The notes under the pieces were generated by a model that saw nothing but the letters and a program-made list of their open reading frames with translations, ran no database searches and had not been told where the DNA came from. Below, one piece after another: positions 1-64,000 of a DNA stretch of 64,000 nt. The DNA comes from Taiwanofungus camphoratus. Taxonomy: Eukaryota > Basidiomycota > Agaricomycetes > Polyporales > Taiwanofungaceae. The position numbers and the translations under genes are program-made. Location: the NCBI GenBank assembly GCA_003999685.1, contig CP021232.1:186001-250000 (forward strand). Direction: 5' to 3'. Numbering within the stretch: the first letter of the stretch is position 1; the number at the start of each line of letters is the position of its first letter.

Positions 1-2171
1 ATAACCGCACGGATGCCAATCGCCGTTGTCGTCCTTTTGCCTGAGGACGGCGCCTGTGGCGAACTTCGATGCATCCGTTTCCAACGCGAACGGCTTCTCC
101 GGGTCGGGCATCTGTAAAACCGGTTGTTCCAGGAAGGCTTTCTTCAGTGCCTCGAAAGCTTCCTGCTGTTCATCGTCCCAGTGCCATTTGACGTCCTTTC
201 GTGTGAGCGAGACTAGAGGCTGGGCCAGATGCGAGAAGCTGTGTATGAACCGACGGTAGAAGTTCCCAAATCCGATGAACGACCTAACCTCCCTGAGGTT
301 CTTAGGTATCGGCCAATCCTTGATGCCGGCTACCTTGACTGGGTCCATGGCGAGTTGTCCGGGTCTGATGATCATGCCTAAGAATTCGACTTCTTGCACG
401 TCGAATTTGCACTTTTCCGGTTTGAGATACAGGTCGGTATCTCGAAGTCTTTCGATAACTCGCCGCGTTCGCTTCTTATGCTCCTCGGGGTCTGTCGAGT
501 AGATAAGGATGTCGTCCATATAGATTGCCAACCATCCTTCCTTGAGCATGTCTGCGAAGACCGTGTTCATCATCCGCTGGAACGTTGCCGGTGAGTTGCA
601 CATCCCGAAGAACATTACCAGGGGTTCGTAGAATGAGGGAGGTCCTTCCCCTGCTGCTGGAACACCGAAAGCCGCTTTCCATTCGTCACCTTCCTTGATG
701 CGAAGGTTGTTGTATCCTTGGCGAAGATCCATCTTCGTGAAGATCGTGGCATTATTGAGGCGTTCCAGAAGCTCTGTTACGAGGGGAAGAGGGTATCTGT
801 CTTTGATCGTTCCCTCGTTGAGTTCCCTATAGTCCTGGCAAGGTCGGTATCCGCCGTCCTTCTTATCCACGAAGAAGAACGGACTTGCGAGTGGCGATTT
901 GGACGGTCGGATGTATCCCTTCTCGGTATTCTCTTCGAGGAACCTGTCCAGTTCCGTTCGTTGATCCCTGTTAAGCGAATACGTTGTCTGCTTGAAGTCC
1001 TTGAAATCCGGCTTGAGATTTATCTCGTGGTCGAACTCCGAGTGTCGTGGAAGTCTCGCTGCCTTGGCTTTGTCGAACACCGGGAGGAGGTCGTGGAGGT
1101 ACTCAGGAACGAGTTCCGTGACCGGTTTCTCCTCTTTCTTAGCGTGTTCCTTGATTGCGAGTTCCGTGGATGTGGTGAGTCGACCAATGTCGTGCTTGAC
1201 CTGCCAGATAAGACCGTTTTCTAGACGACGATAGGTTCCGTCGAGAGGGTACTTCTCCTCCGTAAGGGGTGCATCTCGATACGCTGGGTACGAGTCTCGT
1301 CCATACGTCGTGATTCGATCGTCGCCCTCGATGAACGCTATAACCAGTTCATCGTCGTCGATCGTTTCCATCGCCTGATCCAGTGTGATACCGTTGACCG
1401 ATTCTTCTACCAGGGGTGCGACTGGGATGTCGCGGCGTGCTGCCTGCCTAGGCATGTCTGTCGTTGGCAAGACAGGAGACATGGTGTCGATCACCTCGAA
1501 GTCTCCTTCGTCCTCTACCTCCTCAATGGTGGGCTGCCATTGTTGCTTGAGGCGTTTTTCTCGTTCGGCGAGGAATGCCGCTACTTGTGGACAAGGGGGT
1601 GCTGACCAGTCTACCTCATAGTCTAGCACGGGATCCAGGGCTTCTTCCTGTTCTCGTTCGGCTAGTTTCTTCAGCTCCAGTCGCGCCACTCGTTGCGCGA
1701 TGATCCCCTTCTTCCACTCTCGAGACTCCTGTAGGGTCATGCGGTGCTTCAGTTCCACGCGACCCCCCTTCCAGTCGATACTGGGGTTCTCGAGTTTGAG
1801 CCATGTGTGTCCGAAGATGACGTCTTCGTTCCCTATACTGGCCACGTATGCTTTGACAAACCGGGGCTCATTCCCGATTTTGTACGATAGTAAGGCTCGT
1901 CTGTTAATGAGCGCTTGCTTGTTGGCAGTGCCGTCCACGTTGAACACCGGTATCGGGCGTGGTAGCGCCTCAGTCCGTAACTTGTGTTCCTTAACAAATC
2001 GTGGATGCACGAATATTCCCGATGCGCCACTATCGATGAAGGCGCGGGCTTCGACGGCTTTTCGTCCCACAGTAATCGGAATGTGCAAAGCTCTGTCATT
2101 CCGGACTACAAGTACAACACGGGACAGTGAAATGGATACGGGCAGTGGTTGCGTCGGCTCACCCTGCCCCT

Positions 2172-3494
2172 TTAAAAATCCTCCGTTCCTAACTCCTCGA
2201 ACATCGCCCTTTTCTCATCCGATGAGAGCGTTTTGATGTACGAGCGGAAATCCATGGGGGATCGCGCCTCGGGTTCTTTCGAGGTACTTCTTTGACCTGT
2301 TTTGGCCGTCTTCTTTGGACACCTGCGCACCGCGTGTCCTCCTTTGTGGCAATAGAAACATAGACGATTGTCCATGTGGTACTTCCTCTCTTTCTCGCTA
2401 AGGTTGCATCCGTCTTCCCACTTCTTGGTGAACGGTGTGGGACGTGGGGTAACGAGTGCGTCCACCTCCATGGGTTCGCCATAGTCAACGTCGTTGGTGG
2501 CGGAGAGGGTTTGGTCGATCCCTCTGTAGACGGCGTCGAGATGGAGAACATCGGCGTACCATTTCTCCATGGAGTTGGGTCGCTCTGTATTGGTGCGGCC
2601 TGCGAGTGTCGTGTAGATCTGGCGGTCCAGACCTTTGATGAAGATCGCCCTCAACGTGGGGTAATCGTTCTCGGTGCGTTGGCCTTGGAGGCTCACGAAG
2701 GCGTCCTTTAACTTGGCCTTCTCTGCCAGGAGTCGGAACCTCTCCACGTACATCTTTGTACTGACCCTGGTCTTCTTGTTTAGTTGCTTGGCCGGCAACT
2801 CCATTAGCACCTGGTGAGCCCTCTGGACTCCTTCGTGCTCGGGGAACGCGAGTCGCAAGCTCGCCTTGAATACGTCCCAGCTAGCGTAGGGAGCATGCCC
2901 TCCCGCGGCCCGTTCGTAAAACGTATCGCGCCAGATACGTGCGTCCTGCCCTCCTTTCATGAGAGCGACCGTGTAAGCGATCTTTGCATCATCGCTTAAC
3001 CCTTGATTGTTGGTGGCAGTGAGGTAGTGCTCCACCCGCTGGAGGAAACGCTCCAGATCTTCTCCTTGCCCGGTGAACGGCTCCGGTGCAGGAATGTCGA
3101 GCTTAAGGGGTCGATTCCCCTGTTGCTGTTGTGCCGAAAGGTGCGCTATGAGCGCCTCGAGCTCCGCCCTGGTCATTGTTGCGATAGTAGCCATTGTGGT
3201 AGGGGTGGTAGGTGTTACGGGTGTGGAAGGAAGTGATGGGAACGTGGGAGTAGTCGGGGTGGCTATCAACGGCGTCGAAGGTATCGACGCAGGAAAGAAA
3301 CCAGCTGGGTCTCTTCCGTCTGGCGGAGGGTTACGTCTGAAATAGGAGGCTAATTTCTCCTGTGCTCGTCGATTCGAAATTGTCCCTGCCCACGCGAGTG
3401 GAGAGTTCAGGTAGATCGGATCGAGGTTCTGGTCAACGAAAGTCCAACGCAGACGATCGTACAGAAGCGGCGCGTCGTTTACTTGAGTCGGCAA
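2172..3494 (-). CDS. Gag of family A element copy 1
   Basis: A 440-residue structural protein of the LTR element. The middle (about residues 130-290) is the capsid-like region of Gypsy Gag, and near the C-terminus there is a zinc knuckle, CFYCHKGGHAVRRC, spaced CX2CX4HX4C. A Pro/Thr-rich linker of simple repeats lies before the capsid part. The corresponding region of the second family A element (58025-59208) is clearly related. It is treated as part of a fossil element, not a host gene. Confidence 0.85.
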   Translation of the reverse strand: MPTQVNDAPLLYDRLRWTFVDQNLDPIYLNSPLAWAGTISNRRAQEKLASYFRRNPPPDGRDPAGFFPASIPSTPLIATPTTPTFPSLPSTPVTPTTPTTMATIATMTRAELEALIAHLSAQQQQGNRPLKLDIPAPEPFTGQGEDLERFLQRVEHYLTATNNQGLSDDAKIAYTVALMKGGQDARIWRDTFYERAAGGHAPYASWDVFKASLRLAFPEHEGVQRAHQVLMELPAKQLNKKTRVSTKMYVERFRLLAEKAKLKDAFVSLQGQRTENDYPTLRAIFIKGLDRQIYTTLAGRTNTERPNSMEKWYADVLHLDAVYRGIDQTLSATNDVDYGEPMEVDALVTPRPTPFTKKWEDGCNLSEKERKYHMDNRLCFYCHKGGHAVRRCPKKTAKTGQRSTSKEPEARSPMDFRSYIKTLSSDEKRAMFEELGTEDF

Positions 3495-3595
3495 TCCCCA
3501 AGCGGTGGGGTCGACTGTCTCGATGGTAGACGTGGTGTCTAACGGTTAGCCCTACTAGATAAGACTAGGGGCGACTTAGCGTAAGTTCGATCTTT

Positions 3596-4149
3596 TGATA
3601 CAAGCTGGTATCAACGACCGGAAAGCCTCGAACGTGAGGACCTGGCTACTAGGGATAGTAGTGAGGCTTTATGGACACTGCGTATGTCCTCCTGGGCGAA
3701 GTCGATAGAGTCGAGCGAGTACTCAGGTACGAAGCGAGAGGTCGCAAGATACGAGTATAAGATTGCTAGTGGTAACTAGCTACTTGGTAACCAGATCGAA
3801 CTTAAGGTCCGACCTACAAAGTACATGGCCTTATATACGTATTCTACCCTGCGCACGGACCATGGCACGTGGTCTAAGAATCAGCATGAGTAAGCGTAAG
3901 TAAGGCGATATGAGTCATCGGGCCGTATTAGCAATCAGTAAGCGTAAGACGGAATGTGTAAGCGGGGCCCAATATGAGTCAGAGTCCATGAGTAACCGGG
4001 GCCCGTCCGGGGCCCGTACCGTAAGCAGCGATGAACCAAGACGCTGCGCGAAGAAGCTGGGCCTACCCGAGGCCCGTCCTAGAAGCGAAAGGTCACGGGA
4101 CCGATCCGAGGTCCGACCGATAAGATATGCGATAAAAGAAATTGTATCA
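3596..4149 (-). repeat. 5' LTR of family A element copy 1
   Basis: The repeat begins TGATACAA and ends TTGTATCA in both orientations and is 554 bp long. It is related to the LTR at 57401-57877 and the solo LTR at 42277-42755. Inside it, 3793-3804 is the reverse complement of the primer site just outside the LTR at 3582-3593 (12 of 12 bases), which points to self-priming of reverse transcription. A TATA-like stretch lies about 30 bp upstream of that motif in the minus orientation. Confidence 0.85.
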
Positions 4150-5423
4150 AAGTCTCTCCTAGCTCTTGTGATTGCAGCTACCTCTGATAGGCTCCGAAAC
4201 GGTCCGAAGTTCCGGAAGTTGGACTTAGGAAGCCTTGTGCACCCCCATGGGTCTCGATCCTATGCCATAAGGTCATCCTAGGACGTACCCATATGACCCT
4301 CCACCCATTTAGGACACCTCCTGCCCCGATTAGGCCAAGTCCCGCTGCTAAGGACTTCGTGCGCTCTTAGCCCACTAAGATAGGTGATCACGGCGCATGG
4401 CTGCTCTCGGATAGTCATCCCGCCCTCGTGAATGAACTTGGTCACCTTTCTACCGTACGTAGTTCCCCTGTTTCAGTTCCTAATTAGTTCCTATCCCCCT
4501 CGTGTTCACTTCGGAGTCCATGCGTTTTAGTACACATTTCGGACTCGTAAGGATCGCTTCGCGCAAGATTAGTTCACCTCACGTTCCCCTATTTAGTCAG
4601 AGGTAGTTTACTATGTACGACAGAGACCCCTCAGTGCACGCTTCTCTCTTTGGAATACCAGTTCCCCTGTAGCTCCGATCTCAGGAAAGCGCCGCGAGTA
4701 CAACCTTAGGAACGGTCCTAAGGTCCCTAAGTCTCCACCCCAGCTTCGTTTCAGTACCTTTGAACTACGTCTACGCTCGCGATATAGCTACGAACTACGT
4801 CTACGCTTCCCGAACTACGCACTACCATCTACGAAAGTCGCCGTGACTTCGCACCCTTCAGCACCTTTTATAGCACCTATCCGGTGGGCCTCCGCCTTAG
4901 TTATACCCTTAGGCTCACGTTGCGTTATCCCTACGTCCTACGAATAGCCCTACGACCCTCCCATAGCCTTAGTTACAGGCTATAGTACATCTCTCTACGC
5001 CCTCGAACTCTCCGACCTCTCCTACAGGTCTCCTACGCTAGCCAAACCTCGCCCACTTCGCTCTAACAAACTCCAAAAACCTTACGCCCTTTAGCTAACT
5101 CTAACCAGAAGGACTTCGCAGCATTTACGAAGTCAGCTCGCGCGATTTAGCTAAAACTTCGAAGGGCTTCGCAAAGCCTCGAAGAACTTCGCATACTTCG
5201 GAGGGCCTCGCAAGGCCTTAGGGATAGTATAGCACTTAGGAACAAGATCCTGTTGTGCAGGACCCTTGACCCCTTACTCCCCTACTTACAAAAAACAAGA
5301 CATACAGGTTTCCCGGTATCATACAGGTTGTAGCTCCTACCCTCACACCCTCACAGTTATCACACTACCCCCAGCCACGTTGCGGAGCACTCCCTAGGTA
5401 CCAGGGTCCCCTAGGTCGTATCA
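4150..5423 (-). repeat. Repeat X, copy 1 (partial, LTR-like, non-coding)
   Basis: This 1.27-kb stretch is the reverse complement of 31321 to about 32592 with only scattered differences. It has no long open frame. Read on the minus strand it begins TGATACGACC. Its far end is outside the window because the family A element has inserted into it; the bases flanking that insertion here are AAGTC. The other copy is about 1608 bp long. Length, TG...CA-like ends and lack of genes suggest a large solo LTR, but this is inference. Confidence 0.7.
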
Positions 5424-5482
5424 TCGGATTACAGGTTATGTCTCGACGCACCCTATGCAAGCATGTCTACTTGGTCTAAAGA

Positions 5483-6543
5483 GTGAGGCTCCCAAAGAAC
5501 CAGGTAATTGGGTCTATGCTTTCAAAGCATTGTATCTCCTCTCTAATTGTTAATCTAGGTCATGCATGGCTTGCACCGTGTGTACGAAATGCCAGTGGTA
5601 AGATGAAGCAGAGTCCATCTGTTGCGTGGTCAGAAACATTGTCCTCGACCATACACAGGCATACACAAGGCCAGCCAATACATCATCAAGCCATCATTGA
5701 CATGGTGATATACCATAAAGCAATTGCATTCACTGCTTGTGACAGTGACAAAGTGATGCTCAATGACTTTGTTCTTTTTTCTGATGACAAGAATAGTATT
5801 GTACATTATTTCTTATCTTCCATGGATTCATTAACTGACATCATGCGCTGCCCTTCAGGTTTCAATTGGTCAAATTAAAGAAGTACTTGTCCCAGCTGAC
5901 TCCAACCAGGGAGGAAAGATTGCAGCCTATGTTGCAATTCAAAAAGTTGAGTTTCTTCCATTGTTACATGTGCAGCTTCGTGTGCCATGTCTCAGAGTGA
6001 CAACCAGACATATTGTACTCTCAGTAAAGGTGCGAGATGCTTGCAATTACAAGTCTCATGATTTAACTCTTTCATTTGGTACAGGACGTGATCTGTGGTG
6101 TAAATGTACAGCATGATTGTTCTGTATCTGGTTGCAAGGAGACTTCAAAAGTGCCTGTCTGGCAAGAGAATCTTGAGACAAGAAAAATGTGATCTGTGGT
6201 TAAACACACACCCACCTGTCTCTATGTACTCAACACATTCTCCCTCCATAATCATCAACAAATTGCATCTGCCATACCTGATCATCTCAAGGTGAGGACA
6301 CTGGTTGTGTCAAATGTGCAGGAAGTGCGTAAGAATGCCTCAAAGATGATACAACAGAAGAAAGTACTGAAAGGCAGCACTGCCAAAACAAACACTCTCA
6401 CCACAACAGCCCAGGAAATTCATGGAGATAGGATCGCAGTGAAAACTGCTGCTACAAACATGGAAGAGATAGGCATCCAAGAAGCTGCACAGATACTGGC
6501 CACACCGGAGACCATACAGACTGGCGCTGGTTGGGGGGAGTAA
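5483..6543 (+). pseudogene. Remnant of an uncharacterised repeat-associated basidiomycete gene
   Basis: Open stretches at 5483-5878, about 5860-6100 and 6080-6543 follow each other on the plus strand in different frames, separated by intron-like or broken segments. Recognisable parts include VNVQHDC followed by SGC, a cysteine/histidine signature I recall from uncharacterised proteins present in many copies in agaricomycete genomes. A Lys/Ala/Thr-rich tail follows at 6300-6540. No enzymatic domain is visible. It could be a diverged multi-exon gene or a pseudogene; the mixed frames favour a pseudogene. Confidence 0.4.
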
Positions 6544-7096
6544 CTCTGTTGCTGCTGTAAGTTCTAACGTACTGGTCACACCGATATTCGAGCATACAAG
6601 GCCGTCAGCTAAAAGGAAAGGCACCAACGAGGCTCACAATCCAGCAAAGAAGAAAAGAAAGGTAGTCAAATCCGCGCCGCATGCTGTACGATCACCGGTA
6701 CGTTCATCTTTGTTATCTGTATACTATGGAACTGAGATCCCACTGTGAATAGGTTGCATCTGGGTCTGGCACACGTTCAAGAGCACACTCGCCACTTCCT
6801 GGGCCCATTTCCGGTCCTGCTTCCAACTCAGAGTATTCATGTTTGACATCTGAATTTCAGATATTGAATTATACTCATCCTGCGGATAGTTCTTCAGTGT
6901 GCTTGAAGTTCTAGTTGGACCTCTATAGCATAAATTTATTGTAAACTTTGTGCAGTAGTAATAAAATTAAAAGTCTTGTTGCGAACTCTTGCGTCTTTGC
7001 GTTATTGATCATTCGTGTGCAGCCACTAAAACAAACACACACAAATAGGAGCACTCCAAGTTCCAAGTTCACCCCAACAGTGACAGCAGCACAACA

Positions 7097-8430
7097 GTGA
7101 TGTCTGGAATTCTGTCGCAATTCAGAGTTCATACTTCCCAACCACAATCTCTTACTCCCACCTCTGGCAGGCGGGTGCCATCTATTCCTTCCAATCTCTC
7201 TCAAACATCCTCTGTGGCTGAATCCAGTACTAGTGTTTCGGCTCGCAGTCTCTCACCACCTCCTTCAACTCAAATGAATACGACCACTGGCGGTCGACGT
7301 GCAAGAGAGGATGACAATGCTGACTTCTCAGGTAGTCTCAACATGCGTGAGCATAAACGTTTGAAGGCCTATGGCGTGGAACGTTCGCGTGAAATTGGTG
7401 CCCCTGACTCGTCGCTTGATGAGTTCATTGAGATATATATACTTTCATCTGATTTCAACCTTGACTGCAAGTGACATTACAGCTTCAGCTGGACAATCCC
7501 CTGTTCATGCTTGTGAACATCAAATCACATCTGATGCGGCTTGAAACAGAGCAAAAAGGGAAGGAGCTCTTCACAATGCTTGATTCAAAGACTTTTCTTT
7601 CATCTCTCCGTGCACGGCTTCTTACTTGCCTCCTCTCACCCAACCTTACGTGACCGATTTCTTGAACGCGATCATGGTGAGTGATTTGTGTTCATTTTAC
7701 AATCAACTCATGTTACATGGCCCTGTGCAGATCTTCTTGAGAAATAACACTGCAGTCTTCGCTATTCCTCCCCCGATGCTACAGGACCATGATCTCATGA
7801 AAAAACTCACACATTTTGTGACAGACATCCTGACCGAATTGCGAAGCTCGATCAAGACAAAGGTATGTGAAAGTCTCGTCATTGGCGTCATTTATCTCTG
7901 ATATAATAATATATTTAGCTTCACACTTCAATCAAAAAACGCGAGAACATAGGTACTCTTGCACGCAGGTTGGCCCCGTCAGCGATGGAGATCTCTCTGG
8001 CACACTGGGCCCGTATTGCATTCATCGTAAGGGTCTATCTATTCACACGATCTATTTCTGATCACCATTGAGCGCAGCGTTCAGCACAGCTTCATACGAA
8101 GCAGTAACCACGGTAACAACTGCAGATCCTGACGCTGCCATCTGCTCTGCTGCTGTCGCTGATGGAGAACAAATAGAAGGCACTGCAACGGGTGAAGAAA
8201 ATATCACAGGTGATACGAGTATCAACACCGGTGGTCTGGACACCAGTCAGTCCATATCTGTGGAGCCTCTTTATGCAGCCTCTGCTTTCTGGACTTACTT
8301 GGACGATTTACTTGACGCAATTTGCAAGGACGGTCGCACTCATGGAGCAACACGGGAGGAACAAGAAGATTATCTCAAAACGTACAGGGTCTCTGCTTGG
8401 ATGACAGTTGACTCACACACCGTTCTTTAG
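7097..8430 (+). pseudogene. Second uncharacterised repeat-associated gene (possible multi-exon gene or remnant)
   Basis: A Ser/Thr/Pro-rich N-terminal stretch (7097-7474) is followed by short open pieces at about 7480-7670, 7726-7863 and 7916-8030, and an acidic Ala/Thr-rich piece at 8068-8430. The motif AHWARIAFI and the tail with FWTYLDDLLDAI resemble another uncharacterised agaricomycete family that I recall as often lying beside the family of the preceding remnant. Intron-like joints with GT...AG are present at some borders but not all. Function unknown. Confidence 0.4.
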
Positions 8431-8649
8431 ATTCTTTACCGAAATTTTCCAGAACAATCTCAAGGACTATCCTGCGTCGAACGGTGCAGAGAGATCAGAC
8501 GTTGACAGTGGATTGGCAAATCACAATTCGAGACCACCTCAGGTGGTAAATTCTCCGTTTTCGCAGCTGAGCTCATCTACCGACAGCATCATCATCGTTC
8601 CCTGTATAATAATTACTGCCTGTTGTCTATACTATATACACTATTAATT

Positions 8650-9066
8650 TCATCTACTGAATGTTACTACCGTGCTTGCAATACCGCAATGACCCTGGAC
8701 CTGCAATATCACGAGAAACAGCACCAGCGCCAGTACATTGGCAGTATATAATATCATAGCCATTAACAGCATGGGCTGGGCCAGGAAATCGCCTCAATCC
8801 TGGGTCGATTTCCGGGACGCTGCAGTGCCATAACGGTATGCCAATCAGATGCTGGTTTCGGGCCTGCCTGCCTGCCTCGATACGGGGCTGCATACGGAAG
8901 CTTACCGGGCTTTTTACATGTTGCATCAACCATAAATTCAAGCACCATGTAAGGGATTTACAAAAGTACCGTAAAACTATAGGACGAAAAGGGTAATAAC
9001 CATGACAGCTGCGGGCCGTTACGGGGACCTCGCTCTGAGGCCCCGTTTCCATGCCGCAGAGTTCTG
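8650..9066. other. Intergenic stretch without a recognised gene
   Basis: It lies between the remnant genes and the DnaJ-domain gene. The minus strand is open for about 140 residues (8654-9079), but I recognise no family in it and the composition is not clearly coding. It may hold the missing 3' end of the DnaJ-domain gene or be unrelated. Confidence 0.4.
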
Positions 9067-9466
9067 GCCGTGTACACACCTCCTTCGGTCATCGCCTAAT
9101 ACAGCATAAGCTTCACTGACTACTTGGAACTTCTCCTTCGCCTTAGGATCCTTGGTGAGGTCAGGGTGGTATAGTTTACTGAGCTAAAACATCTAAAAAC
9201 GTCAGGCTGCCGTTCCCTCCTTTTATCTGCAGTACGGATGTACCTTGTAATAACTCGACTTACGTAGATATCTCATTTCAGTCTGAGTCTCGTTGAATTA
9301 TATCATATGGACGTACCTTGATCTGACTCTTAGTGGCATTGTTCGGCACAGACAGTGTCTGATAATGACCGTTTCGGCGGCAGGATGAAGAAAAGCACCT
9401 CCGTCTACTTTCAGTTGACGAGCACCAATGATGAGTTCTATGCAGATGTAGACAGGCGGAAGCCAT
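9066..9466 (-). CDS. Short DnaJ-domain (J-protein) gene, 3' end uncertain
   Basis: J-domain proteins stimulate the ATPase of Hsp70 chaperones. Exon 1 (about 9317-9466) gives an Arg/Ser-rich leader, which could be a mitochondrial presequence, followed by [18 protein letters not shown], the first helices of a J domain. After an intron with GTACGT...TTTTAG the second exon (about 9066-9185) continues with [17 protein letters not shown] and EAYAVLGDD. The HPD tripeptide, the Hsp70-contact motif, is intact. The start at 9466 is chosen because the leader then fits; another in-frame ATG lies at 9499. After DDRRR the frame meets a GT and no convincing downstream exon is seen, so the protein may be short, truncated or continue in an exon I missed. 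Confidence 0.6.
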
Positions 9467-9781
9467 GGTCCTCGTATAACAAATGCAGTCAGCCGCCAAT
9501 TGACGTTGAACGGTACATGTAAGTTGCGCTGAACAGGTGTGTGGACCTCCGAGGCGCTTGTGAGGAGCTTTTATCAGATAAGATAAAACTTCACAACGAG
9601 TGTTACTTACGTAAGCATCTGTTGTAAGAGCAATGATTTGAACAACTTCCTGCTTCTATATACTTTCATTTTCTTCTGTGCTATAAACTACATTCATAAT
9701 TTTCACAACCAAGATGACTATCACCTCCCTATTGTAACTAAGTTTATCTGCAGTCTTGCACGAAGAGCTGTTGGCAAGCAA
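9467..9781. other. Spacer between amidase and DnaJ-domain genes
   Basis: This 315-bp stretch holds the 3' flank of the amidase gene and the upstream region of the DnaJ-domain gene. I see no further gene in it. It is AT-richer than the flanking exons. Confidence 0.5.
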
Positions 9782-12063
9782 CTACGCAGTTCCATAAATG
9801 ACATCCCACAGTTGCGTCTTCGGAATAGCCTCCGCGTATGCTTTTTTCGCCAATCTGGTGTGCGTTGCCTGCTCGTACGCGAAAGCAAACGAGATGAGGT
9901 CAAACTCGCTGAATGCGGTGCCTAAAAACGATAGACCAATTGGCACTCCTGGAGCAGGGTAGACAGTCTCAGGTCCGGCGAGACCGATGGTAACGTTTTC
10001 AGGATAGAATCCAAGAGGAACTAGGACAACGGTCAGTGCTAATGGTCACTTTGTCAAAACACAGGGATTATGTCCGGCACGTACCGGTCACGATGGGATA
10101 TCCAGCGATAGCTGCCAATGTATTGGTTGGATGACTAGCGAACGAGACGAATAGAATGAATACGCGCCTGCAGGTACTGTGGTATAACCTGGTGCAGGAA
10201 GAATGAGAGCATCGAGGTTATAGGCCTTGAGAGCTGCGTCAATTCCTTGCGTTGCTCCCATCTCCTTATCAAAGGCAAGGGCACCGTAGTAAGTCGAATT
10301 GAAGCCTGTTGTTGCCTCTGACGCAATAAGTCTATACCATCACAGGCTCGATATCAACAATGTGTTCACGCTTCAAGCAAATGAAGAATACAAACGTCGA
10401 CTGGTCTTCGTAGCGCGGCGGTTCCTCTAAAGCCGGATTGTCGTTATCGAACTGAATGAGTTCAGCCAGTGACCGCACGCCAGATGGATTCTCCAATAGA
10501 GCTTCATAGTACGCATTTAACTGAACCTAAATATAAAGTTAATCTATTCAGACATCCTGATATTAAACGTTTTGCTGACCTTGAAGTCGACATCTAGAAC
10601 AACGGTTTCGTTGTTTGACACAACAATTGCGTTCGCGGAAGGCAGATCCGCTGGGTCGACCACCGTGGCGCCAAGGCTGCTTATGGTGTTCACAGCTTCC
10701 TCGAAGATGATGTTCACATACGGATCATTCCCAGTAATGCTATCGTTCAGGAAGACAGTTCGAGGAATGCCGATGCGCTTTCCCTGCAAGGCGTTCCTGT
10801 TTAATGCCTGCGTATAATCAGGGACGGGTGAAGGTTGAGCAAGAGTAAAGTTATCATTGGGATCTGGCCCCGCTATTATGGATAGCACGATGGCGGCGTC
10901 CGCGACAGAACGTGTGAGCGGCCCAACCGTGTCCTGATGTTCTGAAATGGGGATGACTGCAAAGCGAAGGTGAGAGTCTACTTTACTAGTAATGGATTTT
11001 TGATTTGACCTCCTGCTCGCGAAGTTAGACCAACTGTTGGTTTGATTCCAGCGAGATTATTATGGTCTGCAGGACAGGTGATACTGCCGTCGGTCTCGGT
11101 ACCAAGTGTGACTGCTGCCAATCCGATCGAAGCAGCGATACCAGACCCAGAAGAGGATCCGCACTAAGCGACGCCGAGTATCAGAACTTAGAGGGACGGT
11201 CAATTATTTCAACGAAGTGTTACCGGGTCTGCATGGGGAAAGTAAGCGTTCGTACCCTGACCACCGCGTCCCGACCATCCAGAAGCCAAATTGCCGCGAA
11301 AGTGGGCAAATTCCGATAGATTTGCTTTACCTAGTTCACACGATGACTCGTCAAGGCATATCAAATAACGTGTCGACTCGTGACACACCAAGGATGATTG
11401 CACCGGCGGCGCGGAGCCTTTTGATCACTCCTGCGTCGTCGGGTACAATTGATCGAAGTAAGCTGTAAGATCCCGCAGTGGTGTTCATACCTATGAAATC
11501 ATTTCAATAGCTAATCACACCGAAGTGATCTGAGAGCATACCCTCTGAGGCAACAGTTCCAATGTTGTCCTTGACCAAGACTGGTATTCCATGCAGTGCA
11601 CTGCGTGGACCTGTGACACGCCGTTCCGCATCCAAGGCTACAGCTTGCTGCAAAGCAGAAGGGTTTGTCTCGATTACGGCACGCAGTTGGGGGCCTTGCA
11701 GATTGACTTCCTCGATACGTGCAAAATAGGCCTTTTACAATGCGCCAGGTCTCAATGTCCAAAACACGGTACGAATAGCGATCGGGCGGGCGACGCACAG
11801 TTACAAGGTCAGCACTAGTGAAGTAGCCGGCGTTCAAGCCTGCCTGAATTCAGCCATTAAAACCTGCATTATGCAGTGGGTGCAAGGTTTGTGCATACTT
11901 GCAGTTCAGCAACTGAGGCTTCATAGAGATCGGGAAGGGCAGCACGGTGTTTGGCTGCATTTGACTGGGGAAACCAGCGTACAGACCGCCAGAACGCAGA
12001 TGTCGCTTGCGCAAAAGCTAGCAGGTGGAACACCAGTAGTAATAAACCTGAGAGTGACTGCAT
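9782..12063 (-). CDS. Secreted amidase-signature family hydrolase
   Basis: Amidase-signature enzymes cleave amides through a Ser-cisSer-Lys triad. The protein starts with a hydrophobic signal peptide (LLLLVFHLLAFAQATSA), so it probably enters the secretory pathway. Further on come VLVKDNIGT, with the catalytic Lys, CGSSSGSGIA, with the signature serine, and GTETDGSI, with the nucleophile region. The C-terminal part contains GVPIGLSFLG, typical of the family. At least seven short introns interrupt the gene, and the stop (TAG) at 9782-9784 follows DVIYGTA. All three catalytic motifs are present, so the enzyme looks functional. The substrate cannot be told. The closest look is to fungal GatA-like or acetamidase-like secreted amidases. 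Confidence 0.88.
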
Positions 12064-12883
12064 GCTTGAATGCTGAGACAGGGAGAGGGGAGGTCACCTG
12101 GGCATTGTCCTGATATGCAGCTCGATTTTGAGGACAGCCTGAGGGTGGTAAGGTGTCCCTCCAAGAGATTACGAGCCGTAAATATCCCTTCCCAGTACAC
12201 GCAGTTCGTTATCTCTGTCTGCAGGGAAGTCTGCACATGGCGTTCCTGTGAGAGTGAAGATAGCTTCTGTCAGGAAATTTCCGGATGCTTGGTAACTACC
12301 ATCCGGGAGGGGCATATGGAAGATCATAAATACGTAGGACGATCAATATACGCGTTAGAAACGTACATCATGTATGGTGCGAGAAACCAACATTGGAGAG
12401 TGTATCATGATGAATGTCTAATTGAGGAAACTTGACCTCACAACGTCAATGGATCTGGTCCGTCGACGACGCAAGACCATTCTGTGGGTCACTAAGCGCA
12501 AAGCCCAACGGATTTTTGATTGCAAGTTCGATGCGTATATCTGAGTATACAAGGAGTAGTATTGTCGTGGTCTTTCACAACTCGAAAGTGAGAGAACTTC
12601 TACGAGAATGTGTGAACAACATGATCAAGCGGCGATTACAGTGATAGCACAATATACTAGTAGCCGCATGCGAGCCAGGAACGTATTAGCTTACACCAGA
12701 ATTTGATCGTAAGGGCTCTACCGCTATTCATCAAGTCTTTGTCTCCTGGATAGTAGAACCTTGCCGGATGTGGTGATAGCACATAGTCCCACACCAGTAG
12801 CAATGAACTGCATGCAGGAGCAGCATATACATGCAGAATAGATAGGGAGCAATGAGTACGCAATTACAATCTAGACACATACA
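12064..12883. other. Spacer between Clf1 and amidase genes
   Basis: An 820-bp stretch between the stop of the Clf1 gene and the start of the amidase gene, which are in tandem. Short open frames occur on both strands, but none shows family resemblance or intron signals. It should contain the amidase promoter. Confidence 0.5.
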
Positions 12884-15775
12884 TTAGGCCTCATCACCAC
12901 CTTGCGAACTCGCAACATCACTGCTGGCGTCTTCAATGCGTCGTTCAGTTTCCTCCCCTTGTCCGTTACTATGTCCTTGCAGTCCTGCACTGTGAGTATC
13001 TGCGGTGATTTTTGAGGTGATTTTTGCAGTGACACTGGCAGAGAAACCTGATCCGAACATGGAACCTCCCCCAGAACTTTTACCCTGAGAATTCTTCCAG
13101 GCATGAGCCATTTGCAAGAATTTAAAGGTCGTGGGATTGGATTCGCGCTCGTCATCCGCGAACACCAAATCCCAATCTGGAGTACATGAGACGCGAGTTA
13201 GTATCGTTTGACTTGGAATACAGCACCGCTAAATCTCACCTTCCACAACCTGACCTGTCTCTTCATCGACGTGCCGCTTCTTGCTTACGATGGGCATCAT
13301 ACCCTGGACCTTGGCAATATCATCCGATGTCCCGTGCTTCTCCTCGAATGTCTTCCACACCTCAAGAAGAGCATAACGCTGAAGACGAGCCGCCCGAAAA
13401 ATAAAAAAATAACGAAAAGGAAAAATTATGATATGAACGTACATCGGATTTTTGGCCTCTGTTCTTCAGATCCTTATAACCACGTTCAAATATCTGCCTT
13501 GCAGCAATCGGATCACCGTCGACCATTGCGACCTCCTCTTCGTCTCCCTCATTCTCACGCATATCCCTCGACACAGGAATCGGTTCGGCCTCGAAATGCG
13601 CATATGAAATCCATACCTTGAAGTGGCCACTGAGCGCGACCAGACGCTCGTACAGTGAGCGGGCTTTCTTCCGCTCGCCCTCCTCAGTCTCAAAGTCGAT
13701 GTAGGCCTTCCACAACAGCTCGGGCATGGCTAATTGCGCCTGCGAGATACCCAGTTCGAAAATGGCACGCGTGCGTGAGAAATCCTCCAACTGAGTCTCG
13801 AGTTCAGCGTATTTGATCCAAGCGGTCGAATTGGTGGGATCAAACTGATGATTGCGATACTCTCAGTAAGATGTCGGTTCAGGCTGCGTGTAGCATACCT
13901 CAATGTACTTCTCGTATAGTGTCCGCACTCGGTCAAATTCGCGAAGCTGTACTCTAAGAGTGAGAAATACCTGTGTAACGGAAATATTGGAAGCTTACAT
14001 CAAACTCCAACTGAATATAGCCCTTAAACAAGGCCTCCTTCGGACAACTGCCAATCGCCGTGCCGAGAATTTTGCGAGCTGTAGGAAGCTGTAATTGTCG
14101 AACCTCGAACCTTGCAAACGCGATCCATATCTTCGCGAAGGTGAACCGCTTATGCGGCACCAGCTGTATGGCTGTCTGATAGATTTGTCTGGCTCTGTCA
14201 TAATCCTGCACGGAGGCATCGATGAGCGTGAAAGACATAGAAACAGGGATTTCGCACTTTTGTTTCAATCTCCTCGAAAAGTGCATAATCCAGCCACAGA
14301 AATATATACCGCCGCCAATGTCTCTTCTCTCCTCCGGGAGGTACCTGTGCTACGGCGCGTTCATATACTTCCCTAATTCGTCCAATGGCTCGCTCTTCCT
14401 CTTCGGGGGTGATGCCCTCCTCCCGCATATCTTTCAGTGCTCCCTCTTCCAGGCGGGCGTAGTCGAACCAGACGTCGTAATTGCGCCCATCATGTGCCAA
14501 CTCTTCTTCATATTGTATGCGTCTCTTACCGAGCACAGTGGACTCAAGTGTTGATCTTGTGCCGTGCTGTTTTTCGAACTTCGTGTAAGCGGCATACAGC
14601 GCAGCGGATTTGGAACGCGGCAAACGCGATAACGCGAACTAAACATTGTATAGGTTATCCACCAGTTCGTATACAACAGAGAAATTGCATACTTTATAGA
14701 TCACTCGGGCACGTTCGTACTCCTTCAAACGGGTCTCCGTTTTTGCAAAAGCATTGAAGACAGCCTGCGCTTTTTCCACTTGTTCTTCATCGTCCCCAAA
14801 GAACTCTAACGCCGTCTGGAACACTTCCCGCACCTTGTCCAATTTTCCGCGCTCTTCCTCAAACTTACCCCACTTGACCCACACTCTCGGCTCTGGCCTA
14901 ACTGCAACCCACCGTTCGTAAATTGCGCTCGCCCGATCCAATTCACCGTACCGCTGCTCCATTTTGATGTACGCCTGCCACGCCTTGTCATCCGGCTCCC
15001 ACTGCATCCAGCGCTCGAACACCTGCCGCGCTCCAGGGACGTTCTGAAGCAGTTCCTCAAGGTAGACATATTTGTACCATAGCTGGTCGACCCGAGGGAG
15101 CAGTGTCACGGCACGGTCGAAAAGGTTGCGCGAGTGTTGAACATTGCGGCCCTTGAGTTCCATTTCAGTGTAGCTCAGCCATAGCTGAACACTTCGCGGA
15201 TCGACGTCCAGGGCACGCTCGAATACGGATCTGGAGCGGGCATATTCGCCTTGGCTTGCCTGCAGTAACATATATCATTTGATGCATACGAGGACGAGAG
15301 AACAAAGGTACACGTACCTCCCAGTTTGCATATTGTAGCCACTCCTTACTAAAAGAGCGTTCATCATCACATGCAGAGGGGGTGCGCCAGATGCTTACAT
15401 GCTGCCCCTCGTCTGTCTGATACGTTTCTCAAACTCCTCTCTTTTCCTGCCACGGTATTCATGAAGCTCTTCAAAATCTTCGACGCGTTGCTTCGGTGCG
15501 CGAAACTGAGATTCTTGTCGTTCTTGGGCCTGAACAGGACGTCATGTGTGCATCGACATACAGCGACTGCCTATAGATCAAACAAAACACGTACGTCTCG
15601 AAGCAGCTGCTCCGCAGTGACCTGGAAAAAGGCGTCAATATCGTCTTTCAAAGAATACTAAGCGCGAATCTACCTGGATGGCAGCCGGCGCCCGGTTTTT
15701 GATGCTACAAAGCCTGAGTAGGGAATCTGGAAGCGAATGACAAACTACTCACCGAGGGGCTCTTCCGTCCTGCAT
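12884..15775 (-). CDS. CLF1: Pre-mRNA-splicing factor Clf1/Crooked neck (HAT-repeat protein)
   Basis: Clf1/Crn is a scaffold of the Prp19-associated (NineTeen) complex in the spliceosome. The N-terminus carries KNRAPAAIQ and TAEQLLR, typical of the family. It is followed by a long run of HAT repeats across most of the gene (for example [19 protein letters not shown], then [18 protein letters not shown]), each with the W...Y/F...A...Y/FERAL pattern. The last exons give a charged Gly/Ser-rich tail and a stop at 12884-12886. The start at 15775 gives a short first exon beginning MQDGRAPR, which joins in frame to the next one. There are about ten introns of roughly 50-60 bp. The estimated length of 700-770 residues fits fungal Clf1. 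The gene is divergent from the Rad6 gene, with 209 bp between the start codons. Confidence 0.93.
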
Positions 15776-15984
15776 GATTTGATTGTCTGTCCTAGCGGTC
15801 GTAATACAAACGAGGGTATTGCTTCAACTCCCGTACTAGCGCAGGTCTGGCCGAACCCTAACCAGATCATAACTTACGTAATACTCGAAGCTGAATAAGC
15901 AGCGTGTCCGAGACGATAGGCTTCTTGCCCCCATATACCACTCATATCCATCTTTCCTTGTCTTCTCGTACCCTCAGTTTCACC
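15776..15984. promoter_or_regulatory. Shared divergent promoter of CLF1 and RAD6/UBC2
   Basis: Only 209 bp separate the two start codons, which face away from each other, so both promoters must lie here. Pyrimidine-rich tracts occur just upstream of the RAD6 start. I see no clear TATA box. Confidence 0.6.
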
Positions 15985-16604
15985 ATGGTATGTTTATCTT
16001 ACTCTTACTCTTTGTATGCAAATGGCTGAGTGTTTGTCCCATAGTCTACGAACTGCCGCCGACGGCTCATTCGTGATTTCAAACGTCTATCCACCGACCC
16101 CCCAGGCGGTATCTCCGGGAGCCCATGTCCCGACAATATCATGTTATGGAATGCAGTCATATTTGGCCCAGGTGAGTGGTCTCCGACTTTATCATGCGAT
16201 AGTCTTACGATCGTTCGTCGCTTCCAGCTGACACACCTTTCGAGGATGGCACTTTCAAGCTCCTCCTCACATTTGATGAGTCATACCCAAACAAACCTCC
16301 TACAGTCAAGTTCCTCTCACGCATGTTCCACCCCAATGTCTATGCAAATGGTGAACTTTGTCTGGACATCCTCCAGAATCGATGGTCGCCCACCTACGAC
16401 GTCGCTGCTATCCTCACGTCCATCCAAAGCTTGCTACATGACCCCAACCCAAACAGCCCGGCGAACGCAGAGGCTGCGCAGTTGTACAGGGAGAACATGA
16501 AGGAATATGTCCGCCGCGTCAGGGCAACGGTCGAGGAGAGTTGGTTAGATCCGGAGGAACAGCAGAAGATGGAGGAAGTGAGTGCGACTCCCACTGCTCA
16601 ATGA
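15985..16604 (+). CDS. UBC2: Ubiquitin-conjugating enzyme E2 Rad6/Ubc2
   Basis: This E2 passes ubiquitin to histone H2B (with Bre1) and PCNA (with Rad18), so it acts in chromatin marking and DNA damage tolerance in the nucleus. Three exons (15985-15987, 16045-16171, 16228-16604) give 168 residues, matching the family length. The UBC fold is complete: [10 protein letters not shown], the HPN motif in [18 protein letters not shown] with the active-site Cys, and the long C-terminal helix. The N-terminus [16 protein letters not shown] is the conserved Rad6 start. The first exon is only the ATG. The C-terminal tail is short and mildly acidic, unlike the long acidic tail of yeast Rad6. It is convergent with the diacylglycerol kinase gene. 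Confidence 0.96.
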
Positions 16605-16886
16605 CTGAATCAATGTTTGGTTCCGTGAAGTGCTTTACTCGTTGTCGGGACGGGTATATCTGTATATTACGTATACTGGGAGGCTTCTGCCATGTTGTAA
16701 TCTGTAATAATAATCTACATTTTTCCGATTGTAGTCACTCTCGGACTGGCTAGGAATTCTTGATTCTATACGTGTCTGTTTCACATTATGTCAGATATAG
16801 ACAAATTTCTATTGGGCATAAGAATATAATTCCTGCAGTATGAACGCTAAGATAGCTCTATCGTATCACAACCAGTAAGTCCAGGG

Positions 16887-18241
16887 TCAAGCCCAAAGAA
16901 ATTCCAACAGCTTGAAGAAGCCCCACAAACAACCACCGGAGATTATAGGGAGGGTAAGGTTATCATCTAAGGAGCCCAAGTCTGTAATATTTGTGAGCAC
17001 CCGTCACACGACCTGAATCAGAGCAAACGTACCCAGCGCCTCAGCAACCCCAGATACTAGCCCACTGACCACCCCAAGCACACTCAACCCTAGCCAGCCG
17101 TCAGTCACGGCACCTGCATAAACGAGTCATATTCAGTATCGCATTTGCCAATGTCAACACGGAACGCGTTTCGCACCTCCGATCGCGTGCCAACTGCTCT
17201 CAGTGTTGCACAGAGGCACTAACCACCCCCAAAAGCCTACGGCAATGCATGCACCCGTTACTGAAGCGGCAAGGAAGCCCGCGAGCGACTTTCGTGGTGC
17301 AAGCGGGATGTTGAGGATAGGAATACGGCGAGGAAGTGGTGGCGTTAACGAGCCCCAAAGGCGTCCGATGGTGGAGGCTGCCGTGTCCGCCCAGGACAGA
17401 CTGCGTAATAAGATCAGTCAGTAACCATCATTCAAGACCGAGGACAGAGTCTGGGAGAGAGCATATTCGAGTACATGGAGAATTATATTGATCACTCACA
17501 TTAGAATTGACACGACAGCGATGTCAATAGGATATACGGCAAGAACAAAGATAACGCCGATGAGATACCAGATCACTCCATTTGTACTTGTCTGTTGCGA
17601 ACGACAGAGTGAGTCCTTTCCTTTGAGAACACCCAAGCAGAAGAAACAGACCTTTTCACTCTCACGCATGAGAAAGCCAACGCATCGCTCGTACAAGCGC
17701 TCGAACCCTGGCGAGCGAAAACGGAGGATATCGAGAGGTGCGATGACGGCGAGACCCGCACTTAAAACAACAACTACGGCACGGGGTGAACCACGAGATA
17801 CGTATAAATACAAAGTGAGAAAACCTGCGACGGAAGGTAATGAAATCAGTATTTAACATCATTTCTGGTCAGTGTAACAGCTACAGTACACATACCAATC
17901 GAGGAATGCAATATTTTCCGAGGGATCTCCCAATCGACTGGCACTTTTGGTGCACTGGGATCCTTGAGGTCCTTTCGCTTGCCCTGTTCTGCCGGAGGGC
18001 GTGCAGGGTCTGAGTTGTGATTGTCGTTTGCGTGAGGCCGTGATCGGGACCGAGAGTCGTGAACATTAGTTCGTCCAGCGGACATCAACCGCTTTCCAGA
18101 CGACGTGTTTCTGTTGGTAGTCTTGGAACCCTTTACAAAGGGCAGTGTGGAGGAAGACGAATGCAGTCCGAGCGAGTACGAGGGGCGGCTTGGATCATGT
18201 GGTAAACCGAGCGTGAATGCGTCATTAGCAGGTAGAGGCAT
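16887..18241 (-). CDS. DGK1: CTP-dependent diacylglycerol kinase (Dgk1-like) membrane protein
   Basis: Dgk1 makes phosphatidate from diacylglycerol and CTP in the ER and nuclear membrane, opposing the Pah1 phosphatase. The protein has a polar Ser/Arg-rich N-terminus of about 110 residues, then PVDWEIPRKILHSSIG, typical of the start of the kinase domain. Several hydrophobic helices follow, then the core WADTAASTIGRLWGS and APRKSLAGFLAAS. The C-terminus has DLGSLDDNLTLPIISGG, also diagnostic, and ends in a stop at 16887-16889. About six short introns are present. I chose the ATG at 18241; an upstream in-frame ATG at 18349 would add 36 residues. Confidence 0.88.
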
Positions 18242-18616
18242 TATACTGAGTGGGCGTACAAAGCATGGAATCCTAAAGCTGGTTGAGCGACGAAGGAAGA
18301 AAGCAATGTCGGCCACTATTGCCTTCTGTGGCTCGGCAAAACGGAACACTACAACACTGCTTACGCCACTTCAAGCCTTCAAGCTTCAAGCTGCAAATTT
18401 CAAGGAAGCATTATCGTTCATAATATTTATTCTATAGACTGTATGGCGAAACGACAGTAGTCAAGGCTCACACGACATGATTTCGATGACATCTTATCCA
18501 CATCTGTCACCAATAAACCTACAGCATGACAACTCGGAGTACTTCAATAGCATCGGACGTGCTCAAGCACGTATATCATTTTAATTGTGGCGTCAGGAGG
18601 TGCCACACAACAGAGC

Positions 18617-19417
18617 CTAGTACACGTATCCCAGAAGCTTCCCACCTACGTTTTTGCGACGCGCCTCCTCATGATCAAGGATACCAGATGATGTAGTCTA
18701 GAATGCATCGTCAGCAATGGTACCAGACTTTGGCACAATCATCGACTCACAAGAATGATGATTCCGAAACCACGAGCAGGAAGCAACAAATTGACCCATG
18801 TCTCGATCTGTGATACTTGGACGTTGTATCGAGGGGAAATAACACCGGTCTTGTTCAGTCGCCCATTGAGCTGGATGACGATCTTCCCTGAACGGTGATC
18901 ATCGACAATCTCAAATTCACCAATGTAACCTGAGCAAACAAATATGATGAGTATTGCGAAAGAGGTATGCGATGATGAGATGCAGCAAAATGTAATCTCT
19001 ACAGTGAACGTAGATCCAATAGAAAAGGTGGAAACGCGTTGTTATGGTTTCGTGAGATGATAATTGATGTATCGGAGCGTTAAAACGAGGGGCGGGTGGA
19101 GGCGAAACCTCGTCGATCGTAGTTATCACTCCGAAGCTATAGAAGGAGGTGATAAAATGTGATGAGCGCGTACCATGACGTTGCATGACACTCAAAAACT
19201 TCACGATGACTTTTGATGAAGGTCGGATAAGGACCTGCCGCTTCCCCCGACGTTCCGCATTGACGATGTTGTTCTGCAAGAATTGGCTCGTAAGGTAAAA
19301 TGTACAAGAACACCAGGGGACAACACACCAAGCAATCATTCTAAAGTGACGGTTAGATCAGATCAATCTTCGTAAATCATGCTCATAGGGACTCACCAGA
19401 ACTGATACGCGAACCAT
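18617..19417 (-). CDS. RPS22: 40S ribosomal protein uS8 (S22/S15a)
   Basis: A component of the small ribosomal subunit that binds the central domain of 18S rRNA. Five exons (19397-19417, 19329-19340, 19174-19273, 18751-18929, 18617-18697) total 393 bases, giving exactly the 130 residues usual for uS8. Conserved stretches include [38 protein letters not shown] and [17 protein letters not shown], ending GYVY. Exon 2 is only 12 bases (NDCL), framed by introns of 55 and 56 bp. The gene is divergent from RPS17. Confidence 0.96.
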
Positions 19418-19805
19418 GATAGCGAGACAGAGGCCTTAGAAGGGGAGGTAAACTAATGTGGGGGTGAAGACCTATAGTAAGCAACCTGCTCGTCTGAGTG
19501 TCGTGCTACAAAAAGCGCGAGTCAAGACGAGCTGATACCGACAAGTGCGGTATAAGAAGAATCGTCAAGTGTTCTCCCGGCATATCCAAGATGACAAAAC
19601 GACCGTAATCACCTTATGCTGTCGTGTCTTGAGGTTGCTGTGGGCGTCGTTGGACGAACGCTTGATCTCACCCCGAAGCCGTGTGGCTGAAGGAACTGTA
19701 CAGCACCAGCAAGCCACTCGGCAACAACCGGCAGGCCCGGTCTTAACGTCTACCTCATCGACGTATTCATCAAGGTCAAGTATCCTCGACAAATCTATCT
19801 TCGCC
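19418..19805. promoter_or_regulatory. Bidirectional promoter of the RPS22/RPS17 pair
   Basis: The two ribosomal protein genes face away from each other with 388 bp between start codons, so they must share this region. It is pyrimidine-rich near the RPS17 start. I see no clear TATA box. Shared control would fit the need for equal amounts of both proteins; that is inference. Confidence 0.6.
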
Positions 19806-20525
19806 ATGGTGAGTGGTTTTGCTGACAGTACGTTGTTTGTACATACAAGAGCTTTGTGATCCCAGGGCCGTGTTCGTACTAAGACTACCAAAAGGGCTTC
19901 CCGCGTCCTCATCGAGAAGTAGTGAGTTCAATCCTTCCATCCGTTAGTGCGCATGACGACCTCGATATCCACCATGCCACGAATAGGAAATGGAAGGCTC
20001 ACACTCGTGTTCGCAGCTACCCTCGTTTGACCCTTGATTTCCACACCAATAAGCGTATCATCGATGAAGTTGTCAGTATCCATTCACTTACCATTATCAA
20101 CTCAGGTATTCAATTTTGAGTCGCATGGTTTTGGCAGGCCGTCGTCCCCTCGAAACGTCTACGCAACAAGATAGCTGGTTTCACGACTCACTTGATGAAA
20201 CGTATCCAGCGCGGCCCGGTGCGCGGCATCTCCTTCAAGCTGCAAGAGGAGGAGCGTGAGAGGAAGGATAACTACGTGCCGGAGGTTTCTGCGCTTGACA
20301 CTACCGTCAACGGCCTTGAGGTTGATCATGATACCAAGGTGTGTACGCCCGATAAAGTATCATTTTATCTGTCGTATTCACGACTATCATCTGATATATT
20401 AGGACCTGCTTCATGCCCTCAATTTTGACTCCGTCCCTGTGAGCCTCGTCGTTCCTGTCATTGCTCAACCAGAGCGCGGTCCTCGAAGGGAACGACGGAA
20501 TGTGCCTGGAGCAGGCCGTGCGTAG
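19806..20525 (+). CDS. RPS17: 40S ribosomal protein eS17
   Basis: A small-subunit ribosomal protein of eukaryotes. Five exons (19806-19808, 19866-19921, 20017-20071, 20138-20338, 20403-20525) give 145 residues. The sequence starts [20 protein letters not shown] after the initiator Met and contains [35 protein letters not shown] and the acidic/basic tail seen in other fungi. The first exon is just the start codon. All splice sites are GT...AG, with GTCAGT as the weakest 5' site. Confidence 0.96.
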
Positions 20526-21463
20526 AGTTATGTCGAGGGCGGTATGCTCCATTATTACGTTTGTACACGATAAAATCTCGCAGAGCGATCTGTTCTGCAC
20601 TGCCTATAGGGTGCATGCCGTATATTCTATGTCCTTTTTTATGCCTGTATGGTGCACTCGCGGCAGTGCGTTTCGATGAATGATTGTTCACATCCAGCCG
20701 TCTCCTCTGGCAGCTCTTCATCGCATCGTCAAAATTCATCCAAAAGTTGGGCAATCATTTCCTCGAGAGCCTGTCGCCTGTCTGAATACGCAATTTGAAC
20801 TCCTCGTAAGGCTAACTGAGTGTCGAATACAGAACGATTTTTCTGGCTGCTCGAGACCCATTGTTTTGCAAACACAGTTGACATGTTTGTAGGGTCTGCT
20901 GAAGCACAGCACCATGTGCACGGCGTCGTACCCGACGGGGCGTGTAAGTAAGTACGTGCGCGTGGAGCGGTGAGCGCTCGTAGGTGTGCGGGCACCGCAT
21001 AACCACCGCCTCAGCCTGATCGATACCAGCTACTCATTCATACGTCTGCTCGAATGGGCAGGTATTTACTGCATACGTCTTTCCCATGGCCACTGAACAC
21101 AGTCTGTCTTCTTTCCATTCATCATTTGTCCATGATAGGATCTCATCAGACTTGTGCGTCGTCGTTAGTTGTTTTGCGAAAAGTCCTGACATGCAGGGGT
21201 CGTTTGTGGACTCGTCTGGCAGTTGCTTGACTGATCAGCCAATACGTAGCTTGATTGGACTATGTTTTTTTATGTCGCTATCTATTCAGTTCCTTCAGGT
21301 CGCTCAGTAGATAACTGGAGGCTCAACGCTACGCCGAGAACGATGTAAACACGAGGTAACAACATTTCGTCCCGGACTAATCAGCATTCGTTTTACTGAG
21401 CGTGCTTGGTAGGTTCCATTAGTCTGCCGGCGCTTCGTATGCAGTCACTGGTATGAACGAAGC
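20526..21463. other. Intergenic stretch, nothing recognised
   Basis: About 0.9 kb downstream of RPS17. Short frames exist on both strands, but none has family resemblance or a run of splice signals. It includes the 3' flank of RPS17. Confidence 0.5.
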
Positions 21464-21655
21464 TTAGAAGGACATGTCGCCCTGTCCCATCTGAGATTTG
21501 TATGCCATCCATCGGTCCCAGTCCTTGTCGCCACCGATTTGAGCAGTTGGTAGGTGATGGAATACATCGCTATGTAGCCACAGGCTCTTGTTCAGTTCAG
21601 GGTGTCTCAAATCAAGGCCTCGGTGAGTTTCCCACTCTTTCTCCGAACGTCTCAT
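21464..21655 (-). CDS. Possible terminal exon of an unknown protein
   Basis: The minus strand reads 63 residues with balanced coding-like composition: HPELNKSLWLHSDVFHHL, then WDRWMAYKSQMGQGDMSF, then a stop. It has the look of a conserved C-terminus, but I cannot assign a family and see no clear upstream exon. It may be the last exon of a gene whose other exons lie to the right, or a chance frame. Confidence 0.3.
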   Translation of the reverse strand: MRRSEKEWETHRGLDLRHPELNKSLWLHSDVFHHLPTAQIGGDKDWDRWMAYKSQMGQGDMSF

Positions 21656-24564
21656 CGATACTACTCAGCGTCATAGATGTTCTCGATTTTGATACGCTGT
21701 TATGTTTCCTGTGTTCATAGTCGGAAGTAACGATCGTTCTATCACTAAGTGGTAGTGAGTCCAACTTCCGGCTGAATGTCATTTCTAATTAATGTGGCTG
21801 AAACTTCAATCACCGGACTGCACCCTACCATATTTTCGATGATGTATGGCGTAGGTCTCCCTTTTTCGAAGATCAACCTTCAAGGCATTCCAATCCATAT
21901 TTGGCGGTCCCCCTTAGGATACACGCGCTTGATGGGTTACATCTTGTATAACTGGATGACCTTCTTTGGTCTACCAGATCAGATAATACGATAGTATGTC
22001 TCCAGCCTAAAATCTGGGGCACGCAGGATATGGATGATCCACAAGGTGAATGAATCGTCTGCACGTCTGCCTTTTAACTGTTGCTAAAAAGGCCCTGTTT
22101 GATTACCCAGTTTACAACTGCACAATTTGGAACGTCATGATACGAACTATCAGGAACCCCTGTGCTGTTCTCCTCTTCTATTTCAAAACATGGGGCCCGC
22201 ATCATTGAACGATAGGACAGCTGCCTTGTCACTTGTCACCGCTGAATCATTCAATTACGACTCGCGCGCTAAGTTCCTCTTGCGTGATGATGCGGCATTT
22301 CCGTGGTTTCGAGCACGATGTTCCCTGCTATGCTCACAACTAGAGATCAACCTGACGCTAAAGCTAGTTTTGGTATAAGACTATCGTGTTCGGGATTTTT
22401 GCACGCATAGCGTTCCGCTCGCTCGTGTTTTGGAAATTCTATCGCCCAGCTCTCCGGGGACGGTGGGATAACGCGATCTTCATTATGGATTTAACAATGA
22501 CTTCAAGCCGTATCAGCGCTGGGGCTTTGTGTTCTGCAGGAAACTGTGAGTATTGTCTGTTATTTACTGTTGCTGACGCGAACAGGGTGCTTCGTCGCTA
22601 TCTCGCCTACAGTAGAAGTCGAAGTCGCTCTCGTCTTTCCCCACGTACAATGTCCTTTCGGGGCATGCACCGTGGGTGTCTGAACTCTGGAGTTGTCCCA
22701 AGATCTCTCCGCTTTACTCTCAGACGCGCAACGGGGCCGTGAGCTGCCTTCTTTATTATCTCGCTTGTGCTCTCAATCAAACTCACCGCTCGCATTCGTG
22801 CCCTCGCGAAATCAATGGTGCCAGGTTCGCTCGAAGCTTCACTTCCAATTAGCTCGGCTGCAGTTGACTCACCAACAAGGTCCTTCATCACCGGAATCGC
22901 CTTCACCGAAATCGAGACTTGCTCAGCACGACGCCGTTCCACCGTTTATAGGGCCCATCCGAGGCACCTGCACAACTATCTCCCGGATACGTGAGTAGTC
23001 CCGTGCCCCATTGAAGTCCTTCCTCTGCGTTGTTCTCGCAGCAGTCCACAGCAGAAGTCGAATGCTCGCTCAAGCGCATTCACCGCGCTCAATCTTCTAC
23101 GACTCTGTGCCGATGTCCGCCCTGCCGAAGCTTCGCGACCCACGTCCTCGACCCTGGTGCCCATTGCTTTTGCCGTTGTCTCCAGCCGAGAAGGTCGGCA
23201 GCATCAAAATGCTGAGCAGGAGTGCAGCACCATATAGAATCGATCATAAGGAATGTAAGTACAATACAAACATCTACGATTGAAATACTGCTTCATAGAT
23301 ACCCAGAAGAACGGTCCCGAGGTGATAAAGTTGACTGCCAAAACCGCTCGAGGATGAGCTCACTTCATTACCCGGACGACGAACCTCTCTGTGTTCACAC
23401 GTGACACGCGATCTGCGCACACTCATTTGCACGTCCGCAGTGCCTGCCATTCCGGCGCGCGTCCTTAATATTCACCCACGCTAGCCTGGGAGGGGCGAAG
23501 GGGCCTGTGAGCCGCCGTCCCCGACCGGCGACCCCGTACGGGTCTGGGCTCCGCGGTGCCTCGCTCGAGGTGTGCGGTTCGCGATTCACGCGCCCGTCGT
23601 TCTCGTGCTCGCCGCCCTCACCGCGTTCTCCTCGTCTTCCCTTCTCTGGACCCTGCTCGGGGACGCGCAGCGCGAAGGCGGCCCGTCTGGGCATCCTTCT
23701 TTCTTCTTCCCTCTTTCGGAAAGAGAGCCACACATGCTGCATGATTCGGCCGCGAACAAGACAGATCGAGAATCAGCAATCGGGATGCGGGAGGCAGCGC
23801 TGGGCGCGAGGGCGAGGGATGCAACTGGGCACTCGGGACTTGGAGCGAAAAGGAAGAGGGAAGGACACAGAACGAGGAGGGGACCGAGAAGAGATGCAAG
23901 CAGGCGGGCGTCGTGAGACGCAGATTGGATAAAGACTCGGCGGGTCGTGGTCGCCCCGCCGTGGGCGCGGCGGGAGCGAGAGGCGAGAACAGAAAGAGTC
24001 GTTGGATGGAGCAGAGCATACCAGACGCCGCGGGAAGGAGGACCTGCGCTGGCAAGGTGTAAGAAAGGAAAGCAGCAGAATATCAGAGGAGTAAGGAACG
24101 ACCGTGAAGTAGATAGCTTTCACTCCTTAGTCGTCTACCACAAGCACGGCACGACTGAGACCTCTAATCTTAACATCCAGGAGCATGCATCATATCTGGC
24201 ACCTGCAGCTTGCACCAAGTTCTCCTGCAATGCAGGAGATGGGACCCTTGTGTCGTACCCATTGTCTATCGTTGCATACCTTTCTGACGCCTTTCCATCA
24301 CTCCACAAACTATTCTTTAAGTGAAAATGGACAATTGAATGTACCACACATTCCACCTTGATGAGAATTCAGAATTATCGAAAGAAATTGAACACGCTGG
24401 GCCTTTCGAAGCTAGAGGTGCATGCACGATAGACAATGTGCATGTGTTTCCCACTCGTTCAGTCATTCAGATTTGGAATATGCATAACACATGTATCATG
24501 TTTGAGCCCAGGACTCGTTACAAGAACAAGAACTCCCACTCAACCATGTACTACATTCGACCGA
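21656..24564. other. Gene-poor region with possible isolated exons and a GC-rich repeat
   Basis: No gene can be assembled here. One short plus-strand piece at about 22482-22547 reads HYGFNNDFKPYQRWGFVF and ends at a GTGAGT, which looks like a real exon of an unknown protein. The next stretch to about 22980 has open frames without resemblance. From about 23400 to 24080 the sequence becomes GC-rich and repetitive and is listed separately. From 24080 to 24560 nothing is recognised. Confidence 0.4.
23400..24080. repeat. GC-rich dispersed repeat, copy 1
   Basis: This block shares short blocks of sequence in the same order with 26900-27800, for example TCTGGGCTCC followed by CGCCCGTCGTTCTCG, and later GCGGGAGGCAG. 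All six frames show long open stretches because of the high GC content, so frames here are not evidence of genes. Its nature is unknown; it may be an old non-autonomous element. Confidence 0.5.
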
Positions 24565-25056
24565 TCAAGCTAATCCAGCCTCCTCACGGTACCGCCGAGT
24601 ACGAGCACAGTCTTCCTTGTTCAACTTGATCATCTCCTCCATAGGGATCCATCTGAAGGTTATCTTACTGCGTGATGGTTGAATTCCCCCAAGCGTAATG
24701 TTCATCGTGTCCACCATGGACACCCACTCCAACTCGCTCGCCTGGTTTTCTTCCAGCCATCGCTTGACGCTCCGATCCTTTTCGCCCTCCTCGGTCTCCC
24801 CAGGGTCTGTGTGATCGAACTCGATGAACGAGGTGAGGAGCACTAAGCCCATCTCGCTGGTATCTCGGGGGTGGTCGACTACTGCAGCCTTCATATCCAG
24901 CCGTTGAGTGTCAAATAACCAATCGTTGAAGGGATATTCCATGTGAATTTCGTTCTCTTTGGGATTTCTTTCTTGGTCAGCTTGAAAGCCAAGACATGTC
25001 GCGAGAGCGCGAGCGGCAGAAAATGACATGAAATAGCCACTGATTCTCCAAGTCAT
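24565..25056 (-). CDS. Hypothetical protein, 163 residues, single exon
   Basis: An uninterrupted frame with ordinary composition, acidic in the middle (DPGETEEGEKD) and basic near the end. Segments such as YPFNDWLFDTQRLDMKAA and GLVLLTSFIEFDH look like folded-domain sequence. There is no signal peptide, membrane segment or known motif that I can see. The ATG at 25056 is the first in frame. It could be real and lineage-specific, or the last exon of a larger gene. Confidence 0.45.
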   Translation of the reverse strand: MTWRISGYFMSFSAARALATCLGFQADQERNPKENEIHMEYPFNDWLFDTQRLDMKAAVVDHPRDTSEMGLVLLTSFIEFDHTDPGETEEGEKDRSVKRWLEENQASELEWVSMVDTMNITLGGIQPSRSKITFRWIPMEEMIKLNKEDCARTRRYREEAGLA

Positions 25057-25920
25057 ACTTCAGCTGAGAATGGAAGTAGAAGTGCGGCTCAGAAAGCGCT
25101 GGCCAGTGGTATGACGAGGAACAATTCTCTCACTGTGAAAAGTGGTTGGTACACGTCGAGTGAATGACTGAATGATTCTGTATGAGTTACGAAAGATCAG
25201 TAAGTAGCTGCGGTGGTGGTCCATTTTGCTTACTGTCTATTGAGTAAATCTTGAGTTGTGGCGAGCTAAGCTATAGGCTGTCTTTAAATATGCAAGGTGG
25301 CGTGAGTCGATCACAATAACTCCGTATCAATAGAACAAAAAGAAAGGACTGAAGGACAAAGGAAGATGTTGAGAAGAATATCAGCAAAACATCGGATTGC
25401 AACACAAGACTCGCTCAAACGTTTCTTCCGATAGCAAAGTGTCGTCTTTTTTCGAGTGTCTTGTCCGTCTTGTCAATATCTGTTCTGATTGGATCGCAGC
25501 CTTGCCTTGTTCGTGATCATTATTGTCTCGGTTGCCCACAGTCAATACCTATCTTGTGCTATTGTCACCCTTCTTTGTTGTTGACATAAGTGAGAAATGG
25601 GTGTGCGGAGACCTCAGGCTATAAAGGGTCATCCTCCATCTGGGGTGAGCTGCAACAATCTCACCAATATCGCAGGTCAGTCTTATGCACTGCACTGTCT
25701 GTGTTTTTGAAGTGAACAGTCAGACTCATCGAGGCTGTCTTTGTGTGCCATTAGTACCTCGCCTTGAACTCGGGCTACGCTTCAGCTGCTTCAGAACCGC
25801 AATATAACAGTTCTATCAACAGCTTATAACTGATCTTTTTGATTCGGTAAGTCTTAGATCTAGTCATCCGACGTCCTGTTCATATCGTGCGCGACCTTGG
25901 GTACTCGCAGGTGACGAAGC
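25057..25920. other. AT-rich spacer, nothing recognised
   Basis: About 0.86 kb with no open frame of note. It separates two divergently transcribed small genes and should contain both promoters. Confidence 0.5.
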
Positions 25921-26502
25921 ATGAACACCATAATACCACAATGGCTTCGAGATCGCTTTGCGGCAATCAGTTCGGTCGATGCAGTACACTATGAAAGCTC
26001 TCTATATGGCCCCATCAATATGTTGTTGACTGAATATTTTCCTGCTAGAGGACGCTTCTTGGTTAAACCCCAGCCGCGTCTTCGAGAACCCCTTGTTCCA
26101 GGAGGACGGGCATCAACAGACTCTTACGGCCAATCTGTTGGTACATCGGATGATGACAACATCCCTGATTTTGTTGTCGCCGTTGGCGGTTCTCAACTCA
26201 ACTCAGATACCCTCTTTCTTGTTCTTGAAGTAAAGAGGGATGGAAGTAAACCAGGAGCCACAGCTGTACAAATAGAGCGTTACACCAAATGGGTACGAGA
26301 CAACCAGCAGGGAATGCTGCCTTTTGCAGGTGTTAATGATCAGACCTCTGCGGTCATACTTGCTTGTGGTGTGAAATGTACTATACTCAAGCTATATGCT
26401 AGTGGGATTTGCAATATGTCATTTGTAGACATTACAAGTGATGGGATGCATATAGTGTTGAATGACTTACGTATTGCATATGGACATTTCGATGATGTAT
26501 AG
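25921..26502 (+). CDS. Hypothetical protein with PD-(D/E)XK-like nuclease signature
   Basis: A single-exon frame of 193 residues. Residues about 80-110 read DDNIPDFVVAVGGSQ and then LFLVLEVKRDG: an acidic residue in a PDF turn, about 18 residues, then a hydrophobic strand ending in E-x-K. This is the order and spacing of the PD-(D/E)XK active site of restriction-type and Holliday-junction nucleases. A conserved-looking N-terminal part (SLYGPINMLLTEYF) contributes an earlier Glu/Tyr-rich helix, as in that fold. No partner gene is adjacent. The nuclease assignment rests on the motif only. Confidence 0.5.
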   Translation: MNTIIPQWLRDRFAAISSVDAVHYESSLYGPINMLLTEYFPARGRFLVKPQPRLREPLVPGGRASTDSYGQSVGTSDDDNIPDFVVAVGGSQLNSDTLFLVLEVKRDGSKPGATAVQIERYTKWVRDNQQGMLPFAGVNDQTSAVILACGVKCTILKLYASGICNMSFVDITSDGMHIVLNDLRIAYGHFDDV

Positions 26503-26900
26503 GCCTTCCCAATGTTGTAGTTGACAAGGAATGTGGTATACAATCAGAATCCGTATTTTAGTATTGGGAGAGTGCTAGTGAGATACTGACACTAATTAAT
26601 TGCTGTCACAGGCTCTCTGTAAGTGAGCAAGTGACCAAGAACTAAAAAAACCCCTACTTTCGACAGCAGACATGGGCTTGCACCAATTCACTTGACCGCC
26701 GGATCCGTGGTATCGAGGTCGCGAGGCCGCCCAGTGCTCAGTGGACCCCATCTTCGCGAGTCCGGCATCCTCGCCGCCATCTCGCAAGCCAACGGTGTCG
26801 AGCGTTGACTGCAACAGACGGTGTAACACTCGCCCAGCGATCCCGAGCGGACCTCACCCTTGTGCTGTTTGTCAGCCATTCCTACATGCCAGGTCGGATA
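26503..26900. other. Spacer, nothing recognised
   Basis: The 3' flank of the preceding gene and the approach to the GC-rich repeat. No gene seen. Confidence 0.5.
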
Positions 26901-27905
26901 TCCGTGTTGGCCGGGCCTGTGCTTTCACCGCCGCTCCTGCCGTGCTTCCTGAGAGTACCGCGGCGCCGGGACGCCCGACGCGTGCGTAGTGGGTGCACGC
27001 CTCTGTCCTGCTCTCAAACCATGTTGGTCAGCACAGAAGCTTCACCTGCGCGTAACGACCATGGCACGCGTAGAAGCAGATGCAGAAGCAGAGCCCTCCA
27101 CCCGGAGCCCCCTTCCCGCCAGGCCGCTCTCGAAGCGGCCCACGCCGCTTTCAGCAACGCGCGCGCAAATCGCCGGCCATCCGTCCGTCCGTCCAGGCTC
27201 TCGCCCACGTAGGTGAAGGAAGCGAAGGCACAAGGGCCGGCCTTCGCGCACTCGCACTCGCACTCGAGCTGGCGCAGGCGCGAGCGTGCCGGCTCGTAGC
27301 TCGCTGCCCATCACGGCGCACGACGCGAGGTGGGGGTGGCGCGCCGCGGTCCTCACGCGCGCTGGCCTGGCGGGGGCGGCAGGCCCGTCCCGCATGCGTC
27401 TGGGCTCCACAGGTTGCGGGTCGCGGGTTGCGGGTCGCACGCCCGTCGTTCTCGCGGTGCTGCGCGCCGCGCACGAAGCCCATCAGAACGCAGAACGCAG
27501 AACGCAGAGCTCGAGCTCAGAACCCAAGACCCAGAGTGCGGGAGGCAGGGCTGGCCACGCAGCCCAGCGCTCGGAGCAAAGGGGGAAGGGGGAGGGGGGA
27601 AGAGGGAGGGACGGACACGGAGAAAGAGGGCGGAAGGGACCACGGGCGGGTACGCACGCTGCGAGACGGCTCGCCGCACGCCCGACGGCGGCATCCGCTG
27701 CGCATTGCGCGGCGGGGGGGCACCGAAGAAGGCGGGTGTGAGGGGCGGTGCGCGGCCTGCGGCCTCCTCGCGAGCGTCGAGCGTCAGGCCGGGGGGCAAG
27801 TGCTCCGCGTCAACGGTGCCGGATATCACCCGCGCGAGGAGAACACCGCGCGGAGAACAGCGGGAGTTGTGGGCAGAACACAACAGACGGCAGGAGATAG
27901 AAATA
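26900..27905. repeat. GC-rich dispersed repeat, copy 2
   Basis: This GC-rich, internally repetitive block shares ordered short blocks with 23400-24080. It includes a cluster of short direct repeats of GGGTTGCGGGTCGC type near 27415-27445 and an AACGCAG repeat near 27487. Long frames on both strands are composition effects. It merges on the right into a 19-bp tandem array. Confidence 0.5.
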
Positions 27906-28080
27906 GAACGGGCAGAGAACAGGACGGACGGCCAAGAATAGAACAGACGGCCAAGGATAGAACGGACGGCAGAGAACAGAACGGACGGCAGAGAACAGAA
28001 CGGACGGCAGAGAATAGAACGGACGGCAGAGAACAGAACGGGCAAGGAGCAGAACGGGCAAAGAGGACAGACACTGGAGA
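27905..28080. repeat. 19-bp tandem repeat (minisatellite)
   Basis: About nine head-to-tail copies of a 19-base unit, GGCAGAGAACAGAACGGAC, with a few base changes, mainly A/G and T/C. It adjoins the GC-rich repeat on the left and an AT-rich stretch on the right. Confidence 0.85.
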
Positions 28081-28089
28081 CGGCACATG

Positions 28090-28480
28090 ATCTTTGACCG
28101 TGAAATATGCTCAGCAAATGTGGTTGCATATTGTGACCAATGCTGAGAACTTTGCCTGCGTGACTATAAATCCTAAATATATTTACGGGTTACAAATTTT
28201 GAAGTGCAAATTCTAGATTCTAATTGTTCTAGTATGTGAAATTTGCCTATTTGAATATGTGAGCAGCCAATAGTCTTAACCATATTGTAAATTTAGTACC
28301 AGATATGTCATCAGCTCGGGGTTCTTTCACTATTTTTTGAATATACTGTAGAATATACATAACACATCCTAAATATATGATAGTGAAAATGCAAATTCAA
28401 GATATGTTGATATCACGAACCACATATCACATGATTTATATATACACATGATCAAACTTCCAACTTTGACTCCCCTAACT
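28090..28480. other. AT-rich stretch upstream of the DUF6589-like remnant
   Basis: About 0.4 kb, strongly AT-rich, with repeated short words such as TCCTAAATATAT (twice, about 200 bp apart). The abrupt change from GC-rich to AT-rich near 28090 may mark the end of an inserted element. No gene seen. Confidence 0.4.
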
Positions 28481-29058
28481 CCCTACGACGGCTGGCACAA
28501 AACATTTGTAAATAGTGAGGTGTACCTGCTCTCTTTGGTGAACCCTAACCCATCACAATATGTATTTCCATAGCATTTTGAATGGAATAAATCAGCACAT
28601 CGCTCACACAAAGTCATGCATGCAAAGTCACAGACTGTACGACTTCTGTGAAAGTCCTTCAAACAGTGTACTGGCCATGTCCCTTCATTACTCAGTTGTT
28701 CTTGAAGTTCTGTCATTACTACAATCTCGCCACACATCACTCACTGATATAATCATATCTGTTACTACCAACCATCATCTTCAGGTTCATCCTGTTGTGC
28801 AGGATCTCTTGCTACAATCTCAAGAAGTTCTATCAGCCTTATATTTTAATAAGACAACAGCACAATCTATCTTGAAATGGGTCTTTGACCTCACAAAAAT
28901 GCAGCATTTGGAGGCAATACACAAATTGTCATGCAAAGAGACTGGATGGCACTTTGGTGCTCTCAACACATCTCTGAAGCAGCTTCAAGAATTACATATC
29001 AAGGATATGGCTGTCAAGATGCAAAACATCACCCCAGAGCTATGGCAATTTATATGGG

Positions 29059-29650
29059 TGTTACGGGGGTGTCTACACCCGTAAGCGACTACTAGTGACG
29101 GTAAGTCGTTGAGTAGTCGAGCGTGTATGCGAGGAGTCAGCCTGGCTGATGACGAGTATACACCTAAGTCTTCAACCGCTAGCCCAACGGTCTTGAGAGA
29201 GTTGCGGGCTATATCGCGTCGTCTAAGTCCGAGTGTAGTCACAAGGAGATAGATGGTCTGAGAAGACCTGTTGAGTAAGCAAAGGTATATACAAAGTACA
29301 AGGACAACGACAGTGTCCAAGTACGTAGTAAGGCTAAGGCTACTGAAGTGTAATCTATAACTGGATGTAACTAAAGGAGGACAAGATTGGGGTACTCCGC
29401 AGTGAGCCAACCCCCTTAAGTACTATGGTGGGTTTAGGGCAAGTTGGCCCTCACCCCACATGTATCAGTGCCTACTAAGTGTCCCTGGGTCAGAGGCCCG
29501 AATGGCCCCCTCTGAGTAACAGTCCATAACTAAGCGGGGACGGACAGCCCATCTGGAATGGTGGTGGTAGTTGTAAGTGTACACGACCCGCTAGTCCATG
29601 AAGTAAAGAGAAAATGAAATGTACGTCCACACCTGTATCGCCTTGTAACA
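29059..29650 (-). repeat. 3' LTR of the old family B element
   Basis: 592 bp, TG...CA ends, and a polypurine tract (minus strand) immediately inside at 29651-29662. It pairs with 41437-42064; the differences in the first 190 bp are almost all transitions and mostly at CpG. Confidence 0.85.
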
Positions 29651-29818
29651 TTACCCCCCTCTCAAAGATTCGTCGTCCTCAATGATCTAATCCTCGAAGT
29701 TGACGTGTTCAAGATCTGCCACTACCGTCGTTCGAGGTCGCAAGGTGTCGGAGTGGTCAGACGACAGGTCGTCGTCGCTATCATGCATACACTCTTCAAC
29801 GCGGTGTCCGACTTGAAG

Positions 29819-30517
29819 TCACTGGATGCAGAAGGGGGAGTTGGTCGACGAGGGATTGGTGGAGCCATGGTTCAAGGACCCCCCTGATCCAGAGCTGGGG
29901 GCGTAGCTAATGCCGGGGGCTTGCACCTGCGCCTGGTTCCTGAAGGGGATCAGGTTGTCGACGAGTCCCATCAAGGGGGACTGTAGGAGATAGGTGAGCA
30001 GGTCCCGTGCTGCTCTGCCTGCATCAACGCTGAGGTGGGACAACTCCCATGTCACTGGGTTGTCCCCGTTCGCACCAAGACCCGTCCGTCGACGCTCTAT
30101 TGCGGCGAGGCCACCAGTGTCGTGAGCCACGCCCACGAACGTCCGGTAGATGTCAACCAGTAAGCGGAGGTCTGGCCATGCTAGTATCCTCGTGTTGACT
30201 TCTGGCCTGAGGTCCGCATCCACCAATGTCCATGCTATCCGGTGCGCCAGCCTCCAGTGATCGTACGGATCGTCCGAGGCGGCATACAGAGGCACTGTCT
30301 CCTGTACTGCTTCGTATGGGTGGGCCCGAGTCTGTCGTGCTCGTACCCGGGGTGCAAGGGCCCGTACGTTCGCTGCGCTGTGGTTTAGGTGCAGAGACTG
30401 GGAGGGGGAGTTCGTACGAGACCCAGAGTGGGGGTTTGTACGAGTGGGCATCGTGGTGTCGTTCACCGGAAAAGCCACGATCGTATGCGTTTCTGCAGAT
30501 GCAGGTGTGTCGGGCAT
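29819..30517 (-). CDS. Post-pol ORF of the old family B element
   Basis: A 232-residue frame lying downstream of the chromodomain and upstream of the 3' LTR. It is clearly related to the frame at 35360-36115 of the young copy, sharing for example LNHSAA, VRARQTRAHPY, DDPYDHWRLAHR and SPLMG. The function is unknown. It is part of a fossil element. Confidence 0.7.
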   Translation of the reverse strand: MPDTPASAETHTIVAFPVNDTTMPTRTNPHSGSRTNSPSQSLHLNHSAANVRALAPRVRARQTRAHPYEAVQETVPLYAASDDPYDHWRLAHRIAWTLVDADLRPEVNTRILAWPDLRLLVDIYRTFVGVAHDTGGLAAIERRRTGLGANGDNPVTWELSHLSVDAGRAARDLLTYLLQSPLMGLVDNLIPFRNQAQVQAPGISYAPSSGSGGSLNHGSTNPSSTNSPFCIQ

Positions 30518-31320
30518 TGATCTGGGGCCTTACTGGTAGCTTGTTGTCCTTTTTATACCGTTCGAGGACCTCGGGTGAATTCGCTAAGTCCGCTTCTGAC
30601 TGCCATGTATTAGCCGAGTTCGGCCATCCGACCCATTTGACCAGAAACTGCCATTTTCCATGTTGGGCATGATGCCCGCGAATGCCTTCGACTTCGTATT
30701 CTTCGTCTCCATCGACTAGTTCTGGGGGCGGTTTCATGAAGTTCGGACCATGCTCCTTGGTCTCCCGGTATGGTGTCAACAGCGATACATGGAATACCAG
30801 GTGTATCTTCCACGTTTTCGGTAGCTGTAGCTTGTCTTTGTCCATGTGGACTTGGCCTGGTGTGATGGTCATCCCTAGAAATTTGACTTCTTGGACGTCA
30901 AATGCGCACTTCTGTGGTTTGACAAAGAGGTCCAGCTCTTGCAGGCGCTGCAGTACCCGCCGCGTTCGTTCCCTGTGGACAGTGGCATTATCAGAGAAGA
31001 TGAGGATGTTGTCCATGTAGATGACGAGCCATCCTTCCATGAGCATGTGTTCAAACCCATCATTCATGAGTCGTTGAAAGGTCGCCGGGGCATTGCACAT
31101 GCCATAGAACATCACCATTGGTTCGACTAACTTCTTGGTTCCATGATGGTTGACCATGAAGGCGCCCTTCCACTGGTCACCCTCCCTGATGCATACGTTG
31201 TTGTAGCCGTTCCAGAGGTCCAGTTTCATGAAGACAGTCACCTTTGTTAGTTTGTTGATCAGTTCTCCAATGAGCAGGAGTGGATATGCATCTTTTACCG
31301 TACTGTTGTTAAGGTACCGG

Positions 31321-32928
31321 TGATACGACCTAGGGGACCCTGGTACCTAGGGAGTGCTCCGTAACGTGGCTGTGGGGTAGTGTGATAACTGTGAGGGTGT
31401 GAGGGTAGGAGCTACAACCTGTATGATACTGGGAAACCTGTATGTCTTGTTTTTGTAAGTAGGGGAGTAAGGGGTCAAGGGTCCTGCACAACAGGATCTT
31501 GTTCCTAAGTGCTATACTATCCCTAAGGCCTTGCGAGGCCCTCCGAAGTACGCGAAGTTCTTTGAGATTCTGCGAAGTCCTTCGAAGTTTTAGCTAAGTT
31601 GCACGAGCTGACTTTGTAGATGCTGTGAAGTCCTTTTAGCTAGAGTTAGCTAAAGGGCGTAAGGTTTAGAGGTTTGTTAGAGCGAGGTGGGCGAGGTTTG
31701 GCTAGCGTAGGAGACCTGTAGGAGAGGTCGGAGAGTTCGAGGGCGTAGGGAGATGTACTATAGCCTGAAACTAAGGCTATGGGAGAGTCGTAGGGCTATT
31801 CGTAGGATGTAGGGATGACGCAACGTGAGCCTAAGGGTATAACTAAGGCGGAGGCCCACCGGATAGGTGCTATAAGAGGTGCTGAAGGGCGCGAAGTCAC
31901 AGCGACTTCGTAGATTGTAGTGCGTAGTTCGGGAAGCGTAGACGTGGTTCGTAGATATATCGCGAGCGCAGATGTAGTTCAAAGGTACTGAAACAGAGCT
32001 GGGGTGGAGACTTAGGGACCTTAGGACCGTTCCTAAGGTTGTACTCGCGGCACTTTCCTGAGATCGGAGCTACAGGGGAACTAGTATTCCGAAGAGAGAA
32101 GCGTGCACTGAGGGGTCTCTCCCTTACATAGTAAACTACCTCTGACTAAATAGGGGAACGTGAGGTGAACTAATCTTGCGCGAAGCGATCCTTACGAGTC
32201 TGAAATGTGTACTAAAGCGCATGGACTCCGAAGTGAACACGAGGAGGATAGGAACTAATCAGGAACTGAAACAGGGGAACTACATACAGTAGAAAGGTGA
32301 CCAAGTTCATTCACGAGGGCGGGATGACTATCCGAGAGCAGCCATGCGCCGTGATCACCTATCTTAGTGGGCTAAGAGTGCACGAAGTTCTTAGCAGCGG
32401 GACTTGGCCTAATCGGGGCAGGAGGTGTCCTAACTAGGTGGAGGGTCATATGGGTACGCCCTAGGATGACCTTATGGCATAGGATCGAGACCCATGGGGG
32501 TGCACAAGGCTTCCTAAGTCCAACTTCCGGAACTTCGGACCGTTTCGGAGCCTATCGGAGGTAGCTGCAATCACAAGAGCTAGGAGAGACTTAGCTAAGA
32601 CTTCTTAGCTAAGCCCGGGATGAGTGACGTAGTAGATAGGACCTAGATCCAATGGAACAGTATGGGAGGGCCGGCAGTGTCCGATAGTGGACTTAGCAGG
32701 AGTTAGGGACTTCGCGTCTAGCATTCGAAATCTCGTAGCACCTCGTGTGACTTCGCAAGACTTCGTAGGGTGTTAGGAGGGTTTAGGAAGGAGAGGGGGC
32801 GTTAGGAATATTATAGGAACCTATCCCTCCTGTCGTAGGCTGTAGGAGAGTCTTAGAGTGGTCGGTTGGGGGATTAGAAAGCTCCTAATAATCGCGATTC
32901 GGGGCCCAGGAGGCTACAGGACTCATCA
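31321..32928 (+). repeat. Repeat X, copy 2 (whole, about 1.6 kb, LTR-like)
   Basis: It begins TGATACGACC and ends CTCATCA, interrupting the reverse transcriptase of the old family B element. The bases next to the two ends are CCGG (left) and CCGA (right), a probable 4-bp target duplication with one change. It has no significant coding frame. Most of it reappears inverted at 4150-5423. TG...CA ends and size suggest a solo LTR of an unseen element. Confidence 0.65.
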
Positions 32929-33225
32929 CCGATAGTCCTGACAGGGTCGAAGTCCGCCATCCTTCTTCTTTACAAAGAATGCGGGAGAGGCCATGGGGGA
33001 TTTGGATTTGCGCAGGTATCCCATTGCCAGATTCTCGTCCAGGAACTTGTCCATTTCTACTTGTTCTGCCCATGATAGTGGTATGATGCCACACTTTCTT
33101 GGCACAAAGTCAGGTTTGGTCTCAACAGCATGGTCCCATGGTCGAGGTTTGGGGAATCACTTGGCCGCTGCCTTTTCAAACCGGTCTTTGTAGTCGAGCA
33201 GGTATTCTGGTACCATGTCCTCAAT

Positions 33226-34014
33226 TCACAGTTCTTGGTCAGGAGGCGTTAGGGGTGTGCTAGTCTGCCTGGCTGTTGCTATGAACTGCTTCGAGCTGTT
33301 GACTGGGCTTCCCCGGTTCAACTTCGATTGGTGGTATTTGGGCATTCTTAGCAGGCCTTCCTTGTCTACTAGTGGTTCAGATGCATCTTGGAAAATGCCT
33401 AGGACGCCTTCTCCCCGTGTGTATGCGCATACTATCTCCTCTAGTTCGTCGTCTTCCTCATGTACAGAGGCGCGACAGAGAGGAATCCCATTCATGGTTG
33501 GCTGGGCCATGATCCAGGCATAGTATCCTTGCCATTCGGCAAGCCTGGCTTCGTCAATGTCGAGCGTCCCTTTCACCCAGTCAATTTTTGGGTTGACTTG
33601 TGTGAGCCAGGGGTTGCCAAGTACTACGTCGAGTGGCCCGATGTCGGAGACATAGAAGTTAGTCGGGACATCGTTTCCTTGTAGGCAGATACTGCCTTCA
33701 ACCTGATGGGTGATGGGTCCCCCTTTGTTTGTACTCCCGTCAATGGTGGTGGAGATCACTGTTCGTGGTAGTGGTCTGGTGGGGAATCCCCATTTCTTTA
33801 CAAAGTCCGGGTGGACTAAGTTAGCATCGGCCCCGCTATCCAGTAGGGGACAGACTGCGACAGCTTTTTCTCCCACAACAAAGTAGCCAGGCAAATAGAG
33901 TGTATGGCGTTTGCAAAGTCCGGCAATTACACTCCGTATCGAGGGTTCTGGCAGCTTATGCGTCGAGTTGGGTTGCCTTAGGGGAAACCCAGCATGTGTG
34001 AGCTCCGCCGACAT
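33226..34014 (-). CDS. Protease region of the old family B element
   Basis: An open stretch containing the retroviral-type aspartic protease motif LLDSGADANLVHP and following strands, closely similar to the same region of the young copy. It is part of a fossil element that is broken elsewhere. Confidence 0.75.
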   Translation of the reverse strand: MSAELTHAGFPLRQPNSTHKLPEPSIRSVIAGLCKRHTLYLPGYFVVGEKAVAVCPLLDSGADANLVHPDFVKKWGFPTRPLPRTVISTTIDGSTNKGGPITHQVEGSICLQGNDVPTNFYVSDIGPLDVVLGNPWLTQVNPKIDWVKGTLDIDEARLAEWQGYYAWIMAQPTMNGIPLCRASVHEEDDELEEIVCAYTRGEGVLGIFQDASEPLVDKEGLLRMPKYHQSKLNRGSPVNSSKQFIATARQTSTPLTPPDQEL

Positions 34015-34777
34015 GCCTTCATCGCTTTTGACGTTCAGTTCATCTGGGTATGCTCATGAGGTCCCTGCCATGGGTAGCTCTATCGATCCATCGGATTCTT
34101 CGCTGCCCCAGTAGTCTGCTGGTGGGCAGGGATATGACTGGGTCTCTTCCAACATGAAGTTGCTTACGCTGGTTGGCCATCGTGACAAGGGTTCTGTGAT
34201 GATGGGGAATGAATCTTCCCCTCTGGAGCCTACTCCCTCAGTTGTCTCGGGGGGTTGTGAAAGTCTGGGTTCCATCTCATGTCGGCTGTCCTGTTCGTTA
34301 TCGGCCTTAACTGAGCTAGCGCTGTCGCTTCCCTTTCGTTTGGACTTCCTGGGCTCAGGGCAGTCTTTGACTGTATGTCCTGTCTTTCTACATCAGTAAC
34401 AGCTCCTTTTTTTCCAGTGCTGCGTTTGTGTTTTTGATGTCGACGTTGCTTCGGTGTGACCATGCTGTTGTTCTTCCCTGGAGCCTGCGCCTCCCTGTCC
34501 CTGCTCAAGGACACTAGTGGAGGGTTGGAAAAGTCCAAGGTCGTCATCGCTTGCTGTGAGCGGTCCATTCCACGGGATTCCAAGTGCGTTTTCTTCGACT
34601 ATTTCCGGTCATGGGAGTTCCTCCTCTTCTCTCCCTTCCTTCAGTTTTCTTTGCCAGGCAATAGCTCTCCGGACTATTGCCAGGAATCATTCCATCCTGT
34701 TCGTGCCTCTCTCTCTCTCTGTCAGGCAAAAGATGGTGCGTACTTGTAGTCAAGTAGTCTCCTCCTGCCAGTCCCTT

Positions 34778-35348
34778 TGTTACGGGGGGTCTACGCCCGT
34801 AGGTGACTACCGTGACGGGGGGTCGTTGAGTAGTCAGGCGTGAAGTGTAAACGAGGAGTCAGCCTGGCTGACGACGAGTACACGTCTAAGTCTTCAACCG
34901 CTAGCCCAACGGTCTCGAGAGAGTTGCGGGCTAAGTCACAGCCTAAGTCCTAGTGTAGTCACAGGGATATAGGTGGTCTAAGGCGACCCGTTGAATAGAC
35001 GAAGGTATAGGGGCCTAAGCCCAGTCGTAAAGTACAAATGGTAACGACGGCACCAAAGTACACAGTGTAACTAAGGAGGACAAGATTGGGGTGCTCCGCA
35101 GTGAGCCAACCCCTTAAGTACTATGGTGGGTTTAGGGCAAGCCAGCCCTCACTCCCATGGGTTCCAGCATCTAAGCGTCCATAAGTCAGAGGCCCAAGTG
35201 GTCCCTTCTGAGGAACAGTCCATAACTAAGCGGGTGACGGTCAGCCCGTCAGGAATAATGGTGATAATTGTAAGTGTACACGACCCGCTAGTCCGGTATA
35301 GTGAAGAGAAATGAAAATGTAAGTTCGCACCATCACCGCCTTGTAACA
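34778..35348 (-). repeat. 3' LTR of the young family B element
   Basis: 571 bp, TGTTACGG...TGTAACA. The adjoining 35349-35360 is a C-rich run, a polypurine tract on the element's own strand. Confidence 0.93.
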
Positions 35349-35359
35349 TTACCCCCCTC

Positions 35360-36115
35360 TCAAGGACTCGTCGCCCCGACGATTGAACCCTCAGCGTCTG
35401 ACCCCTCTTGTTCTGATTTGACCCTGGCTCGTGGTCGGAGGGTGTCAGACTGGTCGGAAGGGATATCGTCATCACTGGTATGCATGCAGTCATGGCTCCA
35501 ATGTCCCATTTGTCGGCATCGTATGCAGAAGGGGGAGTTCCCCCCACTGGTCGAGCTAGGGGCACCACCAGTGATAGAGTTGGGTGGACCATCACTGACA
35601 GAAGGGGCCTGTGTTCTGGCCTGATGTCGTGGCGGTATCAGGTTGTCTATGACGCCCATTAGAGGGGAGCGCATGAGGACGGCGAGCAGGTTGCGGGCTG
35701 CTCGGCTTGCATCTATGTGGAGAGTGGCCAACTGCCACGTTGTCGGGTTGTTGCCATTTGGCCCAAGGCCTGTTTGCCTTCGTTCGAGTGTGGCCAAGCT
35801 GCCAGCCTCTCGCGCGACAATGACCAGTGTCCGATAAATGTTCGTCAACTCCCACAGGTCTGGCCAAGCCAACAGCCGGGTGTCTATTTCTGGCCGTAGA
35901 TCGGCATCCACCAGGGCCCAGGCAGTGCGATGCGCAAGCCTCCACTGATCGTACAGATCGTCGGACGCTGCCAATGGGGGCACTGTTTCCTGAATGTTTC
36001 GGTATGGGTGTGCACGTGTGTGCCTTGCTTGTACTCGGGGTGCGAGGTCTCGTACCCTTGCTGCGCTGTGGTTCAAGTAGACAGATAGCTGTCGGGGGTC
36101 TGTATGAGTGGACAT
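35360..36115 (-). CDS. Post-pol ORF with zinc knuckle, young family B element
   Basis: A 251-residue frame overlapping the end of the long polyprotein frame in another phase. It contains QWRLAHRTAWALVDADLRPE and SPLMGVIDNLIPPRHQ, and near the C-terminus CIRCRQMGHWSHDC, a CX2CX4HX4C zinc knuckle of the nucleocapsid kind. The old copy has the same frame at 29819-30517, so it is a regular part of the family. It could be a displaced Gag-like nucleic acid binding protein; that is inference. Confidence 0.75.
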   Translation of the reverse strand: MSTHTDPRQLSVYLNHSAARVRDLAPRVQARHTRAHPYRNIQETVPPLAASDDLYDQWRLAHRTAWALVDADLRPEIDTRLLAWPDLWELTNIYRTLVIVAREAGSLATLERRQTGLGPNGNNPTTWQLATLHIDASRAARNLLAVLMRSPLMGVIDNLIPPRHQARTQAPSVSDGPPNSITGGAPSSTSGGNSPFCIRCRQMGHWSHDCMHTSDDDIPSDQSDTLRPRARVKSEQEGSDAEGSIVGATSP

Positions 36116-39100
36116 CGTAGTGCCATGCCTCCGCTGAATGTCGGCTGTATGCAGCTCTGCAGATCCGGGTGTAGCGGGCGTTGACCTGGGGCCTTGCAGG
36201 CAACCTGTTGACCTTCTTATATTCCTCCAGAAGGTCGGGCGAGTTCATTAAGTCCGCCTCAGACTGCCATGTATTAGCCGAGTTCGGCCATCCAACCCAT
36301 TTGATTAGGAACTGCCATTTCCCACGTTGGGCACGATGCCCGCGAATGGCTTCGACTTCGTATTCTTCATCGCCATCGACTAATTCTGGGGGCGGCCTTG
36401 TGAAGTTCGGACCATGTTCCTTGGTTTCTCTGTATGGTGTCAACAGCGATGCATGGAATACTGGATGTATCTTCCATGCCCTTGGTAGCTGAAGCTTGTA
36501 CGTTAGCGGTCCTAGGACTTCGGCTATCTTGAGTGGTCCTACTCGCTTTGGGGAAAACTTCCTCGGGGTCTTTAGGCGGAGGTTAGTTGCTTCTAGCCAA
36601 ACCTGCGTTCCCTTCTCAAGTGGCTGCCATGTGGTTTGAGCCCTTTCTGCCATCAACTGCGTAGCTAGATCCTGTGCTGCCAGTGCTTCCTTTCTGAACT
36701 CTCCGATGGCTAAGAGTCGGTCCTTGATTGATGGGTACCTTTCCGATGCCTTTGGTGATCCGATTGCCTTTGGATCATATCCCATGATCAGCTTGAATGG
36801 TGACTCCCTTCTTCCAGCATGCGGCACCTGATTGTGTGCGAATTCAAATTCCGGGATAAACTTTGCCCAGTTATGAGGATTGTTGGCACACAGGATCCTC
36901 CATGCGGCTTCGATTTCCTGATTGACACGCTCAGTGCTTCCATCAGACTGCGGATGGTAGGCAGTGCTCATGGCCGCTTTGACACCTGTCAGCTTGCACC
37001 ACTCCCGGAACACCGTTGCTGCAAACTGTGGGCCTCGGTCCGATATGATTCTGTCGGGTAGCCCATATCGCCGGTAAACGTTCTGATGGAGTGCCTCGGC
37101 TGTTCCTACTGCATCGATGGTCTTGTTGCAAGGAACCAGGACTATCCCTTTGGACAGTTCTCGGTCCACGACTACCATTAGTGCATCAGATCCACGCGAT
37201 TCAGGTAGGTCTGTGATGAAGTCGACTGAGATGTGTGAGAACGGCCTGGAGTTCGGTTCCGTTGGGATGGGTTGCATGGGTGGTCGTGTTGGATGCGTGT
37301 TGACCTTATTCTCCTGGCATTTGGCGCAGCCTTTCACGTATTTTTCGATAAACGTGGTCATGCCATCCCAGAACCAGTCCCTTCTGGCAATGGCAAATGT
37401 TCCCTGTGCTCCTGGATGGGCCATAGCTGGGGTGTCGTGGCAAAGTCGAATGACTTCTCTGCGCAAGTCATCACTAGGGGGTACGTAGATTCGATTTTTG
37501 TACAGAATCAATCCATCCTGCACATCCCAATCGGCCAATGTTGTGTGCGCAAATCCAGTGCCCTTGAATGGTGGTACTTTCCCCCGTTTTAAAGCGTCAA
37601 TCGTCTCGATGACCATGCTGTCACGACTGCGGTGTTGTCGGATGCGCTCGATGAGGTCAACATTAACTGCCTTTGCAAACAGTGTTTCTGGTAAGAGGAC
37701 AATGTCCTCATTGTCCCTCTCACCCCCTGGGTGTCCTGGTCTACGTGATAGGGCGTCCGCCACTACGAGTCGTTTACCCTTTCGATTCTCCAGTAGTAAG
37801 TCAAACTGCGATAGCAGCAGTTGCCATCGTGCCTGGCGTCGTGTTAGCCGTTGGGCTTCTCTGAAGTATGTCAGGTTCTTGTGGTCCGTTATAACCGTGA
37901 CCGGGTGCCTTGCGCCCTCCAGGTGGTGACGCCATTCCTCAAGTGCTCGTACGATTGCCAGTAGTTCTCTATCATAGATCTGATAGTTCCGTTCTGCTTC
38001 CTTCAGCGATTTTGAAAGGAATGCCACTGGGTGAAGTTTCCCATCAGGGCCCTCCTGTTGCAGTACTGCACCTGTTGCAACCAGTGAGGCATCGGCCTCG
38101 ATTACAAACGGTTTCTCAGGGTCGGGCATGGTGAGTACTGGGGCCTCGCAGAAACGGCGTTTAAGTGCCTCGAAGGCTGCCTGGCACTTGTTCGACCAGT
38201 TCCAAGCTACCCCCTTCTTCTTAAGTGCATTCAGGGGGTGGGCGATGTCCGAGAATCCACGTATAAACCGTCGATAGTAATTGGCGAGGCCCAGGAATCG
38301 TTCCACATCCTTGACTTTGGTCGGTATGGGCCATTCATCAATGCCCCGCAGCTTGCCAGTGTCCATATGGATGTGGCCCGGTGTGATGGTCATTCCCAGA
38401 AACTCAACTTCTTGTACATCAAAGGCACACTTTTCCGGTTTCACAAAGAGGTCCATCTCCTGCAAGCGTTGCAGTACCCGGCGTGTCCGTTCTCGGTGGA
38501 TGGTAGCATCATCGGAGTAGATCAGGATGTCGTCCATGTAAATGGCTAACCATCCTTCCGCGAGCATGTCTTGAAACCCATCATTCATAAGCCGCTGGAA
38601 GGTGGCCGGGGCATTGCACATGCCGTAGAACATTACCGTTGGTTCAACTAACTTCTTGGTTCCGTGGTGATTCACCATGAACGCTCTCTTCCACTGGTCG
38701 CCCTCCCTGATGCGTACATTGTTGTAGCCATTTCGGAGGTCCAGCTTCGTGAATATGGTTGCCTTTTGCAGGTTGTCGATGAGCTCTCCAATGAGTGGGA
38801 GTGGGTATGCATCTTTTACCGTGCTGTTGTTGAGGTATCGGTAATCCTGACAGGGCCTGAGTGTACCATCCTTTTTTGCCACAAAAAATGCTGGGGAGGC
38901 CATGGGTGACTTTGAGTCCCGTAGATATCCTTTCGCCAGGTTCTCGTCAAGGAACTTGTCCATCTCTGCTTGTTCAGCCAGGGATAATGCAATTACCCCG
39001 CACTTCCTAGGTACAAAGTCAGGCTTTGTCTCCACTGCGTGGTCCCATGGTCTCGAACCAGGGAATCGAGCAGCGGCCGCCTTTTCAAAGTGGTCCCGGT

Positions 39101-40550
39101 AGTCGAGCAAGTACTCAGGCACCAGGTCTTCAATCTGTGGCCCGTCCTCAGGGGGTGTCAGTGATGCGCTTGTCTGCCTGGCGGTGGCTATGAACCGTTT
39201 TGAGCCCCTTACATGGCTGTTCCGATCTAATGATGGTTGAGACTTCTTGGGTGGCTGCAGCAGGCCCATTTCATCGAATAGGGGTTCCGGTTGATTGTTG
39301 AACATGCCTAAGACCCCTTCTCCCCTTGTATAAGCACATAGGATGGTTTCTAGCTCATCATCGTCCTCGTGTGCAGAGGCTCGGCACAATGGGATGCCGT
39401 CCGTGGTAGGCTGGTCCATGATCCAAGCGTAGTACCCCTGCCATTCCTTAATCCTGTCCGGGTCAACCGTGAGGGTCCCTTTCGGCCAATCGATCTGCGG
39501 GTTGACTTGAATCAACCAAGGGTTGCCCAACACTACTTCGAGGTCCCCGATGTCTGATACATAGAAGTTTGTGGGTATGTCATACCCTTCAAGCCGTACG
39601 CTCCCTTCAACTCGATGGGTAATCGGTCCACCCCTGTTGGGGGTCCCATCAATGGTCGTACTTCGTACCTTCCGAGGTAGCGGTCGTGTGGGCAGTCCCC
39701 ATCGTTCCACAAGGTCAGGGTGTATGAGGTTGGCATCGGCTCCGCTATCGATTAGTGGTCTCACAGCGATGGCCTTTTTCCCGGCGACGACATAACCTTC
39801 TACATACAGAGTGGTTCCTTTCCGATATCCTGTGATTGTGGCCCCCATTGAGATGGTCGGGTCCTTACTGGTCTTTGGCTTGTCCAAGTTTCTTTGCACA
39901 GGTTTCCCTGTGCCTTCAGCCAATGATTCCCCTCCTGGGGCATCAGTGAAGTGTTTAAAATGAGGGAACCGTTTCTGTTCAATGGACTCTGCGGTGGACG
40001 TTCCTAAGGATTCCTCCGTTTCTTCACTGCTCCAGTAGTCTGCTGGTGGGACCGGATATGGCTGGGTTTCCTCCAAGGCGAAGTCATCTGAGTTTGACGA
40101 GTGGTGCAGTTTCAGTTCCCTGTCTCTCCCGGCATCATTGGAAGGTTGTGGATTATCGTGTTCATCGTCAGCTTCCCCTAGGGCCACGTCTCTGTGTCCT
40201 TCCTTTCTGATTTTCCTGGGCTCCGGGCATGCCTTGACCAAGTGTCCTGGCTTCCTGCATTGGTAGCAGCTCCTCTTCTTCCAGTGATGAGGTGTCAGAG
40301 CTGTATTGGGGTGGTTGTGTCGGTGTCCTTGCCTGGAGCCTGTGCCTCTCTGCCCCTGTTCGAGGGCTTCAGTGGAGGGCTGAGAAAGTCTGAGGTCATT
40401 GTCGCTTGGGGTAAGCGGTCCATCCCAGGGGATCCCTAGGGCTGCTTCTTCTGTTGTTTCTGGTCGGAGTATGTGGTCTTCCTCCCTTCCTTCCTTCAAT
40501 TTTCTTCGCCAGGTGATAGCTCTCCAGACTATCGCCAGGAATTTCTCCAT
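35592..40550 (-). CDS. Gag-Pol polyprotein of the young family B element
   Basis: A 1652-residue frame. Domains in order: a short Gag-like leader with zinc knuckle CYQCRKPGHLVKAC (residues about 90-110), aspartic protease LIDSGADANLIHP (about 265), reverse transcriptase with AIYMDDILIYSDD (about 670-685), RNase H, integrase with HHCC-type finger and DDE core (FITDLPESRG, DRGPQF), and a chromodomain near residue 1340-1400 (FLIKWVGWPNSANTW). No capsid-like domain is recognisable before the zinc knuckle, unlike family A. The order RT-RH-IN-chromodomain places it with Ty3/Gypsy chromoviruses. Confidence 0.93.
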   Translation of the reverse strand: MEKFLAIVWRAITWRRKLKEGREEDHILRPETTEEAALGIPWDGPLTPSDNDLRLSQPSTEALEQGQRGTGSRQGHRHNHPNTALTPHHWKKRSCYQCRKPGHLVKACPEPRKIRKEGHRDVALGEADDEHDNPQPSNDAGRDRELKLHHSSNSDDFALEETQPYPVPPADYWSSEETEESLGTSTAESIEQKRFPHFKHFTDAPGGESLAEGTGKPVQRNLDKPKTSKDPTISMGATITGYRKGTTLYVEGYVVAGKKAIAVRPLIDSGADANLIHPDLVERWGLPTRPLPRKVRSTTIDGTPNRGGPITHRVEGSVRLEGYDIPTNFYVSDIGDLEVVLGNPWLIQVNPQIDWPKGTLTVDPDRIKEWQGYYAWIMDQPTTDGIPLCRASAHEDDDELETILCAYTRGEGVLGMFNNQPEPLFDEMGLLQPPKKSQPSLDRNSHVRGSKRFIATARQTSASLTPPEDGPQIEDLVPEYLLDYRDHFEKAAAARFPGSRPWDHAVETKPDFVPRKCGVIALSLAEQAEMDKFLDENLAKGYLRDSKSPMASPAFFVAKKDGTLRPCQDYRYLNNSTVKDAYPLPLIGELIDNLQKATIFTKLDLRNGYNNVRIREGDQWKRAFMVNHHGTKKLVEPTVMFYGMCNAPATFQRLMNDGFQDMLAEGWLAIYMDDILIYSDDATIHRERTRRVLQRLQEMDLFVKPEKCAFDVQEVEFLGMTITPGHIHMDTGKLRGIDEWPIPTKVKDVERFLGLANYYRRFIRGFSDIAHPLNALKKKGVAWNWSNKCQAAFEALKRRFCEAPVLTMPDPEKPFVIEADASLVATGAVLQQEGPDGKLHPVAFLSKSLKEAERNYQIYDRELLAIVRALEEWRHHLEGARHPVTVITDHKNLTYFREAQRLTRRQARWQLLLSQFDLLLENRKGKRLVVADALSRRPGHPGGERDNEDIVLLPETLFAKAVNVDLIERIRQHRSRDSMVIETIDALKRGKVPPFKGTGFAHTTLADWDVQDGLILYKNRIYVPPSDDLRREVIRLCHDTPAMAHPGAQGTFAIARRDWFWDGMTTFIEKYVKGCAKCQENKVNTHPTRPPMQPIPTEPNSRPFSHISVDFITDLPESRGSDALMVVVDRELSKGIVLVPCNKTIDAVGTAEALHQNVYRRYGLPDRIISDRGPQFAATVFREWCKLTGVKAAMSTAYHPQSDGSTERVNQEIEAAWRILCANNPHNWAKFIPEFEFAHNQVPHAGRRESPFKLIMGYDPKAIGSPKASERYPSIKDRLLAIGEFRKEALAAQDLATQLMAERAQTTWQPLEKGTQVWLEATNLRLKTPRKFSPKRVGPLKIAEVLGPLTYKLQLPRAWKIHPVFHASLLTPYRETKEHGPNFTRPPPELVDGDEEYEVEAIRGHRAQRGKWQFLIKWVGWPNSANTWQSEADLMNSPDLLEEYKKVNRLPARPQVNARYTRICRAAYSRHSAEAWHYDVHSYRPPTAICLLEPQRSKGTRPRTPSTSKAHTCTPIPKHSGNSAPIGSVRRSVRSVEACASHCLGPGGCRSTARNRHPAVGLARPVGVDEHLSDTGHCRARGWQLGHTRTKANRPWAKWQQPDNVAVGHSPHRCKPSSPQPARRPHALPSNGRHRQPDTATTSGQNTGPFCQ

Positions 40551-40740
40551 CTTTCCGGTGTTTCTTATCCTTCAACTCAACACTGATGGTACGCACTTGT
40601 AGTCAAGTGATCCTCCTGCCAGTCCCTTCCGACGGGGACACTGGTCTTACCCAATCCTTCCTATGAGGACGTTGGTGAGGGTCCGGTTTCTTCCGCTTGT
40701 TCGCGTTCTAATTCGCTATCCTGAGATAGAGTTTGTAGAG

Positions 40741-40751
40741 AATCTTGTCCT
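40741..40751 (-). other. Self-primer binding site of the young family B element
   Basis: The 11 bases two positions inside the 5' LTR are AATCTTGTCCT on the plus strand. The exact reverse complement lies within the same LTR at 41053-41063, about 35 bases after a TACTTAA-like box on the element strand, where transcription should begin. This is the Tf1-style arrangement in which the transcript's own 5' end primes reverse transcription. Confidence 0.6.
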
Positions 40752-40753
40752 AA

Positions 40754-41324
40754 TGTTACGGGGGGTCTACGCCCGTAGGTGACTACCGTGACGGGGGGTC
40801 GTTGAGTAGTCAGGCGTGAAGTGTAAACGAGGAGTCAGCCTGGCTGACGACGAGTACACGTCTAAGTCTTCAACCGCTAGCCCAACGGTCTCGAGAGAGT
40901 TGCGGGCTAAGTCACAGCCTAAGTCCTAGTGTAGTCACAGGGATATAGGTGGTCTAAGGCGACCCGTTGAATAGACGAAGGTATAGGGGCCTAAGCCCAG
41001 TCGTAAAGTACAAATGGTAACGACGGCACCAAAGTACACAGTGTAACTAAGGAGGACAAGATTGGGGTGCTCCGCAGTGAGCCAACCCCTTAAGTACTAT
41101 GGTGGGTTTAGGGCAAGCCAGCCCTCACTCCCACGGGTTCCAGCATCTAAGCGTCCATAAGTCAGAGGCCCAAGTGGTCCCTTCTGAGGAACAGTCCATA
41201 ACTAAGCGGGTGACGGTCAGCCCGTCAGGAATAATGGTGATAATTGTAAGTGTACACGACCCGCTAGTCCGGTATAGTGAAGAGAAATGAAAATGTAAGT
41301 TCGCACCATCACCGCCTTGTAACA
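40754..41324 (-). repeat. 5' LTR of the young family B element
   Basis: 571 bp, matching 34778-35348 at all but one base by eye. It is followed by the duplicated target CCCTT at 41325. Confidence 0.93.
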
Positions 41325-41436
41325 CCCTTGTTGAGACGCTGGTCTTATCCAATCCTTCCTATGAGGACGTTGGTGAGGTTCGGTTGTTTCGTCCATTCGT
41401 TTCGGATTCAGGTTCACTATCCGCAGATAGGGGTTC

Positions 41437-42064
41437 TGTTACGGGGGTGTCTACGCCCGTAAGCGACTACTAGTGACGGTAAGTCATTGAGTAGTTGAGC
41501 GTGTATGCGAGGAGTCAGCCTGGCTGATGACAAGTATACACCTAAGTCTTCAACCACTAACCCAACGGTCTCGAGAGAGTTGTGGGCTATGTCACGTCGT
41601 CTAAGTCCGAGTGTAGTCACAAGGAGATAGATGGTCTGAGAAGACCCGTTGAATAAGCAAAGGTATATACAAAGTACAAGGACAATGACGGTGTCCGAGT
41701 ACGTAGTGCGACTAAGGCTACCAAAGTGTAACCCTGAATAACTAGGTAAGAAACAGGGTAACAGAACGGTTACCAGGGTGTAACAAAAGGAGGACAAGAT
41801 TGGGGTACTCCGCAGTGAGCCAACCCCCTTAAGTACTACGGTGGGTTTAGGGCAAGCCAGCCCTCGTCCCACAGGTATCAGTATCTACTAAGTGTCTCTG
41901 AGTCAGAGGCCCAAATGGCCCCCTCTGAGTAACGGTCCATAACTTAAGTGGGGACGGACAGCCCATCTGGAATGGTGGTGGTAATCGTAAGTGTACACGA
42001 CCCACTAGTCCATGAAGTAAAGAGAAAATGAAATGTACGCCCACACCTGTATCGCCTTGTAACA
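41437..42064 (-). repeat. 5' LTR of the old family B element
   Basis: 628 bp, starting TGTTACGGGGG and ending TTGTAACA, followed by the duplicated target ATGGG at 42065-42069. It is longer than its 3' partner by a short internal segment. Confidence 0.85.
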
Positions 42065-42276
42065 ATGGGCATTAGTGTCTGACAACAGCTATTCAAGTCA
42101 AGAGACTTCCATGTGAGGGTTTCAGGACCAGGATAGTGTGTTTGCTGCTAGTGGTGAAAGTGAAGATGCAGACTCAAACAGAGAATACTGAACAGGGGAA
42201 GAAGACATTGTTGATGAGACTGGTCAAATACAGAAGGATCAGACAGAATATCCACTCAAACACGCTGCAGAGCATC

Positions 42277-42755
42277 TGATACATTTTTCTTTCTTCATCA
42301 TTACCACGGCCATTGCTTACACATGGACTATTACTGTACGGGCCCCGGATCAGCCCCACTTACACATAGGACTCTGACTCATATCTGGGCCGCTTACCAC
42401 ATTCCTCATTACTCATACGATTGCTAATACGCCCGGATTGTACCACTTCCCATTTACCTCAGAGTTGTACCACATTTCGGACCTCCTGCCCTAGAGTAGT
42501 TCTTGGTCCGTGCGCATAGTAGGTACTTGTATATATAGCATGTACTTTAGCTTAGGTCGGACCTTAAGTTCAATCTGGTTACTATTCATTACTCATGTCT
42601 TGCATCCTCTTGCTCGCATCTGAGGAATACTCGCTCGAGTCTACGGACTTCACGACACTCGGTCTATATTGACCATAAGTCCTCGCCACCTTCTATCGTG
42701 GTCGGGCCCTCATGTGTGAGGCAACATATAGGATCCGAGATACCAGTTTGTATCA
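42277..42755 (+). mobile_element. Family A solo LTR in the DUF6589-like remnant
   Basis: 479 bp beginning TGATACATT and ending TTTGTATCA, with the 5-bp target GCATC repeated exactly at 42272-42276 and 42756-42760. It is about as long as, and similar throughout to, the LTR at 57401-57877, including the TATATATA box and the TTAAGTTCAATC motif. No internal region is left, so recombination between two LTRs removed it. Confidence 0.88.
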
Positions 42756-43439
42756 GCATCAGCAAGTCTTGCTAACAATTGTATATTGTCATTCTTAATC
42801 AATAAGATTAATTGACTTACACATAACCAGAAAACTGTGACAATCATCAGCATCATGATGCAAAGTGTAAATCAGCAATGTAACGCCTTACAAAGCATTA
42901 TTGGAATATTTCTACATTCATGCAATACATCTGAGAAGATTGTGAAGACACTGTCATGTATTGGAATCTCCATCTCATTTACATCAATTCATAATTCAAT
43001 CCACTCACTTTCAAAGCAAAGTGTGAATAACATTCAAGAGCTGGGACAGACCCATCTGGTTTAACACACTAGTGCCAACAGTTGAGAAATCTGCAGACAC
43101 TCTCATACATCTAACATCAGTTGTCATGCTTCCATTGGAGCATGGCATAACATCTGATGATCTGCAATGCTCTGAAGAGCTTTGGAAAAAGTCTGCTTGG
43201 TGATAGGCACCAGGCCCTCCTAGGCCCAGCAAAGTGCTCAGACTTGACCCTGTAGTCACACGCACACCTTCGACATCATTCAACAATGCCACTACAGTTT
43301 GTATGCCTCTTCAGGATTCTCCAATATCTTCAACTCGTGTCACAGCCACTCTGACAGACCTGGTCTGATCCTCCAGTGCACCATTTCCACTGTGCACAGG
43401 ACATCATATGCATTGCAAGTCAATATCCCACACAATCCA

Positions 43440-44497
43440 GTAAGAAAACCCCATTGCAACGGGCCAATAAACGCTGAGTTTGGCCCGTTGTGAACGGGCC
43501 ATCCAACATCGGCCAACCATTGAAACAAGCCCTGTTGTAATAGGTCGGCTGGGTGTGAATGTATTCCTGTTGCAACGGGTCGGTGTTACCGGAGGTGCAC
43601 CCATTAGCATGCTGCTTAATAGTGGGACTATATGCAGCTGGGTGACGAGGAGGAACACTAGCAACGATGAGTCACTTGCTCCTTAGGCATCTTCAACCAC
43701 GAGCCCTATATGGTCTCAAAGGGTTGTGGGCTTCTTGCGATACGAGGTAACAAGTAAAGCAAGGTATATTTGAGTACAAAGGCATAGTACTCTATAGTAT
43801 GAACAAAGAGGATAAAGCTGGAGATCCTCCATTGTCTGAGAGTTGTATATATACTACTGCTGCCGTCCCCCAGGTACTACTGTCACGACCCTGGGGACAG
43901 TGTAAAGAGAGAAAGGTAAGCGGCCTGCATGAGTAACTACAAATGGCGTAAGCGGAGACGGTCGGCCCGTCAGACAGATGGTGGATGAGTAACTGGAAGG
44001 GAGCCGCACGTCCATGATGTAAAGTGAGAAAAGTAAATACGTCCGTTGTCCTTACCAGCCGGTAACAGTCAGCCAGGCAGGGTACCAGCCCACTGCAATG
44101 GGTCGGCCGGCGATGGGACCTGCCCGTTGCAATGGGTCAGCCGGGGATGAGACCCACCTGTTGCAATGGGTTGGCCGGCGATGAGACCATCCCATTGCAA
44201 TGGGTCAGCTGGCCATGGCACTATCCCATTGCAATGGGTCGGCTGGCAATGGCACCAGCCCATTGAAATGGGTTGGCTGGCGATGGACCCATCCCGTTGC
44301 AATGGGTCAGCCAGGGATGAGACCCACCCGTTGCAACGGGTCGGTTGGCAATGGTACCAGCCCATTGCAACGGGTCGGCCGGGGATGAGACCCACCCGTT
44401 GCAACAGGTCAGCTGGCAATGGTACCAGCCCATTGCAACGGGTCAGCCGGGGATAGAACTATCTCATTGCAATGGGTCGGCCAGGGATGGTACTACC
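43440..44497. repeat. 34-bp palindromic minisatellite at the left side of the KDZ region
   Basis: The main part (about 44085-44497) has about twelve tandem 34-base units, each with a 14-base palindrome CCCATTGCAATGGG or its CpG version CCCGTTGCAACGGG followed by GGTCGGC-like and GATG-like words. Looser copies lie at 43446-43583, and a solo LTR splits the array. The palindrome differs between units mostly by CG to CA or TG changes. The array lies directly upstream of the TET/JBP gene. Confidence 0.85.
43584..44067 (-). mobile_element. Solo LTR (family B relative) inside the minisatellite
   Basis: 484 bp with ends TGTTACCGG and CCGGTAACA. The flanking bases GTCGG and GTCAG are a probable 5-bp target duplication with one change. 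Internal words such as TCTTCAACC and a TAAAG/GAGAAA run near the right end recall the family B LTRs, but overall similarity is low, so it is a separate subfamily or an old copy. Confidence 0.65.
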
Positions 44498-44775
44498 CTG
44501 GCTGTTATAGGTTGACCAAGACAGAGATGTCCATGTCTTCACAGGGAACCAGAAAGCTGGCATATGGAAGTCCTATTTTTGTCAATGATTTGGCCATTCT
44601 TTTTATAAAGCACACATATTCCATATTGGCTTGTACTGGCTGTTGTTGTCATGGCATTTGTAATTGTATACATTTGTTTGGCCCATGTTACAATTTTTTT
44701 GATTTGCTCCAGCCAACATTTCTAGACCAGTCTGTCACCTTTGCTTTTGAAGTGACTGTCATAAGCACATCTATG

Positions 44776-46066
44776 GCCAATCATTTTGAATATACTGAGA
44801 ATGTGGCATCTTACCTTCATCAACTTTTCTTGCATCACCTGTCTCAAATGTCCCCTGATCCCCCTCCACCTCCCTCTTCTATATACCCCAGCTTAAGCTT
44901 CTCATTGAGATTTGTTCAGAATGCCTATCAGATATCTGCCAAGTTGGCAGAAGCCTATATGACCCGCTGTGAGCCAGAGACAGTTGTTCTGATGTCTCCA
45001 TTGCTGATGTTGTATGATTGAGCAGTGACAGTGTCCTGGGACATTGGAGCCTATGTTGAACAGCTGACCCCTCAAATCTCTGGGTTCAACAAGGCTCAGG
45101 AGGCCAGGATCTCTGAACAGTTCCCTCCATTGTTTGATGATCCCATGCCAGTCATCAAAACCCCAGTGACTGTGGTGGATCAGCATGAGAAGATTCTGGT
45201 ATGGCATCTACCTGATGTGCTGAGCCCAGAGCATCAGGTGAGTTTGACCTGATTTTTGCTTGTGATGATGAGCATGATGTTTGAGATGGTCAGCACCAGA
45301 TATGGGATGATTCAGCAATGCTGAACCAGGTGTTGAAATCCCATCATCCCCAGTCAGAGGGCAACTGGAGGATCAAGTCTGAGTATTACATGAATGAAGA
45401 CCAGTGTGAGCAGTTTCTCCCTGGATGCATCAACCTGTCCCCAGCATGGTTTCAACAAGGACATGAGGTGAGTGACAAGGGATTTCATGCTCACACCAGT
45501 TCTGACATGAGGCCAACACCCAGAGCATGAGTTTCAATCCAGAGGTTTGCAGTGTGCTGAAGAAGCCAGACTCTGTGAGCAGGATATGGCTGCAGAGAAT
45601 GAGGGAGACCTCTGCATTGATAGGGGGAATATTGAGCATCATTCACCCTGAGCTTTACAGGTCTGGCATGGCCTCATTGAGAGGGATGCAATGGCTTCCA
45701 GGGGTGGATGAGGTGCTGAAGGAATGGCATTCCCCCTTCAATGCGATGAGCTTCATTGCCAACAGGGAAAGTCTCAGTCACAGGGACTGGAAGGCCATGG
45801 CATGCTGGTATGACATCTTGGTGACCATTGGGAACTCTCAAGATTTGACCTTGGATCTGGAGGGGGTGGGGGTGAGACTGGCCTATCCTAGTGGGACCAT
45901 CACAGCCCTGTCTGGGAAGACCATTTTGCACAGGGTGGTGGGGAAGGAGGAGGAGAGGATATGTCTAGCCTACTATATGAGGACCAAGATACATGAGAGA
46001 GCAGAGGTGTCATTGGCTGATTGGATGAGTGTAGATACATATGATGGAGTGTTATATACAACTTGA
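44776..46066 (+). CDS. TET/JBP-family 2OG-Fe(II) dioxygenase of the KDZ transposon
   Basis: TET/JBP enzymes oxidise 5-methylcytosine or thymine in DNA using 2-oxoglutarate and Fe(II). Exons about 45026-45239, 45300-45469 and 45524-46066 join in frame at GTGAGT...AG sites. Conserved fungal TET features are LVWHLPDVLS, INLSPAWFQQGHE, LSIIHPELYRSG, then LSHRDW with the HxD iron ligands, the sheet LDLEGVGVRLAYPSGTI, ILHRV with the distal His, and RICLAYYMR with the 2OG-binding Arg. All ligands are present. The 5' end is uncertain: an open stretch from 44776 (MANHFEYTEN, Pro-rich) may be the first exon. It is next to a KDZ transposase gene, the setting known for these genes in mushrooms. Confidence 0.82.
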
Positions 46067-46257
46067 CATGCACACACTGTCAGGCATCCATGGCAATCAG
46101 AAGCTCTGAGACCTCAATGGAATCAACCAATCATCTTTTTGACAGGTGCATCACCATCTGTGCCTGACTGGCTGCACCCCTCACTACCAGCACCACCCCT
46201 GACACCACCCCTTCACTGTTAGTATCACATGTGTGATGGCTGGCACCCCACACATCA

Positions 46258-46515
46258 CCATCAGTGCCACGCCTCTCGCCACCGGCGCCGCACTCCTCGC
46301 TGCCAGCGCTGCTCCCCTCGCTGTCAGCGCTGCACTCCTCGCCACCGGCACCGCACTCTTTGCCGCCGGCACTGCACTCTTCGCCACCAGCGCCGCACTC
46401 TTCACCGCTGGCACTGCACCTTTTGCTGCCAGCACTGCACCTTTTGCTGCCAGCACCGCACCTTTTGCTGCCAGCACCACAACTCTGGCCACCGGCACAG
46501 CAACTCTAACTGAAG
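46258..46515 (+). repeat. 21-bp minisatellite array 1
   Basis: About twelve units of the type CTCGCCACCGGCGCCGCACTC, diverging at the ends. It lies between the TET/JBP gene and the next gene on the opposite strand. Frames through it give Ala/Thr/Pro or Ser/Pro repeats on both strands and are not genes. Confidence 0.8.
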
Positions 46516-46705
46516 GCACCTCACCTGCACTCCTTACTGTGGAGGACCTCTACCTCTGGGTGACAAAACCAGAACATGGCCTGAAATGATGGGCAATTGG
46601 CAAAGGTGTATCCTCAGATCTACATAACTGCCCAAGTTTTCAGGCTGTATCCTTCCTCTGTTTCACAAGCTATAGGTGAATCTATGTACACATGACAGTT
46701 TTCTA

Positions 46706-47764
46706 CTACACCAAAACAGGTTGCTTCTCCAGGTCCCATATCCTAGCAATGATGTCAATCTCCCTTAGCATGTTGACCCTCACCTGCATCTCATATGCCA
46801 GCTGTTTATCCACATAGAGCATGTGAGCCTGCACTCCCTCCAAGTACTCCAAGATGGACTCATCCATCTGAGCAGGCAGCTTCTTGGCCAACTCATCCAG
46901 ACTGGGCCCCTCATATGCTGGAACAGCCAAGACAGCAGGATGTTGCTGCTCCTCCACATGGGCTCTCCATTCATTGATCTGTGTGGTCTGGGTCAAGATG
47001 GAAGGGGACAAGAGGGGCTCAGAGAGCACTCACCTTTCTCTTCATGCCTCTCACATTAGCATCAGCCTCCATCTTGTGCTTGAGGGCAAGCACCATTTCT
47101 TGCCTCAGGAACCTGTCATTCCCCTGAAAGATCTGCTGGACAAACTGCAAGAGATCAAGGATCACTGGAGGACAGGGAGGAGGGGCATCACCCATCTGGG
47201 CCTTCCACCAGTTGCCCATCCTGATGGCATGATCTTGAGAGATGCTGGGATCTGGGGCACTGCACAGCTTGAGGTTGAGATGTGACCTGGATTTCTCAAC
47301 AGCAGGGTGCTGGAGATCCTCTGATGGAGTCTGGATCTCAGTGGGCCCTGTGTCCCCCACACTCTCAGACTCCCTGGGCAGTGGTGGAGCCAGCTGGGCC
47401 TATAGAGGATCATGAACTCCAGGCAATAGAAGAGTTCAGGATGACACTCACCTGATGAAGAAGCCCCTGCATATCAGTCTTCACCAAGTCCTCAAGGCTG
47501 GGAGGGATGTGAAAATCCAAGCCTGCAATGGCCCTCAGGCCAATGGTCATAGCAGCCTGGAGCTGCAACAGGGGATGTGAATGTGTCAGTCTTTCAGACA
47601 ATGGCACCAAGGGTCCATCATGTACTCACCACTCCCTTGGCCATGACCATCTGCACCTCTGCATCCTCAGGGAAGGTGTTGGCCTTCATGATCTCCAGAT
47701 GGACAGGGAGGACCAGATGTGCCTCCATAGAGTCAAGCAGGGAAATGGTAGCAGCAGAAGCCAT
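46706..47764 (-). CDS. Unknown KDZ-element gene B
   Basis: Four exons on the minus strand join at GTGAGT...AG sites: about 47636-47764 (MASAATISLLDSMEAHL), about 47458-47570 (MTIGLRAIAGLDFHIPPSLE), about 47035-47400 and 46706-46990. They give roughly 300 residues. Visible features are an amphipathic helical middle (LLQFVQQIFQGNDRFLRQEM) and a last exon rich in Glu and Leu (ILEYLEGVQAHMLYVDKQ) that may form a coiled coil. There are no Cys clusters, membrane segments or catalytic motifs I recognise. All frames are open, so the gene is probably functional. Its place between the TET and KDZ genes suggests it belongs to the mobile unit. Confidence 0.6.
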
Positions 47765-48002
47765 TGATGTTACACAGAGAATATGGGCAGAGAGATGGAT
47801 GGGACAGAGATGGCAAGGCTGATAACACCAGATCAGATGCATCCTCTCAACTCTGTGGATCACATAACATGCCCATGATGTGATTCAAGATCAGAATATT
47901 GCTGGACCAGTTACACTCATAAGATAGATCAAACTAATTGATTGCACTGGTGAGGTAAGGTACACTGGCACAGTGAGATGCAGTGTGATCGGCCAGTGGT
48001 CA

Positions 48003-48290
48003 GGCATCAGTGAGAACAGCCATGGCCCCAGTGACCAGTGATGCAGCACTGGCAGCCAACGGTGCCATGCCGGTGGCCAATAGTGTCACGCTGGTGGCCA
48101 GTAGTGCAGTGCCAGCATTGAAGAGTGCGGCACTGGTGGCAAAGAGCACAGTGCTGACGGTGAAGAGTGCAGCACCGGCGGCAGGTGGTGTGGTGCCAGC
48201 AGTGAGGGGTATGGCACTGGTGGTGAAAGGTGCGGCGCCAGCAATGACAGTTGTGGCACTGGCTGCCAGTGATGCCACACTGATGGTGCT
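48003..48290 (-). repeat. 21-bp minisatellite array 2
   Basis: Units of the same kind as array 1 but in opposite orientation (for example GAAGAGTGCGGCACTGGTGGC), more diverged. It lies between gene B and the 3' end of the KDZ transposase gene. Confidence 0.75.
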
Positions 48291-48423
48291 ACATGGGGGA
48301 TATGAGTGCAGGACATCATTTGTGTGTAGCAGACAGCCTGGGATATTACTCTTACTCAACTGCCCCTCCACAGTATCAATATAATGTTGACACACAGTGT
48401 GGGCATGCATATATGTCAACATC

Positions 48424-51400
48424 CTACAATACATGGGCTACTTGCTCCACCCATTGACATAGCCTCTCTGCATCTCTTGCCAATGCCAAGTACAAGAATG
48501 CCTGTTGAGCACCATATGCCCTATGACCCATCTGGTCCCTGTCTGTGGATTCCTGCATGAGCCTCACCCACATCTCACTCTGGTGGACAAAGTAGTTGGC
48601 AGCAAACCTCATCTCATACCTTAGCTGCTTCTTTTCTTCCACCACCCTGTCATACCTGGACTTTGCCCTAAACCAATTCACCCTATAAACTGTCACCCCC
48701 GACGTCAGCCATTCATGAGACACAGCCCAAGGGGTGATGGCACTCACATTTCTGCATATATGAGTCTGTGTCGCTTTCCCCTTGAATATCCATGGTCCAG
48801 AACCATGGAAGGGATGTCCCCCTTTCTCCCCTTTTATTGGGATCTGCCACTGCAGTGCTCACCTTCAGGTGCTCTCTGTGCAGAACCTGATACTTGGCCA
48901 GGAGGTCGACTGGGGCCTCAAGACGCACCAGGGCCTTCCGGGCCTTGCTGTACACCCTGGCATGATGCTGCAGGGTTTTGTCTATGGTGTTGACATCCTG
49001 CCATGCCCTGGTCTTCCTCTGCTGGGACTTGGCATTGCGCACCTTGGTGCAGAACAAGAATGACTTTTGCCTGATGGCAATCCAGATCTGATGAAGGGCA
49101 TCATTGGCCTGACCTTCCCTGAGATCCATCTCCTGTTGCAGAAGCACTTGTAGGCCTGCCTGGTGGCACCTGTCCACTCCAATGGTGGATGGAAGGGAGA
49201 GGAATGAGTATTCGGCCTCCATCTCAGGGTTGACCCCTTGAGAATTGGGTGCCTCGAAGGGATTGTCCATCTCGGTGACATCCCACTCCTCACCCAGATC
49301 CTCGTCTGGTGGTAAAACCTCATCTTCCCACTCCTCCCCATTGTCATCCATCAGGCCGGCCATGTATCTTGATCTTTGGGACTCAAAGCTGTCGATCCTC
49401 ATTTGCAGCTTCCTCCTTTTTTCCACCAACTGGATCTTCTGCTGGGTGGTCAAATTCCGGCCCATGGATCTGACCTCAGTGGCCAAGGAGATTCTGTGCC
49501 CATCATGAGAGGATGAAGATGTCATGATGCACATGGCCACTCACTGTGTCTCCTGAACCTTCAGGCCTTGAGTCAACCATCCAACAGCCCCTCGGGACAA
49601 ACCCAGGTGGGGCTCCTTCTCGGCCAGCCTCAGTTGGATGTTGGCCTGGCTTGGTGCTGGAGAATGAAGGCCAATGTTGAAAAGGGATGGTTCCAGCTGC
49701 ATGCCAATGCACTTACCTTTCCTGAGCTCCACATCAAAGACATCCATGGCTTTTTCATCCTTCAGCCTGTGTTGTTGAGCCTTTCTCATCTGCTGTTTCC
49801 ACTGGACCAGCAGAGTGGGATCAATGCTGGCCTCCATGGCCTGATATGACCTTTTGGTGTCTGTCAGTATGGGCTTGATGTTCTTGTACTTCCTCTGCAA
49901 GAAAGACACTGTGTGGGATGCCCTGGGTCAGCCGAATCCACTCATTGCCGGAACAGGACCGTCATACCAGTGTTGATGATCTTCTTCCAGTTGGAGTCAT
50001 TCATGTGCCGGTTGAGAACCTCCTTCCAGTGAGAGGTGGCCATGCCTCTGGTGCTGCCAGACACCTTGTTCAGGGAAGACCAAAGGGTCTTGAGGATCTC
50101 TCCATCCACCAGGCCAGCACCGGGGATGAAGCTGGGTGAGTATCGGATGAAGCAGGCATCCTGGTGCCCATGCACGTGGAACAGGCCGATGCCCTTGACA
50201 ATTTTGAGACCTTCGGGCATCTGAAGATAGGGATTTTGCTGGAACCGCTTCAGCAGATACTGACCATACTGGCAGTTGATGTCATAAAGCAGGAGCATCC
50301 TGCCAATGTCCTTTGTGTTGTACCCAATGGCGTTGGACAGGGAGTAGTCCATGTTCATCTGTCTCTCCCCCTTTTGAAAGTCCACCATGGAGTGTGGCAC
50401 AAAGCAGCCATGCCGAGGACAGGCAGTGGCTCCGATCCCGGTGGACTCCAGCTTGTGCCGGTCAGCATTGGCCAGGTTAATGGCCTTGTGGTTGTGACAG
50501 GTGCCTGGCTGTGCAATGGGAAGAAAGATACATGGGATTATGGGCATGGGGACCAGTGAGATGGGAACCTACCCCCTTGAGCTCCTTGGCCACCTGGAGA
50601 TGGGCCTTGTACCTGCCATCGGCCACAAAGAAGCCAGTGCCATCAGTGATCTCCACATCATTCCTGGGCCTCCTCATCTTGAGATGCTCTGCAGAGAAGT
50701 TGCCATCCATCATGAACCCTCGGGTGTACACTGATCTGGACATGGTCAGACCGGGCACAGCCAGACTGGGCTCAGATCACTTACTGGTCAGAATGTTCCT
50801 TCCAATCTGGGTCCAAATTGACTCCAGGTTGTGGGCAGGCAGCACAGAAAAAGGCAAGGTCACCTTCTCCAGGCTGCTGTCTGGATGGGTATCCAAACCC
50901 ATGTCGCATGAGGTCCTTAAGATGAGACCACTGTCTGGTGACTCTGAGGAATTGCTGATACTGGTCCTTGATGGTGGGGTACCCCATGAGCATTGGCAAT
51001 CTCCTGATGGGTGGCGGTGGGAGCACTCACTGGCACAGCTTGGGGGAAAACAGGATTGGTCACCCTCCTGAGCCGGCTGTAGAAGTTGAGGGCAGAGGTC
51101 TTGCATTCAAGGTTCTCCAGCAGGAAGTCATCGAGGACCTTGAAAGTGAAACATGTTTTGATGTGCCTGTGACTGGCAGGGTAGAGGCCCATGTCCAGCA
51201 GCTGGTCTTCATGACAAGGGGCATTCACGCACCCACACCAGTGAATGGGAAGTTGGTGAATGCCAGAGGTATCGACCACGACCATCATTTGATGGTTGCT
51301 TCTGGTGCCAAATGCCACAAAGGCATGATTCCTGTCAATGTACTCTGAAGGTGATCCCAATGTTGCATGAGGTATGCCCTGTGTCTCACTAATGGCACCG

Positions 51401-52628
51401 CTATCTTCACCGGCAGCACCGCAGTCATCACCGTCGGCGCCGCACTCATCGCCACTGGCACTGAACTCCTCGCCACCGGCGCTGCACTCCTCGCCGCCGG
51501 CGCCACACTCCTCGCCGCCGGCGCCACACTCCTCGCCGCCGGCACCACACTCCTCGCCGCCGGCACCACACTCCTCGCCGCCGGCACCACACTCCTCGCC
51601 GCCGGCACCACACTCCTCACCGCCGGCACCACACTCCTCACCGCCGGCACCACACTCCTTGCTGTTGGTGCCGCACTCCTTGCTGTCGGTGCCACAGTCA
51701 TTGCCAATGGTGCCGTGACTATTTTTGACGGTACTGTGTTCATTTCTGACAGTGCTGTTGGTATCATTTTGTGGTAATTCTCAATTATCTAATTCTGGAA
51801 TGAGCACACACAAGATTCTGTCCTTGAGCACATCTCTGAGGGCACCACTCACCCGGCACGTCATCTGGCTCTGGGTTTGTGAAGACTGGAATGTCATCCG
51901 GCACCTCTCCCCCCTCCTCTTCCAATACCCAGTCATCCTCAGCCTCTTCCTCATCAGAGGACATCCCATCCTGTCTGTCCAGGGTCATGGGGCAGGCACT
52001 CCCCTTGTGGCCAAGCTGGATACATGCTCCCACGTCTTGCAACCAAGCTGGGGAAAAGAAGGTGTTATGGGTCCATTTCTGGATTCTGTGGAATGGTAGC
52101 CTGGCATGACCCAGTTTGCAGCACTCCATACAAAACATAGGTTTGGCCAGGCAGTCCAGACAGCGCCAGAGTGCCCCCTTCATGCTGCACCGGGTGCAAG
52201 AATGACTGGAAGAAGAGTGTGATCGTGGAGAGGGTTCTGTGTGGGCACCCTCATACATGTACAGTCTATTTAAATAATGCTCTTTGCTCTCCAGCCACTC
52301 CCTCATGAGATCAGGTTGAGACTGAGAAAAATGTGAGCTGTGATGCCATTGCAGTCCCACTGGCTCAGACAATGCCCACCTGAGTGGATGGAAATACAGG
52401 CTGAGAAATATGATCCTCATAGACAGGTAGATCATATCCTGCATTGGCATGCCTGCTTGTTCTTGGAGTTCGGAGAGGGGTGCTTCTGGTAGGAGTGCTG
52501 GGCAAGGATGAGCCAGGCTTATCTTTGATCTGCACCAACTGAGAAATCATGCCTCTGGAAGTCTTTTTCTGCTTCCATTTGGCCTCCTGGATGATGAGGG
52601 AGCTCAATCTTCTTTTTCTTTTTCCCAT
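48424..52628 (-). CDS. KDZ-superfamily transposase with CxC2-like cysteine cluster
   Basis: KDZ (Kyakuja-Dileera-Zisupton) transposases move large fungal DNA transposons using an RNase H-like fold. About ten exons are visible with GTGAGT/GTAAGT...AG borders. In order: a basic start (MGKRKRRLSS), a CxC2-like zinc cluster (CTRCSMKGALWRCLDC, CMECCKLGH), VVDTSGIHQLPIHWCGC, LENLECKTSALNFY, then the catalytic core DGNFSAEHLKMRRP, ACPRHGCFVPHSMVDFQKG, LLYDINCQYG, and HVHGHQDACF with LVDGEILKTLW. The C-terminal part is helical and ends in VNWFRAKSRYDR and a stop at 48424-48426. The acidic residues in DGN, YDIN and DGE fit a DDE-like triad. All frames are open. The start is uncertain; 52628 is the first good ATG. 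One intron (about 51340-51852) contains a minisatellite. Confidence 0.85.
51400..51718 (+). repeat. 21-bp minisatellite array 3, inside a KDZ intron
   Basis: About fifteen units, the central ones nearly identical (CTCGCCGCCGGCACCACACTC). It fills most of the intron between the CxC2-like exon and the next KDZ exon. Near-identity of the central units indicates recent expansion. Confidence 0.85.
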
Positions 52629-52846
52629 CAGGTTCACCTGTTTTGTGGTGAAGAGCGGAAACACAGGAAAGGCACTCAAATATGTGTATTGAAGCTTGAG
52701 TGCAGATGCATGTGAGTGCACATTTGCGTGACAACAGGTGTGACCCATTGGGTTGGAGCGACTTTAGCAAAAGTGCACAACAGCTGAAGCACGTCAAACT
52801 AGGGATCTGCCTTGCCTCACTGCTCTGCTGCTCACTCACTTAAGCC

Positions 52847-55526
52847 ATGCCTAGGAACTCCATCCCTCAGACTCACAAGGATGCCATCAATGCTTTGTTC
52901 CCTGAGTGGAACCAGGCAGACAGAGCAGCCCGAGCGCAGTTCTTGCAGGATGTGTACAAGGATCTGGAGGAATTGGAGAACAGGAAGCTGACAGATGAGG
53001 AGAAAGAGGTGAGAGGTTCTGCTCTACATGACAGAGGACGTGCTCATGATCATCTCCATGCAGGCATTGAAGAAGTATGCCAGGAACAAGCAGGAGAAAA
53101 AGGCAGAGAGGAAAGAGTTTGATCCCAAATCATCATACACCTGGAGGAGTGTGGTGGTGACCCATTGCAAGGAGGAACTGATGCACAGGATGGCCATTCT
53201 GACTGGGGGTGCCAAACCAGGCAGCCCTCAGTGGATCACCCATTACCAGACTGTGAAAGCACAGTTGTGTGCTGCTGTGTCAGAAGAGCAGAAGGCTGCC
53301 TATGTGAGGGAAGCTGAGATATGGAACACAGAGGGAGCTCCAGCAGATGTCCAGATGGCCAGAGTGGAGAAGCATGGGGAGAAGGCAGTCAAGGAGTTTG
53401 TCCAGTACGTCTTCAAGATGATGGGCATGAGGGTGTATGTGCTGGGCGTGTACAGGGGAAAAAATGCCAAGATCTACACCACAGAGTGAGTGTGCAGTCT
53501 CCAATCATCCTCTCCTCTCTCACCTCCAAGCCCCAGTTTTGATTTCAATGACCAGTTGGGTGGTGGGGACAAGGTGGAGGACAAGGTGGCGGACTGGAAC
53601 TCAGAGGAGTATCTGAGGTTGTTCAAGAGATATGCAAACACCCAGTTCAGTGAGTGTCAGAGCCCATGTTGTCCACCATCCCGGTAGCCATTGACACCAG
53701 GACAGCACCAGAGCAGGAGGTTGATGGGGAGGAGGAGCCAAAGAAGAGAAAGAGGAATATGGAGCCGGCACTGGAGCTGGACACCACAGAGGATGGGGAG
53801 CCCCTTCTTCCATCTCAGGAGGTCATCTTGGCGGCGAGCCTGAATCAAAAGAAGCAGTTGATAGCACAGTTTGTGCGCATGCATTATGGTACGTCCCCCA
53901 TCCCTGTGGCCAAGCCGCCGGGCTGACTGGCTGATTGTCTGGGATGTCCCATAGTCAAGTGCTGTGGGATGCTGGAGGCAAAGGTGCCTTGGGGGGTGTT
54001 GCAGTCTGAGCAGGACAAATACATCTCAGCGGTGTATATGCCAGAGGACATCACTCTGAAGGACTGCACCAAGATGATCCAGGCAGATGTGGACTGGCTT
54101 CTGAATTTTTGGTCTGACTGGCAGGATGACCCGGAGGTGGACCACGCCTTCAAATTCAAGGCATGGAAGGGCAGGGACAAGGAACCTCAGCCACTGGTGA
54201 AGAGGGTCCCATCTCGGCCTAATCATCCCAAGTGGGCAGGCCACAAGAACAAGGGCAAGGGAAAGGCAGTGATGTCACCTCACCCTGAAGATGAGGAGAA
54301 CACCACCAAATCAGACAAAGACAGTAGTCACGATGAGTCAAGTGACATAGAGAATGGGAATGAGCCAGGACCTAGTGAACCACGTCGGTCAGGTCACACA
54401 CAAAGACCCAGAGTGGTGGGCAGAGGTAGAGCACCACTCACAGGAGGTGCAGCAGCGGCAGGGCCAACAGGTGCAAGCACTGCACCGGCGGGTGCAAGTG
54501 CGGCACCAGCGGCAACAGGTGCAGCGCCGGTGGGTGCAAGTTCGGTGCCGGCAGGCAGAGGTCGGCCCACTAGTAACCCTTTATCTCAACATACCCAATC
54601 TCCATCACTGGCACATGCTGGAGGACAGCCAGTGGCCAGTCATGTGGAGGATGAAGGAAGCGCATCAAGGACTCCTGCGCTGGCCATACCCAGGAGCAAG
54701 TTCAAGTCACCAGCAACAGTCCAAGACAGTCCTGAGGCAAGACAGACTTATCTGCTCAGTCTGTCCTGACAGATGCCGTATCGCAACTTCATCAAGACCA
54801 TCCCCAAATTGGTGTGTGGTTGTTCTTTTCATATTCATCATGGCAGCCTAAACATTCCTTGCCCAGGCTCACATTATTGTTTCTGGCAATCGGTCTCATC
54901 AATGGGCATGGGGGGAATGGAAGTACACCTCCCCCCACTGTACTAGAGCCATCCACAGCAATATGGCCACAGGCTCCAAGTTCACTCAGTGGCTGTCCTC
55001 AAAGCCCTATTACATCAGCAGGGGGGACAACTTTAAGCTGGACATGGTGAAGACCCAGAACATGGCGCTGGTGATTGGGCTCATGCTCAGGGACTTGGAG
55101 GAGGCCCAGGTGGCCAATGAAGTGGAGGGTGAGCCCACTGACCTGCCTGACTATGTTCTCAACTCAGTGCTCAGTGAGGACATGGTGGAGAATGTCCTGC
55201 TGCCTGCATGCGATGAGATGAGGGTAGGCATAGAGGCAGTATCAGATGACACTGAGGTGATGGGGGACAGCTCCAGACTGACCAGATCAGGTTCAAAGCA
55301 TCCCCAAGCACAGCCCAGTAAGTCTGGTGGACCTGATGTGCTACCTGTGCCAAAGAAGCATGTTGCCAGTCCAAAGGAGGGGAGCCGGAAGAGAAAAAAG
55401 AATGAGTTGGAGCCTGTGGAGGAGAAGGATGAGGTGGAATCATCATCTAGGAAGAAGGGGAAGGGGGTGCCTGGAAGACCCAAACCCAGGCTGGCCAACA
55501 GGGGTGGGAGGAGGACTGTGGCTTAG
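52847..55526 (+). CDS. Unknown KDZ-element gene C, chromatin-protein-like
   Basis: It is divergent from the KDZ gene, with about 220 bp between chosen starts. Exons join in frame at GTGAGA/GTGAGT/GTACGT...AG sites: 52847-53008, 53064-53486, 53534-53651, 53689-53886, 53955 to about 54755, then further exons to the stop at 55524-55526. The total is over 700 residues. The N-terminus is helical; KAQLCAAVSEEQKAAYVREAE and the surrounding Trp/Tyr spacing recall an HMG-box-like helix bundle. The middle and end are rich in charged Ser/Pro/Lys stretches with KKRKR-type nuclear localisation signals and an RRSGHTQRPRVVGRGR basic patch. An Ala/Pro/Gly run at 54440-54570 resembles the 21-bp minisatellites. 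Similar proteins recur in agaricomycetes beside transposons. Function unknown. Confidence 0.65.
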
Positions 55527-55554
55527 GTTGCATTGAGAGGAGGAAGACCAGGGT

Positions 55555-55765
55555 TGCAGTACCAGCAGCAATGGGTGCAGTGCCAGCGGCGAGGGGTGTG
55601 GTGCCGGCGGTGAGGGATGTGGTGCTGGCGGTGAGAGATGCGGTGCCGGTGGCGAGGGGTGTGGCGCCAGCAGCAAGGGGTGCAGCACTGGCAGCGAGGA
55701 GTGCGGCGCCGATGGTGAGGGGTGCGGCGCCAGTGGCGAGGGGTGCGGTGTCATCAGCCGGAACT
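55555..55765 (-). repeat. 21-bp minisatellite array 4
   Basis: About ten units of the type GCCGGCGGTGAGGGATGTGGT, the reverse-complement orientation of arrays 1 and 3. It lies between the converging genes C and D. Confidence 0.8.
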
Positions 55766-55910
55766 GCAATACTCATTAGCTACGTTTGGCTGTCTCTTGG
55801 ATATGACAAGTTCTCAGTTTAGTTCACCAAAGTCACAATTCTTACATTGATGCTCACACTGTGTAACAAAAAACCTGCAAATGGCATTTAATGTAATAAG
55901 GTACAGCCAG

Positions 55911-57400
55911 CTAATCTATCACCATGTCTATGTCCTCCTCCTCCCCATATCCACTCATCATGTTGGCCCAGCTCCCCCCAGCAGCTACACTTCCACCTGG
56001 GTTGCCTCTCCCATCCAGTTCCATTGCTGAGGGAGAAGCTGGGGCCAGTGCTGGGCAGTGGGAGGTTGGTGGTGGGATGGGAAGTGGAGCTGGGGATGTA
56101 GGTGCTGGCGGTGGGGAAGAGGCTGGGGGGGGTGGAGGCAACAGCTCGGGTGGGGGTGGGGGCAATGGGCCAGGTGAGGGTGGGGGAGAAGGAGCCAGTG
56201 GAGGCGGAGGAGAAGGGGCCAGTGGAGGTGGGGGAGAAGGGGCTGGTGGAGGCGGGGGAGAAGGGGCCAGCGGAGGTGGGGGAGAAGGGGCCAGCGGAGG
56301 TGGGGGAGAAGGGGCCGGCGGAGGTGGGGGAGAAGGGGCCATTGGCAGTGAGAGTGAAGAGGCTGGCAGGGACAGAGGAGAAGGGGCTGGCAGAGGTGGA
56401 GGAGAAGGAGCCAGTGGGGGCGGGGGGGAGAGAGCCAGTGGGGGTGGAGGAGAGAGAGCCAGTGGGGGTGGGAGAGAGGGAGACGGGGGAGGCAGGGGAG
56501 AGGGAGATGGCAGGGGTGGGGGAGAGGGAGCTGGTGGGGGTGAGGGCGAATGGGCCAGTGAGGGTGGGGGAGAAGGGGCTGGTGGTGGTGGTGGCATGCC
56601 CCCCTGTGCAGCTGTAGGTGTGGTCAGAATGGTCTTTGATGGAGAGGAACTATCACTCACCATGATCCTGTCTCTCCTGCCTATCCACCAACCTTTCCAA
56701 TGTCTCCCTCATCATCTCTATCACCAGCTCCATCCCAGCAACCCTTCCTCTAAGTGCCAGGTTCTCCTGCTCCAGCTGTTCAATCTGTGCTGGCCACCCA
56801 CCACCATCCATCACCTGGAGATAAGGAAGCGGATCGGTGAGGTGGGGAACACAAAGGGTTGGGGGTGGATCTTGGATGAGAACATAAGCACGATCTATTT
56901 AGCATCAATATGTGTAAGATGGATAATGAAATGGTGCTTACTGATGGGCTTGCCCTTCCCTGTCCTGCTGCACTTGTCCTTCCCTCTGCTGCTTGACGGC
57001 CCGGCATCACTGGAGGCAGCTGCTGCTGTTGATGTTGACGGTGCCCGTGCCATGTCCTTTATCCTTGCCATCCGTCTGGTTGTCCAAGATGATGTAGGCA
57101 GCGCCGGTGCAACTGGGGATGATGAGCAGCTGGTGGAAGACCTGTTGCTACCGGATGGATGAGAGGTGGCCTGGAGGTTCTGGGAGGGGGGCCGTGGGAC
57201 ACACTTGTGCTTGTACATATGGCATCTGTCGCATGCTGATGTGCGTCCTCCTGGAACGGCCTTGGTGGGATCTGTGAAAAGGAGACACTCCCCTGGCTCA
57301 CATGCCATGCAGGGGTGCTCCTACCAAAGTCTTGAGCACTCAGGAGGGATGGATAGGGCAATGACGTACCATTTCCCTCTCCCATTCCTTTGACTGCGTC
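55911..57400 (-). pseudogene. KDZ-element gene D (six-Cys module, coiled coil, Pro-rich tail), cut by an LTR element
   Basis: Minus-strand exons read toward lower coordinates. A module about 57190-57320 reads CMACEPGEC and, 20 residues on, CDRCHMYKHKC, spaced CX2CX4C...CX2CX6C. A Ser/Ala-rich basic linker follows to about 56945. After an intron, QIEQLEQENLALRGRV and MMRETLERLVDRQ form a coiled coil (56660-56820). The last exon (55911-56645) encodes about 20 repeats of SPPPPLAP type and an acidic end DIDMVID. Zinc module plus coiled coil recalls fungal DNA-binding regulators, but the Cys spacing is not that of Zn2Cys6. The upstream exons are beyond the family A element inserted at 57401, so this copy has probably lost its normal 5' end. 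Confidence 0.6.
56150..56600 (-). repeat. 24-bp coding tandem repeat in gene D
   Basis: Near-perfect units of the type GGAGGTGGGGGAGAAGGGGCCAGC (shown on the plus strand in part), coding for SPPPPLAP on the minus strand. The array is strongly purine-biased on the plus strand. The repeat spares the frame, since units are a multiple of three. Confidence 0.8.
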
Positions 57401-57877
57401 TGATACAATTTCTATTTCTTGTCATTACCACGGTCATTGCTTACACATGGACTATTACTATACGGGCCCCGGATCGGCCCCGCTTACGCATAGGACTCTG
57501 ACTCATATCCGGGCCGCTTACCACATTCCTCATTACTCACACGTATTGCTAATACGCCCGGATCGTACCACCTTCTATTTACTCAGAGTCGTACCACATC
57601 TCGGACCCCCTGCCCTAGAGTAGTTCTTGGTCCGTGCTCATGATTGGTATTTGTATATATAGCATGTACTTTAGCTTAGGTCGGACCTTAAGTCTGATCT
57701 TCTTACTATTATATTCGTGTCTTGTATCTTCTCGCTCATATCTGAGAGATATTCGCTCGAGTCTATCGACTTCACGACACTCGGTCTATATCGACCATAA
57801 GACCTCGCCACCTTCTATCGTGGTCAGGCCCTCACGTTCGAGGCAACGTATAGGATCTGAGATACCAATTTGTATCA
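57401..57877 (+). repeat. 5' LTR of family A element copy 2
   Basis: 477 bp, TGATACAATT...AATTTGTATCA. It holds a TATATAT box at 57654-57660 and, 35 bases on, TTAAGTCTGATC, the likely start of the transcript. Confidence 0.9.
57654..57701 (+). promoter_or_regulatory. LTR promoter core and self-primer motif (family A copy 2)
   Basis: The TATATAT box at 57654-57660 is followed by the 13-base motif TAAGTCTGATCTT at 57689-57701, where the RNA should begin. The reverse complement of that motif is the primer site just inside the LTR at 57879-57891. Confidence 0.65.
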
Positions 57878-57878
57878 A

Positions 57879-57891
57879 AAGATCAGACTTA
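57879..57891 (+). other. Self-primer binding site (family A copy 2)
   Basis: AAGATCAGACTTA lies one base inside the 5' LTR and is exactly complementary to 57689-57701. In copy 1 both halves differ in the same way (TTCG in place of TCTG), so pairing has been kept. Confidence 0.7.
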
Positions 57892-58024
57892 CACCAAGTC
57901 GCCCCTAGTACCATCTAGCGGGCCTACATCCATTACCACGTCTTACCTCAGGACCGTCGATCCTGATTATTGGGGGTTACCTACACGAGGACAGGAACCA
58001 CTTCTCTACGACATCGAACAACGA

Positions 58025-59208
58025 GTGTTCGTAGACGCGAACCGGAACCCAATCTATCCGAGTTCACCGCTTACCTGGGTTAGAACAACATCCAGACGAC
58101 CAATCCAACAAGCACAGGCCAACCTCGCTACTTACTTCCAGCGAAACCCTGTCGACGAAGGAAAAGACATAGCCATCCTGTTCACGGAAGGATCACAAGA
58201 AGCCACACCCATCGAACAAACCGCCGAGGGCTCATTCACCACCTCCACTTCCCGAACCCCACTCCCACTCCATCTTCTTCCACATCCACTCCTCTAATAT
58301 CCGCACCCATACCTCAACGAGTTACAATGGCCACGATCGGGAACATGACCCAGCAGCAGCTGGAGGCACTCATCGCCTGCCTCAGTACCCAACAGCAAGG
58401 GGCTCGAGCCCTAAAGCTCAACATTCCTGCACCGGACCCTTTCACCGGGCAAGGAGAAGATCTGGATCGATTTATCCAGCGGGTGGAACACTACTTCACC
58501 GCCACGAACAACACCAACCTCAGCGATGACGCAAAAATCGCATTCGCGGTCGCTCTCATGAAGGGAGGGCAAGACGCACGCATATGGCGTGACACGTTCT
58601 ACGAACGAGCGGCAGGGGGTCAGGCACCCTACAGAACTTGGGACCTATTCAAGGGATCCCTCAAGTTGGCCTTCCCAGAACACGAGGGAGTGCAGCGAGC
58701 ACATCAAGTGCTCATGGAATTACCAGCCAAGCAGCTGAACAAGAAAACGAGGGCCACTACTAAAATGTATGTGGAAAGATTCCGACTTCTGGCCGAAAAG
58801 GCGAAGTTGAAGGACGCATCCATCGATGCAAATGGAAATCGCACCGAGAACGATTACCCTACCCTTAGGGCGATATTCATCAAGGGGCTAGACCGCCAGA
58901 TCTATGCCACCTTAGCCGGAAGGGCCATATCCGAAAGGCCAGACACCATGGAAAAATGGTACAGGGACGTCCTATCCTTGGACGCAATCTATAGGGGGAT
59001 CGACCAGATCTCCAACATCACCACTACGGTCGATTATGGCGAACCCATGGACGTGGATGCAGTCGTCACACGCCCAACACGCACTCCTCCATCCTCCTCT
59101 AACAGAAAGCAATGGACGGATGGTTGCTCCTTGAACGAAAGCGAAAGGAAATACCACCGCGACAATAACCTATGCTTCTATTGCCATAATAGAGGACATT
59201 CGGCATGA
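58025..59208 (+). CDS. Gag region of family A element copy 2
   Basis: Capsid-like region with ALKLNIPAPDPFTGQGEDLD and LMKGGQDARIWRDTFYERA, ending at a zinc knuckle (CFYCHNRGH). It corresponds closely to 2172-3494 of copy 1. It is treated as part of a fossil element with a small number of breaks. Confidence 0.85.
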
Positions 59209-62200
59209 GACTGTTGCAAGAAAGCGACAGCAAGGACGAAGAACACGCTCAAGGCGCAGGACTCGCGCCCCATAGACTATCGCTCCTACATCAAGAGCCT
59301 ATCGGCCGACGAGAAGAGGGAGGTCATGGAAGAATTAGCCACAGAGGATTTTTAAAGGGGCAGGGTGAGTCGACGCAACCGCTGCCCATTTCTGTTTCAC
59401 TGTCCCGTGTTGTACTAGTAGTCCGGAATGAAAGGGCCTTACACATTCCGATTGCTGTGGGACGAAAAGACGTCGAAGCGCGCGCCTTCATTGACAGCGG
59501 CGCCTCTGGGATATTCATACATCCCAGATTTGTTAAAGAACACAACATCTGCACTGAGGCTCTACCTCGCTCAATGCCCATGTTCAATGTGGACGGAACG
59601 GCTAACAAGCAAGCCACCATTACGAAAAGGGCCCTTCTTTCATACAAAATAGGAGGAGAACCCCAATTCATTAAAGCCTATGTGGCCAGCATAGGGAACA
59701 AAGATATCATCTTCAGGCATACCTGGCTCAAGCTGAAAAACCCAGACATCGACTGGAAGGCAGGACGGGTAGAGCTAAAACATCGCATGACTCTGGAAGA
59801 ATCTAGGGAATGGAAGAAAAACCTACTGGAAACCAGAGCCAAACAGCTGGAAATCAAAAGACTTGCGGTAGAATCCCTCTCTAAGGAAATCATTAAAGCT
59901 CGCCAACCCACGGTCAAAGAAATTGAGGACGAAGGGGATGGGGAAGTCGTGGACACCATGTCCCCAATTCTACCAACTGTAGAAACCCCTCGCCAAATGA
60001 CACACCGAGACTCGTTAGTCTCAACCCCGGAAGAAAACTCGGTAAACGGCATCACACTCGAACAGGCCATGGAAACAATCGACGACGACGAGCTGATCTT
60101 AGCATTCATCGAAGGAGACGACCGAATCACCACATATGGACGGGACTCTCACCTAGCATATCGAGACGCTCCACTCACGGAAACAAAATACCCCCTCAAC
60201 GGAAACTACCGTCACCTTGAAAACGGTCTTATCTGGCAGGTCACGCACGACATCGGTCGACTCACCACGTCCACGGAACTCGCTATTAGAGAACACGCCA
60301 AGAAGGAGGAGAAACCGGTCACGGAACTCATCCCTGAGTACCTCCACGATCTCCTCCCGGTGTTCGACAAAGCTAAAGCAGCAAGACTTCCTCGACATTC
60401 GGAGTTCGACCACGAGATAAATCTTAAGCCGGATTTTAAGGACTTCAAGCAGACGACATATTCTCTCAACCGCGAGGAACGAGCGGAACTGGACAAGTTC
60501 CTCGAAGAGAATATAGAGAAGGGATATATCCACCCGTCCAAATCGCCACTCGCAAGTCCATTCTTCTTCGTGGATAAGAAGGACGGTGGATACCGACCTT
60601 GTCAGGACTATAGGGAACTCAACGAGGGAACGATCAAAGACAGATATCCTCTTCCCCTCATAACGGAGCTTCTGGAACGCCTCAATAACGCCACGATCTT
60701 CACGAAAATGGACCTTCGTCAAGGATACAACAACCTTCGCATTAAGGAAGGTGACGAATGGAAAGCGGCTTTTGGTGTTCCCGCAGCCGGGGAAGGACCT
60801 CCCTCGTTCTACGAACCCCTGGTAATGTTCTTCGGGATGTGCAACTCACCGGCAACATTCCAACGGATGATGAACACGGTCTTCGCAGATATGCTCAAGG
60901 AAGGGTGGTTGGCCATCTACATGGACGACATCCTTATTTACTCGACAGACCCCAAGGAGCATAAGAAGCGAACACGGCGAGTTATCGAAAGGTTGCGAGA
61001 TAACGACCTGTACCTCAAACCGGAGAAATGCAAATTCGACGTACAAGAAGTCGAATTTTTAGGCATGATTATTAGGCCCGGACAACTTGCCATGGACCCA
61101 GTCAAGGTAGCCGGCATCAAAGACTGGCCTATACCTAAGAACCTCAGGGAGGTTAGGTCGTTCATCGGATTCGGGAACTTCTACCGTCGGTTTATACGCA
61201 ACTTCTCACACCTGGCCCAGCCTCTGATCTCGCTTACGCGAAAGGACGTCAAATGGCACTGGGATAATGAACAGCAGGAAGCTTTCGAGGCACTAAAGAA
61301 AGCCTTCTTGGAACAACCGGTTTTACAGATGCCCGACCCAGAGAAGCCGTTCGCATTGGAAACGGATGCATCAAAATTCGCCACAGGGGCCGTCCTCAGG
61401 CAAAAAGACGACAACGGTGATTGGCATCCATGTGGTTATATTTCCCAAAGCATGACGCCAGCGGAACGAAATTACGACGTCTATGACCGAGAACTCATGG
61501 GCGTCATGAGAGGACTCAACGAGTGGAGTCACCTCCTCATCGGAAGCCCGTATCCAGTCATAATTTACAGCGACCACAAGAACCTAACATACTGGAAGAC
61601 GGCACGAAAGCTGAATCGAAGGCAAGCGCGATGGGCTCTTCGCTTGTCCGAATTCGATTACAAATTAGTTCATGTCCCGGGCACGCAAATGGTACAAAGT
61701 GACGCGCTCTCCCGACACCCCGACCACGATGATGGTTCATCAGACAACCAGAATGTAACCGTCCTACCAGACAAGGTATGGGTAGCGGCAATCGACACGA
61801 GCCTAAGGACTTTCATCGCGAAAGCAGGTATAAACGACTCAGTGTATATGGAAGGGCTGCGTAATGCACAAAACGGCTCAAACGATCACTGGACAGTTCG
61901 AGATGGCGACCTCCTCTATGATAATCAGGTGTACATTCCCCTGGATGAGAACCTACGACGGCAAACGGTCTCAAATTATCATGACCTTCCGCACACCGGT
62001 CACCCTGGAATTGTCAAAACCCTGGGCTCCCTGCGAAGGGACTATTGGTGGCCCGGAATGGCCGACTTCGTCACCCGTTATGTTCATGGCTGTGGCACCT
62101 GCCAACAAATGAAGGTTAACACTCACCCAGACCGTCCCGCCCTCGTCCCTATCCGAGCCGCCACTCACGCCACACCATTTAGCACCTTTTGTTGTGATTT

Positions 62201-63236
62201 TATCACCGATTTACCCCTTTCCAATGGCTACGATGCCATATTGGTCGTAGTGGACCACAACCTTAGTAAGGGGGTAATTTTCATTCCATGCAACAAAACC
62301 ATTGACGCGCAAGGAACGGCGGAGCTTCTTTACAACGAGGTCTACAAATGGTTTGGACTCCCAGACAAGGTGATCAGTGATCGCGGACCACAATTCGCTT
62401 CAAAGGTATTCCAAGAACTGTGCCGCATGACAGGAGTGCAGTCCGCCATGAGCACGGCTTTCCACCCTCAGACAGACGGAGAAACGGAACGGGTAAATCA
62501 GGAGCTCGAAGTATACCTTCAGTGTTTCACAAGCAACAACCCGGATAGGTGGTCCTCCTTACTCGGCGCAGCACAATTCGCTCACAACTCAAGGGAACAT
62601 TCGACGATCAGGGCGTCACCGTTTAAAGTCATGATGGGCTTCGAACCGCGAGGAATCCCTGTCGTACACAAAGGATCGGACACACCCAGTGCAGCTTATC
62701 ACCTGAAGAACCTCCAGAAGATAAGAGAACAAGCACACGCGGCAATGGAGCTAGCCCAAGCGATACTGGCAAAACGGATCAAACCACGAGGGAAAGGTTT
62801 TCGTAAAGGACAACAGGTTTGGCTCGACTCTCGGAACCTAAAGCTGCCATACCCCTCCAGGAAGTTGGCACCCAAGAGAGAGGGCCCCTTTGAAATCATT
62901 GAAGTCCTAGGCCCGGTATCATACAAACTAAAACTTCCGGAAACATGGCAGGTACATCCAGTTTTCCACGCTGCTCTCCTATCACCATATACGGAGACGG
63001 AAACCCATGGCCAGAACTACACGAGGCCACCCCCGGAACTTATCGAAGGCGAAGATAACTACAAAGTCGAAGCTATCATCGGACATCGAGAGAACTTACG
63101 GAAAAACCGCCGCGAGTATAGGGTCAGATGGAAAGGATATTCTTTGGCGGATGACTCATGGGAACCAGAAGCAAATTTAGCCAGTACTGCGGAGGAACTC
63201 CTGGGAGCATATAAGGAGAGAAAGAACTTGAGCTAA
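59205..63236 (+). CDS. Pol of family A element copy 2
   Basis: A 1343-residue frame: aspartic protease (FIDSGASGIFIHP, about residue 95), reverse transcriptase (FTKMDLRQGYNNLR and AIYMDDILIYS, about 500-580), RNase H (LETDASKFATGAVL, about 725), integrase (zinc finger HTGHPGIVKTL...CGTCQQ, core CCDFITDLP and SDRGPQF, about 925-1075) and a C-terminal chromodomain (YRVRWKGYSLADDSWEPEANL, at about residue 1300). The order is that of Ty3/Gypsy chromoviruses. Confidence 0.93.
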   Translation: MRLLQESDSKDEEHAQGAGLAPHRLSLLHQEPIGRREEGGHGRISHRGFLKGQGESTQPLPISVSLSRVVLVVRNERALHIPIAVGRKDVEARAFIDSGASGIFIHPRFVKEHNICTEALPRSMPMFNVDGTANKQATITKRALLSYKIGGEPQFIKAYVASIGNKDIIFRHTWLKLKNPDIDWKAGRVELKHRMTLEESREWKKNLLETRAKQLEIKRLAVESLSKEIIKARQPTVKEIEDEGDGEVVDTMSPILPTVETPRQMTHRDSLVSTPEENSVNGITLEQAMETIDDDELILAFIEGDDRITTYGRDSHLAYRDAPLTETKYPLNGNYRHLENGLIWQVTHDIGRLTTSTELAIREHAKKEEKPVTELIPEYLHDLLPVFDKAKAARLPRHSEFDHEINLKPDFKDFKQTTYSLNREERAELDKFLEENIEKGYIHPSKSPLASPFFFVDKKDGGYRPCQDYRELNEGTIKDRYPLPLITELLERLNNATIFTKMDLRQGYNNLRIKEGDEWKAAFGVPAAGEGPPSFYEPLVMFFGMCNSPATFQRMMNTVFADMLKEGWLAIYMDDILIYSTDPKEHKKRTRRVIERLRDNDLYLKPEKCKFDVQEVEFLGMIIRPGQLAMDPVKVAGIKDWPIPKNLREVRSFIGFGNFYRRFIRNFSHLAQPLISLTRKDVKWHWDNEQQEAFEALKKAFLEQPVLQMPDPEKPFALETDASKFATGAVLRQKDDNGDWHPCGYISQSMTPAERNYDVYDRELMGVMRGLNEWSHLLIGSPYPVIIYSDHKNLTYWKTARKLNRRQARWALRLSEFDYKLVHVPGTQMVQSDALSRHPDHDDGSSDNQNVTVLPDKVWVAAIDTSLRTFIAKAGINDSVYMEGLRNAQNGSNDHWTVRDGDLLYDNQVYIPLDENLRRQTVSNYHDLPHTGHPGIVKTLGSLRRDYWWPGMADFVTRYVHGCGTCQQMKVNTHPDRPALVPIRAATHATPFSTFCCDFITDLPLSNGYDAILVVVDHNLSKGVIFIPCNKTIDAQGTAELLYNEVYKWFGLPDKVISDRGPQFASKVFQELCRMTGVQSAMSTAFHPQTDGETERVNQELEVYLQCFTSNNPDRWSSLLGAAQFAHNSREHSTIRASPFKVMMGFEPRGIPVVHKGSDTPSAAYHLKNLQKIREQAHAAMELAQAILAKRIKPRGKGFRKGQQVWLDSRNLKLPYPSRKLAPKREGPFEIIEVLGPVSYKLKLPETWQVHPVFHAALLSPYTETETHGQNYTRPPPELIEGEDNYKVEAIIGHRENLRKNRREYRVRWKGYSLADDSWEPEANLASTAEELLGAYKERKNLS

Positions 63237-63279
63237 ATCCAGTTCACTCCCTTCAAACGAACTACCACCTGCTCGCAAC

Positions 63280-63969
63280 ATGCCTCGCCAGTCTAACACC
63301 ACCGCCCAAGCTGCCGCTCGTGGCCGAGCCCGCGCCTTCCTTGCCACTCGACGCGCTACCCGTACACCTCAGACCGCCACATCTCCCACGGCTTTATCAT
63401 CCTCATCGTCGGCATCCTCTGGTCACGGCCCACTCTTTGGTTTTCAAACCGCCGCACAATTTCGCAACCCCGTGCCGGGAGAGGGCGCTTTACCCCGACA
63501 AGCCGACGTCATCTACTACCCGCGTTGCATCTATGACGTGGACCCCATCCTCCTCGACATCCTGGTTCGACACTCGAGAGATATCGCACGACTACTTGGG
63601 TCTCTACCGAATACGTGAAACAACCAGGACGAGCAAGAAGCGTACGGGGAATACATCGACACCAGGCTACAATACTTAGGAGCGGTGGATGACGTGACCG
63701 AACAGCTAGCCATATGGAAAAACAAAATCCGACAGTTAGACTTCAAGGTGGTCCGCACTCTACGCAGGATGGACGATATGTCCATGGCCCGCCACCTCCA
63801 GGACATGATCGCCCCACACCGACGAAACAGCCACGCCAAGTTTATACGGCGACCTCAACCAGACATTGTCATACACGGACCCACCTCGCTGCCTGAACCC
63901 GAAGACCCCCTCCAAACCTTCATTGACACCCCGGCCGGACAGGAGTCCATCGGAGCCGTACCCAGCTGA
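63280..63969 (+). CDS. Post-pol ORF region of family A element copy 2
   Basis: Starts 43 bases after the Pol stop. The first part is Ala/Arg/Ser-rich with ADVIYYPRCIYDVDPILLDI, and a later part has AIWKNKIRQLDFKVVRTLRR. I recognise no domain. Family B also has an ORF in this position, though not obviously related. The region appears broken once. Confidence 0.5.
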
Positions 63970-64000
63970 ATTGACTCTCTCCCGAACTACATGCGCCCTG

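What the first reader, a model, noticed from the sequence alone, without database searches (positions are those of the whole stretch)
43440..57400. A five-gene KDZ transposon region carrying a TET/JBP DNA dioxygenase
Seen: on one 14-kb stretch lie a KDZ transposase with a CxC2-like cluster, a TET/JBP-type dioxygenase with its metal and 2OG ligands, and three more multi-exon genes (B, C, D), spaced by related minisatellites. Known: fungal TET/JBP genes are widely associated with KDZ transposons in agaricomycetes. Inference: B, C and D travel with the element and may help it read or reshape host DNA methylation. The set of five, and gene B in particular, may not have been described as a unit.
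Basis: partly seen in the sequence, partly recalled or inferred. Interest (0 to 1): 0.9.

Follow-up and report, generated by a model that had tools for sequence, protein, structure and literature searches.

The report
Fungal transposon carrying a TET oxygenase
This looks like a large fungal jumping gene that carries its own DNA-methyl-oxidising enzyme and three further genes; it has few CG sites left although its genes still read open, a likely scar of long silencing by DNA methylation.

Summary
At 44,848-57,393 lie a KDZ transposase with a CxC2 cluster, an AG-type TET/JBP dioxygenase and three multi-exon genes without a family match (C, B, D). All five read without a stop on hand-drawn splice models, but D has no clear start: it runs into a gypsy LTR (57,401), so the right end is outside the window, and no terminal repeat or target duplication could be shown. 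No fungal genome was available. (1) Outside tandem arrays the block has CpG obs/exp 0.13-0.15, in genes, introns and spacers alike (gene C: no CpG), against about 1.0 in host DNA and the outer gypsy elements. Neutral decay to that level gave stops in 250 of 250 simulated runs (means 13-64); none is observed. (2) A 21-bp minisatellite occurs in five places in the block and nowhere else in 64 kb. Both favour B, C and D as old passengers of a selfish element over host genes. Neither proves one element: an adjacent, probably broken coding remnant is as CpG-poor. KDZ+TET elements are known; I found no report of such a CpG desert with open genes.

The parts
43450..44490 (+). tandem array (34-bp unit, 12 copies at 44,084-44,490, two outliers at 43,450 and 43,566) with a 14-bp palindrome CCCRTTGCAAYGGG; inferred ancestral unit carries five CpG, much decayed to TpG/CpA; function unknown, inferred binding-site array; may lie inside or beside the element
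   Evidence: TRF; 14 of 15 palindrome matches (up to 2 mismatches) in the window fall at 43,450-44,476, chance mean 0.78 for the window; unit analysis
44848..46066 (+). AG-type TET/JBP dioxygenase, 353 aa, exons 44848-44968, 45026-45237, 45294-45467, 45512-46066
   Evidence: PF12851 E 1e-18; CcTET 7vpn/8jkk E 5e-25; model without stop; ligands
46243..46502 (+). 21-bp minisatellite between the convergent TET and C genes
46706..47764 (-). gene C, 297 aa, 4 exons, no family match; zero CpG in 1,059 bp
48062..48250 (-). 21-bp minisatellite between C and KDZ
48424..52628 (-). KDZ transposase with CxC2-like cysteine cluster, 1,075 aa, 10 exons
   Evidence: PF18758 E 7e-49, PF18803 E 2e-26; model
51388..51715 (+). 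21-bp minisatellite inside the 508-bp KDZ intron 51,345-51,852; 38 CpG
52847..55526 (+). gene B, 788 aa, 7 exons (possibly two genes, split at about 54,773); HMG-like helices suspected, not shown; diverges from KDZ across a 218-bp stretch
   Evidence: structure models of pieces of exon 2 inconclusive
54470..54560 (-). 21-bp minisatellite inside B coding sequence
55550..55750 (-). 21-bp minisatellite between the convergent B and D genes
55911..57393 (-). gene D, at least 445 aa, 4 exons: cysteine cluster C-x2-C-x4-C-x17-C-x2-C-x6-C, coiled-coil-like stretch, Pro-rich repeat, acidic tail; 5' end meets the gypsy LTR
57401..64000 (+). gypsy element (5' LTR 57,401-57,877, then gag-pol) that hides the right end; not part of the KDZ unit
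42277..42755 (+). solo LTR of the same gypsy family, 88.8% identical to the right LTR, flanked by GCATC on both sides; not part of the KDZ unit

Best explanation
The stretch is most of one copy of a large (at least 12.5 kb) KDZ-superfamily DNA transposon of a fungus, probably an agaricomycete, that carries an AG-type TET/JBP dioxygenase and three accessory genes (C, B, D). Shown here: the genes, their open frames on drawn models, the shared CpG scarcity, the confined minisatellite. Inferred: the KDZ protein cuts and pastes the element; the TET protein oxidises 5-methylcytosine on it so that it can be transcribed despite host methylation; D, with a zinc-cluster-like motif and a coiled-coil-like stretch, binds DNA as a dimer, possibly the CCG-N6-CGG palindromes of the 34-bp array in front of TET; B is a chromatin-binding partner; C has no assigned role beyond travelling with the element. 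The copies from which this one descends were methylated for so long that most CpG outside the tandem arrays decayed to TpG or CpA while selection among transposing copies kept the proteins open. A later gypsy insertion cut off or split the 5' end of D, so this copy is probably no longer complete.
For: Family matches. CpG obs/exp 0.15 in coding and 0.13 in non-coding non-array DNA of the block, TpG and CpA both raised (1.47-1.74), against 1.00 in host DNA 8,000-22,500 and 0.99 in the right gypsy element. Each of the five genes shares it: CpG in coding sequence 2, 0, 43, 34, 26 for TET, C, KDZ, B, D against means of 68, 55, 210, 171, 107 if the same proteins are written in the codons of the two outer gypsy elements. 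The best CpG-poor segment of the window, found without gene coordinates, is 42,711-57,362 (log-likelihood ratio 425; next best to its left 46, to its right 5). Neutral decay to the observed CpG counts gave stops in 100 of 100 runs for TET+C+KDZ+B (means 20-64) and in 150 of 150 runs for 13 of the 14 long exons from a milder start (means 13-37, minimum 5); observed: none in the 14 long exons (2,236 codons). 21-bp minisatellite in five places at 46,243-55,750; the three hits outside have E 2.5, 3.2 and 7.7. In the literature AG-type TET genes show no transfer between transposon superfamilies (PMC12730594).
Against: No element ends: no inverted repeat between the visible flanks; 7-bp duplications next to CA..TG ends are at chance (5 seen, 3.8 expected over the wide right stretch; 0 seen, 0.12 expected near the end). 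CpG scarcity is not specific to the five genes: the coding remnant beside them (28,200-29,058 plus 42,065-42,272 plus 42,761-43,440) is as poor. TET and C (2 CpG in two coding sequences) are poorer than KDZ, B and D (103), which could mean separate histories. No relative of B, C or D was found. Two weak splice donors. The codon signal of D is weak.
Confidence: 0.62

Rival explanations
1. Several selfish elements lie side by side in an old methylated transposon graveyard: KDZ plus one or two of the genes form the element, the rest (TET+C, or D) belong to neighbours, and all share CpG loss because all were methylated.
For: The remnant next door is equally CpG-poor; TET and C have almost no CpG, KDZ, B and D keep some; TET genes move between transposon superfamilies in Pucciniomycotina and, for PE-type genes, probably in Agaricus bisporus (PMC12730594).
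Against: Open frames in all five genes, against a remnant that is probably broken (not tested for introns); one minisatellite family in three of the four spaces between genes, in a KDZ intron and in B, and nowhere else; no second transposase match among the long frames scanned in 44,848-57,393; AG-type TET genes show no transfer between superfamilies (PMC12730594).
Confidence: 0.3
2. B, C and D are ordinary host genes next to a KDZ-TET insertion.
For: None has a transposon family match.
Against: Their CpG obs/exp (0.20, 0.00, 0.22) is that of KDZ and TET, not that of the host stretches (0.94-1.0); they interleave with TET and KDZ on both strands.
Confidence: 0.04
3. A dead element decayed in place by CpG deamination; the open frames are chance or the product of my choice of introns.
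For: Two weak donors (KDZ 49,895, B 54,719), one 38-nt intron; D meets an LTR; introns were chosen by hand.
Against: 0 of 250 simulated neutral decays kept the frames open, also when only long exons were used; codon signal persists in B and C.
Confidence: 0.04

Closest known systems
TET+ Kyakuja and Zisupton transposons of Agaricomycetes (Kojima 2025, PMC12730594; text parts 1-5 of 7 and figure legends read)
   Same: KDZ transposase and AG-type TET/JBP gene on one stretch; position equal to CcTET Asp337 conserved.
   Different: The text read names no accessory genes for Kyakuja; here there are three more genes. Ends (7-bp duplication, CA..TG, no inverted repeats) could not be shown. The position of CcTET Gly331, said to be Gly or Ser, is Ala264 here. 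The main text holds neither the word CpG nor minisatellite.
KDZ/TET/HMG gene neighbourhoods (Iyer et al. 2014, PNAS; not held, recalled)
   Same: KDZ-linked TET genes; additional proteins, one with a divergent HMG domain, which gene B may be.
   Different: Could not be compared; HMG fold of B not confirmed.
CcTET of Coprinopsis cinerea (7vpn, 7w5p, 8jkk)
   Same: Aligned over 202 residues, E 5e-25, HxD, downstream His and Arg kept.
   Different: Ala instead of Gly at the 331 position, a residue linked to 6mA use (PMC12730594; PMC13297926, passages).
KDZ1-KDZ3 of Cryptococcus neoformans (PMC12810828, passages read) and KDZ elements of Marasmius oreades (PMC8290104, passages read)
   Same: KDZ transposase with a cysteine cluster, about 9-11 kb, shown mobile in Cryptococcus.
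   Different: Cryptococcus elements have CxC1, 139-241-bp inverted repeats, 4-8-bp duplications and hardly any methylated CpG; the passages read mention no TET gene in them. The Marasmius paper says it characterised a terminal inverted repeat motif for its KDZ and Plavaka elements; here none was found.

Membership tests
KDZ superfamily | KDZ transposase domain | tested here: met
   PF18758 E 7.4e-49, profile 3-217 of 217; catalytic residues not checked one by one
KDZ superfamily | associated CxC cysteine cluster | tested here: met
   CxC2 PF18803 E 1.6e-26; CxC1 below cut-off
KDZ superfamily | element ends with target duplication (7-8 bp) | tested here: inconclusive
   right end hidden by gypsy LTR; 7-bp matches at chance; 8 bp not tried
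TET+ Kyakuja (Kojima 2025) | AG-type TET/JBP gene in the element | tested here: met
   best PDB relative is CcTET; HxD rather than HxE; D270 at the 337 position
TET+ Kyakuja (Kojima 2025) | Gly or Ser at the CcTET 331 position | tested here: not met
   Ala264; the paper reports this as observed, not as a defining mark
TET+ Kyakuja (Kojima 2025) | CA..TG ends, 7-bp duplication, no inverted repeats | tested here: inconclusive
TET+ Kyakuja (Kojima 2025) | transposase falls in the Kyakuja clade, not Zisupton or Dileera | not testable with these tools
   no reference KDZ sequences held
HMG-box protein (gene B) | HMG-box sequence match | tested here: not met
   no Pfam match reported at E up to 10 (the program's filters drop most matches above about 0.1)
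HMG-box protein (gene B) | three-helix HMG fold | tested here: inconclusive
   140-residue model pLDDT 49.9; 73-residue model three helices (H6-25, H33-49, H52-68), pLDDT 61.6; no HMG entry among 44 and 27 weak fold matches
Zn2Cys6 zinc-cluster protein (gene D) | C-x2-C-x6-C-x5..12-C-x2-C-x6..8-C (spacing recalled) | tested here: not met
   spacing here 2-4-17-2-6 (cysteines 12, 15, 20, 38, 41, 48); no Pfam match
RIP-mutated element | raised TpA/ApT, CpA lost (recalled) | tested here: not met
   TA/AT 0.35 against 0.72 in host DNA, CpA raised

The most novel reading that the evidence does not exclude
The element has escaped methylation by losing its targets: it purged CpG from genes, introns and spacers and keeps nearly half of what is left in tandem arrays, which act as methylation-sensitive control sites. 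The palindromic array (CCG-N6-CGG) in front of TET would be bound by D only when unmethylated, and TET keeps it so: a self-contained anti-silencing switch made of a methyl eraser, a methyl-sensitive reader and CpG-bearing sites in a CpG desert.
Probability: 0.12. Interest if true: 0.85.

Novelty: new member of a known kind. Interest (0 to 1): 0.52.

Why it matters
Why transposons carry TET genes is open; the usual proposal is escape from methylation silencing (PMC12730594). A TET-bearing element with open genes and few CpG left suggests, from DNA alone, that such an element was methylated for long and yet stayed under selection. It makes a simple survey possible: CpG scarcity in TET+ against TET- KDZ elements across fungi. 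If the TET protein protected its own element, erosion should be weaker in TET+ elements; here it is strong. CpG content also offers a way to tell passengers from host genes when element ends are hidden.

Tried and rejected
Terminal inverted repeats between left (42,761-45,144) and right (55,527-57,404 and from 57,406 to the window end) stretches: only low-complexity or weak matches, E 0.26 or worse. Target duplications of 7 bp with CA..TG ends: at chance. Inverted duplication of the left flank around the 34-bp array, suggested by short inverted matches: local score 490 against a shuffled maximum of 492, rejected. Relatives: IMG/VR scans with pieces of B, KDZ, C and D gave pattern hits but no confirmed relative, and with TET no pattern hit; GTDB with KDZ: 67 pattern hits, none confirmed; B in plasmids: none. 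These collections are viral, bacterial, archaeal and plasmid, so the absence means little. HMG fold of B: not supported and not excluded. A stop at 45,019 upstream of TET first looked like a lesion; an intron 44,969-45,025 (GTGAGC..GCAG) removes it in frame, one of 18 candidate introns that would. RIP rejected. Literature for CpG loss in KDZ elements: three searches listed no such report by title or abstract start; I read passages of only some of the listed papers.

Limits: gene models are hand-drawn without transcripts; the simulations assume a start in gypsy or pol codon usage, single-base changes only, and stop at one CpG where the observed count is zero; one search left out the Pro-rich exon of D (13 of 14 long exons simulated). 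The CpG-column test of the 34-bp array defines its columns from the same units, which favours the result. In the scripts the right LTR was taken from 57,405 and the solo LTR edges were a few bases off; the sequence shows 57,401 and 42,277-42,755, which changes no conclusion.
Full report
Setting. The window holds DNA of a fungus, judged by short GT-AG introns and by the transposon families; no genome is held for it. Host-type genes (amidase, HAT-repeat splicing factor) lie at about 10.5-15.3 kb, and gypsy-type sequence at 1-4 kb, in 29-42 kb and from 57.4 kb to the end.

Anatomy. From left to right: a 34-bp array with a 14-bp palindrome (43,450-44,490), TET (+), C (-), KDZ (-), B (+), D (-). 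TET and C converge, KDZ and B diverge from a 218-bp stretch, B and D converge. Pfam finds TET_JBP, KDZ and CxC2 and nothing above cut-off in B, C or D. The TET protein aligns with CcTET over 202 residues, E 5e-25; H259, D261 and H309 match the metal ligands and R318 the arginine that binds 2-oxoglutarate (role of the arginine recalled), and D270 and A264 stand at the Asp337 and Gly331 positions without a gap. By the published reading of these two positions (PMC12730594; PMC13297926, passages), 5mC activity is expected and 6mA activity is doubtful.

Edges. On the right, the LTR of a gypsy element begins at 57,401 (TGATACA; sequence), seven bases beyond the first codon of my D model; the only in-frame ATG before it is the last codon of exon 1. 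So D is cut, or at best has lost its upstream region. A second LTR is not in the window to the right, so the right end of the KDZ element is not visible. On the left, a solo LTR of the same family (42,277-42,755, GCATC on both sides) and a nested LTR block (29,059-42,064, ATGGG on both sides) split a coding remnant that lies between about 28,200 and 43,400. The left end of the KDZ element is therefore probably between about 43,440 and 44,848. No inverted repeats and no convincing duplication were found.

CpG erosion. In 44,848-57,393 the CpG obs/exp is 0.23; TET 0.03 (2 CpG), C 0.00, KDZ 0.29, B 0.20, D 0.22, against 0.94 in host DNA 5,451-22,500, 1.11 and 0.99 in the two outer gypsy elements and 0.71 in 28,101-42,265, which includes parts of the CpG-poor remnant. 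Outside the 21-bp arrays it is 0.15 in coding and 0.13 in non-coding DNA, with TpG and CpA both raised, which points to mutation at CpG rather than codon choice. A segment search without gene coordinates returns 42,711-57,362, from the end of the solo LTR to just before the right LTR. TA/AT is low (0.35), so this is not RIP. Within the 34-bp array, CpG columns carry 34 C-to-T or G-to-A changes and 6 others in 120 cells, other columns 30 changes in 288 cells (the definition of CpG columns favours this).

Selection. If the same proteins start in gypsy codons and decay neutrally to the observed CpG counts (one where none is observed), TET+C+KDZ+B collect on average 64, 40, 29, 26 and 20 stops for CpG rates 10, 20, 40, 80 and 200 times the base rate; 0 of 100 runs stay open. 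Long exons alone (13 of 14, without the Pro-rich exon of D), from the milder codon usage of the 28-42 kb pol gene, give means of 37, 23, 18, 16 and 13; 0 of 150 runs stay open. Observed: no stop in the 2,236 codons of the 14 long exons. The erosion therefore most likely happened in a lineage under selection, not in this copy after death.

Arrays. Hits of the 21-bp profile with E below 0.01 fall in five places, all within 46,243-55,750; the three hits outside the block (E up to 10 asked) have E 2.5, 3.2 and 7.7. The five arrays cover 1,069 of 12,546 bases and hold 91 of 209 CpG. Either they are younger than the erosion, by turnover, or their CpG is kept for a use; the data do not decide.

Comparison with the literature. 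TET+ KDZ elements are established: Kojima 2025 (PMC12730594; outline, parts 1-5 of 7 of the text, figure legends and one word search seen) describes TET+ Kyakuja in five agaricomycete orders with 7-bp duplications, CA..TG ends and no inverted repeats. Intact KDZ genes of Pleurotus ostreatus are preceded by CxC2 (PMC7641404, passages), as here. Cryptococcus KDZ elements have long inverted repeats and CxC1 (PMC12810828, passages); the Marasmius oreades genome paper reports inverted-repeat motifs for its KDZ and Plavaka elements (PMC8290104, passages). In Marasmius repeats are methylated at about 0.75 of reads per CpG and active transposons less (PMC9674265, passages). I found no paper that reports CpG erosion in KDZ elements (listings). 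The 2014 paper of Iyer et al. is not held; what I say of its abstract is recalled, as are zinc-cluster spacing and site preference.

Verdict. The inference that B, C and D travel with the element is supported by shared erosion and shared repeats, but not proven. The set is best filed as a new member of the KDZ-TET kind, with an unusual and useful feature: open genes in a CpG desert, with nearly half of the remaining CpG in tandem arrays.

Noticed in passing
29,059-42,064: Nested LTR retroelement block flanked by ATGGG on both sides; inner LTR pair 34,778-35,348 / 40,754-41,324 is 99.8% identical, so a very young element lies inside.
   Followed up: partly
28,200-29,058; 42,065-42,272; 42,761-43,440: Coding remnant split by two LTR insertions, as CpG-poor as the KDZ block, no Pfam match above cut-off for the pieces scanned; looks like another transposon gene and may be a sixth part of the unit or a neighbour.
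   Followed up: partly
44,084-44,490: In the 12 palindromes the left half-site shows A for G at column 9 (7) rather than T for C at column 8 (1), the right half-site T for C at column 16 (8) rather than A for G at column 17 (1): mostly dyad-related strands decay, and all four combinations occur. Units share ancestry, so the changes are not independent.
   Followed up: no
44,848-47,764 against 48,424-57,393: TET and C have 2 CpG in coding sequence together, KDZ, B and D have 103: a difference in degree within the block.
   Followed up: no
5,449-7,234: Second, weaker CpG-poor stretch (log-likelihood ratio 46) beside the host genes.
   Followed up: no
27,412-28,065: Tandem repeats of the AGAACGGACGGC type with high CpG at the edge of the host part.
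   Followed up: no
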